From assembly GCF_029338175.1 (NCBI RefSeq), contig NZ_CP119862.1:3752839-3816838 (forward strand): a stretch of 64,000 nt of DNA, in the 5' to 3' direction. The notes below the pieces were generated by a model. It was not told the DNA's origin, made no database searches, and saw nothing but the letters and a program-made list of their open reading frames with translations. This DNA comes from Citrobacter enshiensis (GTDB lineage: Bacteria > Pseudomonadota > Gammaproteobacteria > Enterobacterales > Enterobacteriaceae). Of this stretch, positions 1-64,000 are shown piece after piece (position 1 is the stretch's first letter; each line of letters opens with the position of its first letter). The position numbers and the translations under genes are program-made.

Positions 1-1
1 G

Positions 2-346
2 ACCCCGGAAATGTTCTTTGATTATCTGGCGGTGCATATCAACGGTCAAAAAGCCGGTGATGCGAAATCGGTGTTCAACATCGACCTCGGTAGCGACGGC
101 GGCAAGTACAAGCTGGAGCTGGAGAACGGCGTGCTGAACCACACCGCTAATGCCGAAGCGAAAGAGGCTGACGCGACCATTTCACTGAATCGCGACACGC
201 TGAACAAAATTATCCTGAAAGAGGTCACGCTGAAACAGGCACAGGAGAGTGGCGACGTGAAGGTGACCGGTGATGGCACCAAACTCGACCAGATGCTCGG
301 CTATATGGATAAATTTGAATTCTGGTTCAACATCGTCACGCCTTAA
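2..346 (+). CDS. Alkyl/aryl-sulfatase, C-terminal part (partial)
   Basis: The reading frame is open from base 2 and stops at TAA 344-346, so only the last 114 residues are present. They look like the SCP2-like C-terminal domain of the SdsA1/YjcS group of zinc beta-lactamase-fold alkylsulfatases, which hydrolyse alkyl sulfates such as SDS. The end FNIVTP is typical of that group, and this domain is thought to bind the alkyl chain. The metal-binding catalytic domain lies upstream of the window and cannot be checked. Confidence 0.75.
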   Translation, partial: TPEMFFDYLAVHINGQKAGDAKSVFNIDLGSDGGKYKLELENGVLNHTANAEAKEADATISLNRDTLNKIILKEVTLKQAQESGDVKVTGDGTKLDQMLGYMDKFEFWFNIVTP

Positions 347-352
347 CCCCAT

Positions 353-371
353 CCCCCCCCCCCCCCCCCCC
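353..371. repeat. Homopolymeric C tract (19 C)
   Basis: An uninterrupted run of 19 C lies seven bases after the sulfatase stop codon. Its last bases can pair with cggggg near 382-388 to make a short hairpin, but no T run follows, so it is not a classical terminator. Such a tract is prone to slippage and to sequencing error. Confidence 0.9.
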
Positions 372-532
372 GCGAACACATCACGGGGGTGTTGCGATTC
401 CTCTGTCGTAGCGACCCCATGAGTTAAGGGAATGACTCCCCCCTCCTCCCGGATGCCTGAGGATAAGCGGTTGGCAGCGCAGTATTGTTCAGATTAGACT
501 GAACGCTCCCAACGACTTAGTGAGATACTCCA

Positions 533-895
533 TTGAATAAAAACATTCTTTCTTACTCACTGCCATTGCTGTTGGCGGCAGTGGTGACATCAGCCTGTGC
601 GAAGCAACCCGCCGCGCTCCACTCTCCAGAAGCGGGCGTACTGTGCGACCAGTATATTTGCGCCGACAGCGCGAAGGGCGTTTCCCGCGATAAGACCGAA
701 AAATACCTCGGTGAAAAAGCCGCAAAGAGACTGTTTTCACAGGGGGAATTTGATACGACCGAGTTTACCTTTGCCAACGGTACTTTCTGCGATGTCAAAG
801 AACGCTTATGCCGTGAAGACCGGTACTACGGCGCAGACGGAAAACGTAGCGGCGCGATTTCAACGAAGTATACCGCGCTACTTTTCGGGAAGTGA
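533..895 (+). CDS. Small exported protein, YcgJ-like
   Basis: A 120-residue protein with an N-terminal signal sequence of about 22 residues ending around TSACA; processing by signal peptidase I or as a lipoprotein are both possible. The mature part has spaced cysteines (VLCDQYIC, FCDVKERLC) and resembles the enterobacterial YcgJ family, whose function is unknown. The only start in the frame is TTG at 533, with a weak GTGAG ribosome site about 10 bases upstream. It converges with the downstream peptide transporter and shares a bidirectional terminator with it. Confidence 0.65.
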   Translation: MNKNILSYSLPLLLAAVVTSACAKQPAALHSPEAGVLCDQYICADSAKGVSRDKTEKYLGEKAAKRLFSQGEFDTTEFTFANGTFCDVKERLCREDRYYGADGKRSGAISTKYTALLFGK

Positions 896-979
896 GGGTA
901 AGGCGGCAGGACGGGGGAACGTTCATCTCTGCCCCACTCTGCCGGAAGCCATTCTGATTAAAGGCTCCCTTCAAAAGGC

Positions 980-1009
980 AAAACCGGCACATTGCGTGCC
1001 GGTTTTTTT
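980..1009. terminator. Bidirectional rho-independent terminator
   Basis: A perfect 9-bp stem AACCGGCAC/GTGCCGGTT with a 5-base loop is followed by a T run on plus and preceded by A bases. It lies between two convergent genes and should serve both. Confidence 0.9.
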
Positions 1010-1030
1010 ACGGATTTACATCACCACTTA

Positions 1031-2584
1031 TCAGGCGTTGGTCACCGGTTTTGGCTCAGTTTTCACCTGGGCGTTTGCCAGCATACGACGCACCGGAACA
1101 ATAAGTACGGTCAGCACCGCAGCACAGATCAGCAGCGCAATGGAGCAACGCGCGAAGAGATCGGGCAGCATATCCAGTTGATCGGCTTTCACATGACCGC
1201 CAATCAAACCTGCCGCCAGATTGCCCAGCGCGCTGGCGCAGAACCACAGTCCCATCATCTGACCGCGCATTCTGTCTGGCGCCAGCAGCGTCATGGTGGC
1301 CAACCCAATCGGGCTCAGACACAGTTCGCCAAGCGTCAGCATCAGGATACTCCCGACCAGCCACAGCGGCGATACACCTGCTCCGTCGTTACTCAGGACG
1401 TTTTGCGCAGCCAGCATCATCAAACCAAAACCTGCGGCGGCACACAAAATACCGATCACGAACTTGGTAATACTGCTCGGACGCACGTTTTTCTGCGCCA
1501 GCTTCGGCCATACCCAGCTAAATACCGGCGCCAGCAGAATAATGAACAACGCATTGATCGACTGGAACCACACGGCAGGAATTTCAAAATCGCCGATCAT
1601 GCGGTTGGTATAGTCGTTAGCAAACAGGTTGAACGACGTTGGCTTCTGCTCAAAGGCAGACCAGAAGAAGGCGGCAGAAACCAGCAGAATAAAGCAGACC
1701 AGCAGTCTGGCGCGCTCTTTGCGGCTAAGACCGGCAAACACAAACAGATAAATGAAGTAGAGCGCGACTGAAGCCGCAATCACGTAAACCAGCATACTGG
1801 CCACCGCGACCGGGTTAATCACAATCACACCCTGAGCGATCAGCGTCACGACGATAGCCATACCGACCGCCAGCGCCAACAGCCAGCCCCCCACGCCCTT
1901 CTTCTTCGCGACAGGACTATTCCAGGTTGAATCCAGGCCCACTTCACTGTCATAGCGTTTCATCGACGGAACGGCAAACACGCGGAAGATAATCAACGCC
2001 ACCAGCATTCCGATGCCGCCGATACCAAAGCCCCAGTGCCAGCCGTGGGATTTAATCAACCAGCCGGAGATCAGCGGCGCGATAAACGACCCGATATTGA
2101 TCCCCATATAAAACAAAGAGAAACCACCGTCACGACGCGCATCGCCTTTCTTATACAGCGTCCCCACCATCACCGAGATACAGGTTTTGAATAAGCCGGA
2201 ACCGAGGACGATAAACATCAGGCCGATAAAGAACAGGTTATCTCCCATCCAGGCGGACAGTGCGATAGAGAGGTGGCCGAGCGCAATCAGAATGGATCCG
2301 TACCAGACGGCCTTCTGCTGGCCGAGCCAGTTATCCGCCAGCCAGCCGCCGGGCAGAGCGGCAAGATACATGGTACCGGCAAAAATACCCACAATGGCGG
2401 AGGCATTTTCACGGGCCAGCCCCATACCGCCGTCGTAAACGGTCGCAGCCATAAACAGAATCAGTAAGGGACGAATACCGTAAAACGAAAATCGCTCCCA
2501 CATTTCTGTGAAGAACAGCGACCCCAACGGATAGGGATGGCCGAAGAACGTTCGGCTTTCGTTTTGATTAACAGTGGAAGACAT
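1031..2584 (-). CDS. POT/PTR2-family proton-coupled peptide transporter
   Basis: A 517-residue inner-membrane protein with about 12-14 hydrophobic segments. It carries the POT signature EMWERFSFYG (the ExxER proton-coupling motif in helix 1) and the FYMGINIGS motif, so it should import di- and tripeptides with protons. It differs in sequence from DtpA and I cannot match it to a particular E. coli Dtp paralogue. The ATG at 2584 is chosen because AGGAG lies 8 bases upstream; a longer frame reaching 2632 lacks a ribosome site. A monocistronic unit ending at the terminator near 1000. Confidence 0.88.
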   Translation of the reverse strand: MSSTVNQNESRTFFGHPYPLGSLFFTEMWERFSFYGIRPLLILFMAATVYDGGMGLARENASAIVGIFAGTMYLAALPGGWLADNWLGQQKAVWYGSILIALGHLSIALSAWMGDNLFFIGLMFIVLGSGLFKTCISVMVGTLYKKGDARRDGGFSLFYMGINIGSFIAPLISGWLIKSHGWHWGFGIGGIGMLVALIIFRVFAVPSMKRYDSEVGLDSTWNSPVAKKKGVGGWLLALAVGMAIVVTLIAQGVIVINPVAVASMLVYVIAASVALYFIYLFVFAGLSRKERARLLVCFILLVSAAFFWSAFEQKPTSFNLFANDYTNRMIGDFEIPAVWFQSINALFIILLAPVFSWVWPKLAQKNVRPSSITKFVIGILCAAAGFGLMMLAAQNVLSNDGAGVSPLWLVGSILMLTLGELCLSPIGLATMTLLAPDRMRGQMMGLWFCASALGNLAAGLIGGHVKADQLDMLPDLFARCSIALLICAAVLTVLIVPVRRMLANAQVKTEPKPVTNA

Positions 2585-3284
2585 AAATTCTCCTGGAGAG
2601 GTGTTGTCGTGTTTGTAAACACCAGAATGCACGCCGTCCTTTATGACGCTGGTCGTTGCTTTACATTCGGCGAAATATTATTTAACCATTTGATAACCGG
2701 TTGCTAGTTTTGTCTAGTACCAAATAGCATAATTTAAGATGAAAAGTCGACAAACATCTACTTACACAGATTTTATGTCGGCAAACGGTGAATAATAATT
2801 GACATCGAAATTTGTTCAAAATCCGGACGAGTTTTCTTTAATAAACATAGAGTTAATAAATATGTTTTTGCATTTAACGTTTGTCGACATGGAATAACCA
2901 CGTTGGCTGTGTTGATGTAAACAAGATGACGTTGGTTCCATGTACTCCTCAAGAGAGTGGGCTAATTCCCCTGATACCGATCAACGTGTTCTGGTAAGGA
3001 AGGTCAAAAAAGGGGCAGGAATAAATGCGGGAAGAATGACAGGATAATTTTATATTTATTTGATTTTATAGAATTTTTAGATGATACGTAGCAGCAAGGG
3101 TCAAACAAATCAGCAATTCTGGGTTTATCGGTATACAAAAGACGTCACTCGCCCGTAAAACGTGAGCAATGCCTCATAAATACAATAATCTATAAGCAAA
3201 TCCCCGGAAACTGATCCAATCAGTCGTCCGGGGAGCGGATTATACTGTCGCAGGCGTACTCTGCGAATCGTAGAATTTCAACGA
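2585..3284. other. Intergenic region, AT-rich, no gene seen
   Basis: Seven hundred bases between the peptide transporter (start) and the KdgM-like porin (end), both on minus. It should hold the transporter promoter and the porin terminator. No coding sequence, RNA gene or mobile-element end could be recognised apart from the hairpin at 3201-3234. Confidence 0.6.
3201..3234 (-). terminator. Hairpin after the porin gene
   Basis: A two-part stem: TCCCCGGA/TCCGGGGA outside and ACTGAT/ATCAGT inside around a 3-base loop. Read on minus it follows the porin stop by about 50 bases and is followed by TTTGCTTATAG, a weak T tract. Confidence 0.7.
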
Positions 3285-3989
3285 TTAGAAGTTGTATTTA
3301 ATCCCTAAACGATAACGGAATTCCATTTCATCTTCTTCGTCCACGGTGTTATAACGTGGTACATAACCAACTTCAGTATAAGGCGTCCATTGCTTATTAA
3401 TCGGCATTGCCGCCGTCAAGTTGAACAACCAGTAACCGTTGTCACCCTCATAATCATCATAGTTAGTAAAGCGACGCTCTACATCACCCATAACTGAGAA
3501 ATGAGAGTTTGCGTATCCTAACTCCCAGTTAAACTGGTTATAGTTTTTGTTAGCAACGTTTGGATCTTCATCATTCTGGATACCACCACGCCAACGAAGA
3601 GTTGTCACCCAGTTCTCGTTGAGTTTATAAATGGCTTTAACCTGTGCACGATAGCCAACAAATTTATCACCATTATCGAGGTTTAACGCTGGCGCTAACG
3701 TCAGTTTATCGTTGATGACGTAGTTCTTGCCTAATTCCCATTCACTGCCGCTACCAGAGAAAGAACCGTTACCTTCTTTGAAACCATCACTCTGAACCTT
3801 TGTGCTTTCTTCCATTTTACCTTCAACGCTGGCGAAAACACCATTTGGCGCCGTGTGTGAAAGTTTTAAACGGTTAGCTTGTGTCTTACTGTCTTGTTTA
3901 TACTCGTGGCGATAATCAAGTGTTAATGCCTGAGCGCTTGCGGAAGACAAAACTAATGCAATGCAACTCAGTTTAAAAGCACGCGTCAT
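3285..3989 (-). CDS. KdgM-family outer-membrane porin
   Basis: A 234-residue protein with a cleavable signal (MTRAFKLSCIALVLSSASAQA) followed by alternating amphipathic beta strands. It ends in the aromatic KYNF typical of outer-membrane barrels. The first strand (LDYRHEYK) and overall length match the KdgM group of 12-strand monomeric porins for acidic sugars: KdgM for oligogalacturonate, NanC for sialic acid. The likeness is closer to KdgM/OmpL than to NanC, but the substrate is not readable from sequence. ATG 3989 has AGGA 9 bases upstream. Confidence 0.8.
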   Translation of the reverse strand: MTRAFKLSCIALVLSSASAQALTLDYRHEYKQDSKTQANRLKLSHTAPNGVFASVEGKMEESTKVQSDGFKEGNGSFSGSGSEWELGKNYVINDKLTLAPALNLDNGDKFVGYRAQVKAIYKLNENWVTTLRWRGGIQNDEDPNVANKNYNQFNWELGYANSHFSVMGDVERRFTNYDDYEGDNGYWLFNLTAAMPINKQWTPYTEVGYVPRYNTVDEEDEMEFRYRLGIKYNF

Positions 3990-4743
3990 TATTTATTCCT
4001 ATTTTATTAAACTAAAAACGCACTCCGAAACAATTTCAGAGTAAAAAAAACAGACTATAAATTAACCATTGTTGGCAGCTGCCTAAGAGCAGACGACACC
4101 TGAGTAAAACGCGCCCATGACCCGATCATGAGAACGTTAAACAAACGGGGAGATGTCATTAGATTGCAATAAAAAAACAACAATCACAGTAATCTTTCGG
4201 TTACATAAAAACGGTCTTAAAACCATTATCTAAAATTAAAAAAATAACACCGCAAGAAAACAAGAACATCAAACCTGACAATATAAAACACCATTTCACA
4301 ATTAAGAACTGTGACTTGTGAAATGGTTTTTTTATCTCTAAAATTAAATAAATTAGGTTATTTAAACATTGCATACAAATTATTTACAGACATGAAAAAT
4401 TTAATCAAATAATGAGTTTGGAATAGTAAACAATTCAATCAGCAGTAATGATGAACGCCGTTATTCTCAGGATATTGACGGTTATTCGTCCTGGTATACT
4501 GTTTGCACAGTTCCATTGAAAAAATGTTACAGTTAGAGAATGGATTAGTTAAATAAAGGGTCAGAAAGCAAATTAGTCATTAAGGCGTGGAATAAAAAGC
4601 GACCTGCAAGGGGAAGCTGCCATTATGTCGACGTTTAATAATGGGTCAGTAATTCATTAACTGATTTGATGTGCGCTGGAGATAGTCTGTGAAAGCGGTG
4701 GCCAGTTTTCGTTGACCACCGTAAACCCATGCCAGGACACTGC
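3990..4743. other. Long AT-rich intergenic region with a strong terminator
   Basis: This stretch separates the divergent-looking upstream region of the porin from the 3' end of the sensor kinase gene. It holds the porin promoter and the hairpin at 4290-4333. No open frame with coding character is present. Because the hairpin has its T run on plus, where no known gene precedes it, an unannotated small RNA is possible. Confidence 0.55.
4290..4333 (+). terminator. Strong rho-independent terminator, orphan on plus
   Basis: A perfect 12-bp stem ACCATTTCACAA/TTGTGAAATGGT, a 14-base loop and seven T. On minus it could also end the two-component operon, but the T run there is poorer. Confidence 0.8.
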
Positions 4744-6105
4744 CTAATCGGTGAATATCAGGATAAAGTGAGCCCCGCCCAGAGGGGAGTTCTCAACCCT
4801 GATTTGCCCGCCATAGCTGTGCACGATTTCGGTCGCCACGGCGAGGCCTATCCCCTGGCCGGATGAGCTGTCGGCACGCACCCCGCGCAAGAATATGTGT
4901 TGCAACTTGTCCGGCGCGATACCAGGACCATCGTCCTCGACCTCAATCTTCAGCCGATCGTAGTGATGGCTGACGGTCACCTTGATTTCACTGATAGCAA
5001 ACTTGAACGCATTATCGAGGAGATTGCCCATCAGCTCCATCAGATCGCCCTGTTCGCCTGCAAAAAAGACATCATCATCGAATAAAAAACGGGTCTGCAA
5101 TTTCTTGTGGCGGTAGACCCTGGAGAGGCTCGCCAACAGTTTCTCAATGAGGGGCACCGGTTCAGTTCCCTTGCTGGCGAGGCGCTTACGCCCGGAGACC
5201 GCACGACGAAGCTGATACTGAATAATCTGATCCATAATAATGATCTGATCTTCGATATTGTCATGGCTCTCCCGACCGGACCTGAACTCCTGCGTTGTAA
5301 TCTGTATCAAAGACAGACGGGTCTTCAGGCTGTGCGCCAGATCGTTCAAGGCGTGCTGGTAGCGTTGAGTCTGTTGTCGCTCATTTTCCAGTAGCTGGTT
5401 GACCGATTCGGTTAAGGGCAGTAATTCCCGCTCGTAATTATGGGAGAGCGCTTCCCGTTTACCTTCCCGGATCTCATCTATCTGACGCGCCATGGTGCGC
5501 AGAGAAGAAAGGCTCCAGAAACAGGCGAGCATCAGCAGGACACCGAGTAACGAATAGGCCAACAGTGCCTGGCGAATGCACCAGTAAAGATAGGCACGCG
5601 TGTGGGCACGGAAGTCTGAGTCGGAGTTGAACATCACCACATAGTAGGTAGTGGGACCATCACCATGGTTGCGCTGGAAGCGCAGGCTGTAGATAAAGTA
5701 GCTCTCGCCACTCTTGATGGTGTAATGCTTGAAAAAATAATCCTGAGATAACCCCCCAAGGTAGTTCATCAGATCCTGACACAGGGTTTCTTTGGACTTG
5801 ATCACCTCCGGTATAAACAGGCTCGACCAGCTCAGTTGGCCATCGGCGCGACAGATCAATGTGTCCAACTCAGGATCGCTGATATCCTGCCTGGTGTTGT
5901 CAAAATTCTTGAACCCGTGCGAAGCCGGATGCCCGGCAGAGAGTAGCCTGGAAAGATTCTCCTGCATGCGGGTGCTGACCTTCTGGGACTGTTCTTCGGC
6001 GTGCCCCAGATAGAGCACATAGACCGAGAAAGACATAATGACCGCAATGATCAACATGGCACTCATTATCAGCTTGAAATGGAGGGAGCGAAGGATCAGT
6101 TGCAT
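4744..6105 (-). CDS. PhoQ-like sensor histidine kinase
   Basis: A 453-residue inner-membrane kinase. Hydrophobic segments at about 11-33 and 175-198 flank a periplasmic domain of about 140 residues. A HAMP-like linker follows. The H box DLAHSLKT has the phosphoacceptor His258, followed by the N box (Asn361), DDGPG at 391-395 and GQGIGLA at 416-422. The H box and length resemble PhoQ, but the acidic EDDDDAE cluster of PhoQ is absent, so the ligand is probably different. It lies 38 bases after its response regulator, reading the same way. Confidence 0.88.
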   Translation of the reverse strand: MQLILRSLHFKLIMSAMLIIAVIMSFSVYVLYLGHAEEQSQKVSTRMQENLSRLLSAGHPASHGFKNFDNTRQDISDPELDTLICRADGQLSWSSLFIPEVIKSKETLCQDLMNYLGGLSQDYFFKHYTIKSGESYFIYSLRFQRNHGDGPTTYYVVMFNSDSDFRAHTRAYLYWCIRQALLAYSLLGVLLMLACFWSLSSLRTMARQIDEIREGKREALSHNYERELLPLTESVNQLLENERQQTQRYQHALNDLAHSLKTRLSLIQITTQEFRSGRESHDNIEDQIIIMDQIIQYQLRRAVSGRKRLASKGTEPVPLIEKLLASLSRVYRHKKLQTRFLFDDDVFFAGEQGDLMELMGNLLDNAFKFAISEIKVTVSHHYDRLKIEVEDDGPGIAPDKLQHIFLRGVRADSSSGQGIGLAVATEIVHSYGGQIRVENSPLGGAHFILIFTD

Positions 6106-6143
6106 GGGTTCTCGACAGCAGATATAAAGCCGGATAGTCGTAC

Positions 6144-6818
6144 TCAGCTGCAGGAAATATTAAAAATATAACCCTGACGACGGATAGTGGAAATGGGCAG
6201 AATGGTTCCTTCTGGATCCAGCTTTTTGCGCAGACGGCTTACCATCACCTCCACGACATTCGGATCCCCCTCACCATCGCCATAAAGCTGGTCAAGCAGT
6301 TGTTGCTTAGAGACGACCTGGAGGGCATTTCGCATCAAATACTCCAGGATCTGATACTCAAAGCTGGTCAGCACGACCGCCTCGCTACCGATGGTCAACA
6401 CTTTACGGGAGAGATCCAGTTCATAATTTCCCACCTTCACTCTGGGAGAAATGAAACCGGCGCTGCGCCGCACTAAGGCGTTAAGCCGCGCCAGCAGCTC
6501 ATCTTTCTGAAACGGTTTGACCATATAGTCATCGGCCCCGGCCTCCAGCCCTTCCACTTTATCCTGCCAGTTGCCACGGGCGGTCAACACAATGATGGGA
6601 AAGGGGATTCGCCGCGCTCTCAACTCACTAATGAGTTGCACACCACTTAGATCAGGTAAACCGAGATCGATAATGGCCACATCAATAGGGTAATCGGCCG
6701 CATAGTGCAGTGCTACCCGGGCACGATCTGTGCTGTATACCTGATTGTCGGACTCAGTCAATAAACTGGTTAAATGATGATTAAGCAACTTGTCGTCTTC
6801 GACCAGGAGTATTTTCAT
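6144..6818 (-). CDS. PhoP/OmpR-family response regulator
   Basis: A 224-residue regulator. The N-terminal receiver has an acidic pocket (VEDD, residues 6-9), phosphoacceptor Asp51 in IIDLGLPD and the conserved Lys in MVKPF. The C-terminal winged-helix domain includes VEVMVSRLRKKLD. It pairs with the downstream kinase. ATG 6818 fits the family N-terminus (MKILLVEDD); a GTG three codons earlier is possible and neither has a good ribosome site. Its neighbours suggest control of the porin, the nonulosonate operon or lateral flagella, but no binding site was found. Confidence 0.88.
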   Translation of the reverse strand: MKILLVEDDKLLNHHLTSLLTESDNQVYSTDRARVALHYAADYPIDVAIIDLGLPDLSGVQLISELRARRIPFPIIVLTARGNWQDKVEGLEAGADDYMVKPFQKDELLARLNALVRRSAGFISPRVKVGNYELDLSRKVLTIGSEAVVLTSFEYQILEYLMRNALQVVSKQQLLDQLYGDGEGDPNVVEVMVSRLRKKLDPEGTILPISTIRRQGYIFNISCS

Positions 6819-7145
6819 AAGGCACACACACTTGCAACACTAAAGTTGCCAATTAAAGAATTTAACTTAGGGAGAGTCAATCGAATTTTAATCAAATAAT
6901 CGAAACGTTGTATCAAAAATATGGGATGCAACTCACATAAAAAAACGAACACTCCTTAAAAAAAGTTATGCCCCTCCATATTATGTTTTATTGCCAACCC
7001 TCTATTTTTACTTTTCGGCCAATAAGTACACCTGTTTATTATAAGGATTTACCCTTGAAATGGGACATATGTCTTTTTTCAACGGTATGCGTTATTTCCG
7101 ACCATGCCGGTGGTTTTACATCTCTATTTAATGGCAAACGTGAGG
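6819..7145. other. Intergenic region between regulator and legionaminate operon
   Basis: About 330 AT-rich bases holding the promoter of the two-component operon on minus. A 64-codon frame on plus (6968-7162) overlaps the end of the cytidylyltransferase gene and has no ribosome site. No clear terminator for the long operon that ends at 7146 could be found. Confidence 0.5.
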
Positions 7146-7826
7146 TCATCGTCGGGTCATAATGATTTCCGCAATGTCGAAATCCAACATACTATCAATA
7201 TCGATAGAGTCATCCTGCCTCATAATGTAGGCGTATGATTTATCGCCATAGATACGGGTTAAAGAACCCACAAACGTCCTGTCAAAAATATAGATAGCCC
7301 CATTAATCCTGTAATGGTCTTCTAATTCCTGGCTTCTGACATTATATTTTTCCTGAACAAATCCAGACATAGAATGATCTGCCGACAGTTTATTACATAA
7401 CTGGACAGGATGCTCCATTTTACAGACAGAAATAACGCTCAACGCGTCCATTTTCTCATACAACTCGTGAGCCTCAACAATGTTTGAGGCTGTCCGTAGC
7501 GGTGATGTAGGCTGCAGTAAGGTGATCGTATTCACGTTTCCCCACTGCGCCTCAACAATCGCAACCATATGAGAAATAACGTCATTTGTTGTTGCCGTAT
7601 CACTCGCCAGTATCGCAGGTCTTAAGCAAGGCACAATGGCGCCATAGTGCTCTGCGATATCCGAGATTTCCTGACAATCGGTACTCACCAGCACCAGATC
7701 AAATAATGTACTGTTTAGCGCAGCCTCAATAGACCAGGCGATCATGGGTTTACCGGATAAATTTTTTATATTCTTGCCGGGTAGACGCCTGCTCCCCCCA
7801 CGCGCTGGGATGATGGCTATTTTCAT
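7146..7826 (-). CDS. legF: CMP-nonulosonate (legionaminate) cytidylyltransferase
   Basis: A 226-residue enzyme of the NeuA/LegF/PseF family. It activates a nonulosonic acid with CTP to give the CMP-sugar used by glycosyltransferases. The N-terminal nucleotide loop IPARGGSRRLPGKN is intact, as are STDCQEI and QPTSPLRT. Legionaminate rather than sialate is inferred from the pathway genes upstream. Last gene of the operon; its ATG directly follows the TAA of the preceding gene, with GGTGTGG as ribosome site. Confidence 0.88.
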   Translation of the reverse strand: MKIAIIPARGGSRRLPGKNIKNLSGKPMIAWSIEAALNSTLFDLVLVSTDCQEISDIAEHYGAIVPCLRPAILASDTATTNDVISHMVAIVEAQWGNVNTITLLQPTSPLRTASNIVEAHELYEKMDALSVISVCKMEHPVQLCNKLSADHSMSGFVQEKYNVRSQELEDHYRINGAIYIFDRTFVGSLTRIYGDKSYAYIMRQDDSIDIDSMLDFDIAEIIMTRR

Positions 7827-8882
7827 TTACCACACCAACTGATGAATATCGGCCTGAGCACGATGGAAATCATCAAGACGACCAATATCTAACCAATATT
7901 CGTGAATGGGAAACATCAAGACACTGGAGCCATTATTGATATTCGAATCCAGCAGCGCGGGCATATCAATGGATATCCCTTTGGGCACGCTTTTAAGAAC
8001 CGTCTGGCTTAACATATAAATGCCCGCATTAACGAAATAACGGTGGATCGGTTTTTCTGTCATTTCGATGACTTTTTCACCATCGCAATTGATGACGCCA
8101 TAAGGCACCTGATATTCATACTGGCGAATACACATGGTGGCTGCCGGTGAGTGCGTATCATGAAATAGCATGAAACGTTCAAAATCGAGCGAGGTCAGCA
8201 CATCGCCATTGATCATAATCAGGGGTAAGTCAGGGATGTTGTCGGGTAGCAACCCCAATGCTCCGCCGGTGCCAAGAGGCGTTTCTTCGTGCACATATTC
8301 AATATTAACCCCCCAGTGACGCCCATCACCAAAATAATCCCTGATAATGTCTGGCAAATAGTGGGTTGAAATATATATATTTTTGAATCCGGTTTTTGCA
8401 AAACGCTCAACCAGGATTTCCAGCATCGGCTTTCCGCCAATTTTCAGCATCGGCTTTGGACAATGATCCGTCAGCGGTTTCAGGCGTGTACCGAAACCAC
8501 CCGCCATGATAAAGACAGGATTTTCATATCGCCGATGAGCCGAAGCCGTCTCCCAGGTTTCCAGGCCGACCAGGCGACCATCATCTGCCACCACCGGAAT
8601 AGAAAGAATACTGCGCGTCTTCATTTCTGAGAGGACTTCATTTCGGCTGCAATTCATGGGAGACGTCACGGGATTGCAGTTCATGACCTCTGCAACGGCA
8701 GTGCTCAGACTCACGTCAGCCAGAATTGCGCGTCTGATATCGCCATCCGTGACGACCCCCAACAGCCTCTCCTGATCATCAACGACCATGGCCACGCGCA
8801 GGGCTTCTTCATTGACGATAGACAAGGCATCACGCAGAGAATCCTGGGGTGATAACAAGATCTTTTTCCAATCTTTGCTCAT
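7827..8882 (-). CDS. CBS-domain sugar-1-phosphate nucleotidyltransferase (PtmE-like)
   Basis: A 351-residue protein. Two CBS repeats (about 1-115) precede a nucleotidyltransferase fold starting at FIMAGGFGTRLKPLT. In Campylobacter the same architecture, PtmE, makes GDP-GlcN(Ac) as the entry substrate for legionaminic acid. By analogy this enzyme supplies the activated GlcNAc used by the dehydratase of this operon; GDP rather than UDP specificity is inference. Translationally coupled to the CMP-transferase. Confidence 0.82.
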   Translation of the reverse strand: MSKDWKKILLSPQDSLRDALSIVNEEALRVAMVVDDQERLLGVVTDGDIRRAILADVSLSTAVAEVMNCNPVTSPMNCSRNEVLSEMKTRSILSIPVVADDGRLVGLETWETASAHRRYENPVFIMAGGFGTRLKPLTDHCPKPMLKIGGKPMLEILVERFAKTGFKNIYISTHYLPDIIRDYFGDGRHWGVNIEYVHEETPLGTGGALGLLPDNIPDLPLIMINGDVLTSLDFERFMLFHDTHSPAATMCIRQYEYQVPYGVINCDGEKVIEMTEKPIHRYFVNAGIYMLSQTVLKSVPKGISIDMPALLDSNINNGSSVLMFPIHEYWLDIGRLDDFHRAQADIHQLVW

Positions 8883-8889
8883 TGCAATA

Positions 8890-9540
8890 TTATCCCTGTT
8901 TATTATTCCGCTCGGTCAGATAAGGACGGGCAGGATAGACAATGTGATTTTCAGGCAAATTACGGGTCAATATCGCCCCCGCGCCGACAACAGCCTCGTT
9001 ACCCAGTTGAAGCCCCTGGATAACGACGGCTCCGCTACCAACATGCACGCGCTCTCCCAGAGTCACGCCACCACATAGCACGGCGCGCGGGGCAAGATGA
9101 GCGTGGCTGCCCACCACGCTGTCATGCTCGACAATGGCACCAGTATTGATGATGGTGTTGTCACCAATCTGCGCACCGCTTTGTACAATGGCACCCGGCA
9201 TCACCTGCGCCCCCTGTCCGAGGCTTGCATGGGGAGAGATAACCGCTTCCTGTGCAACTACACAGGCAAAGCGATATCCCTTTTCTCTATAGCGCGAGAA
9301 GATTCGGGCGCGCAGTTCGCATCCCGGTAGTGAGCCAATCCCGTTGACCAACACGCATTCTTCGGGGGGGACCGTCATACAGAGTGTCTCGTCCTGCCAC
9401 AGCGGTAACCCAGCCAACGCCCCTTTGCCTGATGAGCCCGGCGCAACCAACGCAAGGATCGTCTGTCCCTGTCGGGTGAGGATATCGGCCAGTACTGAAG
9501 CATGGCCCCCTGCGCCTATCATAATCAGCGGCTTATTCAC
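8890..9540 (-). CDS. NeuD/LegH-like N- or O-acetyltransferase
   Basis: A 216-residue enzyme. An N-terminal PglD-like nucleotide-binding fold (IMIGAGGHASVLADIL) is followed by hexapeptide repeats forming a left-handed beta helix. In legionaminate synthesis LegH acetylates the 4-amino group made by LegC; NeuD O-acetylates sialic acid. The context favours the LegH role. GTG start at 9540; it overlaps the synthase gene by 8 bases. Confidence 0.82.
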   Translation of the reverse strand: MNKPLIMIGAGGHASVLADILTRQGQTILALVAPGSSGKGALAGLPLWQDETLCMTVPPEECVLVNGIGSLPGCELRARIFSRYREKGYRFACVVAQEAVISPHASLGQGAQVMPGAIVQSGAQIGDNTIINTGAIVEHDSVVGSHAHLAPRAVLCGGVTLGERVHVGSGAVVIQGLQLGNEAVVGAGAILTRNLPENHIVYPARPYLTERNNKQG

Positions 9541-10606
9541 GAATCAGATCTCCCGCCAGGTAGGCATGGCTTGCTCGCTTGCCAATAACATCCCACCAGG
9601 AATAGGGGCTCATGCCATCGCCGGGTCGCATGATCGCCACGTTATGCTCATTGAGCACCACACCCGGAGCGATGTCGCAGGCCGCCACCAGGCTCTTTCT
9701 GGCAATGGCTTTGTTTTTCAGCTCACACGGACGCGGTCCCTTGATGCCATTGCCGAGCGCCATCTCCACATTGCGGATCGCATTGACCATGTCGGCCAGC
9801 TCAGACGGCTCCAGTGACGCCTTGTGATCGGGCCCGGCCATCGTTTTATCGAGGGTAAAGTGTTTTTCGATAAGACAGGCGCCGCGCGCAACTGCCGCAA
9901 CAGGCACCGTTATTCCTTCGCTATGATCGGAGTAACCCACCGGTAAGCCGAAGGCCTGAGCCAGAGTGTCCATCGCGTTAAGATTGATATCAGACATCGG
10001 CGCCGGGTATTCGGTGGTGCAATGCAGCAGCGTCACTTTTTCGCGCAGCGCCGCCTGCCCCTGCGGTGAGGCATAGTCCGCCATAAAGGATTCCATCCCC
10101 GGCGTTGCATCGTGTTCCCGGACCATGCCAAAGGCGATGACCGCCAGGGCTGATTCCACCTCGGCCAGGGTCGCCATTCCAGTGGACACAATCAGGTTGC
10201 AGCCACTGCGGGCATGCCTGAGGACAAAGGGCGCATTGGTCAGCTCACCAGAGGGAATTTTCAGGGTTTGCAGCTTGAGATCCCGGACCAGGAAATCAAG
10301 ACTGTCGTCATCAAAAGCCGTGGAAAGAAATCCGATCCCCAGCGTTTCGCAATGGCGGATGAGGCTAAGATGCGCGTCAAAAGAAAGCTCTAATCGGGAG
10401 AGCATGGCGAGCTGGCTTTCCGATTTACCCGTATTGGCCGTCTGGTAATGGGCTTGCCGGGCATTGCCGGTGACCAGCTTATTTGCCCTGAATGTTTGAA
10501 ATTTCACGATGTCTGCACCGGCCTGATGGGCGGCATCGACAAGCGCATGGGCCAGGGACTCATCACCATTATGGTTGACGCCTGCCTCTGCGATAATGCG
10601 GATCAT
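9533..10606 (-). CDS. legI: Nonulosonate synthase (NeuB/LegI family)
   Basis: A 357-residue enzyme that condenses phosphoenolpyruvate with a 6-carbon amino sugar to make the 9-carbon acid. The N-terminal barrel begins IIAEAGVNHNGD, with KFQTF and STGMATL motifs. The C-terminal SAF (antifreeze-like) domain is present (ARKSLVAACDI to the end). The presence of a hydrolysing epimerase and no PseG-type hydrolase favours legionaminate over pseudaminate. Its ATG overlaps the stop of the epimerase gene (ATGA). Confidence 0.9.
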   Translation of the reverse strand: MIRIIAEAGVNHNGDESLAHALVDAAHQAGADIVKFQTFRANKLVTGNARQAHYQTANTGKSESQLAMLSRLELSFDAHLSLIRHCETLGIGFLSTAFDDDSLDFLVRDLKLQTLKIPSGELTNAPFVLRHARSGCNLIVSTGMATLAEVESALAVIAFGMVREHDATPGMESFMADYASPQGQAALREKVTLLHCTTEYPAPMSDINLNAMDTLAQAFGLPVGYSDHSEGITVPVAAVARGACLIEKHFTLDKTMAGPDHKASLEPSELADMVNAIRNVEMALGNGIKGPRPCELKNKAIARKSLVAACDIAPGVVLNEHNVAIMRPGDGMSPYSWWDVIGKRASHAYLAGDLIRE

Positions 10607-11760
10607 TGGGGTAAACTCCTGGCGATATCATGAAAAGCTTTGGCTGATGTCAGCGGAAAACGACGCAGCACAGCCACAATGCGGGTGCTCACATCCCCCA
10701 TGCCATAAGGATTAGCAAAGGCACTGGCGGGGAGAGGACACAGCGCGTCCTTGATGGCAGACGAGATAGAGGCGTGAACGGGCTGGCAATTCACCACGCT
10801 GGCAGCCGCCATTCTCCCCTTCTGCCGCTGCCCTATATTCACCGTTGGCACCCTCAGCGAAGGAACTTCGATGATGCCGCTGGAAGAGTTGCCAATAACG
10901 GCAGCGCAATGTTTGACCGCACTGAGATATCGCTGGTGGCCCAGGGAGGGGATAGCCAGTACCCGCCCGGGCTGTAACGCCGCATAGTGTTTAAGCAGCG
11001 GAATGAGTTGTCGCCCGCCATCATCCGCGTTGGGATACGTCACGATCACCTGGTAGCCAGGATAATCATCCAGCGCGTTCAGCAACGCCTGAAAGCTCTC
11101 TACCGCGGGTTCTGCAGAGAGGGTGACAGGATGGTAAGTCAGCACGAAATAGGGTTTGTCGAGTGCGAATCCGAGGGATGCGCTCAACGCATCCCTGGAC
11201 ATCAGCGCTGTCCTGTTGATGTTTTCAAGCCCCACAGCCCCCAGATTGAACACGCGCTCAGGCGCTTCTCCAAGCTGGATCACGCGCTGACGATAGGCTT
11301 CATTGGCGGTGAAATGAAGATAACTTAGCTTGGTGATCGCATGACGAATGGCATCATCGTAAGCGCCTTCGGTAATTTCACCGCCATGCAGGTGAGCAAC
11401 GGGAATTCGCATGATCATCGCCGCCTGTGCCATCGCCAGCGCCTCGTAACGATCCCCGAGGATCACCAGCACATCCGGCGTAAGTCGTGCCAGGGCATCG
11501 GCCATGCCGATCAGTGCAAGCCCCATGCTTTTGATGACGCCCACCGCGGTGTCAGAAGAGAGCAGCATCTCAACGCGCTCATCTATCTGAAAACCATCTT
11601 GTTCTATCTGCCGGTAGGTCAGTCCGAATTCGGGTGACAAATGCGCGCCGGAAACCACCGTTTTCAGTTCCAGATCGGGAGCCGCAGCGATCTCTTTCAT
11701 CAACCAATAGAGCAACCCATACTCCGCCCGGGTGCCGGTAAAGACAGCAATTCGTCTCAT
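10603..11760 (-). CDS. legG: Hydrolysing UDP/GDP-sugar 2-epimerase (NeuC/LegG)
   Basis: A 385-residue enzyme that removes the nucleotide and inverts C2 to give the mannose-configured precursor for the synthase. Family motifs are TGTRAEYGLL at the N-terminus, LGDRYE, HLHGGE and GNSSSGIIE. ATG 11760 is chosen for GAGGTC 8 bases upstream. It starts 4 bases after the aminotransferase stop. Confidence 0.9.
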   Translation of the reverse strand: MRRIAVFTGTRAEYGLLYWLMKEIAAAPDLELKTVVSGAHLSPEFGLTYRQIEQDGFQIDERVEMLLSSDTAVGVIKSMGLALIGMADALARLTPDVLVILGDRYEALAMAQAAMIMRIPVAHLHGGEITEGAYDDAIRHAITKLSYLHFTANEAYRQRVIQLGEAPERVFNLGAVGLENINRTALMSRDALSASLGFALDKPYFVLTYHPVTLSAEPAVESFQALLNALDDYPGYQVIVTYPNADDGGRQLIPLLKHYAALQPGRVLAIPSLGHQRYLSAVKHCAAVIGNSSSGIIEVPSLRVPTVNIGQRQKGRMAAASVVNCQPVHASISSAIKDALCPLPASAFANPYGMGDVSTRIVAVLRRFPLTSAKAFHDIARSLPQ

Positions 11761-11764
11761 TGCG

Positions 11765-12910
11765 TCAGACCTCAACAGGCGAACTGGGCAGGTTAATCAC
11801 CCGGCTTTCAAGCCACTCGGAGACCTTCAGTTCCCCGCGAGGCGCACCAGCAAACATGGGCAGTCGATGCATCAATTTCCAGACGGGGCGAGTCATCACG
11901 CCACTGGCGTTGGTTTCTGTCAGCAACGCGTCACGCTGAGCCTCGCTCTCGCAGATGATGGCGTTGAGCCAGTAGTTGGAACTCGCGTATCCAGGTTCCC
12001 GTACAAACTGACAGTCTTGCCCCCGGAAGAACTCCGCGTAGTGGTGTGCTAATGCCCGTTTCTGTTTCAGGAACGTCGGGAGTGCCTCCATCTGAGCGCA
12101 CCCCAGCGCAGCATTGAGGTTCGGGAGGCGGTAGTTAAACCCCGGTTCATCGTGGAAGAATTCGTAAGGATGGGGCACCTTAGCCGTCGTTGTAACATGC
12201 CGGGTATGAACGCCCTGCTCTACACGCCGACATAACACCATGCCGCCGCCACCCGTGGTGATTATCTTGTTGCCGTTGAAACTGAGGGTGCCAAAGTCGC
12301 CTACCGTCCCCGTATGTTGGCCCATGTAGAAGGATCCCAGGCTTTCAGCCGCATCCTCGATCAGTATCAGACGCCATTGCTGGCACAGCAGCAGTAATTC
12401 ATCCAGTTCAGCAGGGTGGCCGAAGGTGTGCATCGGCACAACAGCCTTGATACGCTGCCCCGTTCGCTTGTGGTAGCACCCCAACTCGGTCAGCACAGCA
12501 TGCTCTTGTAGATACTCGTCAACGGCTCGCGGGCAGAGGCTCAGACTGGTTTTCGAGACATCGACAAAGACAGGTTGCGCTCCCATGTGGTAAAGCGCAT
12601 TGCAGGTTGCCACAAACGTCAGGGCCTGGGTGATCACCAGGTCGTTTCGCTTAATACCGGCCATGTATAAGGCGGCATGAAGCGCCGCCGTTCCGTTGAC
12701 GGTAGCAACCGCACGCGTACTGCCGGTAAACGCTTCTATCCGGCGTTCAAATTCACCGACATAGTTACCCACGCTGGACACAAACGAACTCTCAATCGTG
12801 TCCGTGACGTTAATGCGTTCCTTTTCAGAAAAAACCGGCGCATGCAACGGGATAACCCCATTGGTTTTATAAATATCGCGAATAAACGCGACCAGACGGG
12901 ATGATTGCAT
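11765..12910 (-). CDS. legC: PLP aminotransferase, LegC/DegT family
   Basis: A 381-residue sugar aminotransferase. The PLP-binding lysine sits in FNGNKIITTGGGG, with EDAAESLGS upstream. It should convert the 4-keto product of the dehydratase to the 4-amino-4,6-dideoxy sugar. ATG 12910 follows AAGGTGG, a clear ribosome site. Ten bases separate it from the dehydratase stop. Confidence 0.88.
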   Translation of the reverse strand: MQSSRLVAFIRDIYKTNGVIPLHAPVFSEKERINVTDTIESSFVSSVGNYVGEFERRIEAFTGSTRAVATVNGTAALHAALYMAGIKRNDLVITQALTFVATCNALYHMGAQPVFVDVSKTSLSLCPRAVDEYLQEHAVLTELGCYHKRTGQRIKAVVPMHTFGHPAELDELLLLCQQWRLILIEDAAESLGSFYMGQHTGTVGDFGTLSFNGNKIITTGGGGMVLCRRVEQGVHTRHVTTTAKVPHPYEFFHDEPGFNYRLPNLNAALGCAQMEALPTFLKQKRALAHHYAEFFRGQDCQFVREPGYASSNYWLNAIICESEAQRDALLTETNASGVMTRPVWKLMHRLPMFAGAPRGELKVSEWLESRVINLPSSPVEV

Positions 12911-12920
12911 TTGATCCACC

Positions 12921-14111
12921 TTACATCTTTGCATCAAGGGACTTACCGGTTTCCTGATGACCAAAATCGGGTACCACCTCAAAGAAAAGGGAAACGAGGT
13001 CGTCCTTGCTCCATTGACGATTTGCTCTCATCGCATGAATTTTTTGCTCAAATATTTCCAGCAATTCTGACGGGTATATGGCCGCATTTTTAATCACGCC
13101 GATATTGTTGAATCGCGCCATATCCAGAATTTCTTTTTCCGTGAAGAACTCTTCAACCTCTTTTTCGCCTGTCGTATCGCTGGTGGTGAACAGGCAGGGC
13201 CAACGCCCCTGCTCCGGCAATGTCTTTGCAAGCTCGCGCGCCTCATTTTCATCCCGACAGAGATACGGCTCATATCCCCGCTGTTTGAGGTATTTGGCGG
13301 CGATCTCAGCAAAGGTGATGAGATGCTGTTCTTCGCGCAATTTAGGGAAGAAAATGTCTCTGTTTTCACCGAAAATGCATGACATCAAACACAGTTCACC
13401 GGCTTCCTGCGGTGTCACGAAATAACGTTTTATATCGTTCGGGGCCACTATCGGTTGATGCTTCTGCAGCCTCTGATTAAAACCGTGAAGCAGGGAACCA
13501 TCTGAGAACGCCACATTGGCAAAGCGCGCGGTAGAGATAGCGATTTGCTCACTTCTGCGCATCAGGAACATCTCCATAATTCGCTTGGAAGCGCCCATCA
13601 TATTGACGGGGTTGGCCGCCTTATCGGTGGACACACAGAAGTATTTTTTAACGCCTGCCGCAATCGACTGTCGAAGCGTCTTGTCAGTATTGAAGACGTT
13701 GACGTCGATCATTCTCATCAAGGTATATGGATCTTTTTCACTGCGTACGTGCTTGAGTGCAGACAAATTAAGAACATAGTCATACTGGCCATCTGCCTCG
13801 ATAAACGCGTCATACTCGAGAGAACCGATATCCAGGGCAAAGGTCTGAAAATCCCCTTCGATATAGCCCAGTGAACTGCGGATATCACGAACGAGTTCGA
13901 CGATGTTGTTTTCACTAATATCAACAACATGCAGTTTTTTTGGCTGACGTTTGAAAATCTCCCGGGTGACGGCCTGACCGATAGAGCCTGCGCCCCCTAA
14001 AACAAGAAAGCGGGACTGGGAAACGCGTTGATTCAGCGCTGATCCAACATCGCCTATGTCATCAACAAACAAGGCGTCGGTTCGCCCAATGAGGGGAAGT
14101 ATTGAAAGCAT
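12921..14111 (-). CDS. legB: Nucleotide-sugar 4,6-dehydratase, LegB-like
   Basis: A 396-residue SDR-superfamily enzyme related to FlaA1/PseB/CapD. The NAD loop is GGAGSIGQ; STDKAANPVN and MGASKR follow, with Met in the place of the usual catalytic Tyr, as in the PseB/CapD group. It should make the 4-keto-6-deoxy intermediate for LegC. Start ATG 14111 has AGGA 8 bases upstream. First enzyme of the sugar pathway in gene order. Confidence 0.86.
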   Translation of the reverse strand: MLSILPLIGRTDALFVDDIGDVGSALNQRVSQSRFLVLGGAGSIGQAVTREIFKRQPKKLHVVDISENNIVELVRDIRSSLGYIEGDFQTFALDIGSLEYDAFIEADGQYDYVLNLSALKHVRSEKDPYTLMRMIDVNVFNTDKTLRQSIAAGVKKYFCVSTDKAANPVNMMGASKRIMEMFLMRRSEQIAISTARFANVAFSDGSLLHGFNQRLQKHQPIVAPNDIKRYFVTPQEAGELCLMSCIFGENRDIFFPKLREEQHLITFAEIAAKYLKQRGYEPYLCRDENEARELAKTLPEQGRWPCLFTTSDTTGEKEVEEFFTEKEILDMARFNNIGVIKNAAIYPSELLEIFEQKIHAMRANRQWSKDDLVSLFFEVVPDFGHQETGKSLDAKM

Positions 14112-14174
14112 GGTGATTCCTGGCAAAAATTGTAATGTGTTTATCTCAACAGCCCACATCCCGTTCCGGGCAGC

Positions 14175-14471
14175 TTATTTACGGATCTCAATGACCCGGC
14201 CCGCGTCATCCTGACGTTGCCTGATGCTGGTTTTCTCTGTATCGCCTTCACGCAACCACCCCAAAGCGCCGTTTTCAGTCACATCGTCCAGCACACCGCA
14301 GCGGATAGTCTCTGTGCCGTTCTGCAACTCAGCACCTTCGGAATAGCGTTTACCGTCGAAGTAACAGGCACGTTCGCTCAGGCTGTCGGTATTAATGTTG
14401 AATTCAGTCCGGTTCGCCACAGCCTGTGCGGACAGCAGCGATAACAGCGTGAACATCAGGCGCGTTCTCAT
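14175..14471 (-). CDS. Small exported protein, DUF1496/YnjH-like
   Basis: A 98-residue protein with a signal peptide ending at SAQAVA. A short cysteine-bracketed core (ACYFDGKRYSEGAELQNG, then IRC) resembles the DUF1496/YnjH family, of unknown function. It sits between the sialyltransferase and the dehydratase in the same operon, which is unusual for this family. ATG 14471 is preferred over a GTG at 14483 because GAGG lies 7 bases upstream. Confidence 0.72.
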   Translation of the reverse strand: MRTRLMFTLLSLLSAQAVANRTEFNINTDSLSERACYFDGKRYSEGAELQNGTETIRCGVLDDVTENGALGWLREGDTEKTSIRQRQDDAGRVIEIRK

Positions 14472-14484
14472 CGATTTCCTCACT

Positions 14485-16164
14485 TCACATTAGAATCACA
14501 TATTTCTTCTGGGCATTAAGGATCCCCAGAATCATGTGCTGCTGAGTGCCCTGACTGCCCACGGGGCTATACTCCGTCCAGTGATAACCCCAGGTATGCA
14601 GGTCTTCCCGCCCCGTAGGCACGGCGAAGCAGTCGAAACGGAAGTCCGCCTCTTTGATTGCTGCGAGGGTAAATGCCTGCAGATCTTTGCGTGTTACCGT
14701 GTTCATGTGCTCGCACACCGCGGTAAAGTCCGGGCTCGTCTCATTGATAGCCAGGATGCACGGGAACCCCATCCGAATCAGATTGTCCAGGCTCTTCTCC
14801 AGGGCGATGAACTCATTCGGGTGGCTGATATAAAAACCCAGCACCAACGTCTTTTGCGGAAACGTCAGACCCGATCCCCGCTGGATATCGCTCATTGTCC
14901 TCATCCCCGCTAAAGACTGGCTGGTGTATTTATCCCAATACGGATAAGGGATTTCACCACGTCGATAGAGTTCGCTATAGAGCACAATCTGCCGTTCTTC
15001 CACGATACCCAGCAGCAGCGCCAGTCGTTGCAGGGGCCACTGACGCAACGCCACCTCGCGCGGCACGTTTTTCTCAGGCGGCGCGAGAATGAAGGGGATC
15101 TGCTCCTTGCTCAGGCTAAGATGGGTGCTGGACATAAAGCCGCAGATGCCCCGAAAAGGGGTCTTGAGCATTAGCAGCAATTCCATCGGCATAGATGCCG
15201 GCAGGGGAATCAGCCGGGGATATTGGCGAACAATATGGTCATTTACGATGTACCCCGCCGGATGACCCTTAAAGAGCAAAACAGGCTTGCCGCTAATATG
15301 AAGGGGGGAACCCGACTTGCGGATATGCTTGAGTAAATCGTGATGGAGTCGGATGATCCCGCGCGCCGCCAGGCCTTGTGCGTCCTGAACGTTTTGCGAC
15401 GTTCCCAGCACGATGATCGCCTCCTCGCACCCGACCAGCAGACGCTCCAGAGATGCCCTGTCAACCCCAACGGCGCGGAACAACCATGCCTGCTGATGGG
15501 GGGCCAGCAAATCAAAATCCCCCCAGTCGGTCCGCTCCATATGGGAGAGCAGTTCGTCGGCCAGCGATTTTAAGGCGGGCAAGCGGGTCATAATGTCAGG
15601 TCGTACCATGTGGTAGCGGGTAGGATAGAACCGGTGCCACCCCTGCCCCACGATTATCTTGTCCTGTCCGGGACCACTAAAGCCGACGCTACGAGGAGAT
15701 TCATAGAGATAGCTCTCGAGACGAGACAGTATCGCTTCCCTTTGTGTCAGCCGCTCCGGTTCATCGCTTAACTTGAGCAACTCACAGTAGTCGAATGTTC
15801 CATCTTCATAGAGATGCAGCATCCGCACCGGATATTTGAGAAAGTGCAGCGCATTAAGCAGCGGTGCCAGCGCATCCGAGCTATAGATAAGATTGGAGTG
15901 AATCTCAACCTCGATGCGCCCATGCTGCTCGCACAGCGCAATCAATCGCTCGTAAACCCCAATGACAGGGGCGATGCCCTGCTTAAAATGCTGATGGCGC
16001 GGGTGCAGCTGTTCGCCATCCTGCAAGGTCGAACGTCCCCAGGTGGTGAGGGACGTTGTGTGCTCTTCTTCGCTATGACGGCAAAAATGGAGCAACTGTT
16101 GCAACATGGGCATCGTAAAGGGATCAAGGTAGATCCGCACCAGATGGGGGAGAGGCTGAGTCAT
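14485..16164 (-). CDS. GT80-family sialyl/nonulosonyl-transferase with C-terminal extension
   Basis: A 559-residue protein whose first ~400 residues follow the GT80 multifunctional sialyltransferases of Pasteurella and Photobacterium. Shared landmarks in order are IYLDPFTMPML (11-21), the catalytic-base motif LYEDG (Asp121), WGDFDLLAPHQQA (214-226), the CMP-binding FKGHPAG (His301), Glu328, and MSSTHLSLSKEQI (Ser345-346). Residues ~405-559 have no counterpart I recognise. No signal peptide is seen, so it should act in the cytosol on a CMP-nonulosonate. It is the first gene of the operon, behind a sigma54 promoter, and divergent from the flagellin. ATG 16164; ribosome site weak. Confidence 0.82.
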   Translation of the reverse strand: MTQPLPHLVRIYLDPFTMPMLQQLLHFCRHSEEEHTTSLTTWGRSTLQDGEQLHPRHQHFKQGIAPVIGVYERLIALCEQHGRIEVEIHSNLIYSSDALAPLLNALHFLKYPVRMLHLYEDGTFDYCELLKLSDEPERLTQREAILSRLESYLYESPRSVGFSGPGQDKIIVGQGWHRFYPTRYHMVRPDIMTRLPALKSLADELLSHMERTDWGDFDLLAPHQQAWLFRAVGVDRASLERLLVGCEEAIIVLGTSQNVQDAQGLAARGIIRLHHDLLKHIRKSGSPLHISGKPVLLFKGHPAGYIVNDHIVRQYPRLIPLPASMPMELLLMLKTPFRGICGFMSSTHLSLSKEQIPFILAPPEKNVPREVALRQWPLQRLALLLGIVEERQIVLYSELYRRGEIPYPYWDKYTSQSLAGMRTMSDIQRGSGLTFPQKTLVLGFYISHPNEFIALEKSLDNLIRMGFPCILAINETSPDFTAVCEHMNTVTRKDLQAFTLAAIKEADFRFDCFAVPTGREDLHTWGYHWTEYSPVGSQGTQQHMILGILNAQKKYVILM

Positions 16165-16216
16165 CAAACTTTTCTCTGTCTTCGCTGACGTTCACGGCAT
16201 TATTGTCTGGTAAAAA

Positions 16217-16232
16217 GCAAATAGCGTGCCAA
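16217..16232 (-). promoter_or_regulatory. Sigma54 promoter of the GT80/legionaminate operon
   Basis: Read on minus, TTGGCACG-ctat-TTGC is an essentially perfect -24/-12 element with GG-N10-GC spacing. It lies about 55 bases before the GT80 start codon. It ties nonulosonate synthesis to a sigma54 activator, most likely LafK. Confidence 0.88.
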
Positions 16233-16260
16233 CAATGAATCATCCTCCAACTCCCCCGGC

Positions 16261-16358
16261 CTTACGGAAACACGTCGGCAATTTTCGGCCGGACTCTCCC
16301 CACACCTGACCACCTGAATTGTTGTTTAAACAGCCAGACGGAAATTACTGAAAGTCAG
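16261..16358 (+). repeat. Intergenic repeat, copy 1
   Basis: About 98 bases starting CTTACGGAAACACGTCGG and containing the palindrome GTTTAAAC. By eye it matches 24127-24222 at well over 80 percent in the same orientation. The two copies bracket lafA-lafU. No coding capacity is supported. Confidence 0.85.
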
Positions 16359-16420
16359 AATGCGAAAGCGACACCACGGTCCGGCTGAAAATCGATGAGA
16401 CGTTGACGGCTGACCGGGGC

Positions 16421-16575
16421 CGCCCGCAGGGACGCGGGCGGAGGGGACGGCCTGCAGGGATGCAGGCTCGACCCCGACCCGAAAGGCAGACGGAATAAGG
16501 CGAATATATCGCGAAGCGACGATTTTCCCGCCGGGAGCCAGGGTTGCAAGGGAGGCGGCGGCGAGCCTCCCTTGC
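16421..16575. repeat. Cluster of three GC-rich hairpins upstream of lafA
   Basis: Three perfect inverted repeats lie in a row: CGCCCGC/GCGGGCG (16421-16440), GCCTGC/GCAGGC (16450-16467), and GCAAGGGAGGC/GCCTCCCTTGC (16546-16575). The first two have nearly identical loops, AGGGAC and AGGGAT. The block follows directly on repeat copy 1 and is probably part of a larger dispersed intergenic element. The short open frames across it look spurious. Confidence 0.8.
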
Positions 16576-16773
16576 ACGTTCACGGGTAGGGTGGTTTCAG
16601 AAAAGCAGTAGGCATAAGGTGAACGGAACCCTTCGCAAAATCAGCATGTTGTCCGTTCCGGGTAAATGCCACATGGCTTTTTAGTTTGCCAGCGCTGAAC
16701 TCATCAGCATTACCCCATCTCCCCCTCTTTTTCGTCGTTATCGACCTGCCCAAATAAAAATATCTCTCGTCAT

Positions 16774-16801
16774 TTAAGTTACTGCCCCAACCTGCCGTTT
16801 T
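16774..16801 (+). promoter_or_regulatory. Candidate sigma28 promoter of lafA
   Basis: TTAAGTTA-N12-GCCGTTTT matches 6 of 8 and 5 of 8 positions of the FliA-type consensus (TAAAGTTT, GCCGATAA). It would give a leader of about 90 bases. The same N12 spacing occurs in the site before flgM. Confidence 0.5.
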
Positions 16802-16898
16802 TTCACTAGATGGACAGGTAGCCCGGCCAGCCGGGACCTTCTTCGATATGCGTAATGTCGTATTACGTTTCAGCTAGCTCTTAATAAGGAATATTGTC

Positions 16899-17759
16899 AT
16901 GGCTATTTCTATTCAAACTAACTACGCCTCCCTGGTGGCTCAGAACTCCCTGGCCAAGTCCACCGAATCCCTGAACACCTCCATGGAGCGTCTGGGTACG
17001 GGTTTTCGCATCAACAGCGCCAAAGATGATGCCGCGGGCCTGACCATCGCCAACCGCATGAACACCGACATGGTGGGTATGAACGCCGGTATCAGTAACA
17101 TTGAAAAGACCCAGGACATGCTGCAAACCGCTGACCAGGCGATGGCTGAACTGACCAGCATCACTGACCGTATGACCGAACTGGCCACCCAGGCATCGAA
17201 CGGCACCAACTCCACCGCCGACCTGGCAGCCATGGATGAAGAGTTCCAGAAACTGGCCACCGAAGCTAACCGTATCTACAACGACACCCAGTACGCGGGC
17301 AACGACCTGTTCGGCAAGCTGTCTGCCGGTTCTATGAATGTGCAGATCGGCCGTAATGGCTCTGCTGACTCCATCAGTGTCGATGTTTCTGCCGAAATGA
17401 CAAAAATGGGCTCTTCACTCGCTGCATTGAGCGGTATGTCATTCGTTTCCGGTAGCGGCAGCTCAATGACCACGACCGGCAGCGCCCAGGATATCCTGAC
17501 CGAACTGAGCGACACCTCTGACGACATCTCGGCTGCCCGTTCTGCCACCGGTGCTTATATCAACTCCCTGGAACACACCAAGAGCAACCTGATGAACGTG
17601 GAGATGAACACGGAGGTGGCGAAAGGGCGAATCATGGACGCCGACTTCGCGGAAGAAGGGGCAAACATGTCCAAGCAGATGATGCTGCAACAGTCCGGCA
17701 CCATGGTGATGGCCAACGCCAAATCAATGAGCGGCCTGGCCCTGAACCTGATCGGCTAA
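16899..17759 (+). CDS. lafA: Lateral flagellin
   Basis: A 286-residue flagellin. The conserved N-terminal D0/D1 region (INTNYASL-like start, residues 1-140) and C-terminal D1/D0 region (about 205-286) flank a short variable part. Residues 171-197 are very rich in Ser, Thr and Gly (SFVSGSGSSMTTTGS), a plausible place for O-linked glycans. The protein is short, as lateral flagellins are. AAGGA lies before ATG 16899. Monocistronic between a sigma28-like site and a strong terminator; divergent from the GT80 operon. Confidence 0.95.
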   Translation: MAISIQTNYASLVAQNSLAKSTESLNTSMERLGTGFRINSAKDDAAGLTIANRMNTDMVGMNAGISNIEKTQDMLQTADQAMAELTSITDRMTELATQASNGTNSTADLAAMDEEFQKLATEANRIYNDTQYAGNDLFGKLSAGSMNVQIGRNGSADSISVDVSAEMTKMGSSLAALSGMSFVSGSGSSMTTTGSAQDILTELSDTSDDISAARSATGAYINSLEHTKSNLMNVEMNTEVAKGRIMDADFAEEGANMSKQMMLQQSGTMVMANAKSMSGLALNLIG

Positions 17760-17784
17760 TTACCCGGCTTACCGTCTCACTGAA

Positions 17785-17811
17785 TGGACTGCCCCGGCAG
17801 TCCATTTTTTT
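17785..17811 (+). terminator. Terminator after lafA
   Basis: A perfect 9-bp stem TGGACTGCC/GGCAGTCCA with a 2-base loop is followed by a run of T. It isolates lafA from lafB, which has its own sigma54 promoter. Confidence 0.92.
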
Positions 17812-17857
17812 GTGATGGTCCTGAATATGCGACGTCTACATTTCCGTAATAAAAATC

Positions 17858-17871
17858 GGCACGATTTTTGC
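17858..17871 (+). promoter_or_regulatory. Sigma54 promoter of the lafB operon
   Basis: GGCACG-attt-TTGC, preceded by TC, with correct GG-N10-GC spacing. It lies about 40 bases before the lafB start codon. Confidence 0.85.
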
Positions 17872-17912
17872 TTTTACGATGTTCAGCGCTCACTGAGAGG
17901 CATACACACACT

Positions 17913-19175
17913 ATGATTAACCCCTCCTATCTGGCCAACTACTTCACCGCCCTCGAGCGGGCGCCTTACGATGAGCGCTATCAGGCCCAGATGGCCGACG
18001 TGGACGCTCAGATTACCGCCTGGGGAGAAATTGAAACCGCTATTACCAGCGTACAAACGGCAGCAAAAGCGCTGTATGCGGACAACGACGGCTTCAACAC
18101 CACCAAAGCATCGGTATTACCGGAAAACTCCGGCGCGACCGTATCAACCGGTGCGGGCGCCATTCCGGGTCACCACGAACTCTATGTCGAGCAGGTCGCC
18201 AAGGCGCAGCAGGAGTCGCTCAACTTCGGTACCAGCGGCAATGTGCCTGCCGGCACCCTGACGATTGATGGCACTGACGCCGATGGCAACCCGCTGAGTC
18301 TGGTTATCGACACCGGCACACTCACCCCGCCCACCGTTGAGTCGCTCTCCAATGCCATCAACGCCCAGGGCGATGATCTGGGGATCTCAGCCTCGGTACT
18401 GAAGGACGATACCGGCAACTACAACCTGGTGGTGACCAGTGACGATACCGGCGTCGAGAATGGGTTTACCATCACCTTTTCTGACCCTTCCGTTACCCAG
18501 AAAACGCTGAGCCAGGCGCAAAACGCCATCGTCTGGTACGGCGGTCAGAACACTGGCATCCGTTACGAGTCCCAGAGCAATACCATCAGCGACATGATCC
18601 CCGGCGTCACCATCAACGTTACCCAACCGGGCCAGTTGACGATTGATGTCATACCGGACACCGAAGCGATCACCACCGACGTACAAGCCTTTGTCGACAG
18701 CTACAACGCGATGCTCGACGTGTTCACCACCCATGTGAACACCCCGGAAGGCGCGCTGTACGCCAACGGCTCGGCACGCGGCATCCAGAACAGTCTCAAG
18801 CAGACGTTCTATACCGTCAGCCCGGACGGCATGATGATGGCCAACTACGGCATCACCTCCGATCCCTACACCGGCAAGCTGACGCTGGATACCGAAGAGC
18901 TGCAAACCGCGCTCACCGAGAACCCCGAAGATGTGGCGGCCCTGTTCAAAGACGTGGCCACGCAAATCGACGATCTCGTTTACAACTACACGTCCACCAG
19001 CGGCACCATCTACAACGCCCAGCAAAGCCTGGACAAAGAAAAAGCCGGCATCCAGTCCGATATGGACGCGCTCGATCGGCGTATGGATAAGGTCTACCAG
19101 CAGTACCTGAAAGAATTCACTGAAATGGCTGAGTACATCAGCATCATGAATGCCACCTCGGCCATGTTCCAATAA
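17913..19175 (+). CDS. lafB: Lateral filament cap protein (FliD-like)
   Basis: A 420-residue FliD homologue that caps the growing filament and folds flagellin subunits. The N-terminal FliD_N region (PSYLANYFTALERAPY onward) and the C-terminal helical part (YQQYLKEFTEMAEYISIMNATSAMF) are recognisable. ATG 17913 follows GAGAGG at a rather long spacing. First gene of the lafB-lafU run. Confidence 0.9.
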   Translation: MINPSYLANYFTALERAPYDERYQAQMADVDAQITAWGEIETAITSVQTAAKALYADNDGFNTTKASVLPENSGATVSTGAGAIPGHHELYVEQVAKAQQESLNFGTSGNVPAGTLTIDGTDADGNPLSLVIDTGTLTPPTVESLSNAINAQGDDLGISASVLKDDTGNYNLVVTSDDTGVENGFTITFSDPSVTQKTLSQAQNAIVWYGGQNTGIRYESQSNTISDMIPGVTINVTQPGQLTIDVIPDTEAITTDVQAFVDSYNAMLDVFTTHVNTPEGALYANGSARGIQNSLKQTFYTVSPDGMMMANYGITSDPYTGKLTLDTEELQTALTENPEDVAALFKDVATQIDDLVYNYTSTSGTIYNAQQSLDKEKAGIQSDMDALDRRMDKVYQQYLKEFTEMAEYISIMNATSAMFQ

Positions 19176-19191
19176 CCAGGCAGGAGTCGCC

Positions 19192-19572
19192 ATGTTTGAC
19201 AATGACAACCCGCTAATCGCCTATCGGCAGAATGCCGGAGCCGCCCGTATCGCCGCCGCCAGCCCACAGCAACTGGTCGTCATCCTGCTCGATCACCTGC
19301 TCGACGAACTGGATTATATCGAAAACTATATCGCCACCATGCAGCTCAACCGCAAGGGCGACAGTATCAGCAAGTGCCTGGAGATCCTGCATGTTCTGGA
19401 TGCCAGTCTGGATATCCAGAACGGTGGGAAGCTGGCTGAAACCCTGCACCAGCTCTACGACTTTTGCAGCCGCCGCCTTCTGACCGTCAACCTGCGCAAT
19501 CAGCCTGAGCCTCTGCAAGAGGTACGTCGGGTGATTATTCCGCTCAAGGAAGGCTGGGAAGGTACTACGTGA
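19192..19572 (+). CDS. lafC: Flagellin export chaperone FliS-like
   Basis: A 126-residue helical protein. The FliS hallmark of an early Tyr/helix block (PLIAYRQNAGAARIAAASPQQLV) and a helical bundle are present. It should bind the C-terminus of LafA and stop premature polymerisation. AGGAG precedes ATG 19192; overlaps lafD by GTGA. Confidence 0.9.
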   Translation: MFDNDNPLIAYRQNAGAARIAAASPQQLVVILLDHLLDELDYIENYIATMQLNRKGDSISKCLEILHVLDASLDIQNGGKLAETLHQLYDFCSRRLLTVNLRNQPEPLQEVRRVIIPLKEGWEGTT

Positions 19573-19880
19573 TAAGCCGTATCAAAGAGCATGGTGAGCA
19601 ACTGCTCGCCACCATGGAAGAGGCAGCGGCAAAACGCCAGTGGAGGACATTAATTCGCCTGGATGGCCAGCTTGCCGACCTGTTACGCCGTCTCGGGCAT
19701 CAGCCAGCCCTTAAAAACCAATTGCCAATGACCGAATGGCAGGCCCGCCATCGGCAGATAATTACCCAACTGGAAGCCCGCCAGGCATGGCTGGGCGAGC
19801 GCCTGCGCGGCGACAGTGAATTGCGGGAAGGCAAACGCACCTATCGTGAAGTTCAGTTGTACGGAGGAGAAAAGCAGTGA
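19569..19880 (+). CDS. lafD: FliT-like small chaperone LafD
   Basis: A 103-residue charged helical protein in the FliT position, between fliS and fliK homologues. Its sequence is poorly conserved and the call rests on position and size. GTG start overlapping lafC. It probably assists the cap protein or export. Confidence 0.7.
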   Translation: MISRIKEHGEQLLATMEEAAAKRQWRTLIRLDGQLADLLRRLGHQPALKNQLPMTEWQARHRQIITQLEARQAWLGERLRGDSELREGKRTYREVQLYGGEKQ

Positions 19881-21028
19881 TTCAACCCACACCAGGTTTG
19901 CCGTACGGAAGCCAGGCTTCCCCTGCACCCGGAAGTTTCGTTGCCTTGTCCCAGGCAAGACCAGGGGCCGCTTTCCGCTTTGATAACAATACGGGTTTCC
20001 CGGCAGTGGACGAGCTGATGGTGGAGATCGAACAACTGCGCAAAATCGCAGCGAATGAACCGGACCTGCTGGCCCGGCTGGATGAGATGCTGGAAGCGCT
20101 CCGCGCCCACAACGAGGGAAACAAAGATGCGCCCGCCAGGCTGGTGGAGACGGTAAGCCAGTTGTGGCAGCGCCAACCCCAGGACCCCGCTATCGTGGCT
20201 CAGGTACAGCAGGTTTTCTCCACGCTACAACAGGCGCTGGCAGCAGAACCCAGGAGCGAATCCCTGATTGCGCAGTTGCGGGGCATGCAGGCGATGTCTC
20301 CGGCACCCCAGCGGCAAGGCGCAGAGTTGACCGTGGCCGAGCTTCAGAAACAGGCGCCGCATCAGACAGGCAAGCTAACCAATGGCGCCCCCCTGGCCCC
20401 TCTACAGACGCAGGCGCTCCTGACACAGCCAAAACCAGACTCTCAGTTGCTCTCTTTGCTGAGTACGATGGCGCTGAATAGCGAACAACTGAGTGAGCTG
20501 ACAAGCCAGGTCCAGTTGCGCCAGACGCAGCCTTTGCTCCCCGTCGCGACAAACACGGTGAGTCGGCCGATGCCTGGCTCAGGCGGGCATGAGTTTTCCC
20601 CTTTGACCCTGGACAGACAGCCTTCCCTGTGGGCCGAGCAGATGCTGGCGCCGCTGGTGGACCGCCTGCGGGTACAGAACCACCTGGGGGTAAAACAGGC
20701 AACCCTGCGACTCGATCCGCCCGATCTGGGCAAACTCAATCTCCAGGTGCGAACCGAGGATGACAGAGTCTTTATCCAGATCTCGGCCACCAACCCGGCG
20801 GTCAGGGATCAACTGCTGCAATTAAGCGACAAGCTGCGACAGGATCTGCTGTCCGGACAGTCGTACAGCCAGGTCGACGTCGAAATCGGCCAGCACGGCG
20901 ATCAAACCAGCGACCGGCAGACCAGTGATGATGAAAAGCACATTGCCCTCGCCGCCGAAGGGCACGATGAACCCGAGGCTCGCTCGCTTGCAACGACCTC
21001 CGATTATCATCTGGACACCTATGTCTGA
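19877..21028 (+). CDS. lafE: Hook-length control protein FliK-like
   Basis: A 383-residue protein. A long low-complexity Gln/Ala/Pro N-terminal part is followed by the globular Flg_hook domain (about 250-350, with LRLDPPDLGKLNLQV), which switches FlhB specificity. GTG start overlapping lafD. It measures hook length and triggers the switch to filament export. Confidence 0.88.
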   Translation: MIQPTPGLPYGSQASPAPGSFVALSQARPGAAFRFDNNTGFPAVDELMVEIEQLRKIAANEPDLLARLDEMLEALRAHNEGNKDAPARLVETVSQLWQRQPQDPAIVAQVQQVFSTLQQALAAEPRSESLIAQLRGMQAMSPAPQRQGAELTVAELQKQAPHQTGKLTNGAPLAPLQTQALLTQPKPDSQLLSLLSTMALNSEQLSELTSQVQLRQTQPLLPVATNTVSRPMPGSGGHEFSPLTLDRQPSLWAEQMLAPLVDRLRVQNHLGVKQATLRLDPPDLGKLNLQVRTEDDRVFIQISATNPAVRDQLLQLSDKLRQDLLSGQSYSQVDVEIGQHGDQTSDRQTSDDEKHIALAAEGHDEPEARSLATTSDYHLDTYV

Positions 21029-21064
21029 TTACCCTCTTTTCCTTTTATAACGAGACAGTTATCC

Positions 21065-21520
21065 ATGGCAAAAAATATTATTATCGGCCTTCTTCTGGTG
21101 TTGCTGGCTGGCGGTGGTGGTTATTTCTATCTCGGTGGGATGGAAGGAATACAGAAATGGCGGGAGACGTCTGATGCTGAACAAAGCGAAGGCCAACCTG
21201 AACTGCGGCTCTATACCATCGAAAAGGTCCTGTTAACCCTGCCGGAGGCGGGTCAAACCCGGCTGCATCACGGCCAGCTTGATGTTGTGCTGACAAGCTT
21301 CGATCCCCAAACCGTCGCGACCCTGAAGAAACTGGATCCACTGCTGCGCAATATCATCGTCGAGACATTCTCCGACAAGACATTCGACCAGCTCAGAGAA
21401 ATGAAAAATTTCAACACGCTGCAAAAGGATCTTCAGAGTGCGTTCGTGGTGGCGCTTGCCAGGTACAAGATCAACCTCGAACTGGTGGATGTGAAAATCA
21501 GTAAGATGGTCTTGCAATAA
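21065..21520 (+). CDS. lafF: FliL-like stator-associated protein
   Basis: A 151-residue single-pass inner-membrane protein. Residues ~4-24 form the membrane anchor (IIIGLLLVLLAGGGGYFYLGG). The periplasmic part has the FliL pattern, ending in the VDVKISKMVLQ beta strand. FliL supports stator function. Confidence 0.88.
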   Translation: MAKNIIIGLLLVLLAGGGGYFYLGGMEGIQKWRETSDAEQSEGQPELRLYTIEKVLLTLPEAGQTRLHHGQLDVVLTSFDPQTVATLKKLDPLLRNIIVETFSDKTFDQLREMKNFNTLQKDLQSAFVVALARYKINLELVDVKISKMVLQ

Positions 21521-21531
21521 CAGGTGCCGTG

Positions 21532-22263
21532 ATGTCGATGTTTGCCACCCACGATTCCGCGCTCTTCGAACAGTTCCAGGAGCGCAAACATATTGAAAGC
21601 GATCTGCTTCGCCAGTATCTGCCGCTCGTCCACAAGCTCGTCAACCAATTGCACAGCCATGCGGGTCCCATTATGGGACGAGAAGACATGATCCAGCTCG
21701 GGTTAATGGCACTGCTGGATGCGCTACGCCGCTATCCTGGGCAACTGGATGGCGGATTTATCAGCTATAGCAAACAGAAAATCAGAGGCGCGATCCTTGA
21801 TGAGCTAAGAAGACTCGACTGGCGTTCGCGCGGCGCGCGCCAGGAAGCCCATCGCCTCAACGATGCGACCCGCCTGCTGACCCAACAGCTCAGCCGCTCT
21901 CCCAAACCGGATGAACTGGCAGCAGAGATGGGTATCACCCTTGACGAATTGCGAACGCTGGAACAGGAGTCCCACGCGAATGCCTTGCAGAGTCTGGAGA
22001 CACTGCTTGAGCAAGGCGAGCATTGCCATCCCGCGAGCAGTGACACCACAGAACCCCTGGAGAGACAACGTTGGCTGGCACAGGCCCTTGGGCAACTGCC
22101 TGAGCCCGATCGACTGGTGCTGAGCCTCTACTATCAGCATGAGCTGAACATGAAAGAAATTGCCGTCGTCATGCAAAGAACCGAGGCCCGGGTATGCCAG
22201 TTGCATAAGCAGGCTATCTCCCGTCTGCAGGCGGTATTACAAAATGAAATGGAGTCGTACTGA
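21532..22263 (+). CDS. lafS: Lateral flagellar sigma factor (sigma28)
   Basis: A 243-residue FliA-type sigma factor. Region 2 (DLLRQYLPLVHKLVNQL, then KQKIRGAILDELRRLDW), region 3 and region 4 (LPEPDRLVLSLYYQHELNMKEIA) are intact. It should read lafA and flgM late promoters and be held by FlgM. ATG 21532 follows AGGTG; its TGA overlaps the lafT ATG. Confidence 0.93.
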   Translation: MSMFATHDSALFEQFQERKHIESDLLRQYLPLVHKLVNQLHSHAGPIMGREDMIQLGLMALLDALRRYPGQLDGGFISYSKQKIRGAILDELRRLDWRSRGARQEAHRLNDATRLLTQQLSRSPKPDELAAEMGITLDELRTLEQESHANALQSLETLLEQGEHCHPASSDTTEPLERQRWLAQALGQLPEPDRLVLSLYYQHELNMKEIAVVMQRTEARVCQLHKQAISRLQAVLQNEMESY

Positions 22264-23120
22264 TGTTAAAAATTGTAGGCATCCTCGTGGTGCTGATCGC
22301 CGTCATCGGTGGTTATATCTTTGCGGGCGGCGCGATCCGCATGCTCTGGCAGCCCGCCGAATACATTATCATTCTGGGGGCGGCTGGGGGCGCCATGCTG
22401 CTGGCCAACGACAAGGAAGTGCTGAAAAGCATCTGCACCCAATGCAAGCGGGCCTTTGTGAAACATGATGATGGCGACCTGTACCAGCAGTTTATCCTGC
22501 TGACTATGGAGGTGCTGGAAAACACCAAGCGCCAGGGGCTTAAGTACCTGGACGAACACATTGAAAACCCGCAGGAAAGTACACTCTTTGCCAAATATCC
22601 GCTGATTCTGGATGAGATCCAGCTGGTGACTTTTCTCACCGACAACCTGCGCCTGCTTTCAATGGGCAGGATAGAAGGGTACGAACTGGAGGCCATCCTC
22701 GACAAAGAGATCGGCGCAATCGCCGAAAAACGGTTCTCCGCTTCTCAGGCCGTCGGCACGATTGCCGAAGCCATGCCGGGCTTTGGTATCCTGGCGGCGG
22801 TTCTGGGGATAGTCATCACCATGGGCAACATTGATGCCGGTATTGTCATTGTCGGTCTCAAAGTTGCGGGCGCGCTGATCGGCACCTTCTTCGGTATCTT
22901 CATGTGCTACGGCGTACTCAGCCCGCTGTCTGAAGCCATGAAAGCGACGGTCGATCGCGATATGACGCTGCTCTACGCCTGCCGCGAAGTCCTGATCAAC
23001 TTCGCTGCCGGAAAATCCCCGTTGATGTCCATTGACGCCGGTCGCCGCATGATCCCGGAAAAATACAAACCCACTTTCGCCATCATGGAAAGCTGGATTG
23101 AAGAGGCTAAGGCGCGATGA
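22263..23120 (+). CDS. lafT: Lateral stator protein MotA-like
   Basis: A 285-residue membrane protein with four hydrophobic segments and a long cytoplasmic loop. It includes the MotA block around AMPGFGILAAVLGIV. It forms the ion channel with LafU. Start overlaps the lafS stop and end overlaps the lafU start. Confidence 0.93.
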   Translation: MLKIVGILVVLIAVIGGYIFAGGAIRMLWQPAEYIIILGAAGGAMLLANDKEVLKSICTQCKRAFVKHDDGDLYQQFILLTMEVLENTKRQGLKYLDEHIENPQESTLFAKYPLILDEIQLVTFLTDNLRLLSMGRIEGYELEAILDKEIGAIAEKRFSASQAVGTIAEAMPGFGILAAVLGIVITMGNIDAGIVIVGLKVAGALIGTFFGIFMCYGVLSPLSEAMKATVDRDMTLLYACREVLINFAAGKSPLMSIDAGRRMIPEKYKPTFAIMESWIEEAKAR

Positions 23121-24061
23121 CCGAAAACAGCGATTCCGATAAGAGACGCAAAGGGTCGGTCATCATCAAACGGGTGACCAAAGTGAGCAGTGGTCAGCAT
23201 ACCGGTGCCTGGAAGGTCGCCTTTGCCGACTTCGCCATCTCTATGATGGCGCTGTTCCTGGTGCTCTGGATCATGGGGGCGACGACGGAAAAAGAGCGCA
23301 AGCAGATGGCGGAAGCCGTGGCCAGCAACAAGATAGTGGAACTGGACGGCGCCTCTGCGTTGCTGGAGGGGGCTGGCGGCAACTCTGTGCTGGAGGAGAC
23401 GGTAACCTCGTCATTGCCCTCGACACAAGAGGAAGAAGAGACGCCAGAGAAGGCAAACGAGAACAAGATTAAGGAGGCTCTCGCCAGACAAGCTTCCTGG
23501 TACGAATCTCAGGCGCAGCTTGGCCAGTTGGCTGAAGATCTGTCCAGCACAATCCAGGCGATGAAAGTCAGCGACAGCGTCGTTATCGAAGTGGTTGAGC
23601 AAGGGGTGAGAGTCCGCTTTCAGGATCAGGCCAAAAAGCCGCTGTTCGCCAGCGGCAGTCGGGAACTTAGCGGCTATTTTGTCAAGATATTGCGATCTCT
23701 CGCGCCGGTCTTCGCCAGGATCAACAATCGGGTGATGATCACGGGTCACTCTGATGCCACGCCGCTCAACAATGCCTTTTATTCCAACTGGGAACTGTCC
23801 ACAGAGCGCGCTATCACGGCACGTCACGTACTGGTACAAAACGGCATGAAACCTGAGCAAGTGATCCAACTGGCGGGCTATGCCGACACCATGCCTATTC
23901 AGGACAAAGATCCGTTAGATCCAGTCAACCGTCGTATTGAGATATTGATTCTGACCGAAAAAGGGGAAAAAGAGCTGAAGAAGATGTTCAGAAACAGCGC
24001 GGCCCCGATTCCCTCCGGGACTCCCTCTTCTGCGCCAGCCACACCACAGGTTAAACAGTGA
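23117..24061 (+). CDS. lafU: Lateral stator protein MotB-like
   Basis: A 314-residue protein. The single N-terminal membrane helix carries the ion-binding Asp38 in AFADFAISMMALF. An OmpA-like peptidoglycan-binding domain follows (GHSDATPLNNAFYSNWELS). Ion type cannot be read with certainty. Last gene of the lafB operon, ending in a Pro/Ser-rich tail. Confidence 0.93.
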   Translation: MTENSDSDKRRKGSVIIKRVTKVSSGQHTGAWKVAFADFAISMMALFLVLWIMGATTEKERKQMAEAVASNKIVELDGASALLEGAGGNSVLEETVTSSLPSTQEEEETPEKANENKIKEALARQASWYESQAQLGQLAEDLSSTIQAMKVSDSVVIEVVEQGVRVRFQDQAKKPLFASGSRELSGYFVKILRSLAPVFARINNRVMITGHSDATPLNNAFYSNWELSTERAITARHVLVQNGMKPEQVIQLAGYADTMPIQDKDPLDPVNRRIEILILTEKGEKELKKMFRNSAAPIPSGTPSSAPATPQVKQ

Positions 24062-24097
24062 AAACCAGGTTATGCGCAGCAAATGAAACTATAGCCT

Positions 24098-24119
24098 GAA
24101 CCCGCATCCCAGCGGGTTC
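24098..24119. terminator. Hairpin between lafU and the flgL-linked gene
   Basis: A perfect 8-bp stem GAACCCGC/GCGGGTTC with a 6-base loop is followed by TTCC. The T run is weak, but its place between convergent operons supports termination. Confidence 0.7.
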
Positions 24120-24126
24120 TTCCGGT

Positions 24127-24222
24127 CTTACGGAAACACGTCGGCAATTTTCAGCCGGACCAGCCCACACCAGGCCACCTGAGTTTTTGTTTAAACAGAC
24201 AAACGGAAATCCCTGAAGTCAG
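24127..24222 (+). repeat. Intergenic repeat, copy 2
   Basis: Starts CTTACGGAAACACGTCGG, includes GTTTAAAC and ends within the stop codon of the minus-strand gene at 24219. Direct repeat of 16261-16358. Confidence 0.85.
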
Positions 24223-25298
24223 GGTTCTTCTCGCCAGCGCTCGCCGACGGCCAGGATGTTCTGTACGGTTCCTCGCTGGACATTGGCCTGGGTCGTGAAC
24301 AGCACCAGCGGATGGGATGACTCCTTATCAAAGCTGGACATCACATGAGTCATCAGGGCATCGAGTTCATCCGTTCCCAAATCGTTGGGCTGTGCCTGCA
24401 ATTGCCCCATCCATTGACTCTGCATCTGCTGCAACAGGAAGAAGTGCGACTCTATCTCACGGCCCAGACGACCGATTCGCCCCTGGGCCAGGGTGAGATC
24501 CTCTTCATTGCCTAACTTCCAGAGGCCAATTTCTCGCCAGGAGATATCGGGTTCCAGTTGCAATTTAATCGGCTCCCCCGTTGGAATACGGACGCCCCCA
24601 CCCCGGACGTAGAGCTGTCCGTTGACCGCCTTCCACTGCTCGATCGGCACACTAAACACCAGCCCACCCTCTTCACCGGGTCGCGAGCGGATCCCCAGTC
24701 GCGCAAATGCGCGGCCAATCTGGCGGATGCGGACATCCAGTAACGAATCCCCCTTAATGCTAAGACCGGCGCGCACCGGACGCCCCCCCAGTAATATCAG
24801 CTCGAGGTGCTCATCACGCCCCGCAGGCGTTAGCAGGTTCAGACCCGGAATGGAAAACTCCCGGATATCCTGATAACCGAGTAATGCCGGGCGAATCCCC
24901 TGGGTCAACAGACGCAGACCACGATAGTGAGTCTGGAACGGGATCCGGGCCACCAGCCGCTTCTGCTCCTGCAACTGGTTCGTCCAGCCTTTGAAGGAAC
25001 CTGCCTCTTTGATGGCAGCGAAGAGCTGCAACAGATCGCGCAGCCCCTGTCTGACCAGCAACAGCGCGCGCAGGGTAATCTGCACTGCCGTCGCCTGCTG
25101 TTGGAGGGAACCCACCTGGGCCCAAAAGCGGTGTAAATCATAGCGTCCCGGAAGCGGGCGTAATAGCGGAGCAGGCAGTTGCTCCAGTTCCGGGCCTTTT
25201 CGTGATTCCGTAACGGGGGAGCCCAGAGGCGTCGTAAAACGCCGCCTCTGAAGCCCGTCAAGCTGACCGGTGCGTGGGGTAGTATTAGCAACCTTCAT
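24219..25298 (-). CDS. Unknown flagellar-locus protein downstream of flgL
   Basis: A 359-residue soluble-looking protein with no signal or membrane segment. It starts 3 bases after the flgL stop and is the last gene of the flgB-flgL operon, so it should be co-expressed with hook and junction proteins. I recognise no domain. Its place matches that of lafW, a putative hook-associated gene of other lateral loci, but I cannot confirm homology. The middle (about 165-290) looks beta-rich, the ends helical. The stop codon lies in a repeated intergenic sequence. Confidence 0.75.
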   Translation of the reverse strand: MKVANTTPRTGQLDGLQRRRFTTPLGSPVTESRKGPELEQLPAPLLRPLPGRYDLHRFWAQVGSLQQQATAVQITLRALLLVRQGLRDLLQLFAAIKEAGSFKGWTNQLQEQKRLVARIPFQTHYRGLRLLTQGIRPALLGYQDIREFSIPGLNLLTPAGRDEHLELILLGGRPVRAGLSIKGDSLLDVRIRQIGRAFARLGIRSRPGEEGGLVFSVPIEQWKAVNGQLYVRGGGVRIPTGEPIKLQLEPDISWREIGLWKLGNEEDLTLAQGRIGRLGREIESHFFLLQQMQSQWMGQLQAQPNDLGTDELDALMTHVMSSFDKESSHPLVLFTTQANVQRGTVQNILAVGERWREEP

Positions 25299-25301
25299 GC
25301 A

Positions 25302-26225
25302 TTACATCATCTGGAATAAATTCATCTGAGACATATCCAGATAGGTTTTCTGTACCGCCTGCAGCGCGACCATCGATTCGGAAAGGTCCATTGCCGCTTT
25401 TGCGTAATCCAGGTCGCCAAACTGCCCCTGTAACTGTTGGTTGAACATCAGAACATCAGTATGAGAGAGCTGCATGTCATCGACCATGTTCATGCGTCCC
25501 CCCAACTCGGCAATCTGCATGTTAATCGCATCCTGAAAATCACCGACGGCGGTCAGCAGATCATTAGATGCCTGGGCAACCTGCTCCGGAGTGGCGTTAG
25601 GATCGCGCAGCACCTCCACCGTATCGTCAATGGTGTTGAAGATGTCATCACCGCTGCCGAAAAGGTGATCAAACGGGCTAAAGGCCGCATCAATGCTGGT
25701 ACCTTCCCCCACCGGCACCGGACGCGTGCCATTGTCGCCCTTGTAGACCCAGGTGGTCTCACCGGTTGCCGGATCGGTCTCTTCAACCAGAGGAGGCGTG
25801 TCGGTCACATTGCCGCCAAACATATAGAAACCGGTCGGCGAGGTACCATTGAACTGCATCGCCAGCGCCTCGTTCAGCTCTTCCAGTTCGGCGGCATACG
25901 CCTCCAGTTCTTCCGGAGAGGCTGAACCAGAACCAATATTGATCGCGATCTCCATGACCCGATCGCAGATAGAGTTCATCTGGCTCAGGTAACTGTCGGC
26001 CGACATGAAAATGGACTCCAGATTATTGAGGTTGTCCATATAGGTGTTGATCTGGTTTTCACTGTGGCGCAGATCCTGAATGGCGCGGGCCGCCAGGGGA
26101 TCGTCAGAAGGGCGCAGCAAGCGGTTGCCGGTGGCCATCTTCGCCGCCGTCTCATAGTAACTGGCGTTTGATTTGACCATCGCACTGTACATGGTCGTGT
26201 TCATCATGTTGGAACTGACACGCAT
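25302..26225 (-). CDS. flgL: Hook-filament junction protein FlgL
   Basis: A 307-residue FlgL homologue. The flagellin-like N-terminal helix (MRVSSNMMNTTMYSAM, then LLRPSDDPLAARAI) and C-terminal helix are present. With FlgK it joins hook and filament. The tail lacks the long variable insert of flagellins. Confidence 0.92.
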   Translation of the reverse strand: MRVSSNMMNTTMYSAMVKSNASYYETAAKMATGNRLLRPSDDPLAARAIQDLRHSENQINTYMDNLNNLESIFMSADSYLSQMNSICDRVMEIAINIGSGSASPEELEAYAAELEELNEALAMQFNGTSPTGFYMFGGNVTDTPPLVEETDPATGETTWVYKGDNGTRPVPVGEGTSIDAAFSPFDHLFGSGDDIFNTIDDTVEVLRDPNATPEQVAQASNDLLTAVGDFQDAINMQIAELGGRMNMVDDMQLSHTDVLMFNQQLQGQFGDLDYAKAAMDLSESMVALQAVQKTYLDMSQMNLFQMM

Positions 26226-26284
26226 AGGAGTTTCTCACAAGATAGTCTTACGCTTCTCCCACCCTCAGGCCGGAGAGGACGCCA

Positions 26285-27646
26285 TTAGAACATGTTCAGG
26301 ATGGTAGAAAATAACTCATCGCTGGTGGCAATAACCTGGGCATTGGCGACATAGTTCTGCTGATACGTCATCAGGTTCATCGCCTCCTCATCCATACTGA
26401 CCCCGCTGACCGATGACCAGGAGTAATACGCCTGCTCCATGGTGCTCAGCGCCATCTCGTAGGCTTCACGCGCACTGGACGCGGCGCTGGCGACATGACT
26501 GTAGACCGCGTTATAGCTGTCGTTGAAGGTATAAGAGCCTCCTCCGAGCGAGTCAAACACAAAGGACTGGTTCTGTATGTTAAGCATGTTTTGCAGGTTG
26601 CTGTTGTCACCGGCACCGCTGGTCGGCGAAGAGGCAAAGGCCAGATCCGCATTGGTAAATCCCTCGGCCAGGGCGATGGTGCCTGCCGGATCTGCCGGAT
26701 CATAGGTGAACATCGGTTTGCCCGGATTGCCGTTGAGATCGTAGCCGACCACTTGCCAGCTATTGATGGCATCGGCGAACTCCTGCGCAAACTCGTCGAC
26801 ATAAGCCTGCGCGGGAATCAACTCTTCCTGATAGTACTCGTAGGTTGCGCCCAGCGCGCCGCCGATATCCGGGTTGAGGTAATAGACATCTTCACCAAAA
26901 CGCAGCTCCAGCTTTCCATCGGAAGGCTGAGTGCCGGAGGTAAAACCGAGGGTCGCAGCCTCCCCCTGACTGACCAGCGGCTGCCCCTGAGGCAACGTGA
27001 CCTGGATGGTTCCGTCACCACAGTCAACCACGCTGATATCGAGCATTTCGGAGAGCTGCAGCACCGCGACATCGCGCTTATCCTGTAAGGCGCTGACATC
27101 CTGTCCCGACGCCATCCCCTCCTGGATCTGCATGTTTAAATCGGCAATCTGTTGGGTGAGCGAGTTCACTTCCTTCACCATCGACTGCATCGACTTGTTG
27201 ACCTGTTCGAGCTGGTTTTCCAGGTTACCGTTAATGTTGTGCATCTGGTTGCACAGCTCGCGGGACGTATTCAGCACGTCCTCACGCAGGGCCGTGTTAC
27301 CGGGGTCCGCCATACAGGCGCTGAGCGCGGCGAAATAGCCGTCTAATCCCATCCCCAGATTTCCGCCGTCGGTCGCGAAGGTGTTCTCCAGGGCCAGCAT
27401 ATAGCCCGCATACGCGCCGCTGTAGCCCACTGCAGTACCGGCATCCCAGGCCTGTGCCACCAGATACTGATCGGAGATCCGCTGTACGCCATCGATACTC
27501 ACTGTACCGTCGGCATTGGAACTCAGCGCCAGGGTATGCCGGCTGTAGCCCGGCGTACTGGCATTGGCGATATTACCGGCGGTGACGTTCAGCCAGGCCT
27601 GGGATGCCTGCAAGCCGGACATCCCGATCTGCGTCATGTTGCTCAT
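26285..27646 (-). CDS. flgK: Hook-associated protein FlgK
   Basis: A 453-residue FlgK homologue. The rod/hook family N-terminus (MSGLQASQAWLNVTAGNIANASTPGY) and the C-terminal helix (SMDEEAMNLMTYQQNYVANAQV, here cited only by its start and end) are clear. Its ATG overlaps the flgJ stop. Confidence 0.93.
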   Translation of the reverse strand: MSNMTQIGMSGLQASQAWLNVTAGNIANASTPGYSRHTLALSSNADGTVSIDGVQRISDQYLVAQAWDAGTAVGYSGAYAGYMLALENTFATDGGNLGMGLDGYFAALSACMADPGNTALREDVLNTSRELCNQMHNINGNLENQLEQVNKSMQSMVKEVNSLTQQIADLNMQIQEGMASGQDVSALQDKRDVAVLQLSEMLDISVVDCGDGTIQVTLPQGQPLVSQGEAATLGFTSGTQPSDGKLELRFGEDVYYLNPDIGGALGATYEYYQEELIPAQAYVDEFAQEFADAINSWQVVGYDLNGNPGKPMFTYDPADPAGTIALAEGFTNADLAFASSPTSGAGDNSNLQNMLNIQNQSFVFDSLGGGSYTFNDSYNAVYSHVASAASSAREAYEMALSTMEQAYYSWSSVSGVSMDEEAMNLMTYQQNYVANAQVIATSDELFSTILNMF

Positions 27647-28134
27647 GATGTTTTACTCTCGCTACCCACTCGGTTGATAAAGGGATGATCCTGACTGGCA
27701 TCCATGAGAGACACGCTGGCATAGTCATTCAAACCTTCCTCTACCACTCTGCCCGATGCGTCCTCTTCCCCTTTAAGGGCGACATTATTCTCTGCCGACT
27801 TAAATGCCGTCGTCAGTTCGCCCTGCTGCTGGGTCTGGCTGAACTGCCTGACGAGCATCTCGGCCAGACCAAACTGCCCCTGGGCGCCCAGTTGCTGCGC
27901 GAGTTGTTCATCACCCAGTTCACGATAAAAACGCTGGGTGTCGCTTGAAAACGGCGAATCTTCTGCCGCCAGTGCATCGGTGGCATCGCGCATATGCTTG
28001 AGTACCGTCTTGAGAAAATGCGTCTCAAACAAGGAAGCCGCCTGCTCCAGAGCCTCCTGCGGATTCTCCTGCTTGATCTTGTTGAGGGATTGCAGGTCGT
28101 AGTAGGCTCTCTCGGATTGCTCGATAGACTTCAT
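27643..28134 (-). CDS. flgJ: Rod-cap protein FlgJ, single-domain
   Basis: A 163-residue protein covering only the FlgJ N-terminal rod-scaffold domain (EQAASLFETHFLKTVLKHMRD, cited at residues 30-50; LGAQGQFGLAEMLVRQ). The C-terminal muramidase domain found in Salmonella FlgJ (about 316 residues) is absent. A separate MltD-like transglycosylase in the flhA operon may supply that activity. ATG 28134 is chosen for GGTGAA upstream. Confidence 0.88.
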   Translation of the reverse strand: MKSIEQSERAYYDLQSLNKIKQENPQEALEQAASLFETHFLKTVLKHMRDATDALAAEDSPFSSDTQRFYRELGDEQLAQQLGAQGQFGLAEMLVRQFSQTQQQGELTTAFKSAENNVALKGEEDASGRVVEEGLNDYASVSLMDASQDHPFINRVGSESKTS

Positions 28135-28147
28135 GTTATTCACCTTG

Positions 28148-29251
28148 TTATATGACGATAAGGTCAGCATCTAACGCGCCCGCTTTATCAAGCGCTTGCA
28201 ATATGGACATCAAATCGCTGGCGGTGGCACCCAGTTCATTCAACGATTTGACAATCTTGTCCAGCGACGTCCCCTCGGGCATCACGGTTATCCGTGATTG
28301 TCCTTCGGTCATGTTCACCGTAGAGCGACGCACCCTCTCCGTGGTTCCCCCTGCCAGCGCATTCGGTTGACTGACCCGGGTGTCTTCACTTATCGCCACC
28401 GTCAGATTGCCATGCGTGACCGCCGCCTTTTTCACATAGACGGTATCGCTCATCACCACGGTACCGGTCCGACTGTTCAGGACAATGCGGGGGCGCTGGC
28501 GCCCTTCTTTAACCTGAATTTCTTCCAGCATCGCCAGGAAACTCACCCTGGCGCTGGGGTCGCTCGGCGCCTTGACCCGCACCGAACCGGCGTTGTAGGC
28601 CGAGGCGACCCCACCACCAAACCGGGCGGTGATGGCCCCTTCGATATTGCGCGCCAGATTGAAGCTCGGCGTCTTCAGGTTCAGGCTGACATAAGCATTG
28701 CCGGTGGGGCTGGCAGGCACCGCTTTCTCCACCACCGCACCGCCTGGAACCCTGCCGACGGTCGGCACATTCACCGTAACGCTGGAGCCATCGCTGCCTT
28801 CTGCAGAGGCGCCCCCGACGACCAGGTTGCCCTGCGCGAAGGCGTAGACTTCACCGTCCACACCGTAGAGGGGGGTCAGCAGCAGCGTGCCTCCCCGCAG
28901 GCTCTTGGCATCCCCCACCGAGGAGACGGTGATGTCGATGACCTGGCCGGGCGAGGTCACATTACTGATCTCAGCATGAATCGACACCGCCGCGACGTTT
29001 TTGGTTTTGGCCTGATCCTCCTCCTGGATCCCAAACTGGCGCAGCATGTTGCTCATGGATTGCGCCGTGAAGGTCACCTGGTTGCGATCCCCTGAACCGT
29101 CGAGGCCGACGACCAGTCCGTAACCCACCAGTTGGTTTTTCCGCTCCCCGCCGATTTCAACCAGATTAAGCAGCGGTGTGGATTTGGTCTGCGCAAACGT
29201 GGGCAACAGGGCCAGCCAACATAACAACACTATGCGTATGCTCTGTCTCAT
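28148..29251 (-). CDS. flgI: P-ring protein FlgI
   Basis: A 367-residue secreted protein with a signal peptide ending near FAQT. The mature protein starts with the FlgI block LVEIGGERKNQLVGYGLVVG and forms the periplasmic P ring around the rod. Two bases after flgH. Confidence 0.95.
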   Translation of the reverse strand: MRQSIRIVLLCWLALLPTFAQTKSTPLLNLVEIGGERKNQLVGYGLVVGLDGSGDRNQVTFTAQSMSNMLRQFGIQEEDQAKTKNVAAVSIHAEISNVTSPGQVIDITVSSVGDAKSLRGGTLLLTPLYGVDGEVYAFAQGNLVVGGASAEGSDGSSVTVNVPTVGRVPGGAVVEKAVPASPTGNAYVSLNLKTPSFNLARNIEGAITARFGGGVASAYNAGSVRVKAPSDPSARVSFLAMLEEIQVKEGRQRPRIVLNSRTGTVVMSDTVYVKKAAVTHGNLTVAISEDTRVSQPNALAGGTTERVRRSTVNMTEGQSRITVMPEGTSLDKIVKSLNELGATASDLMSILQALDKAGALDADLIVI

Positions 29252-29253
29252 GT

Positions 29254-29937
29254 TCAGAATGGACTCAAAGGACTATAGAAAAACTTGGTCAGCCAACCCG
29301 GATTGTTGCTGTCGGACATGGTGCCCTCACCGGAATAGCTAATACGAGCATCCGCCAGACGCTGGGAGGAGACACGGTTCAGGCCATCGATGTCCTCAAC
29401 GCGCACCAGGCCACTCAGACGGATATACTCGTCGCCCTGATTAAGCTTGAGCCACTTCTCGCCCCGCACATGCAGATTGCCGTTAGGTAATACGCTGGCA
29501 ACGACCACGGTGATTGCCCCCTGCAACGAGTTCTTCTGGGAACTCTGCGCGCTACCATCGAAGTCGCGATTCGCGTTGACACTCCCCTTGAAATTTTTAG
29601 GGGTAAACGAACTGCTGCTCGCATCGGCCCCCACAGAGACATCGCTGTTTTTGCCATAACTGGTGTCGGCCTGCTTGCTGGACGATGTTTTTTCATCCAG
29701 GGTGACCGTCAGCATATCGCCGACCCGGTAGGCGCGCCGGTCCTGAAACAGCGTCATCACGTAGCTACGGTTGTACAGGGTGCCCTGGCTCGCATAAGTG
29801 ACCGGCTGAGGCGTCAGTTGAGGAGGCGCATAATTCTCCTCTTCCACCTGTTTTTTCGAGTCAAGGGAGGGCATCGTGCACCCCTGCATCAACAGCCCCA
29901 TCATCACCACGACGCACCATTTTGGCCAATTGCTCAT
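29254..29937 (-). CDS. flgH: L-ring lipoprotein FlgH
   Basis: A 227-residue lipoprotein with signal and lipobox LMQGC (Cys20). It contains the FlgH blocks YRVGDMLTVTLDE and LHVRGEKWLKLN and forms the outer-membrane L ring. An outer-membrane ring marks a Gram-negative flagellum with full rod. Confidence 0.95.
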   Translation of the reverse strand: MSNWPKWCVVVMMGLLMQGCTMPSLDSKKQVEEENYAPPQLTPQPVTYASQGTLYNRSYVMTLFQDRRAYRVGDMLTVTLDEKTSSSKQADTSYGKNSDVSVGADASSSSFTPKNFKGSVNANRDFDGSAQSSQKNSLQGAITVVVASVLPNGNLHVRGEKWLKLNQGDEYIRLSGLVRVEDIDGLNRVSSQRLADARISYSGEGTMSDSNNPGWLTKFFYSPLSPF

Positions 29938-29945
29938 GTTATTCC

Positions 29946-30731
29946 TTACAGCATCCGGTTGAGGGTTTGCAGCATCTCATCGGCGGCGGTCATCACCTTG
30001 GCATTCATCTCATAGGCTCGCTGAGTGGCGATCATGTCGACCATTTCCTGGGCCACGTTAACGTTGGCGCCTTCCAGCGTCCCCTGCTTGATGATGCCAA
30101 AATAATCTTCGCCCGGAACACCTTCGTTGGGCGCGCCCGACCCCTGAGTCTCAATGAAGAGGTTGCCACCGATAGGCTCCAGGCCGCCTGGGTTGATGAA
30201 ACTGGCCAGCATAATGTTCCCCAACTCTTCCGGCTCGGCAGAACCCGCAACGACAGCCGACACGGTTCCGTCGGTGCCGATACTGATCCCCGTCGCATTC
30301 TCAGGGATCGTTATCTGCGGGATCAGAGGCAAACCAGAGGCATTCACTAACATGCCATCGCTATTGACATGGAACTGACCATCACGCGAGTAAGCCGTGG
30401 TGCCGTCCGGCATCTCTATCTGAAAGAAGCCCTTGCCGATGATGGACGCATCGGTTTCCGCCCCTGTGGTGAGGGCCGTCCCCTGCACAAACATCTTCTG
30501 GGTGCCGATAACCTGAACACCGGTACCGATCTGCAAGCCGTTCGGACGCTGGTTCTGCGAGTCCATCTGCGCGCCCGCCTGGAACTGCTTCTGATAGAAG
30601 AGATCGTTGAAGACCATTCGATCCTTCTTAAAGGCGATGGTGTTCACGTTGGCCAGGTTGTTGGAAATCGCCGTCATTTTGGCGTCCTGGGCCGTCAGAC
30701 CTGTCTGACTAACAAAAAGGGTACCTTGCAT
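29946..30731 (-). CDS. flgG: Distal rod protein FlgG
   Basis: A 261-residue rod protein. It starts with MQGTLFVSQTGLTAQDAKM and NLANVNTIAFKK and ends with the conserved VDMIATQRAYEMNAKVMTA stretch. It forms the distal rod. Confidence 0.95.
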   Translation of the reverse strand: MQGTLFVSQTGLTAQDAKMTAISNNLANVNTIAFKKDRMVFNDLFYQKQFQAGAQMDSQNQRPNGLQIGTGVQVIGTQKMFVQGTALTTGAETDASIIGKGFFQIEMPDGTTAYSRDGQFHVNSDGMLVNASGLPLIPQITIPENATGISIGTDGTVSAVVAGSAEPEELGNIMLASFINPGGLEPIGGNLFIETQGSGAPNEGVPGEDYFGIIKQGTLEGANVNVAQEMVDMIATQRAYEMNAKVMTAADEMLQTLNRML

Positions 30732-30753
30732 TACTTTCTCACTTAATTAGTTA

Positions 30754-31491
30754 TCAGGCGGGTCTGATGAGACGGGTCGACGCCTGGCTGAGTTCTTCTG
30801 CGGTTTTCATCATCTTCACCTGCAGTTCAAACTGCCGACTGGTGGTGAGGATGGCGACCATCTCTTCAACCGGATTGACGTTACTGGCTTCGAGGAAACC
30901 GCTCGCGACCGCCACCGTATCATCCGCTGGCAGGGAGGCCGCCGCGGTCCGGGGACGGAAGAACCCTTCCGCATCCTTGACCAGATTCGCCGTCTCCGGC
31001 TTCACGCGTTTGAGCGTCGCCACTTCCAGCAACACTTCGCCCCCGGAATCGGGAACCACGCTGACCCGTCCCTGCTCGGTGATGCTGATCGACCGGTAAT
31101 CGGGGATCTCAATCTGCTGGCCATCCATGTCGAGTACCGGGAATTGCCCCAGCATCAGGATGCCCTGCTCATCGATATGCATGCTGCCAGCCCGGGTGTA
31201 ACGCTCCTGACCGTTGACCTGCACGGCCAGCAGCCCCTCACCACGAATGCCGACATCCAGTTCATTGCCCGTATGTTCAAGCACCCCTGGCGAAAACTTG
31301 CTCCCCACCCCCATCGGGACCGCGATATGGCGAGTGGAAAAGCCATCGCCGCCCACCGCATAGCTGTGGGCCCGCTCATAATCGGCGCGAAACCCGGTGG
31401 TATTGACGTTGGCAAGGTTATTGGCGTGCACCTGCTGAGAGAGCATGCTGCGATTCGCCCCGCTCATGGCGGTGTAGATCAGCTTATCCAT
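30754..31491 (-). CDS. flgF: Proximal rod protein FlgF
   Basis: A 245-residue rod protein with the family N-terminus (MDKLIYTAMSGANRSM, NNLANVNTTGFRADY) and C-terminal SRQFELQVKMM helix. Its ATG shares one base with the flgE stop. Confidence 0.93.
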   Translation of the reverse strand: MDKLIYTAMSGANRSMLSQQVHANNLANVNTTGFRADYERAHSYAVGGDGFSTRHIAVPMGVGSKFSPGVLEHTGNELDVGIRGEGLLAVQVNGQERYTRAGSMHIDEQGILMLGQFPVLDMDGQQIEIPDYRSISITEQGRVSVVPDSGGEVLLEVATLKRVKPETANLVKDAEGFFRPRTAAASLPADDTVAVASGFLEASNVNPVEEMVAILTTSRQFELQVKMMKTAEELSQASTRLIRPA

Positions 31492-32714
31492 CAGATGGCC
31501 TGCATCAGCACTTGATCAAGCTGGCTCTGCACTGCGATGGCCTTGGTGTTAGCCTGATAGTTACGCTGCACTTCCATCATGTAGACCATTTCACCCGTGA
31601 CGTTGGTAGAGGAGTTCTGCAACGACTGGGACTCAATGCCGCCATAAACCCCCGTGCCTGGCGTACCGTACAGCGGCTGACCGGAGGTCGAGGTCTGGGT
31701 CCAACTGGTATTGTCTGCCACGGCGAGCGCTTCCGGGTTCGGGAACGTGGCCAGCACGATTTGCCCCTGCAGCATCGTTTCGCCGTTGGAGTAGGTCGCA
31801 TAAATATTGCCGTACTCATCGACCGTCACACCGGTCTGCTCGCCCGACGGATAACCGTTAGAGGAGTTAAGCTGATTACTGAACGGGGCCGCATACTGGG
31901 TGGTTTCGCTCAGATCGACATCGATGGTCAGCGTGTTGGCGCCCTCAAGCAGAGGATCGCCAGCAGGAATACTCAGGGTAAAATTGCCGCCGGAAACCAG
32001 GTTGCCGTTCGCGTCGAACTGCAGGGTTTGTGGCCCGGCTGGCGTACAAAAGTTATTCGCATCCTGACCATCCACATAGACCTGCACTTCCCAGGTACCG
32101 TCCGCCGTCTTGGTATAGTACTGAGAGACGGTGTGCTGGTTGCCCATTGAGTCATAGACCACCGTCGAGTTGGTGCTGTGATAACTGTTAGGATCGGAAG
32201 GGTCGAAAGTGGTGGTCGCACGGTCGATCGGCTCTGCACTCTGATCCAGGTTCATCCCCAGATCCACTTCGCTGGTTGACTGGGGAGGCATTGAACCGTT
32301 ATCCAGCTGCAGATCGTCCAACTGACCGGTCATCACGTTGCCGTTTTCATCAACCGGATAGCCCTGTACCCGGTTGCCGTTGCTGTCGACGATGTAGCCG
32401 TCTTCATCCTGATGGAAGTTACCCGCGCGGGTGTAATAGACCTGGCCGTCGCTCCCCTGGGTGATGAAGAATCCATCCCCGGTAATCGCCATATCGAGGT
32501 CGCGCCCGGTGAAGGTTGTGGTGCCCAGTGCGGAAAAGTTCTGGGTGGTATAGCCCGACGATACCCCCGCGGCCTGACCGCCCGCGTAAAGCGCCGAGAA
32601 AGTGGTGGTGGATTCCATGTAGCCCACGGTTGCGGCGTTGGCGATATCCATGCTGATGGTGTTCAGGCTCTGGCTGGCGGCATTCAGACCGCTTACCGAA
32701 ATTGCATAACTCAT
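31491..32714 (-). CDS. flgE: Hook protein FlgE
   Basis: A 407-residue hook protein. The N-terminal rod/hook block (SYAISVSGLNAASQSL) and C-terminal VYMMEVQRNYQANTKAI frame a central variable region. It forms the universal joint. ATGA overlap with flgD. Confidence 0.95.
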   Translation of the reverse strand: MSYAISVSGLNAASQSLNTISMDIANAATVGYMESTTTFSALYAGGQAAGVSSGYTTQNFSALGTTTFTGRDLDMAITGDGFFITQGSDGQVYYTRAGNFHQDEDGYIVDSNGNRVQGYPVDENGNVMTGQLDDLQLDNGSMPPQSTSEVDLGMNLDQSAEPIDRATTTFDPSDPNSYHSTNSTVVYDSMGNQHTVSQYYTKTADGTWEVQVYVDGQDANNFCTPAGPQTLQFDANGNLVSGGNFTLSIPAGDPLLEGANTLTIDVDLSETTQYAAPFSNQLNSSNGYPSGEQTGVTVDEYGNIYATYSNGETMLQGQIVLATFPNPEALAVADNTSWTQTSTSGQPLYGTPGTGVYGGIESQSLQNSSTNVTGEMVYMMEVQRNYQANTKAIAVQSQLDQVLMQAI

Positions 32715-33562
32715 AGTCTTTTACCCTCTGTCGTTTCGTCTCCACCTTGCGTGGGAGGAGCGCTAATCTTCGAAATATCAAACAACGGCACCATGCCGAC
32801 GCCCTCAACATCCAGCATTAAGCCTTCCTGACCCTTGAGGGTCACGGAGTTCACGACGCCACTGAAATAGGTCGGTGTAGTGCTAATTTCATCGCCGATC
32901 ACCGTCTCGGCTTCGATACGGTACTCACCTTCGGGCAGGCCCAGAACGTTGCCATCCAGCACAAATGCTTTCTCGCCAGCCGTCTGTGGCCCCAACGTGA
33001 CGGTGCCCACTTCCGCGTCAAACTCGTCATAAATCCGGATGCTAACGTTGTCGTAATCCTTATCCAGCACCAGTTCCCCTTCCAGCAGGGTATCGGGACC
33101 GAGGGTCACGGTGTCATCAGGCGCCGTGACCGTGTTGCCGATCAACTGCTCAGTCGAGACCACCAGGTTGTTTTCTGCCACCGCATAGAGCGCGTTCATC
33201 GTCATACGCATGTATTCCATGCTGGTCACCTGGGCGAACATCGCCATCTGGGTCACGAACTCGGTGCTGTCGACGGGGTTAGTGGGGTCCTGATAGGTCA
33301 ACTGCGCCAGCATCAGGTCGACGAAGACGTTCGCCACCTGAGGCGGTTGGGTCGCCTCCTCCGAGCCAGAACCATCCGTTGGTTGCTCAGGATCTTCCGG
33401 GGTGGATTCCGTTACGGCGGCGGTCGGCGGTGTTGTGGCAGCCTGGGCGCCAGGCGCGCTCATGGGGGCAACCATGCCGTTGACCTGCGACAGCATGTTC
33501 TGAGCGCCCGGCAAGCGATTACCCGGATACGTATTCACAGGGTTGAAACCCGCCAGATTCAT
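32711..33562 (-). CDS. flgD: Hook-cap scaffold FlgD
   Basis: A 283-residue protein. The conserved FlgD block is FVDLMLAQLTYQDPTNPVD, TEFVTQMAMFAQV. A C-terminal beta domain follows. It caps the growing hook. The N-terminal ~80 residues are Pro/Thr/Glu-rich. Start overlaps the flgC stop. Confidence 0.93.
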   Translation of the reverse strand: MNLAGFNPVNTYPGNRLPGAQNMLSQVNGMVAPMSAPGAQAATTPPTAAVTESTPEDPEQPTDGSGSEEATQPPQVANVFVDLMLAQLTYQDPTNPVDSTEFVTQMAMFAQVTSMEYMRMTMNALYAVAENNLVVSTEQLIGNTVTAPDDTVTLGPDTLLEGELVLDKDYDNVSIRIYDEFDAEVGTVTLGPQTAGEKAFVLDGNVLGLPEGEYRIEAETVIGDEISTTPTYFSGVVNSVTLKGQEGLMLDVEGVGMVPLFDISKISAPPTQGGDETTEGKRL

Positions 33563-33993
33563 CAGACCCTATCTCCCAGACGCAACAGGCTTTGTTGCAT
33601 GCTCTTAGCCTGGTTCAGCATCTCCACATTGGCTTCGTAGTTACGCGAGGCGGCAAGCATGTCGGCCATCTCCTCCACCACATTGACGTTGGAGTAGTAC
33701 ACATAGCCCTCGGCGTCTGCCAACGGATTATCCGGTTCGTGGCGCTTCTGTACGGGCTGATCCGTCTGGACTATTCCCTGAACCCCGACGCCGGCGGAGG
33801 CGGCGCGCTCGGTGACATTTAGCGTGGGATCGTTGTAAATCGTGCTAAACACGGGCTTCAGGGAGCGATAGGCCCCGGCTTCACTACCGCTGACCGCGTC
33901 GGCATTGGCCAGGTTGCTCGAAATGGTATTGAGCCTCAGGCTGTTCGCGTTGATGGCCGTACCCGCAATATCGTAAATTTTTCCGAAGGACAT
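33562..33993 (-). CDS. flgC: Proximal rod protein FlgC
   Basis: A 143-residue rod protein with NTISSNLANADAVSG near the N-terminus and VNVVEEMADMLAASRNYEA near the C-terminus. Forms the proximal rod with FlgB and FlgF. Confidence 0.95.
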   Translation of the reverse strand: MSFGKIYDIAGTAINANSLRLNTISSNLANADAVSGSEAGAYRSLKPVFSTIYNDPTLNVTERAASAGVGVQGIVQTDQPVQKRHEPDNPLADAEGYVYYSNVNVVEEMADMLAASRNYEANVEMLNQAKSMQQSLLRLGDRV

Positions 33994-34034
33994 GGCGTGT
34001 TTCTGTCTCGTCTTATCTGTTTAATGTTGAATGA

Positions 34035-34421
34035 TTATTTGCCGTCGATGGCCGTCGCGAGTCCGTTAAACTTGCTGTTGAGAAACTCCAGACTGGTCTG
34101 GAAATCCATCGCATTCTCGGCAACCCTCGCCTGTTCGATACCCGCTTCGACCGTATTGCCATCACGGCTCACCTGATAAGGCTGGCGATATTTCAGGTTC
34201 ATTCCGGTCTGAGTCATGCTCATTGCCGGGATAGGGGCGACGATGTCATCCGGGGAGGAACCCTGTCCCTCGGGGACGGCGAGTCGAAACTCGAGATCCC
34301 GTGCCGCGTAGTTGGGGGTATCAGCATTGGCTAGATTACTGGCCAGGACCCTGCTACGCTCGACGCGAAAATCGAGCGCCTCGGGATGAATGCCAAGCGC
34401 TTTTTCGAAGCTAATTCCCAT
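34035..34421 (-). CDS. flgB: Proximal rod protein FlgB
   Basis: A 128-residue rod protein with VLASNLANADTPNYAARD. AGGAGG lies 8 bases before ATG 34421. First gene of the flgBCDEFGHIJKL operon, driven from the sigma54 site in the start of flgA. Confidence 0.94.
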   Translation of the reverse strand: MGISFEKALGIHPEALDFRVERSRVLASNLANADTPNYAARDLEFRLAVPEGQGSSPDDIVAPIPAMSMTQTGMNLKYRQPYQVSRDGNTVEAGIEQARVAENAMDFQTSLEFLNSKFNGLATAIDGK

Positions 34422-34449
34422 CCATCCTCCTCCTTACAGTTCAGTAGAG

Positions 34450-35337
34450 ATGAAACGACATACGCACTTAGCAATTATCGGGCCAACATTTAATTTTTGT
34501 CGCACTCATCGTCGGGTTGCACAATTTCCCCCACGGCTGACGGGATTTTTTCTCGCCGCTGCGTTATTGCTGATCGGTGGGAAGAGCCTTGCTTCGACGG
34601 CATTGCCAGCCCACCCCGCGCCTGTCGATTCGACCGCCCGGAAGACCGCGCCGACGCCCGGTGTCGATCCCAATGCCCTGAAGCAGTTTGTTCGCGATTA
34701 CTGGCAACAGCGCTTTACCCAGTATGCACAGCGCGTCAACTGGCGTGATTACCACTGGCAAAGCGAGATCAGCATCCCGGAGGCGGTCAGTAAACTTCCT
34801 CCCTGTCGTCAGCCATACCGGGTCGAAGACTCCCAGGTGAAGTTCCCCGTTGGCCGACACTCCCTGCGTTTGCGCTGCCCGGACTCCCCTGGCTGGGTCA
34901 TTACGACCCGCAGTCAAATCTCCGTCCTGATGCCCGTCGTCGTTGCGCGGGTGGCGACTGGTCAAGATCACTATCTGCAGGAAAGCGACCTGGCTGTTAC
35001 CCAGGTTCTGCTCACGCCCCAGATGGACGATGTGATGACCGACCCGGCCCAGGCCATTGGACGTCGCCCCCAGCGGTCGCTACGGGCAGGTCAGCCTGTG
35101 CGTAACCGGATGCTTGAAGCGGCGCTGTTGGTACGTAAAGGCGACAAGGTGAGTCTGACGCTGGCAGAAGGTGAGATGTCTATTTCCATGCAGGGTACTG
35201 CCCTGCAGGACGGGCAGAAGGGGGAAACCATCAGCATTAAAAACGAAAAAAGCGGAAAGGTTATTTCCGCTTCGGTCTCTGGTCCTGGTCAGTTGCTGAT
35301 CGTCAATGAAACACCAAAGGTGAACCCTCAAGAATAA
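34450..35337 (+). CDS. flgA: P-ring assembly chaperone FlgA
   Basis: A 295-residue periplasmic protein. A hydrophobic segment at about 33-48 acts as signal after an unusually long basic N-terminus. The SAF domain (VVVARVATGQDHYLQESDL) and C-terminal FlgA domain (IGRRPQRSLRAGQPVRN, VRKGDKVSLT) follow. It assists FlgI assembly. Start ATG 34450 is the first in frame clear of flgB; its 5' coding end overlaps the flgB promoter on the other strand. Confidence 0.9.
   Translation: MKRHTHLAIIGPTFNFCRTHRRVAQFPPRLTGFFLAAALLLIGGKSLASTALPAHPAPVDSTARKTAPTPGVDPNALKQFVRDYWQQRFTQYAQRVNWRDYHWQSEISIPEAVSKLPPCRQPYRVEDSQVKFPVGRHSLRLRCPDSPGWVITTRSQISVLMPVVVARVATGQDHYLQESDLAVTQVLLTPQMDDVMTDPAQAIGRRPQRSLRAGQPVRNRMLEAALLVRKGDKVSLTLAEGEMSISMQGTALQDGQKGETISIKNEKSGKVISASVSGPGQLLIVNETPKVNPQE
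34471..34486 (-). promoter_or_regulatory. Sigma54 promoter of the flgB operon
   Basis: On minus, TTGGCCCG-ataa-TTGC has the exact GG-N10-GC spacing and lies 50 bases before flgB. It sits inside the first codons of flgA. Confidence 0.82.
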
Positions 35338-35340
35338 AAC

Positions 35341-35354
35341 GGCATGTTTATTGC
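35341..35354 (+). promoter_or_regulatory. Candidate sigma54 promoter of maf
   Basis: GGCATG-ttta-TTGC with GG-N10-GC spacing starts 3 bases after the flgA stop. The predicted start would lie near 35366, leaving a leader that contains the hairpin at 35385. Confidence 0.7.
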
Positions 35355-35384
35355 TTGTCTCATCGCCCACTCGTTGTCGGGTGG

Positions 35385-35400
35385 GCTCCCCGCGGGGAGC
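35385..35400 (+). promoter_or_regulatory. Perfect 16-base palindrome before maf
   Basis: GCTCCCCGCGGGGAGC can form a 7-bp hairpin ahead of the maf ribosome site, followed by GCTGTTTT. It could end flgA transcripts or act in the maf leader. Confidence 0.65.
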
Positions 35401-35425
35401 GCTGTTTTAAAGAGAGCAATAAACG

Positions 35426-36706
35426 ATGTCTGACGCATGCCTGACCCAACATCTCGCCATCATCGCCAGCCGCTGGCCCGTGCTGGCCACAATACTTAGC
35501 CAGACGCCGCCACTGTCCTCGGCAAGCATAATGGAAGGGCATTGCGGAACCCTGCTGGTCGACGGCATCCAACTGACCAGTCGCCATGACCGGATAAGCG
35601 AAGCGCAGCAGCAGGCGAATAGCCTGCCCGTAAAGCCGCATCTCAACGTCTATGGCACTGGGCTTGGCTGTCTGCCGCGCATCCTGCTGCAACGACCCAC
35701 GTTGACACAACTCAATGTCTTCATCATGAACCGCGCGCTGTTCCTGCTGACCCTGACGCTGCTGGAAAACGAGGACTGGCTGCAAGATCCGAGAGTCTGC
35801 CTGGCATTGGCCGCCGACGAAGATGAGATTCGCCTGCCCTTCTTTGCCTTGCCTGCCGAGCTACGCCTGGCGGAAGACGCGGCAAGCGGAATACGTGACC
35901 GCCTGATCAGGGAAATTTCACTTCCCCATACCAATCGTCGTTACGAGCAACATCTCCCTGCGCTGCGACAACGGCTTGCCGACAACCGTCGCCTGCTCAA
36001 GCGGGACGGTGATGTGGCCTCGCTCTTCGCCAGCGCCACGGGCCGCCAGGCGTTAGTTATCGGCGCAGGCCCCACGCTGAAGTCGCATCTGCCCCGCTTA
36101 CAGGCACTGCAATGCCAGCCGGAACGACCGCTGCTGATTGCCGTCGACACCGCCTGCCGCGCCCTGTTTGCGCACGGCATCCAGCCGGACTGGGTGGTCT
36201 CCATCGACCACCTGATTGATGAAGAGAAACTTCCGCCCGCTGACTGCGGGCTGGTGTACTTCCCGCTGGTCCCCACCAAAACGTTAATGGCCTGGCGCGG
36301 AAAACGGCTGGCAGCCTGGTCCAGCAGCCCACTTTATCAACCGCTGCGTAAAGCGCTGCCAAAGGCGCTGCTCTATTCGGGAGGAAGCGTCATTCATCCC
36401 GCCGTCGATCTCGCGGTGCAGATGGGCTGTCGGGACGTTATCCTGCTGGGGGCAGACTTTGCCTTTCCTGGCGGAGAAACCCATACGGGCTGGGCAGTTG
36501 GTGCCCTGAACACTACGCTCGAGCAGGCAAAACACTGGGTGCTGAATGGGCATGATCAGCGCATCCGTACCAACATCAGCTTTACCGGCTATCGTATTCA
36601 GCTTGAACGCTATATTGCCGCGCACCCCGAGGTTTGCTTCTGGAACGGCAGTCGGGAAGGCGCCAGGATTGCGGATTGCCGTTATCATCCGGAGTTCACC
36701 TCATGA
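35426..36706 (+). CDS. maf: Maf-family (DUF115) flagellin glycosylation protein
   Basis: A 426-residue motility accessory factor. The central MptE-like domain shows VIGAGPTLKSHLPRL (residues ~210-225), DWVVSIDH, YSGGSVIHPAVDLA and LLGADFAFPGGETHTG. In Aeromonas and Campylobacter, Maf proteins are needed to put nonulosonic acids on flagellin before export. Here it is the natural candidate to act with the CMP-legionaminate made at 7.1-14.1 kb. AGAGAG ribosome site; stop overlaps the next gene. Confidence 0.88.
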   Translation: MSDACLTQHLAIIASRWPVLATILSQTPPLSSASIMEGHCGTLLVDGIQLTSRHDRISEAQQQANSLPVKPHLNVYGTGLGCLPRILLQRPTLTQLNVFIMNRALFLLTLTLLENEDWLQDPRVCLALAADEDEIRLPFFALPAELRLAEDAASGIRDRLIREISLPHTNRRYEQHLPALRQRLADNRRLLKRDGDVASLFASATGRQALVIGAGPTLKSHLPRLQALQCQPERPLLIAVDTACRALFAHGIQPDWVVSIDHLIDEEKLPPADCGLVYFPLVPTKTLMAWRGKRLAAWSSSPLYQPLRKALPKALLYSGGSVIHPAVDLAVQMGCRDVILLGADFAFPGGETHTGWAVGALNTTLEQAKHWVLNGHDQRIRTNISFTGYRIQLERYIAAHPEVCFWNGSREGARIADCRYHPEFTS

Positions 36707-36969
36707 CGATCGCCTCACAGCTCACGCATCTTGCGCAGCAGTTCCGCCTGGGTCTGTCTCTGGATGCGGCAATAGCGCTTCCGCCCCTGATGAAATCGTT
36801 GCTTCCTCTGCTCCCTTCGCTTTCGCCAACGGCGCAGCGCCAGTTACCGCAGATAATGTCAGCGATCCTCGCCTGTCAGGAACGCGAAGACTGGCTGGGT
36901 CTTGCCGACTGGCTGGAATATGAATTACTCCACGTGCTGTCTGACCCAGCCCCATGTCATGGCGAATGA
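36703..36969 (+). CDS. Small helical protein coupled to maf
   Basis: An 88-residue protein I do not recognise. It is rich in Leu and Ala with helical runs (LAQQFRLGL, ADWLEYELLHVL). Its ATG overlaps the maf stop (ATGA), so the two are translated together. It could be a Maf partner or a chaperone-like factor. Confidence 0.7.
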   Translation: MTIASQLTHLAQQFRLGLSLDAAIALPPLMKSLLPLLPSLSPTAQRQLPQIMSAILACQEREDWLGLADWLEYELLHVLSDPAPCHGE

Positions 36970-37006
36970 GACATTGAATATTTTTCGTAAAAAATGCGAT
37001 CATGGC

Positions 37007-37034
37007 TAAAGTCTGGCCGTAAAACGGTCGCTTA
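37007..37034 (+). promoter_or_regulatory. Candidate sigma28 promoter of flgM
   Basis: TAAAGTCT-N12-GTCGCTTA matches 7 of 8 and 5 of 8 positions of the FliA-type consensus. It lies about 85 bases before flgM. Its N12 spacing equals that of the lafA site. Confidence 0.5.
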
Positions 37035-37117
37035 TCTGTCTTAACCAGAGTGCCAGGTTGGTTCTGTCGGGGCTAACCAGCATATCGTTTCGTCAGCTTG
37101 TTCAGAGTGGCTTGATT

Positions 37118-37519
37118 ATGAACATTACATCACCAAACGGGAGCTTTCCCGAAAACTCACTGCAGAATGCCTACGCTAAACAAACGCAGGTAGCGTCGGA
37201 AATCGCGGCAAGTGAAAAAAACGTTCCTCAGCAGGTCAACGCGCCGACAAACGTCGCGAAAGATCAAAAGCTCGGAACAAAGGGACCGAATGACGCGCCG
37301 TTCACCCTGCCGCCAACAGAGTGTCCTGCCGATGTGCCGGTGAATGCCCCGGTGTCCGCAGCACTGGCCCGGGCGCTTGCCGATGAGCTACGCCAGTTTC
37401 CCGATATTGATCATGCCAAAGTGGCTGACGTCATGGAGCAGCTCAACAGCGATAAGTTCGCCGTGAGCAACGATGCCCTCGCCGACGCCATGATGAACTT
37501 CTATCAAAGTGGGAGATAA
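37118..37519 (+). CDS. flgM: Anti-sigma28 factor FlgM
   Basis: A 133-residue FlgM, longer than the usual ~97. The C-terminal sigma-binding helices are recognisable (ALADELRQFPDIDHAKVADV, residues ~96-115, to the end). It holds LafS until hook completion and is then exported. ATG 37118 fits the family start; an upstream in-frame GTG or ATG would add 20 unlike residues. Confidence 0.85.
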   Translation: MNITSPNGSFPENSLQNAYAKQTQVASEIAASEKNVPQQVNAPTNVAKDQKLGTKGPNDAPFTLPPTECPADVPVNAPVSAALARALADELRQFPDIDHAKVADVMEQLNSDKFAVSNDALADAMMNFYQSGR

Positions 37520-37525
37520 GCCGAC

Positions 37526-37957
37526 GTGAGCAACGCGACCGATCGCCTGCGCCAGTTGATTGTGGATATCAATCAGGATGTCGTCTCCTGGCAGCAGATG
37601 GAACTGTTGCTCAAGGAGCAGCACAGCAACCTGATTCGCCGCAATAATCCGGCTATCCATCACAACAATGAACAACAGGTGCAACTGTTGGATACCCTGC
37701 GTAGCCGGGCTGAACGGCGTGTGAAACTGCTGCACGCTTTCGGATTACAGGCCAGCACGAGCGATCTGCAACGGCTGGCCAACAAATTGCCTGCGGCGAT
37801 TTCAGAAAAGTTGGTAGACCAGTGGCAAACCCTGGAAACCAGCGTCGTTCGCTGCAAAAAACTCAATGACCACAATGGCCGACTGCTGGCGAATCAACAG
37901 CTGTTGATCCGTAAACTGCTCAACACGCAAGAAGATTTCTACCAACCCGCAACCTGA
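37526..37957 (+). CDS. flgN: FlgK/FlgL export chaperone FlgN
   Basis: A 143-residue helical chaperone with the FlgN pattern (MELLLKEQHSNLIRRN, LLIRKLLN). It guides FlgK and FlgL to the export gate. GTG start 6 bases after flgM. Confidence 0.85.
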   Translation: MSNATDRLRQLIVDINQDVVSWQQMELLLKEQHSNLIRRNNPAIHHNNEQQVQLLDTLRSRAERRVKLLHAFGLQASTSDLQRLANKLPAAISEKLVDQWQTLETSVVRCKKLNDHNGRLLANQQLLIRKLLNTQEDFYQPAT

Positions 37958-38262
37958 TGACGCCCGTCACTGCGACAGAGGATTTTCGCCTGTTTCTGTC
38001 GCCCCCTCCCCTGAAAAGCGTGCTTGCACGCGTTACGAAACAGCACAACCGACTTCCTGATACCGTTTACCCTTTATGAATATTGTTCAAAAATAGCGCC
38101 CTACCATAGATATGTTCAGATAAGTTCATTGGCTGGGCATCATGTCTCTCGTATGTACAGCTTCAGTTAAGTTAACTCTGCTTTAATTTCTCGTAAATTT
38201 TATTGTGATCCCGTCTCGTCACTCACGTATTTATTCGCTCATTACAGGTATTTATTCGTTCA
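37958..38262. other. Upstream region of lafK
   Basis: About 300 bases. It holds the inverted repeat GCGTGC-tt-GCACGC (38018-38031), a possible sigma70 promoter (TTGTTC near 38085 and TAGATA about 18 bases on) and the direct repeats next to the lafK start. No sigma54 site was seen, in keeping with LafK being the early regulator. Confidence 0.55.
38227..38262 (+). repeat. Tandem direct repeat abutting lafK start
   Basis: GTATTTATTCGCTCA (38227) and GTATTTATTCGTTCA (38248) differ at one base and start 21 bases apart, two helical turns. The second ends at the base before ATG. A likely protein-binding or translational control site. Confidence 0.75.
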
Positions 38263-39597
38263 ATGATCTTGCTGCTTGAATCAGATAAAGTGTGCGCAGA
38301 CGAAATTCTCACTCATCTCAGTGAAGAATATGCTCGTCGCGTAGTCTGGCAGCCAGGTTTGCTGGATATAGCCTCTCTAAGCACCACTATCCCGAGCCTG
38401 GTCATTCTGGGCCGGGGTCTGTCTCAGGTGCAGGCCCTTAGCTATATTCGCCAGTTGCATACGTTACCTATCCTGTTGATTAGCCCAATGGATCAAGCCG
38501 AATGGGCCAGCACGGCCTTAGGCAACGGCGTCAGTGATTATTTGCTCTATCCCTTTAGTCTCCAGCAACTGAATCAACAGATAACCAGCCTGCTCAATGC
38601 AAACTCGCTGCAGACCCGCGGCATGATCATGAGTTCGCCGACCTCCCGCCGTCTGTTGATGATGGCGCATCGGGTTGCTCTGGCCGAAGCGCCTGTGCTC
38701 ATCAGAGGCGAAACGGGGACGGGCAAGGAGATGTTGGCCCAATTTATCCACACTAACTCCAGCCGGAAAGAAGGCCCCTTTGTGGCCGTCAACTGCGCCG
38801 CGATTCCCGAGAACATGCTGGAAGCCATCCTGTTTGGTTACGTTAAAGGGGCGTTCACCGGCGCTTACACCGGACAAGCCGGTAAGTTTGAACTGGCCAA
38901 CAACGGCACCCTCTTTCTGGATGAGATTGCAGAGATGCCTCCCCCTCTGCAGGCGAAGCTGCTGCGCGTGTTGCAGGAGTGGGAAGTCGAACGACTGGGA
39001 AGCAACAAGGTCATTCCACTCAATGTCCGACTCATCACGGCCACCAATCAGAATCTGCGGGAAGCGGTGAGTCAGGGGCGTTTTCGCGAGGACCTTCTCT
39101 ATCGTCTGGATATTTTGCCGCTCGTCATTCCTCCCCTGCGCCAGCGCCGGGAAGAACTGGACCGATTGATCGCTCACTTCGTGCAAAAACACGGGGATCA
39201 GGCGTTTGCTCACGCCATTAAATTAAGCCCGTGCGCGCAGAAAGCCTTATTAGCGCACAACTGGCCCGGCAATATTCGGGAACTGGAGAACCGCGTACAG
39301 CGTGCGCTGGTGATGTGCCGCAGCACGGTGCTGCTCGCGGCTGATTTCGATTTACCGTCTGTTCCACCTACGCAGGAAATTATTGTTGCCGCCCCACAAA
39401 CTCAGGTTGAACTGACCCCTTCGGCCTCCCTACAGGAGAGCCGCAAACACGGTGAGTTCCAACACATTTTAGACACGCTACGCCATTGCCGCGGACACCG
39501 GAGTATGACCGCCAAAGCCCTTGGCATTACCCCCAGAGCTCTGCGCTACAAACTCGCCGAGATGCGGCAAAGAGGCATCATCACTGATGATGCGTAA
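38263..39597 (+). CDS. lafK: Sigma54-dependent lateral flagellar activator
   Basis: A 444-residue NtrC-type activator. The N-terminal receiver-like domain (1-110) lacks the phosphoacceptor Asp; ILGR stands in its place near residue 50. The AAA+ domain has Walker A GETGTGKE (149-156) and the sigma54-contact loop GAFTGA (196-201). The C-terminal HTH ends the protein. It should be master regulator of the lateral system. The ribosome site is poor and direct repeats abut the start, hinting at tight control. Confidence 0.92.
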   Translation: MILLLESDKVCADEILTHLSEEYARRVVWQPGLLDIASLSTTIPSLVILGRGLSQVQALSYIRQLHTLPILLISPMDQAEWASTALGNGVSDYLLYPFSLQQLNQQITSLLNANSLQTRGMIMSSPTSRRLLMMAHRVALAEAPVLIRGETGTGKEMLAQFIHTNSSRKEGPFVAVNCAAIPENMLEAILFGYVKGAFTGAYTGQAGKFELANNGTLFLDEIAEMPPPLQAKLLRVLQEWEVERLGSNKVIPLNVRLITATNQNLREAVSQGRFREDLLYRLDILPLVIPPLRQRREELDRLIAHFVQKHGDQAFAHAIKLSPCAQKALLAHNWPGNIRELENRVQRALVMCRSTVLLAADFDLPSVPPTQEIIVAAPQTQVELTPSASLQESRKHGEFQHILDTLRHCRGHRSMTAKALGITPRALRYKLAEMRQRGIITDDA

Positions 39598-39623
39598 CCC
39601 GTTTTTTATTATTTGGCCACACT

Positions 39624-39953
39624 ATGAACACGATTAATGACTCACAGCAGGCAATGATGCAGCGGATGACAACGATGCAAACGGCTGCCCAGCAACCGCT
39701 GTTTGCCTCCCAACAGCAAAACAACACGCAAAACACCTCCTTCGAGAGTGTCTTTCATGCGGCCCTGAATGGGGTGGACAGCCACCAGCAAAACGCAGCC
39801 AACCTGGCGACGCAAATCGAAACGGGTGCCAGCGACGACCTGACTGGCGCGATGATCGCCAGTCAGAAAGCCAGTCTCAGTTTTTCGGCCCTTACCCAGG
39901 TCCGCAACAAACTGATGACGGCCTATGACGAAGTCATGAAGATGCCTTTGTAA
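39624..39953 (+). CDS. fliE: MS-ring/rod adaptor FliE
   Basis: A 109-residue FliE homologue with FESVFHAALNGVDSHQQNA and the C-terminal SALTQVRNKLMTAYDEVM block. It joins MS ring and rod. Starts 26 bases after lafK. Confidence 0.92.
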   Translation: MNTINDSQQAMMQRMTTMQTAAQQPLFASQQQNNTQNTSFESVFHAALNGVDSHQQNAANLATQIETGASDDLTGAMIASQKASLSFSALTQVRNKLMTAYDEVMKMPL

Positions 39954-39977
39954 GGCCGGGGAAGTAGCGAGTAACGA

Positions 39978-41651
39978 ATGAGGCAAAAATTCAAAACGAT
40001 TTGGGACAATATCAGCAAGCCGCTGCCCGCAATCACCCTATTACGGAATAAAGTACCCCAGCTCATGCTATTGGGCATGTTGACCTGTCTGATAGCAGTA
40101 CTCGTCGTACTGTTTCTCTGGTCTTCCCAGGGGAATTACCGGCCCCTCTATGGTCAGCAGGAGCGCTTCGACAGTGCTCAAATCATGGCCATCCTCGATC
40201 AGGAACACATTGCTTATCGTCTGTTGGATACGACAGGACAGGTGTTGGTTGAAGAAGATAAATTATCGCAGGCGCGAATGTTGCTGGCGGCAAAAGGCGT
40301 ACAGGCCAAACTGCCGGTAGGACTGGAATCGCTGGAGAAAGAGTCAACCCTGGGCACCAGTCAGTTCGTTGAAAATGCCCGTTACCGTCGTGGGTTAGAG
40401 GGAGAGCTGGCGCGCACCATCATGAGCATGCAGGGGATTGATTTTGCCAGGGTCCATCTGGCTATCCCGGACAAAATGATCTTCCTGCGTGGCAATGAGG
40501 AGAAACCGTCGGCCTCCGTGATGCTTGAGCTTTCCGCTGCAAACTCCCGGATGGAGCCAGGGCAAGTGCTGGCTATCGTGAACCTGGTCAAAGGCAGCGT
40601 CTCCAATCTCACCACCGAAAACATCTCTGTCGTCGATCAGTATGGTCATCTGCTGACACAGGATCTCAACGATGAACTTTCCGGAACCCGGTTGACCAGC
40701 CATCAACTCGACTATCAGAAGCAAGTTGAGCGCAGTTATGAACGTCGCGTCAGCGAGATGCTGCAACCCGTGCTCGGTGCCAACAATTACAAGGTGCAGG
40801 TCACGGCACACCTGATCTTCGACAACGTGGAAGAGACCCGGGAATCCCTCGACAAGAGTCCTGTCGTACGCGAAGAACGTCTGCAAAAAGACGCCTCGCA
40901 GGGAGGCCAGTTGAGCGGGATCCCCGGCGCCCTGAGCAACCGTCCGCCGGTCACAGACCCACAGCAACAGGGCAATCAGGCACAAACGCCACCCGCCACG
41001 GCTGAGCGTCTGATTAATGAGAAAGATGAGCAGCAGCGTCGCTATGATGTGGGACGCACCATCACCCACACCAAATACCAGCAGGGGCGTCTGAATAATC
41101 TCAGTGTCTCCGTGGTACTGAATCAGACCGTGTCACCGGAAAAAGGCTGGAGCGCTGAGCAACTGACCAATATCCGGCAGATGGCGCTGGATGCGGTGGG
41201 CTTCGATCAGACGCGTGGCGACCAGCTCAGCCTGAATGTGTTTCCTTTCTCGGAAGATGGCATCAATCCTGCACTGGATAGCCAATGGTGGCAGGAGCCG
41301 GTTTTGCTGATCTACGCCCGTTATCTGGTCGCCACCATTCTCGGTCTGTGTCTCATATTCTTTGTGATCCGCAAGTTGATGCAGCACCTGATCCAACGCT
41401 CCCCGGCGAATGGCAGCGATAACGCAGAGAACGCCTCTGCCACACAAGTGACGTCCGACAAGAGAGAAAGCGAAGAGAGCGAATATTTCAGAAAACACAA
41501 CCGCAATCTGGCGTTTGATAAAGTTCGCCTGAATGAACTTCCAGACACGAATTCGCCTTTGCGGGATAAATTGGCCCACTTGCAGTTGCTGGCGGACCAC
41601 GACCCCAAACGCGTCGCCGAAGTATTAGAACAGTGGATGAATAGCAGGTGA
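39978..41651 (+). CDS. fliF: MS-ring protein FliF
   Basis: A 557-residue protein with two membrane helices (about 35-50 and 445-465) and the conserved periplasmic ring-building motifs (EGELARTIMSMQGI, ARVHLAIP). The C-terminal tail binds FliG. It nucleates the basal body. Confidence 0.95.
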   Translation: MRQKFKTIWDNISKPLPAITLLRNKVPQLMLLGMLTCLIAVLVVLFLWSSQGNYRPLYGQQERFDSAQIMAILDQEHIAYRLLDTTGQVLVEEDKLSQARMLLAAKGVQAKLPVGLESLEKESTLGTSQFVENARYRRGLEGELARTIMSMQGIDFARVHLAIPDKMIFLRGNEEKPSASVMLELSAANSRMEPGQVLAIVNLVKGSVSNLTTENISVVDQYGHLLTQDLNDELSGTRLTSHQLDYQKQVERSYERRVSEMLQPVLGANNYKVQVTAHLIFDNVEETRESLDKSPVVREERLQKDASQGGQLSGIPGALSNRPPVTDPQQQGNQAQTPPATAERLINEKDEQQRRYDVGRTITHTKYQQGRLNNLSVSVVLNQTVSPEKGWSAEQLTNIRQMALDAVGFDQTRGDQLSLNVFPFSEDGINPALDSQWWQEPVLLIYARYLVATILGLCLIFFVIRKLMQHLIQRSPANGSDNAENASATQVTSDKRESEESEYFRKHNRNLAFDKVRLNELPDTNSPLRDKLAHLQLLADHDPKRVAEVLEQWMNSR

Positions 41652-41660
41652 TTACCCGCC

Positions 41661-42695
41661 ATGAATGAAGAGTACGAGCAACAACCGCTCAAAAGTGCCG
41701 AACAGGCAGGTCTACTGCTGTTAACACTGAGCGAGCACCAGGCTGGCAACATTCTGCGCAGCCTGAGTCGGGAACATGTACAGGATATCGTCCGGGCCAT
41801 GGCAGAAGTCGGCCATGTCAAGAATCAGCACCTGGACATGGCTTTGCAGAGGATGTTCATCGACTATCGCGAACTTAGCGGCATCTCTCGTGCCTCCCGT
41901 GGCTTTCTTGAGAGAACGCTCGATGTCGCCCTTGGGCCAGAACTGGCCAAAGGGGTGATCAACGACGTTTACGGAGAACAGATTCGGGAGACCATGCATC
42001 AGTTGCAGTGGATCTCCCCCAGCCTGATCGCCGCCAATCTGCAGCATGAAATGCTGCCGTTGCAGGCAACCTTCCTCGCGTTGCTGCCGCAGGACGTCTC
42101 TGCCGAGGTGATGAAGCACCTGCCGCAAGCGCAGCACGACAGACTGATTCTGAACATGGCGAATTTGCGGGAAATTAACCAAAACATGGTGGCGGAGCTG
42201 GAGAAAATCATTCAGCAGTGCCTGACCATGGTCCAGCAAGGCGTTCAAACGTCGGTGAGCGGTGTCGAACAAGCGGCGGGCCTGATTTCCCGTTACCCAG
42301 GTAACAGCGCCAAATTGCTTGAGACCGTGCGCGAACATGACCAGGGACTGGCTGAAGAAATTGAGAACAGCATGTATCGCTTCTCCATTCTTGAGCGCCA
42401 GCCTGAGGCCACTATCGTCAGACTCTGCCAGGAAGTGGAGCCAGAGGTGTGGGCCAGAGCCTTCAAAGGGGCGTCGCCGTCCCTGCGTCAGGCCATACTG
42501 CGCTGCCTGCCGAAACGCCAGGCCAATGCAATTCAGGAACAGATGCAGGTCATGGGCGGCCTCCCCGCCAGCGTGGTCAGAGGTGCGGAAGCGGAGATCA
42601 TGGCTAAAGTGCGTGAGCTCATCGCAGACAATGAAAATGCAGAAGGCGGCGAGCCTTTCGAGTTTCGCCTCTTTGAAGAGAAGGTGTTGGAGTAA
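41661..42695 (+). CDS. fliG: Rotor switch protein FliG
   Basis: A 344-residue switch protein. The N-terminal FliF-binding domain, the middle domain and the C-terminal torque helices (FKGASPSLRQAILRCLPKRQ) are present. Torque is generated against LafT. The sequence is divergent from primary-system FliG but complete. Confidence 0.9.
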   Translation: MNEEYEQQPLKSAEQAGLLLLTLSEHQAGNILRSLSREHVQDIVRAMAEVGHVKNQHLDMALQRMFIDYRELSGISRASRGFLERTLDVALGPELAKGVINDVYGEQIRETMHQLQWISPSLIAANLQHEMLPLQATFLALLPQDVSAEVMKHLPQAQHDRLILNMANLREINQNMVAELEKIIQQCLTMVQQGVQTSVSGVEQAAGLISRYPGNSAKLLETVREHDQGLAEEIENSMYRFSILERQPEATIVRLCQEVEPEVWARAFKGASPSLRQAILRCLPKRQANAIQEQMQVMGGLPASVVRGAEAEIMAKVRELIADNENAEGGEPFEFRLFEEKVLE

Positions 42696-42698
42696 CCC

Positions 42699-43565
42699 AT
42701 GTCACAGCCTGGCAAAAAAGACGGACCCCCACGCAGTGTCCATCGCTACCATTTTCCACCGCTATCCCAGCAGGAGCCCCTGCCGGAGGAGCAACCTTAT
42801 GCCTCCCCACAACAGATCGCGGCCAAATATCAGGCCCTGATGGAAGAGGGTCGCGATGCCGGTTTTGCGCAAGGGCTGCGCCAGGGGCTGGAGCAAGGCC
42901 ATCCTCTGGGCCAGGAGCGTGGATTTCAGGTGGGCATGCAGGAAGGGCGAGAAGCCGGGAGCCAGCAAGCTTACGAAGAGAGCAAACCTAAACTGGATGA
43001 CGCGTTTCATCAGGTCGGCCAGCTCTATGATTCCCTTGAGGCCACACTGCAAGAGACGCTGACCGGGCAAAGGGAAACCCTCTGTCGCCTGATTTCACAG
43101 ATCTGCCGACAGGTACTGCGCGCCGAACTCGCGCTCAATCCGACGCAGATCCTTGGGCTTATCGAAGAGACCCTGGCGATGTTACCGAAGCCGCAGGGCG
43201 CGATTTCCATCCGCCTGGATCCAGGCACCCACACGCTGCTCAAGGCATGTGCGCCGGACGCACTGAAACACTGGGATCTGCAATCCGATCCCCTGCTTTC
43301 CGCCGGTAGCTTCCATATTCAGACGGGGCTTGCTGAAGCGGAAAGCCAACTGGATGCACGCATCGATCTGTGTGTCGATCAGTTGCGTCGTCAGTTGGTC
43401 GATACCCCAGAGCTGAACGCGTTAGAGGCGCCCGCCATCACCGCGAAAAGCCCGACGATATCCTCCACAATCACGCCGCATAACTTGCCCTGGCGCCAGG
43501 AAGAGACCTTCTCTTCCCTTTCGCTGCCCGCAGACAAGTTCAGCGACGAAGACTTAAAAGCTTAA
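42699..43565 (+). CDS. fliH: Export ATPase regulator FliH
   Basis: A 288-residue protein with the glycine-rich helical repeat region typical of FliH (GFAQGLRQGLEQGHPLGQE, about 50-75) and the C-terminal FliI-binding domain. GGAG precedes its ATG. Confidence 0.9.
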   Translation: MSQPGKKDGPPRSVHRYHFPPLSQQEPLPEEQPYASPQQIAAKYQALMEEGRDAGFAQGLRQGLEQGHPLGQERGFQVGMQEGREAGSQQAYEESKPKLDDAFHQVGQLYDSLEATLQETLTGQRETLCRLISQICRQVLRAELALNPTQILGLIEETLAMLPKPQGAISIRLDPGTHTLLKACAPDALKHWDLQSDPLLSAGSFHIQTGLAEAESQLDARIDLCVDQLRRQLVDTPELNALEAPAITAKSPTISSTITPHNLPWRQEETFSSLSLPADKFSDEDLKA

Positions 43566-43569
43566 CCCC

Positions 43570-44901
43570 ATGCGCGCCCTGAAAACGTTGCTTAATCAAC
43601 TTGAAAAGGACGAGTATCGGGTGCCTCCCGCCCGGATTTACGGGCGGCTGGTGCGCGTCACGGGCCTGCTGCTGGAGGTGACAGGGTGCCCCCTTTCTAT
43701 TGGGCAACGCGCACTCGTTGAAACCAGCAATAGCACCTGGATCGAGAGCGAAGTGGTGGGTTTTAATCAGGATCGCACCTTTCTGATGCCCGTCGAGCAA
43801 GTTACCGGCCTGTTCCCTGGCGCCCGCGTCTCACCACTGCAAGAAGACAGCGAACTGGTGGTCGGGCCCGCGCTGCTCGGCCGCATCCTGGATGGTCTGG
43901 GTCGCCCTCTGGACGGTCTCGGCCCTCTGACGGGAGAACGCATTTCTTTGCATCAACCGCCGCTGAATCCGCTCGCACGCCAGCCCATCACCACCCCTCT
44001 GGATGTCGGCGTGAAGGCCATCAACGGCATATTGCCGCTGGGTCGCGGCCAACGAATCGGACTGTTTGCGGGCAGCGGCGTGGGCAAGAGCGTGCTGCTC
44101 AGCATGATGACCCGTTATACCGATGCTGACGTGGTGGTGGTCGGTCTGATCGGGGAGCGCGGACGCGAAGTTGCCGAATTCCTGCAACATACGCTCGGGG
44201 AAGCGGGACGCCGTAAGGCGGTTGTCGTGGTCGCCCCTGCCGACGTTTCTCCCTTGCTCAGACTCAGAGCCTCCCAGGTCTGTCACCGGATTGCCGAAAG
44301 CTTTCGCGATCAGGGCAAGCACGTGCTGCTGCTGATGGACTCCCTGACCCGTTATGCCATCGCCCAGCGCGAAATCGCCCTGTCGTTGGGTGAACCGCCA
44401 GCCACCAAAGGATATCCCCCTTCTGTCTTCACCCAGTTGCCGCAACTGGTGGAACGGGCAGGCAATGGCTATCACCCGGAAGGTAGCCTCAGCGCCATCT
44501 ACACCGTGTTGGTCGAAGGGGATGACCACAACGATCCGATCGCGGACGCCGCGCGGGCGATCCTCGACGGTCACATTGTCCTGCGCCGTGATATCGCCGA
44601 ACAGGGGATTTATCCGGCCATTGATGTCGCCGCATCGGCCAGTCGCGTCATTCCGTTAATCTGCGCCACCGCCCAGGTTCAGCAAATCCAACGGTTTCGC
44701 CGCTATTACAGCCTGTATCAACAGGTGCGCGAACTGATCCCGCTGGGCGGCTATCAGGCCGGTCACGACGAGGAAATGGACAAAGCCGTGACCCTGTTCC
44801 CGCAGATGCTGGAGTATTTACAGCAGCCTGCCCAAGAGGGGGTAAACCTGCAACAGACCCAGACGTTGCTACAGGCGCTAATGGAGGAAGATAAACGATG
44901 A
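43570..44901 (+). CDS. fliI: Flagellar export ATPase FliI
   Basis: A 443-residue F1-type ATPase. Walker A GLFAGSGVGKSV and Walker B LLLMDSLTRY are intact. It powers the flagellar type III export apparatus with FliH and FliJ. Overlaps fliJ by ATGA. Confidence 0.95.
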   Translation: MRALKTLLNQLEKDEYRVPPARIYGRLVRVTGLLLEVTGCPLSIGQRALVETSNSTWIESEVVGFNQDRTFLMPVEQVTGLFPGARVSPLQEDSELVVGPALLGRILDGLGRPLDGLGPLTGERISLHQPPLNPLARQPITTPLDVGVKAINGILPLGRGQRIGLFAGSGVGKSVLLSMMTRYTDADVVVVGLIGERGREVAEFLQHTLGEAGRRKAVVVVAPADVSPLLRLRASQVCHRIAESFRDQGKHVLLLMDSLTRYAIAQREIALSLGEPPATKGYPPSVFTQLPQLVERAGNGYHPEGSLSAIYTVLVEGDDHNDPIADAARAILDGHIVLRRDIAEQGIYPAIDVAASASRVIPLICATAQVQQIQRFRRYYSLYQQVRELIPLGGYQAGHDEEMDKAVTLFPQMLEYLQQPAQEGVNLQQTQTLLQALMEEDKR

Positions 44902-45326
44902 AATCCTTGAATACATTGCACCGCCTGCAAAGCCACAAGCTGGACAATGAGAGCAAAGCGCTGACGACGCTGGAGACGCGCAACGTCGAACTCCAGCGTT
45001 CCCTCGACGTCCTCGGGCAGTATCGCCGCGAGATGTCGCGACTGCCCACCTACGGCTCGGCCTTTGCCCTGCATAACCGCAACATCATGCACCGCCAGTT
45101 GGGCGACCTCATTGATAAGCAGCACGAAGAAAAAGTCGCGCTCAAGCTCTCCATCGCGCAACAGAAGAAAGTCGTGCTGGATGCCTTCGTCGCCAGAAAA
45201 AGCAGCGAGATAATCCTCGAACGACAGCGGGTCCGGCAGTCCTTTGAAACGCAAAGGCAAGAACAAAAGATCCTGGATGAGCTGGCGCTCAACCAGGTGC
45301 GGCTCGCAGCGCGGGATAAGCGCTAA
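44898..45326 (+). CDS. fliJ: Export stalk protein FliJ
   Basis: A 142-residue highly charged coiled-coil protein in the fliI-fliJ position, with long helices throughout. It couples FliI to FlhA. Confidence 0.88.
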   Translation: MKSLNTLHRLQSHKLDNESKALTTLETRNVELQRSLDVLGQYRREMSRLPTYGSAFALHNRNIMHRQLGDLIDKQHEEKVALKLSIAQQKKVVLDAFVARKSSEIILERQRVRQSFETQRQEQKILDELALNQVRLAARDKR

Positions 45327-45332
45327 GCCGTA

Positions 45333-45358
45333 AACCCATCACAACCCTTTTTGAACCC
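45333..45358 (+). repeat. Helically phased AACCC repeats before the ParM-like gene
   Basis: AACCC occurs at 45333, 45343 and 45354, 10 and 11 bases apart, in the 49-base gap between fliJ and the ParM-like gene. ParR adaptors of plasmids bind direct repeats spaced by one helical turn, so this could be a tiny centromere- or operator-like site; five-base repeats may also be chance. Confidence 0.4.
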
Positions 45359-45375
45359 TATTGAGACACACAACC

Positions 45376-46419
45376 ATGCGTAAGCCACTTAAGATCGCCA
45401 TCGATGACGGTTCGACCAACGTCAAGGTCAGCTGGATAGCCAACAAAACCCTGAAAAGCATCATCTCGCCCAACTCATTTCGCAAAGACTGGAAGAGTGC
45501 TGCCCTGCTCAAAGGCAAGATGGTCTACAACTACGAAATCGGGATCAACAAATACACCTACGATCCGACGTCAGAGAAGTCCCTCTCCACCACCCACATC
45601 GACTATCAGTATGGCGATCTCAACCTGCTGGCGGTGCATCACGCCCTGCTACAGACCGGTCTTCCTCCCTGTAATGTCGCGATCACCGTGACGCTGCCCA
45701 TTACCGAGTACTATCAGCAAGATGACTGTCAGCGTAACGAAGCGAACATTGAGCGCAAAAAGCAGAACCTGATGCGTCCCATCAGTCTGAATAAAGGGGA
45801 GCTGTTCAGCATCGTCAGCGTTGATGTGATGCCCGAAAGCCTGCCCGCCATCCTTACCCGACTGGTGAATTCAGGGGTCAACCCGTACACCAAAACGCTG
45901 GTTATCGACTGTGGCGGAACGACCCTGGATATGGGGCTGATCGTTGGTGAATTTGACGAAGTTTCCGAGGTCTACGGCAACCGCGCGCTCGGTGTCTCCC
46001 TGATCACGGATGCCGCCCGCACCGCGCTGGCCGCCGCCGACAGCGACTCCAGCTATCTGGTGGCAAACGAACTGATCAAGCACCGCCACGATGATGTTTT
46101 TGTGCGTGAAGTGATCAACGATGAGTCGCAGATCCCCCGAATTCTGGAGAAACTTGAGCGAAAAATTGAGGAGTTGGGGCACTTCGTTGCAGAAGAGGCG
46201 AAAAAGTTTGCCCGTAACCCCAACAGGGTCTATCTGGTCGGCGGCGGCGCAAATCTGATCTACCCCACCATTCAGGCCAGTTATCCTACCCTGGGCAAAC
46301 GCGTGATCCTGGTCGAAGAGTCCCAATTCGCGCTCTCTCGCGAAATCTGCCTCTACATCAGCGATGAAGATAAAGTGTTCAGCGAAACGCCGGTCGAGTC
46401 AGAGGCAAGCAATGACTAA
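45376..46419 (+). CDS. ParM/StbA-type bacterial actin
   Basis: A 347-residue actin-fold ATPase closely patterned on ParM of plasmid R1. Phosphate-1 loop IDDGSTNVK (9-17), VTLPITEYY (105-113), phosphate-2 loop DCGGTTLD (178-185, with the catalytic Asp position kept) and adenosine motif GGGANLI (289-295) are all intact, so filament formation and ATP hydrolysis should be possible. Plasmid ParM pushes DNA apart with ParR. Here it lies 49 bases after fliJ and overlaps a ParR-like gene. Its role in a flagellar operon is unknown to me. ATG 45376; weak ribosome site. Confidence 0.9.
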   Translation: MRKPLKIAIDDGSTNVKVSWIANKTLKSIISPNSFRKDWKSAALLKGKMVYNYEIGINKYTYDPTSEKSLSTTHIDYQYGDLNLLAVHHALLQTGLPPCNVAITVTLPITEYYQQDDCQRNEANIERKKQNLMRPISLNKGELFSIVSVDVMPESLPAILTRLVNSGVNPYTKTLVIDCGGTTLDMGLIVGEFDEVSEVYGNRALGVSLITDAARTALAAADSDSSYLVANELIKHRHDDVFVREVINDESQIPRILEKLERKIEELGHFVAEEAKKFARNPNRVYLVGGGANLIYPTIQASYPTLGKRVILVEESQFALSREICLYISDEDKVFSETPVESEASND

Positions 46420-47071
46420 TTCAGTCAGAGAAGTCCAGGTAACCCTCACGCTGGATCCACAGCAGGCGAGTGATAATCTGGCGCTGGCGACATTACAGCG
46501 CTGGTATCAGCGCGCTGAAATCCTGAACAAAGAGACGGACAATTTTGATTTCTTCAGTCTGCCGTTGCACAAAGACATCTATCTCTCAGGGTTGCTGCTG
46601 TGCCTGCTTGACCCCAATCTGGTCAAATTTCTCTCCCGAAATCTGCAAGTTAACAATCTGAACAGCGAGTTTCTCCAGCACAGTCTGGAGGAGCACCGGC
46701 TCATCGCCGGTCGCGAGGCGTCAACGGCGGAACCGTCCGGACAGTTGACGCCGGACGAGCTGGCCACCCAGATTGCCGATAAGCTCAACCCGTTGCTCAG
46801 CGCGCTGGGTAAAGCGACGGGTCAACGTAAGCTGCGAGATGCGTTGCAAGCCAGCGTCGATATGCTGGCGCAGCAGTTGCAGGAACAAAACGGGCTTTTA
46901 CAACAGCAGGCACACCTCCTCGACAAACTGACGCATGTGGGTGGGCAAGTTCAGTCAGCCCCGGCACCGGGTCATTCCCCGGCTCCCCAGGTTTCCGGAG
47001 AGGTCCAGCGGCATGATCTTTCGGAAACGGCAGCCAAAGTGCGCAAAGTCAGGGCCAAAGGCATCTTCTGA
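46412..47071 (+). CDS. ParR-like adaptor protein
   Basis: A 219-residue protein. The N-terminus (VQVTLTLDPQQASDN, then KDIYLSGLLLCLLDPNL) follows the ParR pattern of a beta strand and helices of a ribbon-helix-helix DNA-binding dimer. A predicted coiled coil spans about 145-175, a Pro-rich linker 180-195, and a basic tail ends KVRKVRAKGIF. ParR uses its C-terminal tail to grip the ParM filament end. It is about twice the length of R1 ParR. It overlaps the ParM-like gene by 8 bases, with AGAGG as ribosome site. Homology is weaker than for the actin. Confidence 0.7.
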   Translation: MTNSVREVQVTLTLDPQQASDNLALATLQRWYQRAEILNKETDNFDFFSLPLHKDIYLSGLLLCLLDPNLVKFLSRNLQVNNLNSEFLQHSLEEHRLIAGREASTAEPSGQLTPDELATQIADKLNPLLSALGKATGQRKLRDALQASVDMLAQQLQEQNGLLQQQAHLLDKLTHVGGQVQSAPAPGHSPAPQVSGEVQRHDLSETAAKVRKVRAKGIF

Positions 47072-47187
47072 TGCCCAATCCCATCAACCGCGTCGCGTGC
47101 CCTGCCGTTTGACCCCATGCGCAAGGCAAACATTGTATGACTCACGATGTTTGCCGTCGTCTCCCTACTATGATCCGGAGTTCCATC

Positions 47188-47568
47188 ATGTATCTACTCT
47201 GTCTGTTGCTGTTACCGCTGCCCGCGCTGGCGGCGCCGCTGAACCAGGACATTAGCGCCTTCAAGCCGTGGTTTATCACCTGCCTGGCCGTTCTGCTGAT
47301 CGGTGCCGTGGTATTTCTGCTGGCGAGGAAGAGAGCGCGCGCAAACTGGCGAAGCGGAGGTGAGATGCGAGTGCAGTCGGTACTTTCATTGGGCATGAAA
47401 GAGAAACTGGTGCTGGTACAGGTGGAAGACCAACGTTTACTGCTGGGAATCACCCAACAGCAGATCACCCTAATCAGCAACCTGACCCGGGAAGATCCAC
47501 AGCCGCCGCCTGCGGAGTTTGCGCACGTCTTTGAAACCCTCGGCGCATCCGACAGCGATAAAAAATAG
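47188..47568 (+). CDS. fliO: Flagellar export protein FliO
   Basis: A 126-residue protein: signal-like start (YLLCLLLLPLPALAAP), one membrane helix (about 28-46) and the FliO fingerprint VQSVLSLGMKEKLVLVQV then LLGITQQQITLI. It helps FliP assembly. It is split from fliPQR, which lie on the other strand, and follows the ParM/ParR pair. ATG 47188 is favoured by CCGGAG 8 bases upstream over ATGs at 47137 and 47170. Confidence 0.85.
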   Translation: MYLLCLLLLPLPALAAPLNQDISAFKPWFITCLAVLLIGAVVFLLARKRARANWRSGGEMRVQSVLSLGMKEKLVLVQVEDQRLLLGITQQQITLISNLTREDPQPPPAEFAHVFETLGASDSDKK

Positions 47569-47579
47569 TCCAGGACGGC

Positions 47580-48764
47580 TCAGGGCAACTTCGTTTCCGG
47601 TGTGGCGGGGTTCTCCGTCTTCACCCGATTCCACTGACTCAGTGGCTCAATGCTGGCACGCCAACCGAGAGACGTCGTCTGCGGCAACGCCGCTTTCTTC
47701 GCCCCCTCATCCTGGGTGCTCTTTTTGTCGTTCGCCGGACGCGCTGAATAGAGATCCGCCGCCCCCGGCGTTCTCTGCCACAGCCCAACGCCCCATCCCA
47801 GGGTTTCCAGATCCTTGTCGGGGAGCGCTCGCCGCTTTGCAATCTGGGGAGGCGCTTTCTCTTGCAACTGGGGGAGATTGTCACTGCGCGCCCCCAGCAC
47901 CTGACGCGCCCGTTTACCCCATCCCGCTGGCAGCAACAGGGCAATGCGGCTGCCCCGGGGCGCTACCGCATTTTCCAGCCCCGCATTGTAAAAACCCAGT
48001 TCTTCCGTGCTGCGCCCGAGTTTTCTGGCCAGCCAGGCCAGACTGACGCCATCTTCAACAGGCAGAGCGACCAGACGGGACGCCTCGGGTACTGCGGGCA
48101 ACTGAAGATGACCGGTCCGGTATAAGCGCACCAACGCCAGTAACCTGGGCACATACTGTCTGGTCTCGTTTGGCAAAGAGAGGGACCAAAAATCGGTCTG
48201 TCTGCCCTTCGCTTTGTTTTGCTCGATAGCATTCTGAACCGTCCCTTCCCCGGCATTGTATGCAGCCAGTGCCAGTAACCAGTCACGTCCGAACAAGTTA
48301 TACAGATAACTCAGATAATTGAGCGCTCCACGGGTGGAGGAGATCAAATCCTTGCGCCCGTCGTACCAGTCATAGCGGATCACACCATACTGCTTCGCCG
48401 TTTTGGGCATCAACTGCCAGGGGCCGACCGCCCCCGCAGGCGATTCGGCATACGGGTCGTAGCCGCTCTCGACAAGCGGCACAAACAGCAGTTCCAGCGG
48501 CAATTTGCGCCGCTGGAGTTGGGTGACGATGAAGCGGATGGAGGGGGCTGAGCGCGTCATCAGCCCCTGGATCCTGACCGCTTCTTTGCGATAAAGACCC
48601 TCATATAACGCCACGTTCGGGTGACGCGACTGCCAGTTCATGGCCTTCCCTTCCCCCTGTTGGGGAGTGACGTCCTGCGACATGAGCGGGGCTGACAGGG
48701 TCAACAGCCCCCCGGCCAGCATCGCCTTAACCCAGGATCCCTTTGACTTCAATGTGGAGTTCAT
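47580..48764 (-). CDS. MltD-like lytic transglycosylase
   Basis: A 394-residue exported protein. Signal-like N-terminus (AMLAGGLLTLSAPLMS), then an SLT/GH23 domain with catalytic Glu99 in VESGYDP, GAVGPWQLMP and AAYNAGEG. A LysM-like segment (VEDGVSLAWLARKLGRS) and a disordered tail follow. It cuts peptidoglycan. Its start overlaps the 3' end of flhA, so it is expressed with the export genes; with FlgJ lacking its muramidase domain it is the likely hydrolase for rod passage. GAGG precedes ATG 48764. Confidence 0.85.
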   Translation of the reverse strand: MNSTLKSKGSWVKAMLAGGLLTLSAPLMSQDVTPQQGEGKAMNWQSRHPNVALYEGLYRKEAVRIQGLMTRSAPSIRFIVTQLQRRKLPLELLFVPLVESGYDPYAESPAGAVGPWQLMPKTAKQYGVIRYDWYDGRKDLISSTRGALNYLSYLYNLFGRDWLLALAAYNAGEGTVQNAIEQNKAKGRQTDFWSLSLPNETRQYVPRLLALVRLYRTGHLQLPAVPEASRLVALPVEDGVSLAWLARKLGRSTEELGFYNAGLENAVAPRGSRIALLLPAGWGKRARQVLGARSDNLPQLQEKAPPQIAKRRALPDKDLETLGWGVGLWQRTPGAADLYSARPANDKKSTQDEGAKKAALPQTTSLGWRASIEPLSQWNRVKTENPATPETKLP

Positions 48765-50817
48765 CGGGAACCTCGTTAAATGACAGAACGTGCAGCCCTT
48801 TGGCAAAGGTGCGGGCATAACGGGCGAGCAGAGGACGTAATTGTGGTAGCACCAGCAAGATTGGCGACCACCCCTGCAACGACATCTGCTCCTTCACACT
48901 GGGCATACGGTTTTGCAACTGCGCCAGTAACTGAGGCTCGATGGGGAAGCTGTCAGCCGGTACGCCGCCGTTGCGTTGCGCCTGCGTCGCGGCATTGAGC
49001 AGAATGTTCTCCAGCTCGTCAGAAAGGGTGAAGACTTGTACCGTCGTCGTCGTCCCGATCAACCCGTGCAGGATCGTGTGGCGCAGGGCGCAGCGAACTT
49101 CCGCCGCCAGTAACATCGGGTCTTTGGTGATTTCGGCCCCATCCACCATGCTCTGAGCGATCGTCCGCACGTCCATCAGGGAAACCTGATCGGTCAATAA
49201 ATTGCGGTAGACCTTCAACTGCTGGTTTGCCGTCAACTTAGCAGTAAGATCCTCGGCCAGTTTGGGGGCCATCTGACTGAGCCTCTGCTGTAGATGGTGC
49301 ACATCGTCAAGCTGCAACAGGACGCCGATATTGCTACGGATTACCTTACTGATGTGAGTACCAATGATGGTCGCCACATCGACGACGGAATAACCTAAGT
49401 TGAGCGCTCTGGCTTTGTCGGCAGGCAGGATCCAGACCGCATCCATGCCATAAACCGGCTCCTTGGCCAGATAGCCAGGGATCTCCCCCAATAACTCCCC
49501 CGAGTTGATCGCCAGCAGTCTGTCCAGCATGACGTCCGCCACGGCGACCTTGACCCCGTTAAGGTAGATAGCGTACTGGTTTGGTTTGAGCCCCATGTTG
49601 TCCCTGACCCGGACTTCGGGCAGCAGAAAACCGGCTTGTTCGGAAAGCGTCTGGCGCACACCGCGCAGGCGTTGCAGTAATTCAGCCCCCTTGTCCCTGT
49701 CGACGAGGTAGATCAGTTGATAACCCAACTCCAGCCTGAGCAAATCGGTATACGGGATGTCCCCCCACCCCAGCTCATTCTCGATGGGGCGGGTAAAGCG
49801 CTCCATCTGCTCCTGATCGGCAGGTGCGACTTTTTCTGCTTTTTGTTTTCGACTGCGCCAGGCGGCATAACCCAGGATACCGGCAAACAGCAGGAAGACC
49901 AGGGTCGGCATTCCCGGCACCAGCCCCATCACCAGCATAACGGCGGCTGCGGTCATGATAACCGGTGGAGAAGCCAGCAACTGATCCCGGAACTGGACGG
50001 TGATATCTTCGTCAGAATCTGAGACGCGGGTGACCACGATGGCCGCAGACACAGCCAGCATCAGCGAAGGAATCTGCGCCACCAGACCGTCACCGATGGA
50101 GAGCAGGCTATAGACGCTCATGGCCTCAGAGAAGCTAAGCCCATGCTGAAAGACCCCGATGGCAACCCCACCGAAGAGGTTGATAAACAGGATCAGAAGA
50201 CCGGCGATCGCATCCCCTTTGACAAACTTGGAGGCACCGTCCATCGAACCATAGAAGTCGGCTTCCCGGGCTATCTCGTCCCGTCGCTCCTTGGCCTGGC
50301 GCTGATCGATCATCCCGGCATTCAGGTCGGCATCGATAGCCATCTGCTTACCGGGTAACGCGTCGAGGGTGAAGCGGGCAGCGACTTCCGAGATACGCTC
50401 GCTGCCCTTGGTGATGACAATAAAGTTAATGATCATCAGGATGAAGAACACCACCATCCCCACCACATAGTTGCCGCCAATCACCACCTTACCGAACGAC
50501 TCGACGACCTTACCGGCGGCATCGGGAGACTCATGACCAAACTGCAGCACCACGCGGGTTGATGCCACGTTCAGACACAGACGCAGCAACGTGGCAATCA
50601 GCAATACGGTCGGGAAGATCGAGAAGTCGAGTGGCCGCCGGACAGACAGGGCAACCAGCAGCACGATGATGGAGAGCACGATGTTGAAGGTGAAAAAACC
50701 ATCCAGCAAAAACGCGGGCAATGGCAGCACGATCATCGCCAGCAGCGACAGGATAAGCAAAGGTATCGCAATAAAACTGCGCGAAGTACCGGAAAAAAGA
50801 GTGGTCAAACGTTTCAC
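48727..50817 (-). CDS. flhA: Export gate protein FlhA
   Basis: A 696-residue export-gate protein with about eight N-terminal membrane helices and a large cytoplasmic domain. The conserved DALPGKQMAIDADLNAG block lies between helices. GTG start at 50817. Ten bases after flhB. Confidence 0.95.
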   Translation of the reverse strand: MKRLTTLFSGTSRSFIAIPLLILSLLAMIVLPLPAFLLDGFFTFNIVLSIIVLLVALSVRRPLDFSIFPTVLLIATLLRLCLNVASTRVVLQFGHESPDAAGKVVESFGKVVIGGNYVVGMVVFFILMIINFIVITKGSERISEVAARFTLDALPGKQMAIDADLNAGMIDQRQAKERRDEIAREADFYGSMDGASKFVKGDAIAGLLILFINLFGGVAIGVFQHGLSFSEAMSVYSLLSIGDGLVAQIPSLMLAVSAAIVVTRVSDSDEDITVQFRDQLLASPPVIMTAAAVMLVMGLVPGMPTLVFLLFAGILGYAAWRSRKQKAEKVAPADQEQMERFTRPIENELGWGDIPYTDLLRLELGYQLIYLVDRDKGAELLQRLRGVRQTLSEQAGFLLPEVRVRDNMGLKPNQYAIYLNGVKVAVADVMLDRLLAINSGELLGEIPGYLAKEPVYGMDAVWILPADKARALNLGYSVVDVATIIGTHISKVIRSNIGVLLQLDDVHHLQQRLSQMAPKLAEDLTAKLTANQQLKVYRNLLTDQVSLMDVRTIAQSMVDGAEITKDPMLLAAEVRCALRHTILHGLIGTTTTVQVFTLSDELENILLNAATQAQRNGGVPADSFPIEPQLLAQLQNRMPSVKEQMSLQGWSPILLVLPQLRPLLARYARTFAKGLHVLSFNEVPDELHIEVKGILG

Positions 50818-50827
50818 GGGGTCACCA

Positions 50828-51943
50828 TCAATATCTTAATGAGTCAGGGATCTCAACTGACGAGAGCGGCGCTGGCTGGTCGCCCTTGCCCTGACGAAAG
50901 GCCTTCAGACGCAGCACATGGTGCAGCAATTGCGCCATGATGACGTACAGGCCGGGGGGGATCTGTTGGTTCACACGGGTCGTGTGATAGACGGAACGGG
51001 CCAGGGCTGGGATCTCCAGAACCTCCACGCCCAATGACTGCGCCAGAGATCGCATCTGCAGCGCCATATAGTCTTCCCCCTTGGCAATCACAAAAGGCGC
51101 ATCGCAGCGCGCCGGATCGTATTTGATAGCAACCGCATAGTGGGTCGGGTTCATCAGCAGCAGATCGGCGTCGGGTAAGGTCCGACGCATTGAACGCATC
51201 GCCATCGACATCTGGATCCGCCGGATACGCCCTTTTATTTCCGGGTTACCCTGCAGATTTTTGTGCTCCTCCTTCAGCTCCTGTTTGCTCATCCGAAGGC
51301 CGCGCAGATGGTTCCATTGCTGGTAGGGAGCATCAAGAATACCGATCGCCAACATCGCCAGCGCCATATAAAAAATGCCATCGACCAGGATGGCCATTCC
51401 CATTCTGACGGAATCCTTCAACCCGATATAATAGAGGGCGGTAATGGTGTCTGATTCGGTCCTGACGTACAGCAGAACGGTGGCGGAAATCACCACTATC
51501 TTCAGTACCGACTTGGTAAATTCCGCCAACGACTGCATGCCAAAGATCCGCTTAAATCCCTTCATTGGACTTACCCTGGAGAATTGAGGAAGCAGGGGTT
51601 CCAGTGAAAAATTCCATCCTCCCATCACGATGTGCGCCAGTACGCCGACGGCAATAATGAGTCCCGCCAGCGGTAACAGCGCCAGCAGTGTCTCAATGAG
51701 ACTTTGACCCAGATGGCTGAGCATCTGAGCGGGATCGTGAACCTCCTCGTGGGTCAGGGACAAATTAAACGTCAGTATCTGACTCAACGCGTTACCCAAC
51801 CGGGCAAACAGCGGCAGCGCCAGAGACGCGATGACGACCAGGATAATCGCCATGCCCAAATCTTTGGAGCGTGGAATTTGCCCTTTGTCGCGCGCTTTGC
51901 CAAGCCGGTGCGACGAGGGCTTCTCGGTTTTTTCCGCACTCAT
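50828..51943 (-). CDS. flhB: Export specificity switch FlhB
   Basis: A 371-residue membrane protein with four helices and a cytoplasmic domain carrying the self-cleavage site NPTH (in LLMNPTHYAVAIKYD). Cleavage and LafE set the switch from hook to filament export. Overlaps fliR. Confidence 0.95.
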   Translation of the reverse strand: MSAEKTEKPSSHRLGKARDKGQIPRSKDLGMAIILVVIASLALPLFARLGNALSQILTFNLSLTHEEVHDPAQMLSHLGQSLIETLLALLPLAGLIIAVGVLAHIVMGGWNFSLEPLLPQFSRVSPMKGFKRIFGMQSLAEFTKSVLKIVVISATVLLYVRTESDTITALYYIGLKDSVRMGMAILVDGIFYMALAMLAIGILDAPYQQWNHLRGLRMSKQELKEEHKNLQGNPEIKGRIRRIQMSMAMRSMRRTLPDADLLLMNPTHYAVAIKYDPARCDAPFVIAKGEDYMALQMRSLAQSLGVEVLEIPALARSVYHTTRVNQQIPPGLYVIMAQLLHHVLRLKAFRQGKGDQPAPLSSVEIPDSLRY

Positions 51944-52719
51944 CCCTCACCCCCGTAATAGCCGCGCACGCTGAGAAATATGCTGTGCGCCAGATCGGAA
52001 AATCGATCCGGTAATCCACTGATAATCAACAAAATACAAAACAACCCGCATAACAGGGCCATAGGAAAGCCCAGCACAAAAATATTGAGGGACGGCGCGA
52101 CCCTTGAGAGCACCCCAAAGGTGAAGTTGACCAGATACATCGCCACCATCGCCGGCAACGACAGCATCAGCGCGGCCGCCAGCAGCCAGGAAAACAGCTG
52201 GATCACGCTGGAAGAATCCACGTTGAACGGACCAGAACCTACCGTCCAGACCCTGAAACTCTCTACCAGCACCTCCAGCATCACCAGGTGGCCGTTCATA
52301 CTGGCGTAGAGCAACAACCCCATATTGCTGAAGAAACTGCCCAGCACCGGAATGGCAAGGCCATTAACGGGGTCATTCATACGCGCCATGCTCAGGCCCA
52401 TCTGCATGGAAAGCAGTTCGCCAGCCATGACCAGCACCTGAATCAGACACACCGGAAAGAGCGCCATCATCGCCCCGAGAAAGATCTGCTCCAGGCTCAG
52501 CAAAACGGCATTCAACGACAGAGGATCGACAGCAGGCATGGCGGGCAGCAAGGGCGCCGCCAGCACGGCGATCAGAAACGCCAGCAAGACGCGAACCTGG
52601 ATGGGGATCAGCGGGTATCCCAGCAACGGCAGGACGGCAAAGGCGCTGCCAATTCGTAAGAATGGCCACCAGACACGCCCCCATGCCTGCAATAATTCCG
52701 CAGCAGATATCTCAAGCAT
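51940..52719 (-). CDS. fliR: Export gate protein FliR
   Basis: A 259-residue polytopic membrane protein of the FliPQR gate. ATG 52719 gives the usual N-terminus (MLEISAAELLQAWGRVWWPF); a longer frame to 52791 would overlap fliQ deeply. Confidence 0.92.
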   Translation of the reverse strand: MLEISAAELLQAWGRVWWPFLRIGSAFAVLPLLGYPLIPIQVRVLLAFLIAVLAAPLLPAMPAVDPLSLNAVLLSLEQIFLGAMMALFPVCLIQVLVMAGELLSMQMGLSMARMNDPVNGLAIPVLGSFFSNMGLLLYASMNGHLVMLEVLVESFRVWTVGSGPFNVDSSSVIQLFSWLLAAALMLSLPAMVAMYLVNFTFGVLSRVAPSLNIFVLGFPMALLCGLFCILLIISGLPDRFSDLAHSIFLSVRGYYGGEG

Positions 52720-52721
52720 GG

Positions 52722-52991
52722 TCAGCGCAGGGAGTAAAGAATGTACTGATTGATGCTGGAGAAAAGCTCCAGCACTTGTCTGACCATCCACTGTCCCGCA
52801 AAGACGATCATCAGCATCGTCACGACAAAGCGGGGCAGGAAACTCAGGGTCTGCTCCTGGATTTGGGTTACCGCCTGAATAACGCTCACCAGCAACCCCA
52901 CCAGCATGCCAGGCAGAACAATGATGCAGACCAGCATGATGATGGTCCAGGTCGCCTCCACCATCATCGCCATCAGGTTATCGGGCGTCAC
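52722..52991 (-). CDS. fliQ: Export gate protein FliQ
   Basis: An 89-residue protein with two membrane helices (VEATWTIIMLVCIIVLPGML and the segment after QEQTLSFLPRF). Overlaps fliP by ATGA; the fliR ATG follows two bases after its stop. Confidence 0.94.
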   Translation of the reverse strand: MTPDNLMAMMVEATWTIIMLVCIIVLPGMLVGLLVSVIQAVTQIQEQTLSFLPRFVVTMLMIVFAGQWMVRQVLELFSSINQYILYSLR

Positions 52992-53722
52992 TGAATCCCC
53001 CCGAAGCTCATCGAGAGGGTGTTAACCACCATACTCCAGCCATCAGCAAGGACAAACACCATCAATTTGATCGGCAAAGAGATGATGATGGGAGAAAGCA
53101 TCATCATCCCCATCGACATCAGTACCGTAGCCACCACCATGTCAATGACCACAAACGGAATGAACAGCATGAATCCTATCTGAAATGCCGTCTTCAATTC
53201 GCTCAGTACGAATGCGGGCATCAGAATAAAGAAATTGACCTCTTGCGCCGAGGTCGTACGCGACTCTCCCGCCACCCTCAGCATCAGATCCAGATCGGTC
53301 TTTCTCGTCTGCGCCAGCATAAATTTACGCAGCGGTTGCTCAGCCCTGGATACCGCCTGCATTAGCGTCATCTTGTCTTCGTCGTAGGGAACGAAAGCAT
53401 TTTGATAAATATCCTGCCAGACGGGTTTCATCAGCAACAGGGTCATACTGAGCGCGATAGAGATCAGCAGACGATTTGGGGGAGAACTCTGCAAACCGAT
53501 TGCCTGGCGCAGGATCCCCAACACAATAATGATCCGGGTGAAACAGGTCATCAACAACAGCATGGAGGGAAGCAGCCCCAGCACGGTCATCAACAGCAGG
53601 ACCTGTAACTTGACCGAAAAATCCTGCTGGCCCTCGCCACCGGTAATGGTCAGGAGAGGGACGTCGCTGGCAAAGGCGGATGCTGGCACCAGGGTGAACA
53701 ACAGGAGAAGCACTGTTTTCAT
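52988..53722 (-). CDS. fliP: Export gate protein FliP
   Basis: A 244-residue gate protein with cleavable signal (MKTVLLLLFTLVPASAFA), then LLPSMLLLMTCFTRIIIVLG and MPAFVLSELKTAFQIGF. ATG 53722 places the signal at the N-terminus. Four bases after fliN. Confidence 0.95.
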   Translation of the reverse strand: MKTVLLLLFTLVPASAFASDVPLLTITGGEGQQDFSVKLQVLLLMTVLGLLPSMLLLMTCFTRIIIVLGILRQAIGLQSSPPNRLLISIALSMTLLLMKPVWQDIYQNAFVPYDEDKMTLMQAVSRAEQPLRKFMLAQTRKTDLDLMLRVAGESRTTSAQEVNFFILMPAFVLSELKTAFQIGFMLFIPFVVIDMVVATVLMSMGMMMLSPIIISLPIKLMVFVLADGWSMVVNTLSMSFGGIQ

Positions 53723-53726
53723 TACA

Positions 53727-54107
53727 TCACGCCAGCTTTGACCAGTTGATGTCATCAAACAACTCGGTCATCCGCAATCCGTAGTGACCCTCGACGATGA
53801 CCACTTCGGCGGCACCGATCAACACCCCATTGACCTTCACATCCAGCGGCTGGTGGCTCAGCTTATTCATTTGAACGACAGCCCCTTCGGCCAGCGTCAT
53901 CAACTCTTCCAGCGAGATCTCAACGCTTGCGACTTCGAGGGAAAGCGTCACCGGCAAGCGATGGAAGAAAGATAAAGGACGCTTTTCAACGACTCTCTCT
54001 TCAGGCGCACTCTCGTTGAGTACGTCACCTTCGCTGGCAAACAGATCGTCAAATCCCTCAACATCCAATCCGGCCATATCCAGATCCATTTTCGATTCTT
54101 TAGCCAT
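53727..54107 (-). CDS. fliN: Switch/C-ring protein FliN
   Basis: A 126-residue protein with a C-terminal SpoA domain (LPVTLSLEVASVEISLEELM, VNGVLIGAAEVVIVEGHYGLR). An acidic N-terminal stretch precedes it. Forms the C-ring base with FliM. Confidence 0.92.
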   Translation of the reverse strand: MAKESKMDLDMAGLDVEGFDDLFASEGDVLNESAPEERVVEKRPLSFFHRLPVTLSLEVASVEISLEELMTLAEGAVVQMNKLSHQPLDVKVNGVLIGAAEVVIVEGHYGLRMTELFDDINWSKLA

Positions 54108-54127
54108 TCAAAACCTCCAGAGGGTAT

Positions 54128-55012
54128 TTAAGGTGTCTGTTGAGACACGTCATGCAGTTGAAATGCCAGGTGCCCATTGCGATCATAGAGTTGACCGACA
54201 CCGATTGAGAAACTCCCACAGCCCAGCGTCACCCGCTCCAGCGGCGCAACGGGAAGCACCTCCCCTCGCAGGAATTGCTCCAGCTCGACCATCGTCAGTT
54301 TGGTACTGAACAATGTCGTCTTGAGCTGGACAGGAATTTTTAGCAATGATGCTTCCAGCTGTGACCTGGAGATGGACGAAACCATCTGTTTTTGTTCACT
54401 CACCTTCTCCAGGAGTTCGGAAAACGCCATGTGCCAGTGGAGGGTAAGCGGCCAGGATTGCTCCTGAAAAACCAGGCGCAACGTCAGGCATAACCCTTTT
54501 TTTTCCGGGGAATCCGTAGATTGCTGCTGCCAGTCCAGATCTTGCAAAATGGGATATTCTGTTCTGACCCCCTGGGTCAGGGCATGCCCCATCCGATTCA
54601 GAAAACGTCGCTCAGTTTCACTTGGCGGCTGATCGCCGTTCGCGTCAATCTGAGTACCCGGCTTGAGGCCCAGCGCTGTTTCCGTCATCGCGGTCACCGC
54701 AGCCCGATGCACGCCAAACCGGAACATTTTTCTGGCACGACCGCCGTGCGGCGCAAGTGCAGCGCACCACACCCACTGCTCATTCTCGACGGGGGATAAT
54801 TCACGAAACTCCAGCTCAAGCGGCTCAACTCGAAGACAGCCTACGGATCGCAAAAATTGCTCCAGTATCCTCGAGATCTTCTCCATTGCGCCGTCCACAT
54901 AGGCTTGCAATAAGCGGAGTTCCTGTACCTGCCCTAATTCTATCGTGGAGTAAAGATTGCCTTGCTCAGGTGCAATGACTTGACCTTTATTCTTTTGTGT
55001 CTTGTTAGCCAT
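54128..55012 (-). CDS. fliM: Divergent switch protein FliM
   Basis: A 294-residue protein at the FliM position. The C-terminal SpoA domain (LKTTLFSTKLTMVELEQFL, PLERVTLGCGSFSIGVGQLY) and a CheC-like middle are recognisable but divergent. The N-terminal CheY-binding motif LSQxEIDALL of ordinary FliM is not seen; the start is MANKTQKNKGQVIAPEQG. First gene of the fliMNPQR-flhBA operon. Confidence 0.82.
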   Translation of the reverse strand: MANKTQKNKGQVIAPEQGNLYSTIELGQVQELRLLQAYVDGAMEKISRILEQFLRSVGCLRVEPLELEFRELSPVENEQWVWCAALAPHGGRARKMFRFGVHRAAVTAMTETALGLKPGTQIDANGDQPPSETERRFLNRMGHALTQGVRTEYPILQDLDWQQQSTDSPEKKGLCLTLRLVFQEQSWPLTLHWHMAFSELLEKVSEQKQMVSSISRSQLEASLLKIPVQLKTTLFSTKLTMVELEQFLRGEVLPVAPLERVTLGCGSFSIGVGQLYDRNGHLAFQLHDVSQQTP

Positions 55013-55740
55013 GAAATTTACTTATCATTAACAATGAGTATGCAATACCAATGATTCAGGAGGATAGCCGGCAAGTTTTCGCTGTTTTAGAAGTGAATAA
55101 ACTCACTATCTCCCATTCCTCTTTTACTTTGAGGCCTCATGCATAGGCGCTAAAACAAACCCGCGCATCACAATGCAACCAGAGGCTCTTGAGTTCGTGC
55201 TGGAACGGTTTTAAAAACCAAACTTGCCTTGTGAACCTCATTCGGCAGGGCGTTTCTATCTTTTAAGAAATGTTGTATTGCTTAAGGTCCTGTACATGAA
55301 AAATGCCAGGTGATTGAACTGATAAAAACCACATCAAAATACATACCACCACGCAATGCTTTGGGTGCAACTTACAATATTAAAATCGGTAAATTCTGAA
55401 TGACAAATACCTAACAGGAGCTGTACGGCACGTGACTTTTTCGAAATCGCTATCGATTTAAGGGGTTGCACTGATGCAAACGCCCTTTGATACATCAGCC
55501 CCTGACGGACGTGAGTTCGGAGGGCCCGAAAAGGCCTCGCAGTGTAGAGAAAAAAGGTCTGCTGTCGTGGGTCAGTCCGGCCGATAAAAGTGATTTAAAA
55601 TAATCCGTGCGCCTGCAATGTTTTTTCCTTTTTGTTCCTGTAATGTTTTCATCGTCAGAATCGAGCCCGTTAATTGTTATGACATCACACTTGAATTTGA
55701 TGGCAATATTTAACCTAAACCATAAAGGAAACCCATTAAG
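55013..55740. other. Right border region of the flagellar locus
   Basis: About 730 AT-rich bases between fliM (minus) and pspE (plus). It should hold promoters for both. No sigma54 site was found on the fliM side. No convincing gene, terminator or mobile-element end was recognised; open frames here shadow pspE. Confidence 0.5.
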
Positions 55741-56082
55741 ATGGTTCACCAAACCCGAATGATGAAAAAACTTCTCCTTGCCAGCAGCCTGCTGATAGCG
55801 TCCACCTCCTTGTTCGCGGCTGAGCATTGGATTGATGTTCGTGATGCCGGGCAGTATCAGGAAACCCATGTCAGCGGCGCAGTGAATATTCCCCTTTCCC
55901 AGATAGACCAACGCATCAGTGAAGTCACTCAGGATAAAAACGACACCCTGCATCTGTATTGCAATACGGGCAATAAGTCCGGCAAAGCCGAAGCCCTGCT
56001 CAAAGATATGGGCTATACCAATGCTGTGAATGAAGGTGGTCTGAAGGATGTTGAAAAAACGCAGACGATGACAAAAGAGTAA
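55741..56082 (+). CDS. pspE: Periplasmic rhodanese PspE
   Basis: A 113-residue exported thiosulfate sulfurtransferase. Signal peptide ends at LFAA; the mature part begins EHWIDVRDAGQYQ and has catalytic Cys in LYCNTGNKSG, then GYTNAVNEGGLKD. It matches E. coli PspE closely. AAAGGAA lies 11 bases before ATG 55741, with two other ATGs at 55759 and 55762. It stands alone, away from any psp operon. Confidence 0.92.
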   Translation: MVHQTRMMKKLLLASSLLIASTSLFAAEHWIDVRDAGQYQETHVSGAVNIPLSQIDQRISEVTQDKNDTLHLYCNTGNKSGKAEALLKDMGYTNAVNEGGLKDVEKTQTMTKE

Positions 56083-56112
56083 TGCCGGAAATCGGTTGAA
56101 TATTCCTTATTC

Positions 56113-56151
56113 TGGTGGTTTTTGAAGCTTATCGCTTCATAATGACCACCA
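56113..56151 (+). terminator. Hairpin after pspE
   Basis: TGGTGGT pairs with ACCACCA, with an inner GAAGC/GCTTC stem. It lies 30 bases after the pspE stop; no T run follows. Confidence 0.6.
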
Positions 56152-56262
56152 CTCTACCCGCCTAAAAACCCCACGTTAATTTGACCATTCCACGCATTAA
56201 AAGCTGTCTGGCCCAGCCCCCGGAAAGACGCTCCGCCCTATCGTTTGAATAAGGGGGAGCAG

Positions 56263-56388
56263 AGTGGCACACCAAAATTTACCGCTGAATTTAAGGAAGC
56301 AGCAGCTCGTCAAATCACAAAACATGGCTATTACCAGGCTGATATTTCTGATCCGAAGGGCGTTTTCGCCTACAGCCTGACTGAATAG
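56263..56388 (+). pseudogene. IS3-family transposase OrfA remnant
   Basis: About 42 codons read SGTPKFTAEFKEAAARQITK, then GYYQADIS and AYSLTE before a TAG. This is the N-terminal HTH region of an IS3-type OrfA. The codon where ATG is expected is CAG, and the rest of the element is gone. Upstream GGGGGAG could be the old ribosome site. Confidence 0.65.
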
Positions 56389-56490
56389 CCGCACTGATAA
56401 TGTTTTTTAAACAATAACAGATTCGGTCACCCTCTTTTGATGGCAAGATGGTAAAACGATAAAGTTAACTTGCGGTACAGAGACAATGTT

Positions 56491-58023
56491 ATGCCGTTTG
56501 GTCTGCTAAAGAAGCGTCGATTCAAATACCGACTGGTTCGCGCCATTCTTGTGGGTTTATTTTGTATTCTGTTAGGGTTAATCAGCACCTTCTGGCAGAC
56601 GGCATCCAATCTCAAGCGAACCACCACCCTCCGGATGACCCATGCCCGGCAACTGGTCGAAGGGACGCTGGACAGCGCCAAATATGCGGCGTTAGCTGTA
56701 AAAGATAATCTCGGCAAACCCTGTCTTGAGCCAGTGGAATTCCAGCTCAGGATGCAGGTGGCATACTCACAGGACGTGCGTAGCGTCAATCTGGCTCAGG
56801 GAAACAAAATTTACTGCTCATCTCTGTACGGTAGCAATCTAGAAAATATCAGCTTTGATAATTATACCAACGGGATGCTGTACCTGATGAGCGACACCCG
56901 GGTCAGGAAAGGACAGCCATTGATTATCTATCGGATGGTCATCGGCAATGACAGTATTGTGGTCAGGCTCTATGGCGATCATATTCTTTCTGAACTCAAT
57001 GTGATCAGCATCAATTTACCGCTGAGCCTGGCTGTGGGTCGACAGCAATGGCAGACATCTGCGGTTCCTCCGTTCTCATCCAGCATGTCGGGGTATCTGG
57101 AGCAGGCCTCGACCCGATATCCTTTCCGGATAGTGACCGTTATTTCCCCGGCGAATTATGTCCATTACTTCTGGATTTTCTCCCGGTTCACGCTTTTCGC
57201 CTGGTTCTTACTGGCCGTTATTGTGGGCTTTGGCGTATTTCGCTGGTCAGGTCGATATATCACGCCAGAACATGAATTGCGTCAGGCGCTGGAACTCCAG
57301 GAGTTTATTCCCTATTTCCAGCCGGTGGTCTCCGGAGAGCATACGCACTGGGTAGGCTGCGAGATTTTGATGCGCTGGTCACATCCCACACTCGGCGTTA
57401 TCCCACCGGACCGTTTCATCCCGTTGGCTGAAAGCTGTAACCTCATTATGCCGATGACCCAGATGCTGATGACCCAGGTACGTAAACAGTTTGTGCCGCT
57501 GGTACATTTGCTGCCGAAGGATTTTCATTTCGCCTTCAATATAAGCGCCAGTCAATTAAAAGACTTCAATCTGGTGGAGGACTGCCGGGTCTTCATCCAG
57601 GCATTCAGTGACAATCCTGTTAAGCTGGTTCTGGAGCTCACCGAGCGGGAATTACTGGTCACTGATGGTGCAACGGAAAGACTGGTGGCAGAGCTGCACA
57701 AACTGGGGGTACTGATCGCCATTGATGATTTCGGCACGGGTAATTCCAGCCTCAAGTATTTGCAAAGCTTCAACGTTGATATCCTTAAAATCGACAAGAG
57801 CTTTGTCAGCAATATTGGCGTTGATTCGCACTCAGTCCATATCATCGACAATATCATTGATCTGGCCACCCGATTACACCTGCAAACCGTGGCGGAAGGG
57901 GTAGAAAATGAAGTTCAGGCCGCTTATCTGAAAGCGCGCAACGTGACGTCTCTACAGGGGTATTTATACGGCAAGCCCATCCCCATGGAGGATTTCGCCA
58001 GACAATTTTACGCGTCTGTTTAA
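56491..58023 (+). CDS. CSS-motif EAL-domain cyclic-di-GMP phosphodiesterase
   Basis: A 510-residue inner-membrane enzyme of the PdeC/YjcC class. Two membrane helices (about 15-37 and 228-250) flank a periplasmic CSS sensor domain with the eponymous YCSSLYG. The C-terminal EAL domain has the signature Glu in GCEILMRW (EIL for EAL), FNISASQL, ELTERELL, IDDFGTGNSS and KIDKSFV, so it should be active. It lowers cyclic-di-GMP and so favours motility. ATG 56491; a TTG at 56470 is less likely. Confidence 0.88.
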   Translation: MPFGLLKKRRFKYRLVRAILVGLFCILLGLISTFWQTASNLKRTTTLRMTHARQLVEGTLDSAKYAALAVKDNLGKPCLEPVEFQLRMQVAYSQDVRSVNLAQGNKIYCSSLYGSNLENISFDNYTNGMLYLMSDTRVRKGQPLIIYRMVIGNDSIVVRLYGDHILSELNVISINLPLSLAVGRQQWQTSAVPPFSSSMSGYLEQASTRYPFRIVTVISPANYVHYFWIFSRFTLFAWFLLAVIVGFGVFRWSGRYITPEHELRQALELQEFIPYFQPVVSGEHTHWVGCEILMRWSHPTLGVIPPDRFIPLAESCNLIMPMTQMLMTQVRKQFVPLVHLLPKDFHFAFNISASQLKDFNLVEDCRVFIQAFSDNPVKLVLELTERELLVTDGATERLVAELHKLGVLIAIDDFGTGNSSLKYLQSFNVDILKIDKSFVSNIGVDSHSVHIIDNIIDLATRLHLQTVAEGVENEVQAAYLKARNVTSLQGYLYGKPIPMEDFARQFYASV

Positions 58024-58084
58024 GGGGTTCTGGTGAACACGGGGCGCGAAAACACCGCCCAGAGACAACGGATGACACACGACC

Positions 58085-58882
58085 CTACCGCGTTTTAAAG
58101 GCATCATGAGAAAGCGCAGCGTGCAGTTGGCGCGCGCTTTTCTGTAGTTGTGGCATCGGGTTGCGACCAATCAGGACAAACTGATATCCCCATCGGCTCC
58201 ACCAGGCGATATTCATGCTATGGTGTGTCTCATGGGTAATCTCCGTCGAGCTTCCTGCTTCCTGCGGCGAAATACACAGCGCCATTGGGCCGTAATCGAC
58301 ATGCACCCAGGCAATCTGGACGATAGGCATTTTGTCGTAGCGCAGCATCCGCACCATTTTCAGCTCCGCGCCATGAAGTTCGAGCTGCTGCTCACGCAGC
58401 TGCAGCCCAATATCCTGAGCGGCGCGGGCCAGCCCGCGCTGCAAAACCGGCGCCGAACTGTCCATATCCAGCAGCGTCTCAACACTGTAAAGCGCCATGT
58501 ATTGCGCCTCAAGATCGCGAATATGTTCGTTTTCGCTTAGTACGCGGTTCACCGGACGCACCAGATAACCAAACCCCGCCCCCATCACCAGAAAACTGAT
58601 CGAAGCTGCCACCAGCGCACGTCGACTAACGCCGGAAGCTGGCGCATGGGTTTTATCCAGATGCCTTTCCAGGTTTTCCTGCATCCGCGCGAGCGGAGCC
58701 TCATCGAGCAAGGGGGCAAACGCGCGTTTAAAGTCCTGATTGCTTTTCATCAGTTCCGCGGTGCGTTCGGACAGTTGCTCATCACTTCGCAGCCGCGCCT
58801 CGAACTTACGCGCATCGTCCTGGCTCATCTCACCGTCAAGCCAGGCAACAATGGCATCGTCGTTATACGGAGAATGCATCAT
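58085..58882 (-). CDS. Anti-sigma factor (membrane, ECF partner)
   Basis: A 265-residue protein. An N-terminal zinc-finger-like/ASD region (IVAWLDGEMSQDDARKFEAR), one membrane helix near 105-125 (ALVAASISFLVMGAGFGYL) and a periplasmic domain. Overlaps the ECF sigma gene, GGAG upstream. It should tether the sigma factor until an envelope signal arrives. The classical HxxxCxxC zinc motif is absent. Confidence 0.82.
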   Translation of the reverse strand: MMHSPYNDDAIVAWLDGEMSQDDARKFEARLRSDEQLSERTAELMKSNQDFKRAFAPLLDEAPLARMQENLERHLDKTHAPASGVSRRALVAASISFLVMGAGFGYLVRPVNRVLSENEHIRDLEAQYMALYSVETLLDMDSSAPVLQRGLARAAQDIGLQLREQQLELHGAELKMVRMLRYDKMPIVQIAWVHVDYGPMALCISPQEAGSSTEITHETHHSMNIAWWSRWGYQFVLIGRNPMPQLQKSARQLHAALSHDAFKTR

Positions 58883-59394
58883 GGACGTTTCTCCCTTGCC
58901 GGAGACAGCGCATCAGCGGATTTAGCCAGCGTTGCCCGTGCCGTCGCCAGTCGGCTCATTATCGTGCCAATGGGAACCGCTAACGTCTGGGCCGCCTCCT
59001 GATAGGTAAGCCCTTCAACATAGACTAAAAATACCGTATTGCGTTGCGCTTCCGGCAACGCATTTACCCGCTGCATGATGGTCTGGTAATGCAGGCGAGC
59101 CTCATCCTGCTCACGGTAATCCGGGGCAATTAAATCTTCGCTGGCGACGAACCCCTGCCCCATTCGCACATGCCGCGAGCGCAGTTCAGAGATCCAGATG
59201 GAATGTAGGATGGAGAACAGCCATCTATCGATACGCGTGCCAGACGTGTACTGCGCGCCCCTCTCGAGCGCGCGTACGCAAGTGGACTGAACCAGTTCTT
59301 CAGCAAGATCCCGATCGCGCGACAATACCAGTCCATAACGCCAAAGACGCGGCAGATGAGCGGTAAGCTGCTGGCGAACGTCGCTGGTGGTAAT
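58879..59394 (-). CDS. ECF-type RNA polymerase sigma factor
   Basis: A sigma factor of about 171 residues with region 2 (LPRLWRYGLVLSRDRDLAEE, IDRWLFSILHSIWI) and region 4 (LPEAQRNTVFLVYVEGLTYQEAA). No in-frame ATG or GTG stands near the expected N-terminus. The best start is ATT at 59394, 7 bases after GAGGG; a CTG at 59415 and a TTG at 59478 are alternatives without a ribosome site. It lies 17 bases after the TPR gene stop and overlaps the anti-sigma gene. Confidence 0.85.
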   Translation of the reverse strand: MTTSDVRQQLTAHLPRLWRYGLVLSRDRDLAEELVQSTCVRALERGAQYTSGTRIDRWLFSILHSIWISELRSRHVRMGQGFVASEDLIAPDYREQDEARLHYQTIMQRVNALPEAQRNTVFLVYVEGLTYQEAAQTLAVPIGTIMSRLATARATLAKSADALSPAREKRP

Positions 59395-59411
59395 GATTTT
59401 GCCCTCAATGA

Positions 59412-59960
59412 TCAGGATTCTGGATGACCGTTGATCGCGGCCTGAAGATCGCGATATTCCTCGCAGCTCTGCCCGCAAATTCCGGCAATTATCTTAAGCT
59501 GCTCTTTTGCCAGATCCGGACGCCCTTTCACCATCCAGGCCTCGCCGAGATATTCCCGTGCTTTAGCATAGTTGGGTTCAAGCGCCAGCGAGCGCTGATA
59601 ATAGCCAATGCCTTCATCCGTGCGGCCAAGCTTACGCGTGGCGTAACCGCGATAGTTCCAGGCCTCAGCCGTATTGCTATTTTTGAGCGTATCCAGCAGG
59701 TTTAACGCCGCCTGATACTCGCCTTTTTTCGCCAGGTGATAGGCATAATTCGTTTTATCCTCGTCACTCAGGCTACCGGTTTTTTCAGGCACGCACTTCT
59801 TGCTGACGCTGTCATAGACCTGCCCTGACGGGCAGTCAGGCGTTTTGCTATTGCTATCATTATTACCCATTGCCAGCACTTGTGGCGTTTGCAGGCAAAA
59901 TAGCAACAGAGGAAGAACCATAAAAGGGACATTACGACGGGGAAAAACGTTAGCGTTCAT
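59412..59960 (-). CDS. Exported TPR protein upstream of ECF sigma
   Basis: A 182-residue protein with a signal peptide ending LQTPQVLA. A short cysteine pair region (CPSGQVYDSVSKKC) resembles small chitin-binding-like knots. TPR units follow (AWNYRGYATRKLGRTDEGI, YAKAREYLGEAWMVKG). AGGAG precedes ATG 59960. Likely the envelope sensor or client of the sigma/anti-sigma pair; that is inference from the operon. Confidence 0.82.
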   Translation of the reverse strand: MNANVFPRRNVPFMVLPLLLFCLQTPQVLAMGNNDSNSKTPDCPSGQVYDSVSKKCVPEKTGSLSDEDKTNYAYHLAKKGEYQAALNLLDTLKNSNTAEAWNYRGYATRKLGRTDEGIGYYQRSLALEPNYAKAREYLGEAWMVKGRPDLAKEQLKIIAGICGQSCEEYRDLQAAINGHPES

Positions 59961-60154
59961 TTTCAACTCCTGGATGAGTGCGGCAGGTGAACGATGAGTA
60001 AACGCCTGAGCACCGCTTTCTATTCGTGGGAAATGAAGTCACAAGGTAAAACGCTGAATAAACTGATCGCCTACAAAAAAAGGGACTGTACGGTATTACC
60101 CCCTCAATTTAACCACTTAACCGACATTTTGGTTCCGTTACTCCTCACGCCTCT

Positions 60155-60541
60155 TCAGACGCATTTTTCGCGCCAGGGTGGTGAGGCGCTGGGTGCGGCA
60201 GTAGATAACAAACAGCACAAACCCCCGGCTATTGAATACCATCCGGCAACCAAGCAGAGCGAGGACGGCAATCGCCAGTGTCCCCCCCTCCTCCCTTCGG
60301 CCAGCAGGTGGTATAGCCCCTGCAACACCGTCAGCGCCAACAAGATGACGAACAGTGTTAAAAATCCTGCCAGGCCGGCGGTAAAGCCGCGAGCCAGAAG
60401 CACGCTTGCAGTAATTAGCGAGACAATCATCGCCAGCGACGGCGCAAAGAAGCTCAACGCATGTAGCGGTGGTGATAAATTTGTCAGATTGTGCAGAAAG
60501 GGCAGCAGGTCAATCGGCTGTTGGCAAACCCAGCTCTTCAT
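60155..60541 (-). CDS. Hypothetical small membrane protein
   Basis: A 128-residue protein with three hydrophobic segments (about 32-50, 52-74, 94-112). I do not recognise it. It lies 194 bases before the TPR gene in the same direction. ATG 60541 has a weak ribosome site; a frame to 60586 adds 15 basic residues. A longer plus-strand frame over the same bases has no such features and is taken as a shadow. Confidence 0.55.
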   Translation of the reverse strand: MKSWVCQQPIDLLPFLHNLTNLSPPLHALSFFAPSLAMIVSLITASVLLARGFTAGLAGFLTLFVILLALTVLQGLYHLLAEGRRGGHWRLPSSLCLVAGWYSIAGGLCCLLSTAAPSASPPWREKCV

Positions 60542-60671
60542 TATTCTGCCAGCAGGCCAGCGCCCCATACGGAAGCCTCTGAGCATTGCTCATTGTGGCG
60601 ATACTTTTTGCCCCGGTAGGGCCAAGACTAATGTTATGAAGTTCCAGCATCTGCCGACGTAACGTTATCCG

Positions 60672-60767
60672 TCAGCCATCTTGTTCGGATGGCATTTTCC
60701 AGTATTGTTCGACAACCAACTGAGCTGATTCACGTTTAAATTCTGCACCAAAATTTCGTCTTTTCAT
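60672..60767 (-). pseudogene. IS3-family OrfA remnant (second)
   Basis: Thirty-one codons start [20 protein letters not shown], the N-terminus of an IS3-type OrfA, then turn into unrelated residues and stop. It cuts into the end of the neighbouring 60736-60954 frame. No inverted-repeat ends were found. Confidence 0.65.
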
Positions 60768-60954
60768 TGGGCCCTACTGGCGGCTGGAGCGGGTTGTCGC
60801 ACATGTCGTTGAGGATCTTCGCGATTTTGAAGCGCAGAAAGGATTTGTATTCCAGCGCCTGCACGGGCCACTGCTCTACCTCCCGCAGGAATTGCTGCGT
60901 GACCTCTGCGGAGACTGCACGGATGGCGCGATACTGAAGTACGGGATAACGCAT
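60736..60954 (-). pseudogene. Truncated gene of unknown function
   Basis: Seventy-two codons starting [18 protein letters not shown] with a coding-like composition up to about DNPLQPPVG. The last ~12 codons read into the IS remnant, so the original C-terminus is lost. I do not recognise the family. Confidence 0.45.
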
Positions 60955-61340
60955 CGTCAGGCTGTTTTACGGCAGTAAGTGCATTCATCAGAATCAATCC
61001 TCTCAGAAAGTCTTCAGGAGACAGGGCAGTGCATTTCGCCGCCATAAATTAAAAATATCTACATTTTTGAGAAATGGGCATATAGCGCTCAAATTGTTTG
61101 AATTTTGTGACGCAGGTGTAAAAATTAGCGAGGAAAGGGAGCAAAAAACGCGGTTTTCTGTCGATGCAAAGGCGATAGCGTGATAAGCCTCACGGAAAAA
61201 GCAGAAAAACAATAACAAAAACGTGACATATACTTACAAATCTTAACAAATAACGACAGCGAGACTGTACGGCCTCCTGGCGCTCCTCTATACCTTGATC
61301 CGTGTTACCTGCGACACATCAACAACACAGAGAAAAACGT

Positions 61341-62822
61341 ATGGAACAGACTTCTGGCAAGAAAAGTGAAGCAATTCATAGCGATACTAAACCGCAATTT
61401 AACCGCTCCATCGGACTCATCTCTAACTTTTCGCTCGGGTTCACCTACCTCTCGCCGCTAACGGCGGTCTATTCCCTGTTTGCGCTGGCGGTGACGCTGG
61501 CGGGGCCGCCGGCGATCTGGTGGATCCCTATTGTGGCCTGCGGGCAACTTCTCGTGGCGCTGGTGTTTGGTGAAGTGGCCTCGCAATACCCGATTACCGG
61601 GGGGCTTTACCCGTGGGCACGTCGCCTGTGGGGCAAAAAATATGCGTGGATCGCCGCCTGGATTTATCTGTGGGCGTTGGTCGTGACCATCACCTCGGTA
61701 GCGGAATATACCGCCACCTTCGTGGGCTCGCTGTTCGGTTTTGCGATCTCGGCAGGCAACATGCTGATCACCTCGGTGGTGCTGTTGCTGCTGATGATGG
61801 CGGTGAACATGTCGGGCACCAAAAACCTCGCGCGGGTCGCCCGTATTGGCTTCTGGTGTGAAATCGTCAGCGTGATTGCGCTGGGTATTTATCTGCTGCT
61901 GTTCCATCGCGCGCAGCCGTTCTCGGTGCTGTTTGACTCCATGGGCGTGCTGGCAAAGGACGGCAGCTACCAGCCTGCGTTTATGGCGGCGGCGCTGATC
62001 GGCCTGTTTATGTTCTTCGGCTTTGAAGCCTGCGGCAACGTGGCGGAAGAGGTGAAAAACCCGAGCAAGAAGATCCCGATCGCGATGATCCTGAGCATCG
62101 TGTTTGGCGCCCTTTCGGCGATGGTGTCGATCCTCGGCTACCTGCTGGCGTCGCCGAACCTGATGAACATCGTCAACGGCAAAATCACCGATCCGATCCC
62201 GGCGATCCTCAACGAAGCCCTCGGTGAAACCGGTGCCACGGTGTTTATCATCATCGCGGTGATTGCCATGTTGTCGTGCATTTTGTCGCTGCAGGCTGCT
62301 TTAAGCCGCCTGATCTTCTCCTTCTCTCGCGACCAGATGCTACCGGGTAGCACCTGGATGTCGAAACTGTCGAAAAACAGCGTGCCGGACAACGCGATGA
62401 TCGTCAGCTGCCTGCTGCCGGTGACCATCTGCGTGTGGGTTTATTTCCAGCCGGATAACCTCGCGCGCATCACCGCCTTTGCGGTTATCGGGATCTACAT
62501 TTCCTTCCAGATGGTGGTACTGGCTGCCCTGCGCCAGCGCCTAAAAGGCTGGAAACCTGCCGGGGAGTGGAGCGTGGGTGGCTGGGGAATGCTGGTTAAC
62601 GTGCTGGCGCTGGCCTATGGCCTGTGTGGGATCTGGCTGCTGGCGCAACCTGCCGAGAGCAGCAGTTTTATCGACCGCTGGACGGTGCTGGTTGGGCTGG
62701 CGGTGGTGATGGTGTCCGGGCTGGTGTACATGGTGCTGGCGCGACCGTTCGGGCGTTCAAACGCACCGGAAGATGATGCCATTGAACATGCGAAACGACT
62801 GAACGCAGAACAATCTCTGTAA
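61341..62822 (+). CDS. APC-superfamily amino-acid/polyamine permease
   Basis: A 493-residue membrane protein with about 12 helices. The APC start SIGLISNFSLGFTYLSPLTAV and the FFGFEACGNVAEEVKNPSK block in helix 6 are typical of amino-acid/GABA/choline-type permeases. It is followed 40 bases later by patD, suggesting uptake of putrescine, GABA or a related amine. ATG 61341 gives the natural soluble N-terminus. Confidence 0.86.
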   Translation: MEQTSGKKSEAIHSDTKPQFNRSIGLISNFSLGFTYLSPLTAVYSLFALAVTLAGPPAIWWIPIVACGQLLVALVFGEVASQYPITGGLYPWARRLWGKKYAWIAAWIYLWALVVTITSVAEYTATFVGSLFGFAISAGNMLITSVVLLLLMMAVNMSGTKNLARVARIGFWCEIVSVIALGIYLLLFHRAQPFSVLFDSMGVLAKDGSYQPAFMAAALIGLFMFFGFEACGNVAEEVKNPSKKIPIAMILSIVFGALSAMVSILGYLLASPNLMNIVNGKITDPIPAILNEALGETGATVFIIIAVIAMLSCILSLQAALSRLIFSFSRDQMLPGSTWMSKLSKNSVPDNAMIVSCLLPVTICVWVYFQPDNLARITAFAVIGIYISFQMVVLAALRQRLKGWKPAGEWSVGGWGMLVNVLALAYGLCGIWLLAQPAESSSFIDRWTVLVGLAVVMVSGLVYMVLARPFGRSNAPEDDAIEHAKRLNAEQSL

Positions 62823-62862
62823 CTAACTCAGAACATAACAACGATCACTGATGGAGTCGGCT

Positions 62863-64000
62863 ATGCAACACAACTTATTGATAAATGGCGAACTGGTGGT
62901 GGGTGAAGGTGAACTGCAGCCCGTGTATAACCCGGCAACCGGCGAGGTGCTGGTGGAGATTGCCGAAGCCACCCCTGCCCAGGTGGATGCCGCCGTGCAG
63001 GCTGCCGATCGTGCGTTTCAGCAGTGGGGGCAGACTACGCCAAAAGCGCGTGCCGAGTGCCTGCTGAAGCTGGCTGATGTGATTGAACAGAATGCCGAAA
63101 CTTTTGCCAGAATTGAATCGCTGAACTGCGGCAAACCGCTGCACTGCGTGCTTAACGATGAAATCCCGGCCATCGCCGATGTGTTCCGCTTTTTTGCCGG
63201 TGCAACCCGCTGCCTGAACGGCCTGGCCGCCGGGGAGTACATGGAAGGTCACACCTCGATGATCCGCCGCGATCCGGTGGGCGTGGTGGCGTCGATCGCC
63301 CCGTGGAACTACCCGTTGATGATGGCCGCCTGGAAGCTGGGTCCGGCGCTGGCGGCGGGCAACTGCGTGGTGATCAAACCCTCGGAAATCACCCCACTGA
63401 CGGCGCTGAAACTGGCCGAACTGGCGAAAGATATCTTCCCTGCCGGGGTGGTGAACGTGCTGTTTGGTCGCGGTAAAACCGTAGGTGACCCGTTGACGGG
63501 CCACGAAAAAGTGCGCATGGTATCGCTGACAGGCTCCATCGCCACTGGCGAGCACATTATTTCCCACACCGCGCCGTCGATTAAGCGCACCCATATGGAG
63601 CTGGGCGGTAAAGCCCCGGTGATCGTCTTTAACGATGCGGATATCGATGCGGTGGTGGAGGGCGTGCGCACCTTTGGCTTCTACAATGCCGGGCAGGACT
63701 GCACCGCTGCCTGCCGGATCTATGCCCAGAAAGAGGTTTATAACACCCTGGTCGAAAAACTGGGTGTCGCCGTGGCCAGCCTGAAAATGGGTGCGCCAGA
63801 CGATGAAACCACCGAGCTGGGTCCGGTCAGTTCCGCTGCCCACCTGGCGCGCGTCAGCGAAGCGGTGGAGCGCGCCAAAGCGCTGCCGCACATTCGGGTA
63901 GTGACCGGTGGTAACAAGGCTGGCGGCAAAGGCTACTACTACCAGCCAACTCTGCTGGCCGGGGCGAAGCAGGGCGATGAAATTATCCAGCGCGAGGTGT
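62863..64000 (+). CDS. patD: Gamma-aminobutyraldehyde dehydrogenase (5' part)
   Basis: The first 379 codons of an aldehyde dehydrogenase; the end lies beyond the window. It matches E. coli PatD (YdcW) along its length: MQHNLLINGELVVGEGE, NCGKPLHCVLNDEIPAI, APWNYPLMMAAWKLGPAL, SLTGSIATG, the catalytic Glu in MELGGKAP and Cys in GQDCTAACR. It oxidises 4-aminobutyraldehyde to GABA in putrescine use. GGAG precedes ATG 62863; probably co-transcribed with the permease. Confidence 0.93.
   Translation, partial: MQHNLLINGELVVGEGELQPVYNPATGEVLVEIAEATPAQVDAAVQAADRAFQQWGQTTPKARAECLLKLADVIEQNAETFARIESLNCGKPLHCVLNDEIPAIADVFRFFAGATRCLNGLAAGEYMEGHTSMIRRDPVGVVASIAPWNYPLMMAAWKLGPALAAGNCVVIKPSEITPLTALKLAELAKDIFPAGVVNVLFGRGKTVGDPLTGHEKVRMVSLTGSIATGEHIISHTAPSIKRTHMELGGKAPVIVFNDADIDAVVEGVRTFGFYNAGQDCTAACRIYAQKEVYNTLVEKLGVAVASLKMGAPDDETTELGPVSSAAHLARVSEAVERAKALPHIRVVTGGNKAGGKGYYYQPTLLAGAKQGDEIIQREV

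Follow-up and report, generated by a model that had tools for sequence, protein, structure and literature searches.

The closest described counterparts of the gene pair considered here are the type II partition systems (ParMRC) of plasmids such as R1 and pB171, in which filaments of the actin ParM are the textbook motor of plasmid segregation. The pair lies in a 64,000-nucleotide stretch of the Citrobacter enshiensis genome (contig NZ_CP119862.1), which, at its full length, we term the window. Like the plasmid systems, it comprises a ParM homologue and a second gene adjacent to it in the parM-parR order, whose product, denoted ParR' here, shares with plasmid ParR the predicted fold and a basic, hydrophobic C-terminal tail. 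It departs from the plasmid systems in several respects: 1) its ParM falls in a separate clade that is linked to lateral flagella; 2) ParR' proteins are 171–352 residues in length and possess a long helix, whereas the plasmid-type partner has about 130 residues; 3) the window and most relatives lack an adjacent repeat array.

A precedent for the segregation of an organelle, rather than of DNA, by a bacterial actin is provided by MamK, the actin-like filament of magnetosomes (PMC5059902). The window ParM belongs to a different actin family and would act on a different cargo. We know of no ParR-type adaptor that works with MamK. The FlhF/FlhG and ParC/ParP-type systems likewise control position, namely that of polar flagella and chemosensory arrays; these are SRP-type GTPases or ParA/MinD-type ATPases and, unlike ParM, not actins. 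While polar placement thus has known devices, the placement and inheritance of lateral flagella are poorly understood. Lateral flagellar systems are also found in Aeromonas and Vibrio. Those of the Enterobacterales have been described as flag-2 systems (PMC6993521), and the pair is either located in lateral systems of this kind or shares their promoters and distribution. In the main text of the surveys of flag-2 and of flag-3/4/5 systems, ParM, StbA, actin and partition are absent (PMC6993521, PMC7526173), and a search of open-licence papers, preprints and supplements excluded, found no report that connects ParM or StbA with lateral flagella. Here we show that a chromosomal copy of this plasmid-segregation actin-adaptor pair is present in many bacteria with lateral flagella and, on the comparative sequence evidence presented below, is very probably part of their lateral (secondary) flagellar system.

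The pair and its neighbours in the window

A single 4.9 Mb contig contains the window, whose flagellar locus comprises a left third running from fliC to motB, flg genes, a lafK-type gene, fliEFGHIJ, and, on the minus strand, a run that extends from flhA to fliM, several of these names being assigned by gene order. The flagellar system encoded here is supernumerary, because FlhA has a second match in the genome. The features that bear on the argument are the following:

38263..39597, plus strand: lafK-type sigma-54 activator (Pfam Sigma54_activat, 3.2e-68), heading the fliEFGHIJ-parM-parR' run; the name lafK is presumed from its position
39624..44901, plus strand: fliE, fliF, fliG, fliH and fliI (FliF and FliI by Pfam and NCBIfam, the rest by gene order)
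44898..45326, plus strand: fliJ (Pfam FliJ, 5.1e-9), upstream neighbour of parM
45376..46419, plus strand: parM-like actin gene, 347 residues, with Pfam StbA_N and ParM C-terminal domains and a match to R1 ParM
46412..47071, plus strand: parR-like adaptor gene (ParR'), 219 residues, with a predicted N-terminal ParR fold, a long helix and a C-terminal tail
47137 or 47191..47568, plus strand: fliO (Pfam FliO, 8.9e-16), downstream neighbour of parR'
48727..50817, minus strand: lateral-type flhA (NCBIfam FlhA, 1.3e-232), the marker of the lateral system

The open reading frame at 45376–46419 matches the Pfam StbA_N (7.2e-60) and ParM C-terminal (4.8e-38) domains, both past the cut-off, and its PDB match is the ParM of plasmid R1 (E 2.8e-69), to which it is homologous over almost its full length. 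The DDGSTN, D-x-GGTT-x-D and GGG motifs, whose residues we take to have the nucleotide-binding roles known for ParM, align to those of R1 ParM and are invariant in all 12 aligned relatives of the clade. By its domains and its nucleotide-site residues the gene is a member of the ParM (StbA) family, and the original prediction of a ParM-type actin with the ParM nucleotide motifs is thereby borne out. Its closest homologues among the best 80 of 112 relatives are the 99% identical ParMs of Citrobacter sp. R56 and Awk 4.

The second gene is more divergent. None of Pfam, NCBIfam, PHROGs and the PDB yields a significant match to the window ParR' when it is searched alone. At the level of the family, 28 of 56 aligned ParR' members, the window protein not among them, match PF10784 (Plasmid_stab_B) with E <= 0.1 (best 6.7e-13), and a ParR' family profile retrieves the ParR of pB171 (PDB 2jd3; E 1.4e-4). 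An AlphaFold model of residues 1–100 of the window protein (pLDDT 86) superimposes on 2jd3 over 81 residues with a Z-score of 9.2 and an rmsd of 1.9 A, and Foldseek pairs this N-domain model with 2jd3 at a probability of 1.00 (E 0.027). The whole-length model (pLDDT 72, pTM 0.32) contains a long helix at 138–181 and a short helix near the C-terminus; its superposition on 2jd3 is weak (Z 4.2, rmsd 6.7, 81 aligned), and Foldseek returns no significant match for it. The C-terminal end fits the pattern [KR]-x-[KR]-G-[ILV]-[FW] in 79 of 79 relatives and resembles the ends of plasmid-type ParRs in its basic and hydrophobic character. In size ParR' has a median of 242 residues among these relatives (range given above), and the ParRs of seven plasmid-type loci have 123–134. 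As judged from sequence and predicted structure, the family of the second gene is ParR, in a divergent and long form. The ParR-like adaptor foreseen 3' of parM was therefore correctly called from the window letters; so was its overlap of 8 bases with parM, which is repeated in 60 of 79 relatives, together with its basic tail.

Distribution of the clade and of lateral flagella

To delimit the relatives of the window ParM, intact ParMs of at least 62% identity to it were taken as a clade, the next ParMs being at most 55% identical. This clade is present in 19 of 392 genomes of a family-level sample and in 23 of 394 of an order-level sample, three genomes being in both samples; one further genome (G404), in which parM is broken into pieces, was not counted and has no lateral-type FlhA. 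A scan of named genomes yielded 112 relatives, the best 80 of which, all of at least 65% identity, were analysed. The hosts include Citrobacter, Buttiauxella, Pluralibacter, Enterobacter, Lelliottia, Kluyvera and Pantoea, and also Aeromonas, Photobacterium, Vibrio, Enterovibrio, Shewanella and Ferrimonas. A strain-specific insertion, the first of the outcomes that would have told against the original prediction, is rejected by this recurrence in many genera; nor does an intact pair that occurs so widely outside the strain represent a chance pattern.

The second such outcome was that the relatives would all be plasmid-borne and devoid of a flagellar link. Thousands of plasmids do carry more distant ParMs. 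Among the matches listed, only one plasmid record exceeds 60% identity, a 2.1 Mb Photobacterium replicon that also encodes ParR', and the closest of the others reaches 55%. Three of the best 80 relatives (L111, L139, L173) are on records titled chromosome, and the others on contigs of unstated replicon. In a ParM tree of 65 rows, the 50 clade rows (46 of the best 80 relatives, the window, L002, L103 and L104) form one side of a branch with support 98/95, across which lie the 15 plasmid-type ParMs, some with long-branch warnings; plasmid-type here denotes at most 55% identity and includes ParMs on chromosome-size contigs, such as that of G002. In seven of the nine plasmid-type loci examined, the partner belongs to the short ParR cluster. 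On the strength of this branch and of the short ParR of those seven loci, an exclusively plasmid-borne kinship was rejected.

The co-occurrence of the clade with lateral flagella was assessed using the window FlhA as query. A score of at least 789 bits, reached by the top copies, separates lateral-type FlhA from most other copies (the rest scoring at most 752 bits), and a lafK-like gene lies beside the high-scoring flhA in all seven loci fetched. Lateral-type FlhA is present in 67 of 392 genomes of the family sample, including all 19 with the ParM clade, and in 50 of 394 of the order sample, including 21 of the 23 with the clade. The remaining two, G496 and G612, have FlhAs of 752 and 747 bits, and their pair lies inside a divergent flagellar locus. 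Fisher p values, which are too small owing to kinship among the genomes, are 2e-16 for the family sample (clade in 19 of 67 genomes with lateral FlhA versus 0 of 325 others), and for the order sample 2e-21 with these two genomes set aside (21 of 50 versus 0 of 342) or 4e-19 with both counted against the association (21 of 50 versus 2 of 344). Judged by sequence markers, then, only genomes that encode lateral flagella appear to possess the pair, two of its hosts having it in a divergent flagellar locus. The converse does not hold: the clade has no member in 48 of 67 (family) and 29 of 50 (order) genomes with lateral FlhA, so the pair is accessory and not essential to lateral flagella generally. 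A FlhA tree of 61 rows, made by a quick method from 54 of the 67 family-sample genomes with lateral FlhA, the window among them, and from 7 further genomes, limits the pair to some lineages; one large enterobacterial lateral clade of 21 rows is wholly without it.

Aeromonas offers a finer view of this association. Among the 21 genomes listed with a FlhA match, 12 have both the pair and lateral FlhA, none has only one and 9 have neither. In two single-contig Aeromonas genomes the pair and lateral flhA are 1.95 and 1.96 Mb apart. On a gyrB tree their joint state changes seven times, and independent pairs of genomes are concordant in 5 of 5 cases on well-supported branches (p 0.0625) and in 7 of 7 on all branches (p 0.016). 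Eight of the nine genomes that lack the pair have a clean empty site, in which 77–145 bases separate the neighbouring hydrolase and moeB-like genes; the locus of the ninth is truncated. We read this pattern as probable repeated joint loss, the tree counts by themselves not telling gain from loss. Since the pair and lateral flagella tend to appear and disappear together, the former probably serves the latter.

As an aside, CRISPR-associated transposons of Shewanella attach at genes for ParM/StbA family proteins (PMC12452197, in the part used here). These attachment sites fit the conserved Shewanella parM, and that part of the paper draws no flagellar link.

Placement, promoters and repeats

Among the best 80 of 112 relatives, 40 loci have at least three flagellar genes within 8 kb (embedded) and 40 have none of those sought (stand-alone). 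The embedded loci display a range of arrangements: 1) the fliJ-parM-parR'-fliO order, in the window, a Pluralibacter MAG and Buttiauxella agrestis; 2) motB-(NlpC/P60)-parM-parR', in many Enterobacteriaceae; 3) a run from flagellin to motB followed by parM-parR', in Photobacterium and Enterovibrio; 4) parM-parR' adjoining an flhB-fliN run, in two Vibrio; 5) the pair between lafK and a fliN/fliP-flhA run, in a Ferrimonas MAG (G087); 6) the pair 3' of fliI, in G612 and G496. The window order, whose conservation was originally put forward as a check, recurs in relatives, but as one of several arrangements. The first branches after the root of the ParM tree (G612/G496, then the Ferrimonas MAG at 88/83) are in flagellar loci, and the tree requires at least five switches between the embedded and stand-alone states.

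The stand-alone copies retain a connection with lateral flagella. Lateral FlhA is full-length (at least 833 bits) in 39 of the 40 genomes, and in the fortieth, Vibrio mexicanus, it is a fragment of 388 residues containing a stop. That the pair came to lie in flagellar loci by chance was rejected on the ground that the stand-alone genomes hold lateral systems. Upstream of stand-alone parM in Aeromonas, Shewanella and Ferrimonas, a -35/-10 pattern like that of lateral flagellins was recognized by eye. A promoter model was built from 15 flagellin upstream sites (17 had been collected, and two Aeromonas sites without a -35 half were dropped), in 2 of which the -10 half is misplaced (spacing 9). 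A score of at least 10 bits is attained upstream of parM in 22 of 40 stand-alone loci and in 2 of 40 embedded ones, and for 14 of 432 control ORFs from the same loci; the stand-alone loci are related within genera, and a Fisher p for this comparison overstates their independence. The 22 positive loci, sorted by hand, belong to Aeromonas (10), Shewanella (7) and Ferrimonas (5), and in two of them (L126, L182) the best-scoring placement differs from the site picked by eye. The 18 below 10 bits comprise 7 Aeromonas, an Aeromonadaceae MAG, 3 Enterobacterales, 4 Photobacterium/Vibrio, 1 Shewanella and 2 Ferrimonas loci. With respect to the lateral regulon, the window pair and 40 of its 80 relatives are accordingly embedded; the promoter reaches 10 bits in 22 of the remaining 40 relatives and falls short in 18. 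By analogy with the flagellins, the stand-alone parM promoter would be a lateral sigma-28 promoter.

Sequence repeats of the kind expected of an adjacent parC array were sought by counting 8-mers against shuffled sequence, a test that would miss degenerate or distant parC sites. There is no repeat excess within 400 bases upstream or downstream of the window pair (z 0.48 and 0.54), and the 49-base gap between fliJ and parM leaves little space for such an array. Among the relatives, z reaches at least 5 upstream in 7 of 80 (L117, L141, L145, L176, L179, L183, L185; median of all 0.25) and downstream in 3 of 79 (L128, L131, L132), whereas plasmid-type loci attain it upstream in 5 of 9. The upstream repeats of L185 resemble a local tandem repeat. 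Because adjacent iterons are missing in the window and in most relatives, we do not class the pair as a ParMRC partition cassette; the window pair has neither an adjacent iteron array nor plasmid carriage. A parC site at a distance is possible.

What the filament may act upon

The original prediction that the pair is dedicated to the lateral flagellum is strongly supported by the co-occurrence, the joint absence in Aeromonas, the placement and the promoters. We give about an even chance to the proposal that a plasmid-type actin has been domesticated in the lateral flagellar apparatus, its filaments distributing or segregating flagellar machines. Dimers of ParR' would use the conserved basic tail to attach to the growing ParM filament at its end, in the manner of plasmid ParR, and the N-domain and long helix would bind a lateral-flagellum component in place of the plasmid centromere. 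Candidate cargoes are the basal body, an export or motor part, or a chemosensory array of the lateral system. Growth of the filament would push the cargo apart along the cell body, such that lateral flagella would be distributed along elongated cells grown on surfaces and passed on to both daughters. The late promoters of the stand-alone copies are compatible with a role that follows or accompanies basal-body assembly no less than with one in placing the basal body, and a flagellin-like late promoter fits a motor, filament or chemosensory cargo better than basal-body placement.

The odds are similarly balanced on the narrower claim, our preferred explanation, that ParR'-capped filaments move or space a lateral-flagellum component, that is, a protein cargo. 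Such a part would be a likelier cargo than DNA, because iterons are absent, ParR' is enlarged and the pair has repeatedly entered basal-body and motor gene runs. If this is true, the textbook plasmid-segregation motor has been re-used for a protein machine, and it may, with roughly equal chances either way, be the first bacterial actin known to us with a flagellum-related cargo. An actin that tracks lateral flagella across several families would be a concrete, deletable candidate for a flagellum placement factor, and ParR' is a naturally divergent ParR in which the choice of cargo by the adaptor can be studied.

DNA may still be the cargo, as the ParR' N-domain keeps the ParR fold, which is a DNA-binding fold. 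It is an unlikely alternative that the pair retains DNA segregation and acts on a parC-like site at some other chromosomal position, for instance to help separate the nucleoids of the long cells that make lateral flagella on surfaces. Besides the fold, many ParR' members have an N-terminal strand with alternating polar residues, the ParM nucleotide motifs are retained, and a minority of relatives do possess repeats beside the pair. These points have to be set against the narrow fliJ-parM gap, the lack of repeat excess in the window and the scarcity of upstream excess among the relatives, and DNA segregation requires an extra assumption to account for the lateral-flagellin-like promoters and the joint absence with lateral flagella. 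Even with a DNA cargo, a chromosomal ParMR whose expression accompanies that of lateral flagella would, to our knowledge, be new.

A role in the shape or division of swarmer cells, with ParM filaments controlling elongation or division without touching flagella, would presumably look identical in co-regulation and joint absence. We regard it as improbable: the pair lies within runs of basal-body or motor genes on several separate branches of the ParM tree, and would therefore seem to be tied to the flagellar apparatus itself.

Plasmid ParR proteins autoregulate their own operons, and ParR' might by extension bind DNA to repress or activate lateral genes, with ParM titrating or sensing it. The Aeromonas and Ferrimonas leaders upstream of parM contain inverted repeats that would suit such a regulator. 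An operator-like repeat common to the families was not noticed on casual inspection, and an actin with nucleotide motifs together with a filament-binding type of tail exceeds the needs of a repressor; this option too is a rather remote one.

Very improbable, finally, is hitchhiking, by which a captured plasmid partition cassette would persist through insertion in flagellar loci or by stabilising them: the abundance of distant ParMs on plasmids and the known tendency of flag-2 loci to gather cargo genes (PMC6993521) speak for it, but the clade is set apart by a branch in the tree and has a long ParR' of its own, and the originally suggested capture for locus maintenance is disfavoured by the half of the best 80 pairs that lie away from flagellar genes in genomes where a lateral system is still present, the distance to lateral flhA being 0.5–2 Mb in the five single-contig genomes checked.

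Possible exchange of the lateral locus and of ParM between lineages

The lateral-type FlhA of the window (48727-50817, minus strand), a marker of the lateral flagellar system, shares 55-59% identity with other Enterobacteriaceae copies, three close relatives excepted, and in the FlhA tree it branches away from these copies. Because of this low identity and separate branching, the lateral locus of the window may have been acquired from outside the family. In the ParM tree, the proteins of Aeromonas diversa, Aeromonas sp. RU39B and A. simiae (loci L150, L154 and L172, respectively) branch apart from those of other Aeromonas and adjoin the enterobacterial group, a placement that points to likely horizontal transfer of ParM in these three loci.

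Two cases of incomplete genes were also encountered. At L085, in genome G404, parM lies in several pieces and the genome lacks a lateral-type FlhA, while a congener (G183) has both genes intact. Vibrio mexicanus (L163) is the sole genome with a stand-alone parM/parR' pair, i.e. one away from flagellar genes, that lacks a full-length lateral FlhA; its copy is a 388-residue fragment with one stop, reflecting either decay or a contig end.

Leaders and repeats adjoining the pair

The parM leaders of Aeromonas (L117, L118 and L123) contain a long inverted repeat with arms of about 17 bases, which is a candidate operator or RNA element; the three leaders, when folded as RNA, gave z-scores of -3.4 to -4.2. 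In Ferrimonas (L183, L185 and L189) the leader presents a site resembling lateral-flagellin promoters, followed directly by a short hairpin and then a T run, an arrangement that, judged from sequence, resembles an attenuator. The two Ferrimonas leaders that were folded were not clearly above shuffles (L183, z -1.4; L189, z -0.8). A strong excess of short repeats adjoins the pair in a few relatives, including L128 (downstream) and L185 (upstream), and the latter looks like a tandem repeat.

Candidate cell-wall and flagellin-modification genes

Further genes of these loci are as follows:

Window 47580-48818, convergent to fliO: SLT lytic transglycosylase (Pfam, 5.2e-27)
L011 (a related parM locus) 10773-11630, between motB and parM: NlpC/P60 endopeptidase (Pfam, 5e-32)
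Window 7146-16167: apparent nonulosonic (sialic-acid-like) sugar synthesis genes (reading of ORFs)
Window 35426-36706, within the flagellar locus: MptE-like protein (Pfam, 1.5e-30)

The transglycosylase, whose frame as called shares 92 bases with the end of the flhA frame, probably opens the cell wall for the flagellum. ORFs related to the endopeptidase were recovered in 9 loci by ORF clustering (cluster 3). The run of sugar genes ends in a PM0188-type sialyltransferase (Pfam, 1.4e-33) immediately 5' of the flagellin gene, and together they probably function in flagellin glycosylation. The MptE-like protein is possibly a Maf-like flagellin-modification factor.
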